Shown: positions 1-20,468 of the stretch, in pieces
Numbering within the stretch: the stretch's first letter is position 1
Layout of the letters: each line of letters opens with the position of its first letter
Origin: Streptosporangiaceae bacterium
GTDB lineage: Bacteria; Actinomycetota; Actinomycetes; Streptosporangiales; Streptosporangiaceae
Direction of reading: 5' to 3'
Assembly: GCA_030039095.1 (NCBI GenBank)
Contig: JASHQP010000664.1
Coordinates: 1-20,468, forward strand
Length of the DNA stretch: 20,468 nt
Notes under the pieces: generated by a model
What the model was told of the DNA's origin: nothing
Databases searched by the model: none
Seen by the model: the letters and a program-made list of their open reading frames with translations, nothing else
Translations under genes and position numbers: made by a program

Positions 1-538
1 CCGCCGGCAGCAGCGCATGAACGCCCCAGGACTGATTCGCCACCTGCGTGACCTTCAGGTCGAGCACCGGGCTGGCCAGCGCCAGCGCCGTTGCCTTGCC
101 GACGCCGTAGCTCACCTGCAGCCAGGTCAGCATCGCGTCGAGCGCATCGCCCATTGCCGCGTTGAGATCCGGGCTGAAGCCGAACGTGATCTGGCCCGCC
201 GGGGTCTCCGCGTGCACTCCAGGAACCGGCCGCTGCGTGACCAGGTCGAGCTGAATCTCGGTCGCCATGCCGCACTCGATCGCGGTGCCTGCCACCTCTC
301 CGTCGCCCTGGGCGGCATGGCCGTCGCCGATGCTCAGCAGCGCGCCAGGCACGGCAACCGGCAGGTACAGGACGGATCCGGGAGGCTGGTGTGCTCCGTG
401 AAGCCGAGGCCCGGTCCTGATCGGGGGAGAGGGTGGCCAAGCAACGAGCCCGAACCCGGTCATAATGGGCAATCTACCGCGCGCCCTTAACAGGCGGCTT
501 TGCTCAGACCAGTGGGCCGGCTCGTTCAGCCACTGCAC
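1..538 (-). pseudogene. N-terminally replaced acetamidase/formamidase fragment, 3' end off the left edge
   Basis: On the minus strand a frame stays open from a GTG at 538 to the window edge (179 codons). From about position 375 leftward it reads as the C-terminal part of the FmdA/AmdA acetamidase/formamidase family, which hydrolyses short amides to ammonia and a carboxylate. Visible motifs are LPVAVPGALLSIGDGHAAQG, GDGEVAGTAIECGMATE and, at the edge, QSWGVHALLPA, which is close to the usual C-terminus. The family is normally 300-400 residues, so roughly the first half to two thirds is missing. The GTG has a good GGGAGG site 5-7 bases upstream. The first residues, VQWLNEPAHWSE, instead resemble the start of DUF1349 (regulation of enolase 1-like) proteins, so the frame may join two unrelated genes. 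The acetamidase identity is firm; the DUF1349 idea is tentative. Residues about 14-50 match nothing I recognise. Confidence 0.65.
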
Positions 539-556
539 GCGGCCCTCCCGGGAAGG

Positions 557-928
557 TCAGACCGACACCAGGTCACACACAAAGATCAGGGTCTCGCCCG
601 GCGCGATCACGCGCCCGGCGCCGCGGTCCCCGTAGGCCAGGCCCGGAGGAATGACCAGCTGCCGGCGGCCGCCGACCTTCATGCCCTGCACACCCTGATC
701 CCAGCCGGCGATGACCCGCCCGGCGCCGAGCTGGAAGGACAGAGGCTCGCCGCGGTCCCAGCTCGCGTCGAATTCCTCGCCGGTAGAGAACGCGACCCCG
801 ACGTAGTGAACCTTGACCATGTCACCCGGGTTCGCGACGGGGCCATCACCCTCCCAGATGTCCGTGATTTCCAGTTCGGCCGGCGGCTCGCCGCCGGGAA
901 AGTCAACCTCGGGCTTGCTGACGCTCAT
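557..928 (-). CDS. FKBP-type peptidyl-prolyl cis-trans isomerase
   Basis: A 123-residue protein consisting of one FKBP domain, which isomerises Xaa-Pro peptide bonds and assists protein folding. No signal peptide is visible, so it is probably cytoplasmic. Family hallmarks run in order: VKVHYVG (about residues 38-44), EFDASWDRGEP, FQLGAGRVIAGWDQGVQGMK, GGRRQLVIPPGLAYGDRGAG and a C-terminal TLIFVCDLVSV. These include the conserved Trp-Asp of the floor of the binding pocket and the Tyr-Gly of the LAYG loop. The length fits single-domain actinobacterial FKBPs. The ATG at 928 is preceded by a GGAAGAGG ribosome site with about five bases of spacing. It lies between the acetamidase remnant and the dehydrogenase-like gene, all on the minus strand, with a 109-bp gap upstream, so it could be separately transcribed. 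It looks intact, and nothing suggests a specialised role. Confidence 0.95.
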   Translation of the reverse strand: MSVSKPEVDFPGGEPPAELEITDIWEGDGPVANPGDMVKVHYVGVAFSTGEEFDASWDRGEPLSFQLGAGRVIAGWDQGVQGMKVGGRRQLVIPPGLAYGDRGAGRVIAPGETLIFVCDLVSV

Positions 929-1037
929 ACTCGCCTCTTCCGTCGCTGCTATCCGCAGGCCGGTCCGGCCAGGCCGCTGCGCAGCCGCCCGGGTGAGCCC
1001 GCTCCATCTCGCGCAAGGTTATGCGGCCTGCAGCGTT

Positions 1038-1817
1038 CTAGAGGACCGGGCTGGTTCCGCCGTCGAGATTGATGGCCGAGCCCGTCACATAGGAGGAGCG
1101 ATCCGACAGGAGATAAGCCGCCAGGTCGGCGAACTCTTCCGGCCGGCCCACCCTGCCCAGCGGGATGCTGGTGTTCTGGGCCATCTGGCGGTAGAACTCG
1201 TCCTCGCACTGGCCAGCGGCTTCTGCGCGCCGCCGCCACTGGCCACTTTCCACCAGGCCGATGAGCACGGCGTTGACCCGGATGCCGAGTCCGCCGAGAT
1301 CCTTGGATGCCGCCTTCGTGATGGCCAGGCCGGCCGCACGGGAGGCCGTCGTCGGCAGCGACGAGGCACCGGCGGCCTTGGCGCCCACGTTGAGCACATT
1401 GACGATCGCGCCACCCCCGGCCGCGATCAGGTGCCGCACCGCCAGGCGGGTCAAGCGCGCCGCGGCAAGAACCTTGAGGTTGAGATCGGCAGTCCACTCG
1501 TCGTCGGAGACCTGATCGATCCGCCCCGCGGCACTCTTGCCCGCGTTGTTCACCAGGCCGTCGAGGCGGCCCCACCGGGCGACAGCCGCATCGACGAACC
1601 GTTGAAGGTCAGCAAGGTTGGTGACGTCGACCTGCACCGCGAGTGCATCGCCCCCGGCGCCTCGCAGCCGCTGCTCGGTGGCGGCCAGCCGATCGGGATC
1701 CCGCCCGCAGACCGCAACCCGGGCCCCTTCCTCGATGAGCCGATCCGCGAGCGCCGCCCCGAGCCCGTCGGTCCCGCCGGTGATCAGCACGACTTTTCCC
1801 GTCAGGTGCAAATCCAT
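1038..1817 (-). CDS. Short-chain dehydrogenase/reductase-like protein with non-canonical active site
   Basis: A 259-residue SDR-fold protein, counted from the ATG at 1817 (MDLHLTGKVV). The frame also offers in-frame starts upstream at 1907 and 1853; the chosen start gives the usual distance to the cofactor motif, although its ribosome site (GGAG) is far upstream. The Rossmann motif TGGTDGLG is at residues 13-20, LVNNAG follows near residue 90, and the C-terminus YVTGSAINLDGG is typical of classical SDRs. The structural Asn of the catalytic tetrad is present (ADLNLKV). At the other tetrad positions I read Asn143 for Ser, Thr156 for Tyr and Arg160 for Lys (VNVLNVGAK, then SLPTTASRAAG). Cofactor binding is therefore likely, but standard hydride-transfer chemistry is doubtful. 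It could be a divergent SDR subgroup with other chemistry or a non-enzymatic member. It lies 105 bp downstream of the SRPBCC gene on the same strand. Confidence 0.88.
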   Translation of the reverse strand: MDLHLTGKVVLITGGTDGLGAALADRLIEEGARVAVCGRDPDRLAATEQRLRGAGGDALAVQVDVTNLADLQRFVDAAVARWGRLDGLVNNAGKSAAGRIDQVSDDEWTADLNLKVLAAARLTRLAVRHLIAAGGGAIVNVLNVGAKAAGASSLPTTASRAAGLAITKAASKDLGGLGIRVNAVLIGLVESGQWRRRAEAAGQCEDEFYRQMAQNTSIPLGRVGRPEEFADLAAYLLSDRSSYVTGSAINLDGGTSPVL

Positions 1818-1922
1818 TGAGTCATTGTGGCGCAACTCCGTGAACGGCCCCATGGCGCCTTCGGCCCCCACGTCGCAGCCACGGGAGCCTGCGTCTGGCA
1901 AGCCCATCGCGCATCTGCCCGG

Positions 1923-2420
1923 TCACGGCTGCTCCACGATGACGGCGAGCCGGTCAAGCGTCGCGTGCATGGCCGGGACCCAGGTCTGCCCGTCCTCGAC
2001 GGCGTCGCGGATGCTCTGGCTGGCTTCGGTGCAGTCGAAGACCTCGGTGACGATCGTCGTGTCACCGTCGGGCTGGAGCAGGAAGCCCCAGATGTATCCC
2101 TGCGACGCGCCGATCGGCAGCCCGGCGTTTCGCGAGGCGACCGCGTCACCGGGCGTCGGCTCCCAGGCGATCCGCCGGTCCTGCTCGAAGGCGATGACCC
2201 GGTTGAGCATCAGGTAATCACCGAGCTCGGGCAGGTACATCGCCATCGTGAACGTGTCGTCCACCCGGCTGGGCACCGCCTGGCCGGAGGTTGCGCGCAG
2301 CATGCCCGAGCCGTCCAGCGCCGGGTGGTTCGCGGGATCGGCCAGGATCCGGAAGATCTCGGACGCCGGTGCCGCGATCGACCGGGAGACCGAGACCTGT
2401 ACCCGCCCGTTGAGGTCCAT
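1923..2420 (-). CDS. SRPBCC-family (START/Bet v1-like) protein
   Basis: A 165-residue protein of the SRPBCC helix-grip fold, whose members bind hydrophobic ligands in a deep pocket (polyketide cyclases, lipid-transfer and stress proteins). Visible features are the N-terminal strand VQVSVSRSIAAPASEIFRIL, the following DPANHPALDGSG segment, a mid-protein RIAWEP strand and a C-terminal helix with TWVPAMHATLDRLAVIVE. Two ATGs compete for the start: the one at 2426 is only 2 bases from the GGAGG at 2429-2433, whereas the one at 2420 is 8 bases away, so 2420 is chosen. No ligand or partner can be deduced. The gene points away from the hypothetical gene beginning at 2535, with about 115 bp between them for divergent promoters, and may be cotranscribed with the SDR-like gene downstream. 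Confidence 0.85.
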   Translation of the reverse strand: MDLNGRVQVSVSRSIAAPASEIFRILADPANHPALDGSGMLRATSGQAVPSRVDDTFTMAMYLPELGDYLMLNRVIAFEQDRRIAWEPTPGDAVASRNAGLPIGASQGYIWGFLLQPDGDTTIVTEVFDCTEASQSIRDAVEDGQTWVPAMHATLDRLAVIVEQP

Positions 2421-2534
2421 GGGCATCGCCTCCTCTCATCGCCTATCCGATATGACGGCGGGAAGTGCCATCATTCATCGGGGACGGCCCAAAGCGGCAG
2501 GCGAGGGCCGCTCACGACAATCAGGGGCCATCCG

Positions 2535-2895
2535 GTGTCAACGAGCGGGTACATCAGGTTCGTGGCCGACGGCCGGACCAAGGAGTCCTACAACCACTCC
2601 GACAGCATGCCCTCCGGCATTGGCATCAATGTTCTGCACTGGATTCGGCTGGCCTGCAGGGACCCCGCCGCGCTGCGGGAGGCGATCACGGGCCTCGAGA
2701 TCGTCGGTGCCGGCGCGCCGGACCCCACCGATGCGGATCTCGCAAGATTAGACATGTACGCCGACCCTAACGTGGGTCATCCGGGCACGGCCTGGTATGC
2801 CCTCTTGCGTTACACCCAAGGGGACCCGGCTGCGATCCTGGACTGCGGATACACCGTCGAGGATGGTCAGCCAGGCGCGTGGATCTACGAGATCA
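2535..2895 (+). pseudogene. Conserved hypothetical protein, 3'-truncated against arcC
   Basis: From a GTG at 2535, with AGGGG seven bases upstream, the frame gives a convincing protein for about 119 codons: STSGYIRFVADGRTKESYNH, then an Asp/Pro-rich middle, QGDPAAILDCGYTVEDGQ and GAWIYEIR. As I recall them, small actinobacterial hypotheticals of this type continue with a final strand of roughly 30-40 residues (IYEIDLD...). Here sense-like sequence stops at about 2892, exactly where the antiparallel arcC gene ends. Beyond that the frame merely reads arcC antisense as Arg/Pro-rich noise to 3299. I therefore treat the gene as lacking its 3' end. The function of the family is unknown to me. Codon use in the surviving part resembles its neighbours. 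Confidence 0.6.
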
Positions 2896-3801
2896 GGTGG
2901 CCGACACGGTCGTGCCGGCCTCGCCGCGCAGCAGCGCCTCGGCGGCGTCGAGACGGCCGATCGCGGCCACCTTGCCGGTGGCCTCCACGAACCGGCAGGC
3001 CGCCTCGACCTTCGGGCCCATCGAGCCGGCGGCGAACGACCGGGGCCGTAGTTCCACAGGAGTGGCATGACAGATGGGGCGGGCGTCCGGGGTGCCGAAG
3101 CCGTCGATCACGGCATCGACGTCGGTCAGCAGCAGCAGCGCGTCGGCGTCCACGGCCTCGGCCAGCAGCGCCGCGGTCAGGTCCTTGTCCACGACGGCTT
3201 CGACGCCGCGCAGCGCGCCCGAGGCGTCCGCCACCACGGGGATGCCGCCCCCGCCTGCGCACACGACCACCGCGCCGCAGTCCACCAGCTGCCGGATGAG
3301 CGGCAGTTCCACCAGCTCGAGCGGCTCCGGGGAGGGCACGACCCGGCGCCATGCGTCGCCGTCGCGGGCCACCGCCCATCCCCGCTCGGCGGCCAGGCCC
3401 TTGGCCTGCTTTTCCTCATACACCGGGCCGACGAACTTCGTGGGATGGGCGAAGGCGGGATCGTCCGGGTCGACCCTGGTCTGGCCGACCAGGCACCCGG
3501 CGGGCTTGCCGGGCGCCGCGCCGTGCAGCGCCCGGGCCAGCCAGTACCCGATCATCCCCTGGGTCTGCGCACCGAGTGCGTCCAGCGAGTACGGCCGGGT
3601 CAGCGCGGGATCGCTCGCGCTCTCCAGGGCCAGCATGCCGACCTGGGGCCCGTTGCCGTGCGTCACGACGAGGTCCTGCGCCCGGGCCAGCGGCGCGAGC
3701 GCGGCCACGGCCTGCCGGACGTGGTGTTCCTGGATGTCCTCGTCGGGTTTCTCGCCCCGCTCCAGCAGGGCGTTGCCGCCCAGCGCCGCGACGATTCTCA
3801 T
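2893..3801 (-). CDS. arcC: Carbamate kinase
   Basis: A 302-residue carbamate kinase, close to the usual ~310. The enzyme interconverts carbamoyl phosphate plus ADP with carbamate plus ATP and is the energy-yielding last step of arginine deiminase and some purine/oxamate catabolic pathways. Amino acid kinase family motifs are present in order: ALGGNALL near the N-terminus, [59 protein letters not shown] and [13 protein letters not shown]. It starts at an ATG in an ATGA overlap with the stop codon of the carbamoyltransferase remnant upstream (3798-3932), so translation is probably coupled to that remnant. This neighbour identifies the locus as a former arginine-deiminase or carbamoyltransferase operon rather than a lone kinase. 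The gene appears intact and ends against the truncated hypothetical gene at 2893. Confidence 0.95.
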
Positions 3802-3932
3802 GACCGCGGGCCGAGCGTTTCCACCATCAGGGCCTTGATCGTGGGCATCCGGCTCGCCGCCTCGTCGAACACGACCGAGGCGGGCGACCCGAAGACCCCG
3901 TCCTCGAGCAGGCTGCGCCCGCGCAGGTCCAT
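3798..3932 (-). pseudogene. Ornithine carbamoyltransferase remnant with large in-frame internal deletion
   Basis: This short frame encodes 44 residues with a strong ribosome site: AAAGGAG at 3939-3945, six bases before the ATG. The first nine residues, MDLRGRSLL, match the start of ornithine carbamoyltransferases. Residues 13-41 ([17 protein letters not shown], then [12 protein letters not shown]) match their extreme C-terminus, where the family carries FxSPxSxVFDxAxNRMHTIKAVMVATLG. About 270 residues, including both substrate-binding domains, are absent, but the reading frame is kept. Its stop overlaps the arcC start as ATGA. The product cannot be a transcarbamylase. It now acts at most as a short leader coupling ribosomes into arcC. 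The order carbamoyltransferase-carbamate kinase fits the arginine deiminase pathway (arcB-arcC). Either a real deletion or an assembly error could explain it. Confidence 0.8.
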
Positions 3933-3950
3933 CGCAGACTCCTTTGGTTG

Positions 3951-4363
3951 TCAGGCGGGATCGCGCTCGATCGGGCGATGGGGGTGCACGGCGCGGAGGT
4001 GCAGGTTCTCCCGCTGCCGGGCGGGCTTGGCCATCGGGTTCGTCGACACCCCACCATAGGCCCCGGCGGCCCTTTCGTCGCCGGGGAGGACCCCATCGCC
4101 GCCGTCGCACGCGGGTTCCTCGCACAAGTCAGTATTTGTGCACTGAATCGGTCTATCGCGCCCGTGAGTGCCCCGCGGGACCCCGGGGGCCGCATACCGG
4201 CTGTGACCTGGGACGTTCAGAATCACCCAAACCGTGTGATCCGCATTCACCCTGGTGCGCACGACACTGCAGTGGGAATGAGATGCGGGGGAGACGAAAG
4301 GCTGACGTGGGTGACGAAGGATGAGATGGCGATGCCAGCAATCAATCCGGTTAAGAGCTGACC
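3951..4363. other. Intergenic stretch with no recognisable complete gene; possible decayed arc-operon 5' part and promoters
   Basis: About 410 bases separate the carbamoyltransferase remnant from the WhiB gene. A minus-strand frame (4262 to 3951) ends with PIERDPA and a stop 18 bases before the remnant's start. That tail loosely recalls the C-terminus of arginine deiminase, but the preceding residues do not match and I do not call it. The stretch contains the GCACAA dyad at 4122-4141 and a weaker ATCAC-N9-GTGAT dyad at 4222-4240. It must also hold the promoter for the plus-strand WhiB gene, although no convincing -35/-10 pair stands out. Confidence 0.5.
4122..4141. promoter_or_regulatory. Candidate operator: GCACAA-N8-TTGTGC inverted repeat
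   Basis: Perfect six-base arms GCACAA (4122-4127) and TTGTGC (4136-4141) flank an AT-richer 8-bp spacer. The site lies about 190 bp upstream of the arc remnant on the minus strand and 220 bp upstream of the WhiB gene on the plus strand. The same GCACAA arm recurs, extended to GCACAAAC, in the pucR/aldehyde dehydrogenase intergenic region. Binding by a regulator is inferred. Confidence 0.4.
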
Positions 4364-4711
4364 GTGGGAACCGCCCTGCTGACCGGAGACCTCAGCCAGC
4401 CGTGGACCGGCCTGCCGCGCGGGGAGGACTGGCGGTCAGCGGCGGCGTGCCAGGACACCGACCCTGACCTGTTCTTTCCGGTGTCGGGATCCGGAAGGTC
4501 GCTGGACCAGGCCGAGCAGGCCAAAGCCGTCTGCGCTGGCTGCCCGGTCCGGCCGTCCTGCCTGGCATTTGCCCTGCGCACCGGCCAGGCGCACGGGATC
4601 TGGGGTGGCCTCACCGAGGAGGAGCGCCTGATCGCGCGAGCCCGGCCAGCGCACAATTGGCGGGTGTCAGCGAGGCGCTCTAGTGGATCCGGCGATGTGA
4701 GCCCTTCATGA
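4364..4711 (+). CDS. WhiB-family iron-sulfur transcriptional regulator
   Basis: A 115-residue Wbl protein, a family confined to Actinobacteria and their phages. These proteins bind a [4Fe-4S] cluster and modulate transcription by contacting the primary sigma factor. The four cluster cysteines are Cys29 (AAACQDTD), Cys57, Cys60 and Cys66 (CAGCPVRPSC), with the usual C-x2-C-x5-C spacing. The GIWGG turn at residues 78-82 and the following basic RLIARAR stretch are standard. The start is a GTG at 4364; the upstream ribosome site (AAGAG-like) is weak, and no better start exists before Cys29. The last 32 bases overlap the convergent damaged membrane gene. The tail after residue 95 is Ser/Arg-rich and variable. 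No target can be inferred. Confidence 0.93.
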   Translation: MGTALLTGDLSQPWTGLPRGEDWRSAAACQDTDPDLFFPVSGSGRSLDQAEQAKAVCAGCPVRPSCLAFALRTGQAHGIWGGLTEEERLIARARPAHNWRVSARRSSGSGDVSPS

Positions 4712-4960
4712 CGCGAAGCAACGGCAGCGCCGTCGCGAGAACGAGCACGCCGAAGAGCGTGATGAGCCAGGGCACGTTCGACTCCCAGTCATGGCGGATG
4801 CGAGCCCAGTTCCCGAGCCAGTTCGCGGTGACGTCGAGCGCCATCACCGCGGCGGCCAGCCAGATGCCCTCCCGCCGGCGAAGCCGATGAGGTACACCGC
4901 GAGAACCCATCGGGCCCATCGCGGCAGATCAGCCCACGCTGTCTGCAGGCGAACCGTCAC
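4680..4960 (-). pseudogene. Small integral membrane protein broken by frame change/internal deletion
   Basis: Two frames on the minus strand together look like one membrane protein. From a GTG at 4960 the first frame reads VTVRLQTAWADLPRWARWVL, then AVYLIGFAGG, a good N-terminus with a membrane helix, but it stops at 4844. The second frame takes over at about 4876 with EGIWLAAAVMALDVTANWLG, then VPWLITLFGVLVLATALPLL, and ends RVMKGSHRRIH at 4680. These are two further hydrophobic segments. The only ATG-initiated reading of the second frame would begin with a non-hydrophobic, Arg-rich antisense-like stretch, which argues against an independent gene. The shift falls in the run GCCGGCGGGAGGGC. 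I recall related actinobacterial proteins having about 40-50 more residues between the halves, so an internal deletion is likely, not just a one-base shift. Function unknown. It overlaps the whiB-like 3' end. Confidence 0.6.
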
Positions 4961-4987
4961 GCGCGCAGCGTAGACCCACCCGCGACA

Positions 4988-7396
4988 TCAGCTGCGGTCG
5001 CGTTCGTCCAGCGCGCGCAGGGCTTCGGTGAACGGCCGCTCCAGCCAGGCGAGATGATCGGCCTCGCCGTGATGGTGCGTCGTGAGCTGGTCGGATCTGC
5101 GGACCGCGGTGTGCCGCACGTATTCGCGGGCACCCTCGACAAGCGTCCGGATGTAGCGGATGCCTTCGCGGTCGGACATCGCCCAGTCACCGCCGCAGGC
5201 GACGTAGACCGGCGAGGTGTGCGCGAAGACGCGCCGGCCCCATTCGTCGAGGTGGCAGTCGACGCCGAACGCCCGGCAGGCGATCCACGAGTTGCGGCCG
5301 ATCCGCAGTTCCTCGCTGATCTCGGCCTGCCGCCCGCCGCTGGCGTCGGCCCTCGCAACGACCTCGCCGTTGCGCACGACCTCGAGCGAGCGGAGCGGGA
5401 AGATGCTGCGCACCGTGGCACGCACGCTGACCGTTCCGGGTCCGGACAGCTGCACGGTCGAGCCTGGCTCGCGCCCGTCGACCGAGAGCGTCACCAGCGG
5501 CCCGCCGGAAAGGAACGTGCGGCCCGACCGCACAGCCCGGCACCAGGCCTCATAGCTGAACTCCTCGTCCAGCCGGGCGTACGTGCGGTACAGCCCGACC
5601 GGGACGGCACTCGACATCTTGTCCGTGCCACCGACGAGCGGCAGCCGGTAGCCGCTGTTCAGGTACCGGTAGTACTCGAGCAGCCGGTCGTCGGTCTGGT
5701 TCAGTATCTCGACGGCGTCGGCGCGGCCGGTCGCGACCAGGACGGCGGGCTCGCCGTTCGGATCCGGGAAATGCGCGGCGACGACGGTGCCGCCCTGGGC
5801 GTGGGTCCGGTCGGCCCAGTCGCTCATCGTCGCGTCCAGCGCGCCGCCGAGCTCGGCCTCGTCGGGGCCGTCGCTGCACCACGGCATGACCGGCTCCTTC
5901 AGGCCCCACAGGAGCATGTGGCCGAGCATGTGCTGCCGGTTCTCCTGCCCCACGTAAGTCACGTAGCCGCCGCCGTCGATGACGGCAGGCCGGCCGCGGA
6001 AATCCTCGGTGTTGGTGAACAGCGCGCCCCACTGCGTCTGCAGCAGATTGACGACATGCAGATCTTCACCCCGCTGCTCGAGCTGAGCGCCCGGGGTGGA
6101 CAGGAAGTGGACGTGCGAGTCGCCGGAGAACCACCCGTCCGAGGCCAGGTCGGCAACGCGCCTGATCCGCAGCGTCAGGTCCCGCTGACCCGGCTCGATC
6201 CGCATGGTCTGCCGGAGCGGTTCGTACTCGAACCCGCGCGCGACGTCCACGACGACGTCGCCGCGCGGCAGCCATCCCTGGCAGGTGCCGTCGATGTACG
6301 CGTAGCTGCGCTGGCTCAGCCGCACGTCACCGCCGACGTCGTAATGCCAGCTGCCGAGATTCTGCGTCACGTGATTGTGGTGGCCGTGCGGCTGGTACGG
6401 AATCCCCGCGGCCGAGCGGAAGTGGACCCGGCACGGCACCGGCCGCCCTGTCGCGTCGTCGACGACGCTGACATGCACCCAGTTGCGGCCGCCTTCGACC
6501 AGCTCGAGCGAGACCTGGCCAGCCTCCGCCCGCCCGTCGCGTTCCACGTCGGCCCAGCGCAGCTGGCCGAGCTCGGCGCCGCCCTGCCGGACCGTCACGG
6601 TCGCCGACGGCAGCGCGGCGATCGACGTGTACGCGGCCGTTCCGTCGGCCGCTCCCCAGCCGCCGCGGTCGTCCTCGCCAGCCAGCGGCTGCGGATATGT
6701 CGCGGTACCCCGGTCCACGTCGACATCGAAGACGCCGTCCCGCCCGTCCTTCGGCACGATGCGCACCGGCCGCCCCGGCTCGCGGACGAACGGATACTCA
6801 TCAACGTCGCTGATCGTAACGCCCGCCACGATGAACCGCGTGCCGCGCGGAATGAACTCGATCCGCTCGACCGCCCGGTCCGGATGAGGATTCTCCCAGC
6901 ACCACAGGAAATACGCGGCGGGCCATCCCAGGTCGTGCTCTGCCAGGCGGGCCCCGGAGTCGGCCCACTTGCCCTCGAAGCGCGCCATCTTGTGGTCGCT
7001 GGTGTCGGTGACGGCCAGGAACGGCAGGCGCCCCCACCCGGGCGGCACCACCTGAATCTCGAACCGCTCCCGGATGGGCGCGACCACGACCTCGCCGCCG
7101 GCCAGGTGAAACGCGTACTCCGCGACGGTCTGCCCGACAGCGTGGCCGCCTGGTGCGCCCGGCTCGAGCAGCCGGTGCGCGACGATCACCCGCGGCGCAA
7201 GCCGGCCGATCCCCACCGGCGTCGGCGCGGTGGGCAGCAGAAAGCACCGCTCCGCAGATTGTGCCTCGGACCCGATCAGGAACGGCAGGCCGCGCAGGTC
7301 CACTCTCCCGAGCGGAACATCGCCCGGCTCATCGCCAAGGGCCTCCACACCGGCGTTGCAGACAGCGGACAGGTCAACTGGCTCATAGCTCGGCAT
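4988..7396 (-). CDS. CehA/McbA-family PHP-domain metallohydrolase
   Basis: A large protein of 802 residues from the ATG at 7396. A TTG at 7438 would add 14 residues; neither start has a clear ribosome site. It resembles the CehA/McbA family, named after carbaryl hydrolases that cut N-methylcarbamate esters, although most members have unknown substrates. The N-terminal 400 residues are beta-rich and include a Gly/His patch (QPHGHHNHVTQN). The PHP-type metal site follows: SGDSHVHF with His428 and His430, His493 in GHMLLWG, His542 in VVAAHFPDPN and Asp592 in GGTDKMS. A beta-sandwich-like C-terminal part follows (GGPLVTLSVDGREPGSTVQL). No signal peptide or membrane segment is evident, so a cytoplasmic enzyme is likely. 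It lies 60 bp downstream of the pucR-type gene on the same strand and may share its transcript. Ester, amide or carbamate hydrolysis is the best guess; the substrate is open. Confidence 0.82.
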   Translation of the reverse strand: MPSYEPVDLSAVCNAGVEALGDEPGDVPLGRVDLRGLPFLIGSEAQSAERCFLLPTAPTPVGIGRLAPRVIVAHRLLEPGAPGGHAVGQTVAEYAFHLAGGEVVVAPIRERFEIQVVPPGWGRLPFLAVTDTSDHKMARFEGKWADSGARLAEHDLGWPAAYFLWCWENPHPDRAVERIEFIPRGTRFIVAGVTISDVDEYPFVREPGRPVRIVPKDGRDGVFDVDVDRGTATYPQPLAGEDDRGGWGAADGTAAYTSIAALPSATVTVRQGGAELGQLRWADVERDGRAEAGQVSLELVEGGRNWVHVSVVDDATGRPVPCRVHFRSAAGIPYQPHGHHNHVTQNLGSWHYDVGGDVRLSQRSYAYIDGTCQGWLPRGDVVVDVARGFEYEPLRQTMRIEPGQRDLTLRIRRVADLASDGWFSGDSHVHFLSTPGAQLEQRGEDLHVVNLLQTQWGALFTNTEDFRGRPAVIDGGGYVTYVGQENRQHMLGHMLLWGLKEPVMPWCSDGPDEAELGGALDATMSDWADRTHAQGGTVVAAHFPDPNGEPAVLVATGRADAVEILNQTDDRLLEYYRYLNSGYRLPLVGGTDKMSSAVPVGLYRTYARLDEEFSYEAWCRAVRSGRTFLSGGPLVTLSVDGREPGSTVQLSGPGTVSVRATVRSIFPLRSLEVVRNGEVVARADASGGRQAEISEELRIGRNSWIACRAFGVDCHLDEWGRRVFAHTSPVYVACGGDWAMSDREGIRYIRTLVEGAREYVRHTAVRRSDQLTTHHHGEADHLAWLERPFTEALRALDERDRS

Positions 7397-7456
7397 GCGC
7401 CCGATCGTAGGCAGATTGACCGGGCTGATCCCAGCCAATTTCGGCTCCGTGGACGA

Positions 7457-9016
7457 TCATGATGGACTGGCGTCTGGGTCACTCAGTGCGCGGGCTCGGC
7501 GATCTTCGACGGCCCCGCGGTGTTGCTCGCCACTGTGAGCTGTCTGACCAGAGCTGAGTATTTCGCTGGCGCTGATGGCGAGCCACAACTCTGCCATGTC
7601 CTGGAAGCGGCGCGGGTGTCTGCCGGTGAGTTCCTCCACCTGCGCCATCCGGTGGATGACGGTGTTGCGGTGTACGTCGAGTTGGCGCGCGGTCGCCGTG
7701 ACGTTGCCGTCTAGCTCGAGAAACACCCGGGCGGACTCGAGCAGGTTCGTGCCGTGCCTGTTGTCGTGCCGGGCGAGGGGCCCGATGATTTCGTCGACGA
7801 TCCCGGTTAGGGCTCGGGGGTCGGCGGGTAGCCAGGTCGCCGAGCGCTGCATTGCTGAGAAGTCCACCAGCGACCGCCGCTGGGAACGCGCGTAGCGGAG
7901 CGCCCACAGGGCCTCGCGGCGGGGGACAGCCAGGGACTTCCTGGCGCGGAATGGCCGGCTGACACCGACGTGTGAGCGCGGGGTAGCAGCCAGGAATCCG
8001 AGGTCACTGGCCGGTTGCTGGAGCAGGACGTACAGTTCGCGTTGCTGCAGGATGAAGTGGGGGATGTCGGCCTCGATCAGCCGCTCGTGCAGTGCTTCGT
8101 CGGGGCCGAGGCCGTTGGACACGGCGGCAAGAATGAGGGGGCGGCCGGGGTCGAGATCGGCCAGCCGGAGCCGTGTCCGGATAGCGTCCCGGTCGAGCAT
8201 TCCGCTGAGCATCTCGCCGAGTGTCTCGGCGCCTTCCCGGCGCAGTGCCTCTCGTTCGCGTTGCAGGTTCGACAGTTCGAGGGCCGCGATGGTGGCTATG
8301 TGCCGCACGGCGAGCATGCCCAGTGGCTCGCGCCCTGGTTGCTCGGCCGCGACAAGGTAGCCAGCGATGCGGCCGCGGAGTGGGATGGGCACTGACACGC
8401 GGCCGCGGTCGCCGGGCGATGGGTCGGTTCCTGACGTGGGTGGCGCTATCCATCCCTGGGGGGCGCCTGGGATTCCGCGGATCAGCGGCCGGCCGGTGGG
8501 AGAGCACAGGTGCAGGCGGTACCCAGAGGTTTCCGAGAGGCGCGCGAAGAGCTGTGGCGGGCCGAGGCCGTGACTGGTGGCGAGCCGGAGGGTGTCGAAG
8601 ATTCGCAGGTAGGAGAGCAGGCGACGCTCGGATTGCTCGCGGTTGGCGGCAGTGACCAGGCTGGTGATGGCGAGGTAGGGGACCTCGTAGGCGACTTCGA
8701 GGACCGGCAGGTTCAGCGAGTCCGCCGTGGCCAGCATCTGCGGGGTTAGAGGTGGAGCGGACATCCCGTTCGCTATCGCGACCCCCGCTATGCCGTGGCT
8801 GACGATTCGCTCCAGGTAAGCGCACTGTCGCGCCGCGGTGCGCGGGATCGCCAGGCCGGTGGTCAGGATGAGCCCGGGCCCATCGATCCATGGCGTGGGG
8901 TCCTTCAGCTCGCACACATGTGCCCACTCGACATCGCGCTCCAGGCCGGAGGAGCCTGCCAGCACTGTGATGCCCAGATGGGGCACGCTGACCAGGTCGC
9001 CGATTGTGAATCCCAC
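7457..9016 (-). CDS. PucR-family transcriptional regulator
   Basis: A 519-residue regulator starting at a GTG at 9016 with GGAGAG four bases upstream. Residues 1-125 form the PucR N-terminal sensory domain (FTIGDLVSVPHLGITVLAGS, VEWAHVCELKDPTPWIDG, ILTTGLAIP). A central region (about 150-400) follows, with a GAF/CdaR GGDEF-like character. The C-terminal PucR helix-turn-helix is at about 440-470, with QLDVHRNTVIHRMAQVEELT and the following RRFQDMAELWLAI. Family members sense metabolites of purine, hydantoin, amino acid or polyamine catabolism and activate adjacent genes. It is divergent from the aldehyde dehydrogenase gene and sits upstream of the metallohydrolase gene, the classical position of a local regulator. 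The 270-bp region between 9017 and 9286 holds palindromes on both candidate promoters. Confidence 0.94.
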   Translation of the reverse strand: MGFTIGDLVSVPHLGITVLAGSSGLERDVEWAHVCELKDPTPWIDGPGLILTTGLAIPRTAARQCAYLERIVSHGIAGVAIANGMSAPPLTPQMLATADSLNLPVLEVAYEVPYLAITSLVTAANREQSERRLLSYLRIFDTLRLATSHGLGPPQLFARLSETSGYRLHLCSPTGRPLIRGIPGAPQGWIAPPTSGTDPSPGDRGRVSVPIPLRGRIAGYLVAAEQPGREPLGMLAVRHIATIAALELSNLQREREALRREGAETLGEMLSGMLDRDAIRTRLRLADLDPGRPLILAAVSNGLGPDEALHERLIEADIPHFILQQRELYVLLQQPASDLGFLAATPRSHVGVSRPFRARKSLAVPRREALWALRYARSQRRSLVDFSAMQRSATWLPADPRALTGIVDEIIGPLARHDNRHGTNLLESARVFLELDGNVTATARQLDVHRNTVIHRMAQVEELTGRHPRRFQDMAELWLAISASEILSSGQTAHSGEQHRGAVEDRRARALSDPDASPS

Positions 9017-9104
9017 GGCTCTCTCCGTGCTCAGGGCATCCGCGCAGCCGCCGCTCCGGCGGACACCGGCTGGTCACTCAGGCGGGCTGCATCGCTGTGG
9101 CTTC

Positions 9105-9134
9105 ATTGTCCCGGCCAAGGTTCTGTTTGTGCAA
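9105..9134 (-). promoter_or_regulatory. Candidate pucR-type gene promoter
   Basis: Read on the minus strand, a -35-like TTGCAC (9129-9134) and a -10-like GACAAT (9105-9110) are separated by 18 bases, about 90 bases before the regulator's GTG. The -35 overlaps the GTTTGTGC arm and the TGTGCAAGTGCACA palindrome, consistent with autoregulation. The assignment rests on consensus matching only. Confidence 0.4.
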
Positions 9135-9188
9135 GTGCACATCAGCCAACCATCTCGTTGTGTCGATTGCCAATTGACCAGCACAAAC
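9125..9188. promoter_or_regulatory. Paired operator candidate in the divergent pucR/aldehyde dehydrogenase region
   Basis: GTTTGTGC (9125-9132) and its exact inverse GCACAAAC (9181-9188) are 56 bp apart start to start. The left arm is embedded in a near-perfect palindrome TGTGCAAGTGCACA (9128-9141, six-base arms, two-base centre). The left site covers the minus-strand -35 and the right site lies inside the spacer of the plus-strand promoter. Symmetric placement suggests looping or co-operative binding by the local PucR protein, which is an inference. Confidence 0.5.
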
Positions 9189-9203
9189 GATGATCTTTAG
9201 GCT
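9174..9203 (+). promoter_or_regulatory. Candidate aldehyde dehydrogenase operon promoter
   Basis: TTGACC (9174-9179) and TAGGCT (9198-9203) with an 18-base spacer fit a primary sigma promoter of the TTGACN/TANNNT type. The operator arm GCACAAAC lies within the spacer. The start of transcription would fall near 9210, giving a leader of about 75 bases that contains the hairpin at 9208-9231. Confidence 0.45.
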
Positions 9204-9207
9204 GGCG

Positions 9208-9231
9208 GGGCACAGCGGGCAGTGTGCCCGC
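9208..9231 (+). promoter_or_regulatory. Leader hairpin with two mutually exclusive stems
   Basis: GGGCACA (9208-9214) pairs with TGTGCCC (9223-9229), while GCGGGC (9215-9220) pairs with GCCCGC (9226-9231) across a five-base loop. The two stems share the bases 9226-9229, so they cannot form together. It could be a DNA-level dyad for a regulator or a small RNA switch; the sequence does not decide. Confidence 0.35.
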
Positions 9232-9286
9232 AAAGGCCCGCGATCAGTCGTGGCGAGATGGCTTCGCTCCGGAGGGAGAGAGGCAG

Positions 9287-10723
9287 ATGACTACGGTCGA
9301 TACGCACAGGCAGGCGTTCATCGGCGGCGTGTGGGTCGATGGTGGTGACGGCACGATCGAGGTCCGCTCCCCGCATTCGGGCGAGGTCGTCGGAACGGTG
9401 ACCCGCTGCAGCGCTGATGATGTGGACCGGGCGGCCCGGGCGGCGCAGGCGGCCTTTCCCACGTGGAAGCAGACCCCGCTGGTGAAGCGTGTGGATCTGC
9501 TTTACCGCGCCTATGAGCTGTGCAAGGAGCGGAACGAGGCGATTGCGCGCCAGATCTCCCAGGAGATGGGCAAGACCATCCGTGAATCCCGGGAGGAGAT
9601 GGTCGAGTACGCATGCGAGCACTTTCGCCGCGCTGCGGAGGACGTGCTGCGCTACCGGGGCCAGGTGCTGCCGTCAACCCAAGAGCGGACCGCAGGTAAG
9701 CGGATTGTCGTCACGCAAGAGCCAGCCGGGGTGGTAGCGGTGGTGACGCCCTGGAACTTCCCGGTCGACATCGCTGCCATCGCCATCTGCTATGCGCTCG
9801 CGATCGGCGACACGGTTATATGGAAACCCAGCGAGCACGCACCGCTTTCATCCGCGATGCTCGCCGAGGTGTTCCACGACGCCGGCTTCCCTCCGGGCAC
9901 CGTGAACATGGTCACCGGCGAGGCAGAGGTCGGTCACGCGGTGGTGGCGCATTCCGGCGTCAGCGCCGTCGTCTTCACCGGCTCCACCAAGACCGGCGAG
10001 GCGATCGCCTCGTCCATCGGGCTGAAGAAACGGGTGCTCGAGCTAGGCGGGAACGGCCCCCTCATCGTGCGTGCTGATGCTGACCTCGAGCGCGCCGCCG
10101 ACGCCGCCATCCTTGGCTGCTATTACCTGGCTGGCCAGTGCTGTACCGCAGCTGAGCGGCTGCTGGTCCACGACTCGGTGCGCGAGGACTTCATCGGCCA
10201 CCTCACCGACCGGGCCGGCCGACTGCGGGTCGGAGACCCACTCGACGAAACGACCGACATGGGTCCACTGTGCAATGCCGGTGTCCTGGCGCGGACCCGT
10301 GAACACGTCGACGATGCGGTCGCCAGCGGAGCCAAGATCGTGCTAGGTGGCACCACGAACGGCCTGTACTTCGCGCCCACCGTACTGGACCGGGTCACGC
10401 CGGAGATGCTGATCGCCCGCGAGGAGACCTTCGGTCCCGTGGCACCGATCATGCCGTTCGGCACCGATGACGAGGCGATCACGATCGCCAACGCGACCGG
10501 CTACGGGCTGACCGCCGCGGTCTTCACCAATGACTTGCGGATGGCCTGGCGTTATGCGGAATCGCTGAATCACGGCACGGTGATGGTGAACGAGACCACC
10601 AACTACTGGGACCAGCTGGCACCGTTCGGTGGCCGCGGAAAGTCCGGCACCGGGCGTGAGCTTTCCTCCTGGATGCTGGACGCCCTTACCGAGACGAAGC
10701 AGATCGTGTTCGACATCGGGTAG
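9287..10723 (+). CDS. NAD(P)-dependent aldehyde dehydrogenase
   Basis: A 478-residue class I/II-like aldehyde dehydrogenase, which oxidises an aldehyde or semialdehyde to the acid. The ATG at 9287 follows a purine-rich GGAGGGAGAG site. Catalytic features include the oxyanion Asn157 in VTPWNFP, the general base Glu252 in VLELGGNGP and the nucleophile Cys286 in AGQCCTAAE. The cofactor Rossmann signature FTGSTKTGEAIA and the EETFGPVAPIM and FGGRGKSGTGRE motifs also fit. The length and the ELGGNGP variant suggest the succinate-semialdehyde/benzaldehyde/vanillin-type branch, but substrate prediction within this superfamily is unreliable. It is the first gene of a plus-strand run with a nine-base gap to the next gene. 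Together with the regulator upstream it is probably the entry point of the inducible operon. Confidence 0.93.
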   Translation: MTTVDTHRQAFIGGVWVDGGDGTIEVRSPHSGEVVGTVTRCSADDVDRAARAAQAAFPTWKQTPLVKRVDLLYRAYELCKERNEAIARQISQEMGKTIRESREEMVEYACEHFRRAAEDVLRYRGQVLPSTQERTAGKRIVVTQEPAGVVAVVTPWNFPVDIAAIAICYALAIGDTVIWKPSEHAPLSSAMLAEVFHDAGFPPGTVNMVTGEAEVGHAVVAHSGVSAVVFTGSTKTGEAIASSIGLKKRVLELGGNGPLIVRADADLERAADAAILGCYYLAGQCCTAAERLLVHDSVREDFIGHLTDRAGRLRVGDPLDETTDMGPLCNAGVLARTREHVDDAVASGAKIVLGGTTNGLYFAPTVLDRVTPEMLIAREETFGPVAPIMPFGTDDEAITIANATGYGLTAAVFTNDLRMAWRYAESLNHGTVMVNETTNYWDQLAPFGGRGKSGTGRELSSWMLDALTETKQIVFDIG

Positions 10724-10732
10724 GAGGCCGCC

Positions 10733-10951
10733 TTGGGAAACGACGGACTGCAGCTACCGGCCAGCCAGCTGGACGCGCTGCACGCTATCCCCGCCGACGA
10801 CATGCTCGTGAACCCGGCGGAGCTGGAATCTGTGCTGGAGGAGCCGGGCAGCGAAGGCCTCGTCTCCCAGAGGGACTTGCTTTGGTGGACCCTCGGATCG
10901 CTCATGGTCGCGATCATCGCGGCGATCTGCTGGGCCGCGAGCGGACACTGA
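10733..10951 (+). CDS. Small single-pass membrane protein, uncharacterised
   Basis: A 72-residue protein starting at a TTG, chosen because AGGAGG (10722-10727), overlapping the aldehyde dehydrogenase stop codon, is five bases upstream. Residues 1-47 are acidic and soluble (LPASQLDALHAIPADDML, then PAELESVLEEPGSE). Residues about 49-70 form one hydrophobic helix, LLWWTLGSLMVAIIAAICWA, and the chain ends at SGH. The acidic part is probably outside or cytoplasmic depending on topology; Arg47 just before the helix favours a cytoplasmic N-terminus. It sits 9 bp after the dehydrogenase and 11 bp before the permease start, each with its own strong ribosome site, so it is very likely a real gene. I know of no named family. 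An accessory subunit of the NCS1 permease is the obvious contextual guess. Confidence 0.75.
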   Translation: MGNDGLQLPASQLDALHAIPADDMLVNPAELESVLEEPGSEGLVSQRDLLWWTLGSLMVAIIAAICWAASGH

Positions 10952-10962
10952 GGGAGGCCACC

Positions 10963-12429
10963 GTGGCATCTGCTTCTGTCGACAGCGTCCCGCCGAGATC
11001 TTCCCGCTATGGCCAGGACGTCCTGCCGCTTCCCCGCGCCGACCGGTACGCAGGGTCACTGCTGATGTTCTGGCTGTGGGCTGGCGGCAACGTCCTGCTC
11101 ACCACGTTCCTCCTCGGCGGTTACTACGCGAATGCCCTGGGGGTCACCGGCCTGATCGTCGCGACCTGTGTCGGGAGCCTGCTCGGGTGCTTGTGGCCGG
11201 CCCTCACCGGGCTGCGCAGCGCGCGCTACGGCGTAGATGAGTACGTCGGCATGCGGTCGACGTTTGGCACCTACGGTTCCTATATCGGGGTTGTTCTTCT
11301 TGTCGTGATCAACTTCGGCTGGATCGGGATCCTGGCCCAGATCGCCGGCAACTCCGGCATTTCCGCCGTCAAGGAACTCACCAAGTCGGGCGATTTCTCC
11401 ACCCGATTCGGCGCGAACTGGTTCACCCTTTTCGCGCTCATCTGCGGAATCGTCATCCCGGTAATCATGCTGTATATCAGCCCGAAGACCGTCTTCCGCC
11501 TGGTCAAGTGGGCGGTGCCGCTGCTCATCCTGTTCGCGTTCGTGCTGCTCGGGAAGCTGCTCGCCACCTACAGCTGGGGCAGGCTCAACGCGATCCACCC
11601 CGACCACTCGGTGACCTTCGCCTACGCCATCGAGGCGGCCGTCGCTTACAACATCTCCTGGTTCCCGTACATGGGTTCGTGGAACCGGTTCGCCAAGACG
11701 CAGAAGGCGGCGTTCTGGGGCGCCTGGGGCGGGCTGACCGTCGTGAGCATCATCTTCGCCGTCATCGGCGGGATGGCCGCGCTCGCCTTCAACACCGCGG
11801 ACCCGAGCGCGTGGGCGACCAAGTCCGGCCTGGGCATCGCGGCCATCTTCATCATCGTCTTCTCCACGATCATCAACTGCGCCATGCTGTTCTACGCCTC
11901 CGTCATGGCTCTCAAGGTGGCCATCCCCAAGGTCAACTACCATCTCCTCGTCCTGCTCGTAGCCATCCCGTCCATCCCGTTCCTGTACCAGGGGACGCTG
12001 TCGGCGAAATTCAACGACATCCTCACGGTGGTCGGCGCGCTGGAGGCCCCGTACTGGGGGATCGCGCTCGGCGACTACTTCCTGCTGCGCCGCGAGCGGC
12101 TATCGGTCCCCGATCTGTACCGGCGGCACGGTCCCTACTGGTTCGCCGGCGGCTTCAACCTCGGCGCGATCGTGATCTGGGTGCTCGGGGTGGCACTGTG
12201 GCTGTGGCTCGCCGGATCCACCTCTCTCATTTCGTGGGCGCAGAGTTTTGGCACCGGCGTGCACGTTTACAACGTGATAACGGCGTCCACCCCGGTGATC
12301 TTGCTGTGCGCGGTCGCGTACTACATCTTTGGGCACCGCCTCGGATGGATGCTGCGGTCGGCAGCCGAGCCGGCGGGGAAAGAGCCAAGGGCGGCCACCG
12401 CCGGAGTGCCCGAGACGGATGGCGGCTGA
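10963..12429 (+). CDS. NCS1-family permease (purine-cytosine/hydantoin/allantoin-type)
   Basis: A 488-residue polytopic membrane protein beginning at a GTG preceded by GGGAGG (10952-10957, five-base spacing); upstream ATG/GTG codons would read into the preceding gene in another frame. About twelve hydrophobic segments can be counted, beginning with SLLMFWLWAGGNVLLTTFLL. NCS1-like features include the early Ser-rich cytoplasmic stretch, VGSLLGCLWPALTGLRSARY, the GMRSTFGTYGS segment and the SWFPYMGSWNRFAKT loop. NCS1 proteins import nucleobases, hydantoins, allantoin or related ring compounds with Na+ or H+. The last bases overlap the next gene's start by 11 bp, indicating translational coupling to the FAD enzyme, so imported solute is probably fed directly to that enzyme's pathway. 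Exact substrate unknown. Confidence 0.88.
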   Translation: MASASVDSVPPRSSRYGQDVLPLPRADRYAGSLLMFWLWAGGNVLLTTFLLGGYYANALGVTGLIVATCVGSLLGCLWPALTGLRSARYGVDEYVGMRSTFGTYGSYIGVVLLVVINFGWIGILAQIAGNSGISAVKELTKSGDFSTRFGANWFTLFALICGIVIPVIMLYISPKTVFRLVKWAVPLLILFAFVLLGKLLATYSWGRLNAIHPDHSVTFAYAIEAAVAYNISWFPYMGSWNRFAKTQKAAFWGAWGGLTVVSIIFAVIGGMAALAFNTADPSAWATKSGLGIAAIFIIVFSTIINCAMLFYASVMALKVAIPKVNYHLLVLLVAIPSIPFLYQGTLSAKFNDILTVVGALEAPYWGIALGDYFLLRRERLSVPDLYRRHGPYWFAGGFNLGAIVIWVLGVALWLWLAGSTSLISWAQSFGTGVHVYNVITASTPVILLCAVAYYIFGHRLGWMLRSAAEPAGKEPRAATAGVPETDGG

Positions 12430-14884
12430 TCCGGTGGAGCACGGTATTCCCGCCCGGGCCCAGGTCGTCGTGGTGGGAGGAGGGATCGTTGGCTGTAGCA
12501 CCGCGTACCACCTGGCCAAGCGTGGGTGGACCGATGTGGTGGTGCTGGAGCGCAAGCGCCTGACCTCGGGCACCACCTGGCACGCCGCGGGCCTGATCAC
12601 CCAGGCCCGGCCCACCTTCGGCACGCGGGAGATCGTCAAGCGAAGCCTGGAGGTCTTCCGGTCGCTGGCAGGGGAAACCGGATTCTCGCCGGGATTCGAG
12701 CGGACCGGCACCCTGCACCTCGCCGACAGCGACGAACGGTGGGAGGAACTTCGTCGGCAGGCATCGGCCGCCCGCTCGAACGGGATCCGGGCCGAACTGC
12801 TGTCCCCCGAGGACGCCGCGGAACTGTTCCCGCCTCTGCACGTCGCGGACCTGACGGGAGTCGTCAGTTACCCCGACGACGGCCGCGGCAATGCGGCCGA
12901 CACCACCATGGCGCTGGCCCGCGGCGCCCAGCAACTCGGCGTGCAGATCTTCGAGAACACCAAAGCCACCGGCGTCACCCGCCGGGGCGGACAGGTTAGG
13001 GCGGTGAGAACGCCGGACGGCGAAGTCGAGGCCGAGTATGTCGTGAACGCCACCGGCATGTGGGGCCGGGAATTTGGCGCAAAAGCCGGAGTGAGGGTCC
13101 CGCTGCAAGCGCTGGCCCACTACTACGTGATCACCGACGCCATCCCCGGCCTGCCCCGGGGACTGCCGACGATCAAGAGCGCACCCGACTACGCCTATGT
13201 CAAGAACGAAGGCGCCGGGCTCATGGTCGGCTTCTTCGAACCAGGCAGCTACCCCTGGTCCCCCCGCGGCATCCCCGGTGACGCGGAGTTCACCAGGCTG
13301 CCCGAGGACTGGGATCATCTCGGCCCCTTCTACGAGAAAATGATCAAGCGCCTGCCGGTCCTCGCCGGCACAGGAATCCGGCTGCATTTCTGCGGCCCGG
13401 AAAGCTTCACCCCCGACGGGCTCTACCACCTCGGTCAGGTCCCGGGCCTGCATAACTATTTCGTCGCGGCGGGCTTCAACTCCGTCGGCTTCCTCAGCGG
13501 CCCCGGCGCCGGCGCCGTGCTTGCCGACTGGATCATCGATGGCCGCTCGCCGCTTGACCTGCCCGAGGCCGACCCCCGCCGGGTCGCCCCGCACGAGACC
13601 AACCGGCGCTTCCTGGAGCAGCGGGTCACCGAAAGCCTGGACCTCGCTTACGAGATCCACTGGCCCTTCCAGCAGCGCACCAGCGCCCGGGGACTGCGCC
13701 GCAGCCCGCTGCACGAACGCGTCGAAGCCGCCGGGGCTGTCTTCGGCGAGCTGCTGGGCTGGGAGCGGGCCAACTGGTACGCGCCCCCCGGCGTCCCCAG
13801 AACCTACGAGTACTCCTTCGGGCGGCAGAACTGGTTCGAGCACTCGGCGGCCGAGCACCGGGCCGTCCGGGAAGCCGTGGGGCTGTTCGACACCTCATCC
13901 TTCGGCAAGCTGCTGGTCCAGGGCCGGGACGCGGAGGCTGTGCTGCAGCGCGTCTGCGCGAACAACGTGACGGTCGATCCCGGCCGCATCGTCTACACCC
14001 AGTGGCTCAACGAGCACGGCGGCATCGAAGCGGACGTGACCGTCACCCGGCTCGGCGAGCAGCAGTTCCTGGTCCTGTCCGGCCCGGCCACCATTACCCG
14101 TGACCGGGACTGGCTGGAGCGGCACATCGGCCCGGGTGATTTCGCCACCGTCACCGACATCAGCGCCACCATGGCCATGGTTCCCGTCATGGGCCCCCGT
14201 TCACGGCAGCTGCTGCAGTCCCTCACCGACGCCGACCTCTCACCGGAAGCATTCCCGTTCGGGACCTCACAGGAGATCGATCTCGGATGCGCCTTCGTGC
14301 GCGCCACCAGGATCACCTACGTCGGCGAACTCGGCTGGGAACTGCTCATCCCAGCCGACCTCGCTGTCCACGTGTATGAGACTGTGATCACAGCCGGCGC
14401 GGCGCTTGGCATTCGCCACGCCGGCTACCACGCCCTGGACTCCCTGCGATCGGAGAAGGCGTACCGGAGCTGGGGCCACGACATCTCCGGCGGCGATACC
14501 CCTCTGGAAGCCGGCCTCAGCTTCGCGGTCGCCTGGGACAAGCCAGGCGGCTTCATCGGCAGGGAAGCCCTGCTCCGCCAGCGTGAGCAAGGAGTACGGC
14601 GTCGGCTGGTGCACTTCACCCTCGACGACCCGCAAACCCTCGCCTACCACGACGAGCCCATCTACAGGGACGGCGAACAGGTCGGCCACCTGTCCTCGGC
14701 CGCGTACGGGCACACCCTCGGCCGGACCGTGGCGCTCGGGTACGTGACCGCGCCAGCGCCAGGCACGGCACCGTCGTGGTTTGCGTCCGGCCGTTACGAG
14801 ATCGAGGTCGCGACGCAGCGGATCCCGGCCCAAGCCTCGCTGCGGCCCTTCTACGACCCGAAGGGGACCCGGGCGCGATGCTAA
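12419..14884 (+). CDS. Dimethylglycine/sarcosine dehydrogenase-type FAD oxidoreductase fused to GcvT domain
   Basis: An 821-residue two-module enzyme. The N-terminal DAO/FAD module has the dinucleotide motif GGGIVG at residues 20-25 and His55 in SGTTWHAAGL. In mitochondrial and bacterial dimethylglycine and sarcosine dehydrogenases this is the residue covalently linked to FAD. The FAD module ends with FNSVGFLSGPGAGAVLADWI near residue 375. From about residue 460 the GcvT (aminomethyltransferase) module follows: YEYSFGRQNWFEHSAAEHRA, VGLFDTSSFGKLLV, RITYVGELGWELLIP, ALDSLRSEKAYRSWG and the folate-barrel C-terminus. Such fusions oxidatively remove an N-methyl group and pass it to tetrahydrofolate as 5,10-methylene-THF. 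The ATG at 12419 overlaps the permease end by 11 bp. Length fits the family and no damage is seen. Substrate could be dimethylglycine, sarcosine or another N-methyl amine. Confidence 0.9.
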   Translation: MAADPVEHGIPARAQVVVVGGGIVGCSTAYHLAKRGWTDVVVLERKRLTSGTTWHAAGLITQARPTFGTREIVKRSLEVFRSLAGETGFSPGFERTGTLHLADSDERWEELRRQASAARSNGIRAELLSPEDAAELFPPLHVADLTGVVSYPDDGRGNAADTTMALARGAQQLGVQIFENTKATGVTRRGGQVRAVRTPDGEVEAEYVVNATGMWGREFGAKAGVRVPLQALAHYYVITDAIPGLPRGLPTIKSAPDYAYVKNEGAGLMVGFFEPGSYPWSPRGIPGDAEFTRLPEDWDHLGPFYEKMIKRLPVLAGTGIRLHFCGPESFTPDGLYHLGQVPGLHNYFVAAGFNSVGFLSGPGAGAVLADWIIDGRSPLDLPEADPRRVAPHETNRRFLEQRVTESLDLAYEIHWPFQQRTSARGLRRSPLHERVEAAGAVFGELLGWERANWYAPPGVPRTYEYSFGRQNWFEHSAAEHRAVREAVGLFDTSSFGKLLVQGRDAEAVLQRVCANNVTVDPGRIVYTQWLNEHGGIEADVTVTRLGEQQFLVLSGPATITRDRDWLERHIGPGDFATVTDISATMAMVPVMGPRSRQLLQSLTDADLSPEAFPFGTSQEIDLGCAFVRATRITYVGELGWELLIPADLAVHVYETVITAGAALGIRHAGYHALDSLRSEKAYRSWGHDISGGDTPLEAGLSFAVAWDKPGGFIGREALLRQREQGVRRRLVHFTLDDPQTLAYHDEPIYRDGEQVGHLSSAAYGHTLGRTVALGYVTAPAPGTAPSWFASGRYEIEVATQRIPAQASLRPFYDPKGTRARC

Positions 14885-15038
14885 GTTCCCGTGGCCATTC
14901 CATCGGAAACCCTGGGCATAACGGCGGGAGAATAAACAAGCTGTACCCACTCCACCCGGGAAGAGTCGCCCTGGTCGGAGGGCGGCCCGACGCGTTGCAT
15001 GCCGCTTGCCAGGAACGCGGGTAAACGAGACGCGCGGT
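14885..15038. other. Intergenic gap, nothing recognised
   Basis: These 154 bases after the FAD-GcvT stop include an AT-richer run (GAGAATAAACAAGCTG near 14927), but no convincing hairpin terminator or promoter pair could be identified. Confidence 0.4.
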
Positions 15039-15215
15039 GTGCTGGACGTCACCGCGACGCTGGACCGGCCGGGTGTGAAGGCCAGCGAGGTGATCGTCGA
15101 TGAGGACGGCTACGTCGAGCTGCGCTACTGGAACCCGCCGACTGCCACCCCGGAGCAGATCACCTCGGTCATCGTCCGCGCGCTGGCCGCGATCACCGTC
15201 GCGCAGCGGTCCTGA
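15039..15215 (+). CDS. Small conserved hypothetical protein
   Basis: A 58-residue soluble protein counted from the GTG at 15039 (VLDVTATLDRPGVKASEVIV); a TTG at 15006 would add 11 residues of poorer quality. The rest is DEDGYVELRYWNPP, then TATPEQITSVIVRALAAITV. It alternates short strands with one C-terminal helix and has no signal peptide or membrane segment. I recall similarly short actinobacterial proteins of unknown function, but cannot name a family. The ribosome site is not obvious. It lies between the catabolic operon and the solute-binding protein, and could belong to either. Base composition and codon use match the neighbours, which supports it being coding. Confidence 0.6.
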   Translation: MLDVTATLDRPGVKASEVIVDEDGYVELRYWNPPTATPEQITSVIVRALAAITVAQRS

Positions 15216-15247
15216 CCACGGGCCGGCGGTGCCCGGACTCCCTGCTC

Positions 15248-15292
15248 GGTATCGGTCCGTGCGGGTGCCGTGCCCGCTTGGTATCGATTCCG
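15248..15292. repeat. Direct repeat GGTATCG with ~3-turn spacing upstream of the solute-binding protein
   Basis: GGTATCGGTCCG (15248-15259) and GGTATCGATTCCG (15280-15292) share their first seven bases and a TCCG end, starting 32 bp apart. A short stem GCGGG/CCCGC lies between them. The position, just upstream of the promoter candidate at 15313-15342, would suit an activator site; this is inferred. Confidence 0.3.
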
Positions 15293-15312
15293 CAGCATCG
15301 GTGGTGTTTCTC

Positions 15313-15342
15313 TTGAGAGGCTCCCGGCCGCCGGCCTACGTT
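15313..15342 (+). promoter_or_regulatory. Candidate promoter of the solute-binding protein gene
   Basis: TTGAGA (15313-15318) and TACGTT (15337-15342) are separated by 18 bases and fit the TTGNNN/TANNNT pattern, about 50 bases before the ATG at 15395. No experimental support; alternative sites are possible in this GC-rich leader. Confidence 0.4.
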
Positions 15343-15394
15343 CGGAGAGGACAAACGTTTTTCTACGTGCTTGCCGGGCTAAGGAGATGCGACG

Positions 15395-17260
15395 ATGAAT
15401 TCGTCCCCGAAGCGGCAGGGCAGATCCAGATTCGGGCGGCATGGCAGGCTGTTCGTGGCGGGTCTCGGCGCGCTGGCGCTGGCCCTGGTCGCGGGGGCTT
15501 GCAGCAGTTCCGGCAGCAACTCGTCGTCCGGGAACACGCCGGTCAGGGGCGGCACGGCGGTGATGGCGGAGTTCCCGTCGAGCCCGCCGAACTACGTCTT
15601 CCCGTTCATGAACAGCACGTACGCCAGCAACTCCAACATCTTCGACCTGCAGTGGCTGATGTACCGGCCGCTGTACTGGTTCGGCACCGGGGCGAAGCCC
15701 ACGCTGAACACATCGCTGAGCCTGGCCTACCCGGCGACCTTCAACGGCACCACGGTCACGGTCAAGCTGAAGAACTACATGTGGTCCAACGGGACCCAGG
15801 TGACCGCCTCGGACGTGGTGTTCTGGCTGAACATGCTGCTGGCCGTGCCGCAGGACTGGGGGCTGGGCACCGGGTTCCCGCAGGACGTGCACGATATCAA
15901 GGTGGTCAGCCCCACCGAGCTGACCATGGTGATGAACAAGGCGTACTCGCCGACCTGGTTCCAGTACAACGAGCTGAGCCAGATCACGCCGATGCCGGCG
16001 GCATGGGACCGGACCGCCTCCGGGCCCACCAGCTGCGACACGACGGTCAGCGACTGCGCCGCCGTCTACAACTACCTGAACAAGCAGGCCCAGGACATGG
16101 CCGGGTACGCGACGTCCCCGATCTGGCAGGTCGTGGACGGGCCGTGGCACCTGAGCGCGTTCAGTTCCGACGGGCACATGACGTTCGTGCCGAACAAGAA
16201 GTACTCCGGCCCGGTCAAGCCGAAGCTCGCGGCGTTCGAGGAGGTGCCGTTCACCACCGACGCAGCCGAGTACAACGTCATGCAGTCACCGGCCTCCGGC
16301 ACCAAGATCGACTATGGTTACCTGCCGCCGGAGGACGCGCCCGACAAGCCGGCCGGCGCGACGACCGGCGCCAACCCGCTGCACGGCTACACGCTGGCGC
16401 CGCTGTATGCGTTCGGGATCGACTACTACTCGGTCAACGAGCAGGCCAGCACCGGCAACGCCCCGATCCTGAAGCAGCTGTACTTCCGGCAGGCGATGGC
16501 GTACCTGACCAACCAGAAAGCGGTGATCGACGGCCCGCTGCGCGGCTACGGCGTGCCCACGGTCGGGCCGGTCGGGAGCACTCCGGCAACCCAGTTCCTG
16601 TCGGCGCAGGGCAAGGCGCAGACCGCCTCCGGCGTCGGGCCGTTCCCGTTCAGCATCGCCAAGGCCAAGGCGCTGCTGACCAGCCACGGCTGGAAGGTCG
16701 TCCCCGGCGGCACCAGCACCTGCGTCGACCCGGCCAAGTGCGGGCCCGGGATCGCCGCGGGCAAGGCGCTGAGCTTCGTCTTCCCGTACGCGAGCGGGGT
16801 CGCCTGGATCACGTCGATGATGACGCAGCTGCAGTCGAACGCGGCGCAGGTCGGCATCAAGCTGAACGTGGAGCCGAAGCCGGCCAGCGAGGTCGGCGCG
16901 GGCGGCAACTGCGTCGTCGGCCACATCCCGTGCAACTGGGACATGGCCTACTACGGCAACGGCTGGACGTTCTCGCCGGACTTCCTGCCGACCGGCGACA
17001 CGCTGTTCCTGTGCAACGCCGTCGCCGACATCGGCGGGTACTGCGACCAGACCAACGACGCGATGATCGAGAAGACGCTGACCAGCAGCAACCTGCAGTA
17101 CATGTACACCTGGCAGAACTACCTGGCCACGCAGCTTCCCGAGATCTGGGCACCGGACGCCGCCGCCCAGCTCACCGAGATCGCGGACAACCTGAAGGGT
17201 GCCCTTCCGCAGAGCGCGACGCTCAGCATCAACCCGGAGAACTGGTACTTCGTGAAGTAG
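15395..17260 (+). CDS. ABC transporter substrate-binding lipoprotein, family 5 (peptide/nickel/opine type)
   Basis: A 621-residue extracytoplasmic solute-binding protein starting at ATG 15395 with AAGGAG eight bases upstream. The N-terminus is a lipoprotein signal: basic residues to Arg18, a hydrophobic stretch LFVAGLGALALALVAGA and a lipobox with Cys36, followed by a Ser/Asn/Gly linker. The mature part has family 5 features: RGGTAVMAEFPSSPPNYVFP, LMYRPLYWF, LKNYMWSNGTQVTASDVVFW (the typical W-x-DGxPxTAxDVxFW region), FRQAMAYLTNQKAVI and a C-terminal YTWQNYLATQLPEIW. Such proteins deliver oligopeptides, opines or similar solutes to a DppBCDF-like transporter. No permease or ATPase gene follows: within 20 bases of the stop the sequence turns into fragments of other genes. 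It has its own promoter candidate and may be a separate unit from the catabolic operon. Confidence 0.93.
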   Translation: MNSSPKRQGRSRFGRHGRLFVAGLGALALALVAGACSSSGSNSSSGNTPVRGGTAVMAEFPSSPPNYVFPFMNSTYASNSNIFDLQWLMYRPLYWFGTGAKPTLNTSLSLAYPATFNGTTVTVKLKNYMWSNGTQVTASDVVFWLNMLLAVPQDWGLGTGFPQDVHDIKVVSPTELTMVMNKAYSPTWFQYNELSQITPMPAAWDRTASGPTSCDTTVSDCAAVYNYLNKQAQDMAGYATSPIWQVVDGPWHLSAFSSDGHMTFVPNKKYSGPVKPKLAAFEEVPFTTDAAEYNVMQSPASGTKIDYGYLPPEDAPDKPAGATTGANPLHGYTLAPLYAFGIDYYSVNEQASTGNAPILKQLYFRQAMAYLTNQKAVIDGPLRGYGVPTVGPVGSTPATQFLSAQGKAQTASGVGPFPFSIAKAKALLTSHGWKVVPGGTSTCVDPAKCGPGIAAGKALSFVFPYASGVAWITSMMTQLQSNAAQVGIKLNVEPKPASEVGAGGNCVVGHIPCNWDMAYYGNGWTFSPDFLPTGDTLFLCNAVADIGGYCDQTNDAMIEKTLTSSNLQYMYTWQNYLATQLPEIWAPDAAAQLTEIADNLKGALPQSATLSINPENWYFVK

Positions 17261-17280
17261 CCGCCCACGATCTCGCGATG

Positions 17281-17535
17281 CCCGCCGGAGTAGAGCGGGT
17301 ACGCCGAGCCGGCCGAGGTGCCGGTCTCGGAGACGTAGTGCAGCGTTCCCGGCTGTGCGGCCAGCACCGAGACCACGGCGTGGCGAGGCACCCGGCCAGT
17401 GCGGGGACCGCGGAAAGCAGCACGTACGACGCGGCAACCTGCGCCGGGGTGAACCCGATGGACTTCAGCACGCCGAGGCGCCTGGTGCCGGCGATGACCG
17501 CGCCGCTGACCACGCTGATCACGATCAGCACCGAG
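17281..17535 (-). pseudogene. FtsX-like ABC permease fragment with frameshift
   Basis: Reading the minus strand from about 17535, AAISVLIVISVVSGAVIAGT, RRLGVLKSIGFTPAQVAASY and VLLSAVPALAGCLA are characteristic of the FtsX/MacB-type permease domain: a membrane helix, the RRLGVLKSIGFTPxQV loop, then the next helix. The frame then degenerates, while a neighbouring frame continues with VVSVLAAQPGTLHYVSETGT, so a frame change near 17385 is likely. Both ends of the gene are missing. Rightward it runs directly into the LuxR fragment on the other strand. It is too short to function as an exporter permease. The identification is by motif only. Confidence 0.6.
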
Positions 17536-17673
17536 ATCGCGGCCGAGCTGTTCATCTCGCTCGGCAGGATCAAGACTCACGTCACCCGGATCCAGGACAA
17601 GCTGGAGATCCGCAACCGGGTAGAGCTCGCCGCCTGGTCCTGGGAAAACCGGATCATGGAAAGCTCACCGTGA
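17530..17673 (+). pseudogene. LuxR/NarL-type regulator, C-terminal remnant
   Basis: The plus-strand frame gives EIAAELFISLGRIKTHVTRI, then QDKLEIRNRVELAAWSWENR and a stop at 17673. This is the recognition-helix half of a LuxR-type helix-turn-helix plus the usual C-terminal tail of NarL-family response regulators; Arg-Ile replaces the common Thr-Val before KTHV. The receiver domain and the first helix-turn-helix residues are absent, because the sequence to the left belongs to the oppositely oriented FtsX fragment. An ATG at 17509 opens the frame, but its first residues are antisense of the permease. The end overlaps the histidine kinase 3' end by 20 bases. Confidence 0.75.
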
Positions 17674-18799
17674 TGCGAAGGCCGCCCTCCGGCCTGGCGC
17701 TGACGTCGAGTTCGGCGCCGTGAACACCGGCGATCGCGCTCACAATGGCCAGGCCGAGCCCGTGTCCGGCGGCGGTTCCGGTTCGCTGGGTGCCAGTGCG
17801 CTGGAACGGCTGGAAGAGACGGTGCACCTCGCCGGGCGAGACGAGCGGCCCGGAGTTGGCGACCGCTGCGTCGGCGCGGCCGTCGGTGATCGCGGTTGAG
17901 ACCTCGACCCAGCCCCCGTCGACGTTATGCCGGATGGCGTTGCCGACCAGGTTCGTGATCAGGCTCTCGGCCAGGGCCGGGTCGCCGGTGGCCGGTGCGG
18001 CTGACAGCGCAGCGTCGACGCGGATGCCGCGGCGCTCGGCCTCCCCGTGGTGGTACAGGACGGCGTCCCGGGCGATGTCGGCGAGGTCGAACGGCTCCCA
18101 GCGCTCAATTCCGCGCTGGCTGCTGGCCAGCGTGAGCAGCGCGTCGATGAGGTGTTCCTGCTGCTCGGTCCATTGCAGTGCCGTCGTGCAGGCGGACCGC
18201 AGGGTGGCGGTGCTGGCGGCCGGGTCGGCGAGCGCGACCTGAAGCACGGTCTTCTCGGCGGTAAGCGGGGTGCGCAGTTCGTGTGAGGCGTTCGCGACGA
18301 AGTGCCGCTGCGCCTCGAACGATGCCTCGAGCCGTCCGAACAGGCCGTCGAGCGTCTGGCCCAGCCGCCGGAATTCGTCGTCGGGGCCGTCAACGGCGAG
18401 ACGCTGGCTCAGGTTCCGGGCCGAGATGTCGCGGGCGGTCGCGGTGATCGTGCGCAACGGCCGCAGGACGCGCCCGGCGATCAGCCACCCGACTCCCACA
18501 GCGAGGATCGCCATGATCACGACGAAGACCAGGCCGGCCACGTTCTGCTTGGCGTCGTGGCTGATGGTGTCCACGAACGACAGGCCGGTGCCCTGGCCGC
18601 AGGAGTGCTGGCTGTTCAGGGAGGACGAGGCTGACCCGCAATTGGTCCGGATCAGGAAGTTGGGCTTGAAGATCACCGCGAGCGAGCCGACGGCGACGCA
18701 GGAGAGGCCGAACACCGCGGCGTACAGCAAGGCGAGCTGCGCCCGCAGTGTGCGCCGGGGCAGGCGGAACGCTAGGCCCGCTGGGTGGGGGATGCGCAT
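17654..18799 (-). CDS. Sensor histidine kinase (two-component system)
   Basis: A 381-residue membrane histidine kinase starting at an ATG at 18799 that overlaps the response regulator stop (TGATG). The first membrane helix is at about residues 22-44 (LLYAAVFGLSCVAVGSLAVI). A short extracytoplasmic loop of about 45 residues with two Cys follows, then the second helix at about 88-110 (VAGLVFVVIMAILAVGVGWL). Next come a HAMP linker (RVLRPLRTITATARDISARN), the HisKA box with phospho-acceptor His173 in ASHELRTPL, and the ATPase domain: N box NLVGNAIRHN, a degenerate G1 region VANSGPLV, F box and G2 GHGLGLAIVS. The small sensor loop suggests sensing at or within the membrane, as in kinases for antimicrobial peptides or envelope stress. 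Partner: the regulator immediately upstream. Confidence 0.94.
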   Translation of the reverse strand: MRIPHPAGLAFRLPRRTLRAQLALLYAAVFGLSCVAVGSLAVIFKPNFLIRTNCGSASSSLNSQHSCGQGTGLSFVDTISHDAKQNVAGLVFVVIMAILAVGVGWLIAGRVLRPLRTITATARDISARNLSQRLAVDGPDDEFRRLGQTLDGLFGRLEASFEAQRHFVANASHELRTPLTAEKTVLQVALADPAASTATLRSACTTALQWTEQQEHLIDALLTLASSQRGIERWEPFDLADIARDAVLYHHGEAERRGIRVDAALSAAPATGDPALAESLITNLVGNAIRHNVDGGWVEVSTAITDGRADAAVANSGPLVSPGEVHRLFQPFQRTGTQRTGTAAGHGLGLAIVSAIAGVHGAELDVSARPEGGLRITVSFP

Positions 18800-19458
18800 C
18801 ACAGCTCTCCGATCTGGTAGCCGCCCTCGCGCACGGTGCGGATGACGGGCGGGTCGCCGAGCTTGGCCCGGAGCCGGCGCATGGTCTGCTTGACCGCGGT
18901 GGTGAACGGGTCGGCCGCCTCGTCCCAGACTCCATCGAGCAGTTCCTCGGCGGAGACGACCCGGTCTCCGGCCCCGAGCAGGTACTCCAGCAGCCCGAAC
19001 TCCTTTGGGCTGAGCTCCAGGCGCCGTCCAGCACGGAACGCGACCCGGCGGCCGGGGTCGAGGGCCAGATCGCCGTGCCCCAGCACCGGGGGCAGTGAGG
19101 TGGCGGGGCGGCGGCCGATGGCACGGATGCGCGCGACGAGCTCGGCGAAGTCAAATGGCTTGGGCAGGTAGTCGTCGGCCCCGAGCCCCAGGCCCTCGAC
19201 CCGGTCCCGGACCGTACTGGCCGCGGTCAGCATCAGCACCCGGCTGCCCGGCTGCCCGGCGAGCTGCCGGCACACCTCGTCGCCGTGGGTACCGGGCAGG
19301 TCGCGGTCGAGCACCACCACGTCGTAGGGGGTGACGGCCACGTGGTCCAGGGCCGCGTCACCGTCCAGCACCACGTCGACCGCCATGCCCTCACGCCGCA
19401 GCCCGGCCGCGATCGCGGTGGCCAGGTCCTCGACATCCTCAGCGACCAGCACTCTCAT
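18799..19458 (-). CDS. OmpR/PhoB-family response regulator
   Basis: A 219-residue two-domain regulator from the ATG at 19458, with GGAG a few bases upstream. The receiver domain has the acidic pair Glu7/Asp8 (VAEDVED), phospho-acceptor Asp51 ([10 protein letters not shown]), the switch Thr in LMLTAAS and Lys in YLPKPF. The winged-helix output domain covers about residues 125-219 ([55 protein letters not shown] and GGYQIGEL). It is translationally coupled to the kinase gene (TGATG overlap). It diverges from the ABC transporter gene across 121 bp that contain a perfect 15-bp inverted repeat, the probable binding site. This arrangement is typical of kinase-regulator pairs controlling a neighbouring exporter. 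Confidence 0.95.
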
Positions 19459-19479
19459 GCTCCGAGGATGCCAGGCCAG

Positions 19480-19522
19480 CGGTATCAGCCCGGTTTCAGG
19501 CGGTAACACCGGGCTGATACCG
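19480..19522. promoter_or_regulatory. Perfect 15-bp inverted repeat between response regulator and ABC transporter genes
   Basis: CGGTATCAGCCCGGT (19480-19494) is repeated in exact inverse as ACCGGGCTGATACCG (19508-19522) around a 13-bp spacer containing TTTCAG. It lies 22 bp upstream of the regulator start and 57 bp upstream of the ATPase start, so a divergent operator is likelier than a terminator. Binding by the adjacent OmpR-type regulator is inferred. Confidence 0.6.
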
Positions 19523-19579
19523 GCGCCCGCGTACAACCACCTTCGACGCGGAACATCACCGAGCGGAGAAGGCGGCCAG

Positions 19580-19948
19580 ATGAGCGGAGCAACCATAGAA
19601 GTGAGCGGGCTGCGCAAGCGGTTCGGGCCGGTGCAGGCGCTGGACGGCATGTCGTTTACGGTCGGGCCGGGCCAGGTGACCGGATTCATCGGCCCCAACG
19701 GCGCGGGCAAGTCGACGACGATGCGGGTCATCCTCGGCCTGGACGCGCCCGACGAGGCAGTGCGCTGGTCGGGGGACGGCCGTACCGGTCGCTGCCGTAC
19801 CCGCTGACTGTGGTCGGGTCGCTGCTGGACGCCGCCGCACTGCAGCCCGGGCGCAGCGCACGCAACCACCTGCTGTGGCTGGCCCGCTCCCAGGGCCTGC
19901 CCACTTCGCGCGTGGACGAGGTGATCGGCCAGGCCGGCCTGGACGCTG
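19580..19948 (+). pseudogene. ABC transporter ATP-binding protein, frameshifted and truncated
   Basis: The ATG at 19580 begins [20 protein letters not shown] with a Walker A motif GPNGAGKST at residues 38-46 and then [12 protein letters not shown]. At about 19757 the frame is lost: the original reading stops at 19807, while the +1-shifted frame continues convincingly as [57 protein letters not shown]. Adding a single G to the GG at 19756-19757 gives [13 protein letters not shown] and restores one continuous frame. At about 19948 the protein is cut before the Q-loop-proximal signature, Walker B and H-loop, and joins the permease tail. As drawn it cannot hydrolyse ATP. The intact version would be a drug or antimicrobial-peptide exporter ATPase under the adjacent two-component system. 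Confidence 0.8.
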
Positions 19949-20233
19949 CTCAGCCTCGGCGCCGCGGCGATCGTGCGGGACACCGCCGTCGCCATCGGTG
20001 CCGTCCTCGGCCTGCTGTACGTCGTTCCGATCGTCGCCGCAATACTCGGCAACTCGAGCACGGCACGCCACCTCCAGCAGATCGCGCCGATGACCGCGGG
20101 GCTTGCGGTCCAGGCCACTGTCGGCCTGCGAACCCTGCCCATCGGCCCCTGGGCCGGCCTTGGTGTCCTCTCCGCGTGGGCCGCTGCCGCGCTGCTCGCC
20201 GGCGGAGTTCTGCTCCGGCTCCGCGGCGCATGA
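19949..20233 (+). pseudogene. ABC transporter permease, C-terminal remnant
   Basis: From 19949 another plus-strand frame reads LLSLGAAAIVRDTAVAIGAV, LGLLYVVPIVAAILGNSSTA, RHLQQIAPMTAGLAVQATVG, LPIGPWAGLGVLSAWAAAAL, ending LLAGGVLLRLRGA at 20233. It has three hydrophobic segments and the QQIAPMTAGLAVQ loop. This is the C-terminal part of the ABC-2-like permease that normally follows this type of ATPase gene. The first half of the permease and the last two thirds of the ATPase are missing, which implies a loss of roughly a kilobase with the join at GGACGCTGCTCAGC (about 19941-19954). No start codon of its own has a ribosome site. Confidence 0.75.
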
Positions 20234-20311
20234 ACAGGCCAGTGAGCCCGGGGCCAGCCGCGAGCCATTCAGGCGTCCCGGCGGCGGAGCAGCCACGCGG
20301 CCGGACTGCTC

Positions 20312-20468
20312 TCAGCGGGCTGGAACCATGAACGTCGCGCGGACGCCGCGCCCGCCGCTGATGGTCGCGGTCGCGGCGATCGCTACGACGATCAGCAGGT
20401 ACGCCCAGGCCAGGCCGGCGTGGTGATAGCCCGCGAACGACGTGGTCCACAGGCACAGCCCGGCGGCC
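20312..20468 (-). CDS. Integral membrane protein, C-terminal part (runs off the right edge)
   Basis: The minus strand is open from the window edge to a TGA at 20312-20314. It reads AAGLCLWTTSFAGYHHAGLA, WAYLLIVVAIAATATISGGR, GVRATFMVPAR: the end of one hydrophobic segment, a short His-containing loop, one complete membrane helix and a basic tail. Composition is typical of an actinobacterial multipass membrane protein. The family cannot be named from 52 residues. It converges on the permease remnant with about 78 bases between the stops. Confidence 0.55.
   Translation of the reverse strand, partial: AAGLCLWTTSFAGYHHAGLAWAYLLIVVAIAATATISGGRGVRATFMVPAR

Follow-up and report, generated by a model that had tools for sequence, protein, structure and literature searches.

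The window, a 20,468-nt stretch of a Streptosporangiaceae contig (JASHQP010000664.1), carries an aldehyde dehydrogenase (ALDH) gene, a gene for a small membrane protein, an NCS1 permease gene and a FAD-GcvT fusion gene in one run, together with a pucR gene, a CehA/McbA-like hydrolase gene and a solute-binding-protein gene (Table 1). When the ORFs were re-derived, we found the gene set and spacing that an earlier note on this DNA had stated, with 9 bp between the ALDH and small-protein genes, 11 bp before the permease gene and 11 bp shared by the permease and FAD-GcvT genes, and its family guesses were borne out by Pfam and NCBIfam profile matches. The tight intergenic spacing suggests that the ALDH, small-protein, permease and FAD-GcvT genes form one predicted four-gene transcription unit, divergent from pucR. 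The permease reached 105 of the 353 bits set as cutoff for the NCBIfam ncs1 subfamily, and the ALDH lay below the cutoff of every one among the 25 listed of 44 matching NCBIfam models. Two further long ORFs, at 5054-7462(+) and 15100-17673(+), overlie other genes and by eye look like GC-rich shadow frames.

Table 1. Genes of the analysed region, with positions in the window and supporting features
Feature	Position	Strand	Basis and remarks
CehA/McbA-like metallohydrolase	4988-7438	-	NF038032 167 bits, cutoff 80; same strand as pucR
PucR-type regulator	7457-9016	-	PF07905 (92.6 bits), C-terminal HTH_30 (68 bits); divergent from the catabolic genes
Aldehyde dehydrogenase (ALDH)	9287-10723	+	Aldedh PF00171 522 bits
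72-aa small membrane protein	10733-10951	+	TTG start behind GGAGG; one C-terminal TM segment
NCS1 permease	10963-12429	+	GTG start; Transp_cyt_pur PF02133 130.5 bits, cutoff 23.5
FAD-GcvT fusion	12419-14884	+	DAO+FAO_M+GCV_T+GCV_T_C; DMGDH-like; start within the permease's final codons
Family-5 extracellular solute-binding protein	15395-17260	+	SBP_bac_5 PF00496 123 bits

A scan of 84,980 species genomes with an alignment of 17 permeases returned seven related loci (L001-L007), with permease relatives 56-88% identical. L002 has the order of the window, with PucR divergent from ALDH, small protein, NCS1 and FAD-GcvT, and its proteins are 68%, 79%, 59%, 88% and 78% identical to those of the window, respectively. 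L007 is rearranged, a purU-FAD-GcvT pair being divergent from ALDH-small-NCS1-PucR, and L001 is a 3.5-kb fragment with FAD-GcvT, the small protein and NCS1. Each of the seven loci has an FAD amine oxidoreductase within this gene run; it is a FAD-GcvT in L001, L002 and L007 and a DAO-type oxidase in L003-L006, where FAD-GcvT found no match. In L003 it is pucR that sits between permease and oxidase, and in L004 an ALDH gene and a small flavin/F420-type gene. ALDH relatives, 58-79% identical, were found in five of the seven loci, L001 and L003 being short contigs. Hence two FAD chemistries alternate on a scaffold of small protein, permease and, contig permitting, ALDH. Control by PucR had been supposed for the whole system. 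The pucR gene is divergent in the window and in L002; PucR relatives occur in just three of the seven loci (besides L002, in L007 at 39% and in L003 at 33% identity) and in none of the other four. As to single loci, L003 carries two tandem DAO-type oxidases at 3843-6802, adjoining permease and PucR, and the permease of L006 (5439-6778) is read in two overlapping frames, which points to a frameshift or else to faulty assembly.

Class- and order-level scans of 394, 232, 298 and 6 genomes around four seeds, with E up to 1e-90 or 1e-80, returned an A1-type permease from the seed genomes alone, so that the distribution of the cassette appears rare and patchy. Plasmids carry FAD-GcvT genes about 50% identical to that of the window; the three examined all lie in other contexts, the Agrobacterium one with folD, purU and ETF genes.

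The FAD-GcvT protein gave near full-length matches to rat DMGDH (4pab, E 4e-140) and to DMGO (1pj5, E 5e-112). Its residues His55, His234, Tyr260, Asp539 and Glu637 align with DMGO, DMGDH having Glu at the position of Asp539, and all five are invariant in the window, L002 and L007, with one His in TTWHAAG and one in an AHYYV stretch. We take them to be the flavin-linking His, the catalytic His and Tyr, and the acids of the folate domain. Because these catalytic residues are retained, the protein is, judged by its sequence, likely to be a folate-linked N-demethylase of the DMGDH/DMGO type, so that the N-demethylation to folate that had been assigned to it is supported. It differs from both solved enzymes in having His-Tyr where they have His-Gln. 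No purU was matched by tblastn in the window, the gene being present in L007 only; no folD was recognised among the window ORFs scanned, and no amine-to-aldehyde enzyme in the window. The DAO-type oxidases of L003-L006 scored 489-505 bits against the aminophosphonate-oxidoreductase model TIGR03329, below its cutoff of 632.8, and an aminophosphonate assignment for them was rejected on these scores. Passages of one paper describe related phosphonate enzymes that turn N-methyl-aminoethylphosphonate into an aldehyde (PMC10590968).

The same enzymes might instead serve a route of the choline/glycine-betaine type, in which the ALDH would make an N-methylated glycine and FAD-GcvT would be an ordinary dimethylglycine/sarcosine dehydrogenase. 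The nearest solved FAD-GcvT structures are indeed dimethylglycine dehydrogenases, and betA adjoins the permease in Ensifer and Gemmobacter, that of Ensifer scoring over the TIGR01810 cutoff. However, no choline dehydrogenase was recognised among the window ORFs scanned, the ALDH reached 372 bits against a betaine-aldehyde model whose cutoff is 668.6, and four sister loci have another oxidase type. We regard such a route as possible but unlikely, and prefer the import and degradation of a cationic N-methylated amine, for which the permease is considered below.

The sole solved relative of the permease found by sequence search was Mhp1 (PDB 2jln), at 38 bits. We take the ligand residues of Mhp1 to be Trp117, Gln121, Trp220 and Asn318; in this weak alignment Trp117 is matched by permease Trp147, and the other three are unmatched. 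Hydantoin, which had been put forward as model substrate, was rejected on these contacts, and the permease moreover shares a clade with one from a metformin plasmid. AlphaFold modelled the window permease poorly, at a mean pLDDT of 66.3. MetT of Aminobacter is an NCS1 carrier in which, according to parts of its description, W43, W117 and W231 matter for uptake (PMC13390362). The KHPS1 plasmid permease, judged to be a MetT relative by gene context, has the equivalents W43, W118 and W232 (the latter two one residue on) and lies in the NCS1 clade of the window permease. At these positions, assuming a one-residue shift in numbering, the window permease has Thr74, Trp147 and Trp260, and hence lacks W43 of the MetT aromatic set and keeps the other two Trp residues; its catabolic neighbours also differ from those of MetT.

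Some gene contexts within this clade point to cations. Among more distant relatives retrieved from plasmids, the permease is accompanied by agmatinase, ALDH and betA choline dehydrogenase genes in Ensifer, by agmatinase and betA in Gemmobacter and by agmatinase and ALDH in Thioclava, and such relatives are also found on three metformin-degradation plasmids. In Bacillus badius the neighbours of the permease are ALDH and a DUF3445 gene. Other contexts do not point to cations, namely those of Arthrobacter (luciferase-like oxidoreductase, EthD, amidohydrolase), Caballeronia (hydrolase, oxidoreductases), Rhizobium (ALDH, saccharopine-dehydrogenase-like) and L151 (luciferase-like monooxygenase, FAD-linked oxidase). 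Because of some of these clade contexts and the two shared Trp residues, a cationic N-methylated amine appears more likely than hydantoin as the substrate. Among the contexts that suggest a cation is also that of L152, where a nucleotidyltransferase-choline/ethanolamine-kinase-like fusion precedes the small ORF and the permease; an aminotransferase gene lies two genes upstream of the fusion.

The earlier note had named a mini-membrane protein and drawn nothing from it; we consider it the most informative part of the locus. At seven of seven related loci the permease is directly preceded by a short ORF whose C-terminal part includes a hydrophobic segment. We then screened 148 loci, 137 of which had an NCS1 match; after removal of rows shorter than 300 aa and of near copies, 106 rows including the window entered a tree built by a quick method with SH-aLRT support alone and a midpoint root. 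Most of the screened loci came from genomes in the phylum of G002 and G006, 12 of the 41 plasmid records matching the Shinella permease were examined (many of the other 29 are near copies), and the window row was labelled by hand. L006, which has the small ORF and split permease frames, and the KHPS2 and MET-2 plasmids are outside the tree.

In one clade of this tree (SH-aLRT 99), 18 of the 19 rows have, directly upstream of the permease, a small ORF that encodes 50-85 residues and a membrane segment at the C-terminal end; the 19th row is KHPS1, where an in-frame stop breaks the small ORF. Of the 87 rows beyond the clade 7 pass the screen, which is about the background rate, since decoys pass it at 4/105 on the opposite strand and at 16/105 downstream. 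The clade covers Actinomycetota, Pseudomonadota and Bacillota and holds both the window permease and that of the metformin plasmid KHPS1; Fisher tests on these counts treat related rows as independent, and on the NCS1 tree a single change suffices for the small-ORF feature. L001-L007 and the plasmid annotations (including L024-L028) were already known when the screen was drawn up, and only L120 and L121 were blind rows. Both have the small ORF, and their placement in the clade is less sure because both have long branches. Of nine outsiders that were typed, two scored over the TIGR00800 cutoff, one over that of CytX and one over that of cytosine permease; the remainder gave sub-cutoff matches, one having no match at all.

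Annotation records a small 'hypothetical protein' at this place on the Ensifer, Gemmobacter, Thioclava, Arthrobacter, Rhizobium and Bacillus plasmids and in KHPS2, and an unannotated small ORF lies there in Shinella, Caballeronia and an uncultured plasmid. The 72-aa protein of the window has eight relatives besides itself among 5.8 billion proteins. None of the small proteins tested (those of the window and L005, and sets of ten and four) matched a Pfam or NCBIfam model over its cutoff, and the few sub-cutoff matches, at E 0.01-0.1, look like chance. The subtype of the window and that of L003, L005, L006 and L007 are related by profile comparison (probability 85.8, E 5e-6). Neither subtype could be linked to the small proteins of the clade's remaining half, whose profile gave probabilities of 11 and 0.4 against them. 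A profile of 12 small proteins from that half retrieved 91 proteins, taken without genomic context, none with a Pfam domain and none named beyond hypothetical or uncharacterized. What all small proteins of the clade have in common is position and topology. The tree suggests their common descent, sequence homology between the two main parts being not demonstrated.

On the metformin plasmids KHPS1 and P. mendocina MET-2 the small ORF contains an in-frame stop (L021 4807-4989 and L149 1268-1459); on KHPS2 (L150) it is intact. A first impression that the KHPS1 permease lacks the small gene was overturned when the DNA proved to hold this interrupted copy. The strains carrying these plasmids are reported as metformin degraders in sections of PMC9800807, which also mention, as part of the shared metformin region, a 'hypothetical protein' that could be the small ORF. 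As two of the three plasmids have an interrupted copy and the strains are nevertheless reported to degrade metformin, the small ORF may be dispensable there, and the chief argument that the small protein is not essential comes from these copies. They would also suit a purely translational function, in which the small ORF is a leader for the permease and the coupling matters while its product does not; such a leader would further accord with the short distances from small-ORF stop to permease start across the clade and with the weak clade-wide conservation of the ORF sequence. Three observations argue for a functional product instead. The window gene has changed moderately more at synonymous than at non-synonymous sites in two comparisons (dN/dS about 0.32 against L001 and 0.67 against L002), 17 of 72 columns are invariant among 11 sequences of the window subtype, and a C-terminal hydrophobic stretch is present in those small ORFs that had been annotated or translated ahead of the screen. 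The same stretch in the screened ORFs adds nothing, because the screen selects for it. We judge a mere leader to be improbable, and propose that the small protein is a putative auxiliary subunit of the NCS1 importer.

The two outer genes fared differently from the core. A CehA-like gene gave no tblastn match in any of the seven related loci, and the solute-binding protein none at E<=1e-3; the sequence offered was about 21 kb each for L002, L004 and L005, the only loci with full 10-kb flanks, and 17, 10.5, 7.8 and 3.5 kb for L006, L007, L003 and L001. Given its absence from all seven, the hydrolase is probably a bystander neighbour outside the conserved set and was rejected as a step of the pathway, to which it had been assigned as a PHP hydrolase; the solute-binding protein likewise appears to be a neighbour. 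Of the co-occurrence of five genes that had been expected, the core set recurs, in L002 and L007, and the hydrolase does not; nor do the related loci bear out 4988-17260 as a single unit, as hydrolase and solute-binding protein were found beside the core in none of the seven. The idea of one pathway that degrades an N-methylated ring or carbamate compound, with the CehA-like hydrolase opening the molecule ahead of demethylation, could draw on the CehA/McbA family membership of the hydrolase, on its co-orientation with pucR (18 bp between them if the TTG start is right) and on a carbamate kinase gene nearby at 2893-3807(-), but is very unlikely in view of the seven loci without a CehA-like gene, three of them with full flanks, and of the weak Mhp1 alignment, in which one of the four hydantoin contacts is matched. 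The CehA-like protein had no match in a PDB search and no Pfam match at E 0.01.

Taken together, we favour, with the scales almost level, a PucR-controlled cassette that imports and degrades a cationic N-methylated amine, with the small protein as a clade-specific permease subunit and the hydrolase as a bystander. In a first step, the NCS1 permease, complexed with the single-pass 72-aa protein, would import the amine. FAD-GcvT, whose catalytic residues are in place, would then oxidise the N-methyl group of the presumed substrate and pass the carbon to tetrahydrofolate. Conversion of the leftover amine to an aldehyde would require an enzyme that we did not find in the window; oxidation of this aldehyde to an acid would fall to the ALDH. 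In the sister cassettes a simple FAD amine oxidase would take the place of the second step and give the aldehyde directly. The small protein, to judge from gene position, topology and clade restriction, may stabilise the permease or tune its activity. A wider and more doubtful possibility is that the whole clade, which extends over three or more phyla and has the bacterial metformin importer among its members, consists of two-subunit transporters, mainly for cationic amines and guanidines rather than nucleobases.

We know of no small partner of Mhp1. MetS, a small protein, is bound to the transporter MetP. Similarly, AcrZ is a single-pass small protein tied to AcrB, as given in portions of a review of transporter modulation (PMC10710835) in which NCS1 has no occurrence. 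Both pairs resemble the arrangement proposed here in having one single-pass small protein per transporter, and differ in belonging to other transporter families. We found no report of a small partner of an NCS1 carrier in the literature covered, subscription journals being mostly outside that coverage, and the terms small protein, single transmembrane, auxiliary and accessory do not occur in the main text of the MetT paper (PMC13390362). The literature covered describes each NCS1 carrier as one polypeptide, in most cases for nucleobases and related rings. A constant small neighbour in one NCS1 clade would be a possible subunit to study. The clade also bears on the 'cytosine permease' annotation of several members that adjoin amine or guanidine genes, and the small gene needs checking in uptake assays or heterologous use of clade permeases. 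Plasmid KHPS2 with its intact small ORF, set against KHPS1 and MET-2 with interrupted copies, offers a natural comparison for the role of the small protein.

For the catabolic part, the lower nicotine pathway, as outlined in excerpts of PMC6214936, is a useful parallel: one substrate is either demethylated by MABO, with FolD and PurU, or deaminated by MAO and then handled by succinic semialdehyde dehydrogenase. The likeness to these parts of the scheme lies in the demethylating FAD enzyme or FAD amine oxidase combined with an aldehyde dehydrogenase, and in the purU-FAD-GcvT pair of L007. The window differs from the MABO operon in having no purU match and no folD recognised among the ORFs scanned, and its PucR is far under the PmfR cutoff (154 of 800 bits). 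The cassette family allows demethylating routes to be compared in nature with deaminating ones, both on the same transport scaffold.

Several other genes lie in the window. The carbamate kinase (NF009008 414 bits, cutoff 361) is about 1.2 kb from the CehA/McbA-like hydrolase, and FKBP-type isomerase-like and SDR-type dehydrogenase-like genes at 557-928(-) and 1038-1907(-) are apparently unrelated to the cassette. A histidine kinase and response-regulator pair occupies 17654-20268(-); about 270 residues precede the receiver domain in the response-regulator ORF, and its true start may be further in. Within this ORF ARAGORN placed a 100-base tRNA-Ala(CGC) at 19871-19970(+), probably a false positive.
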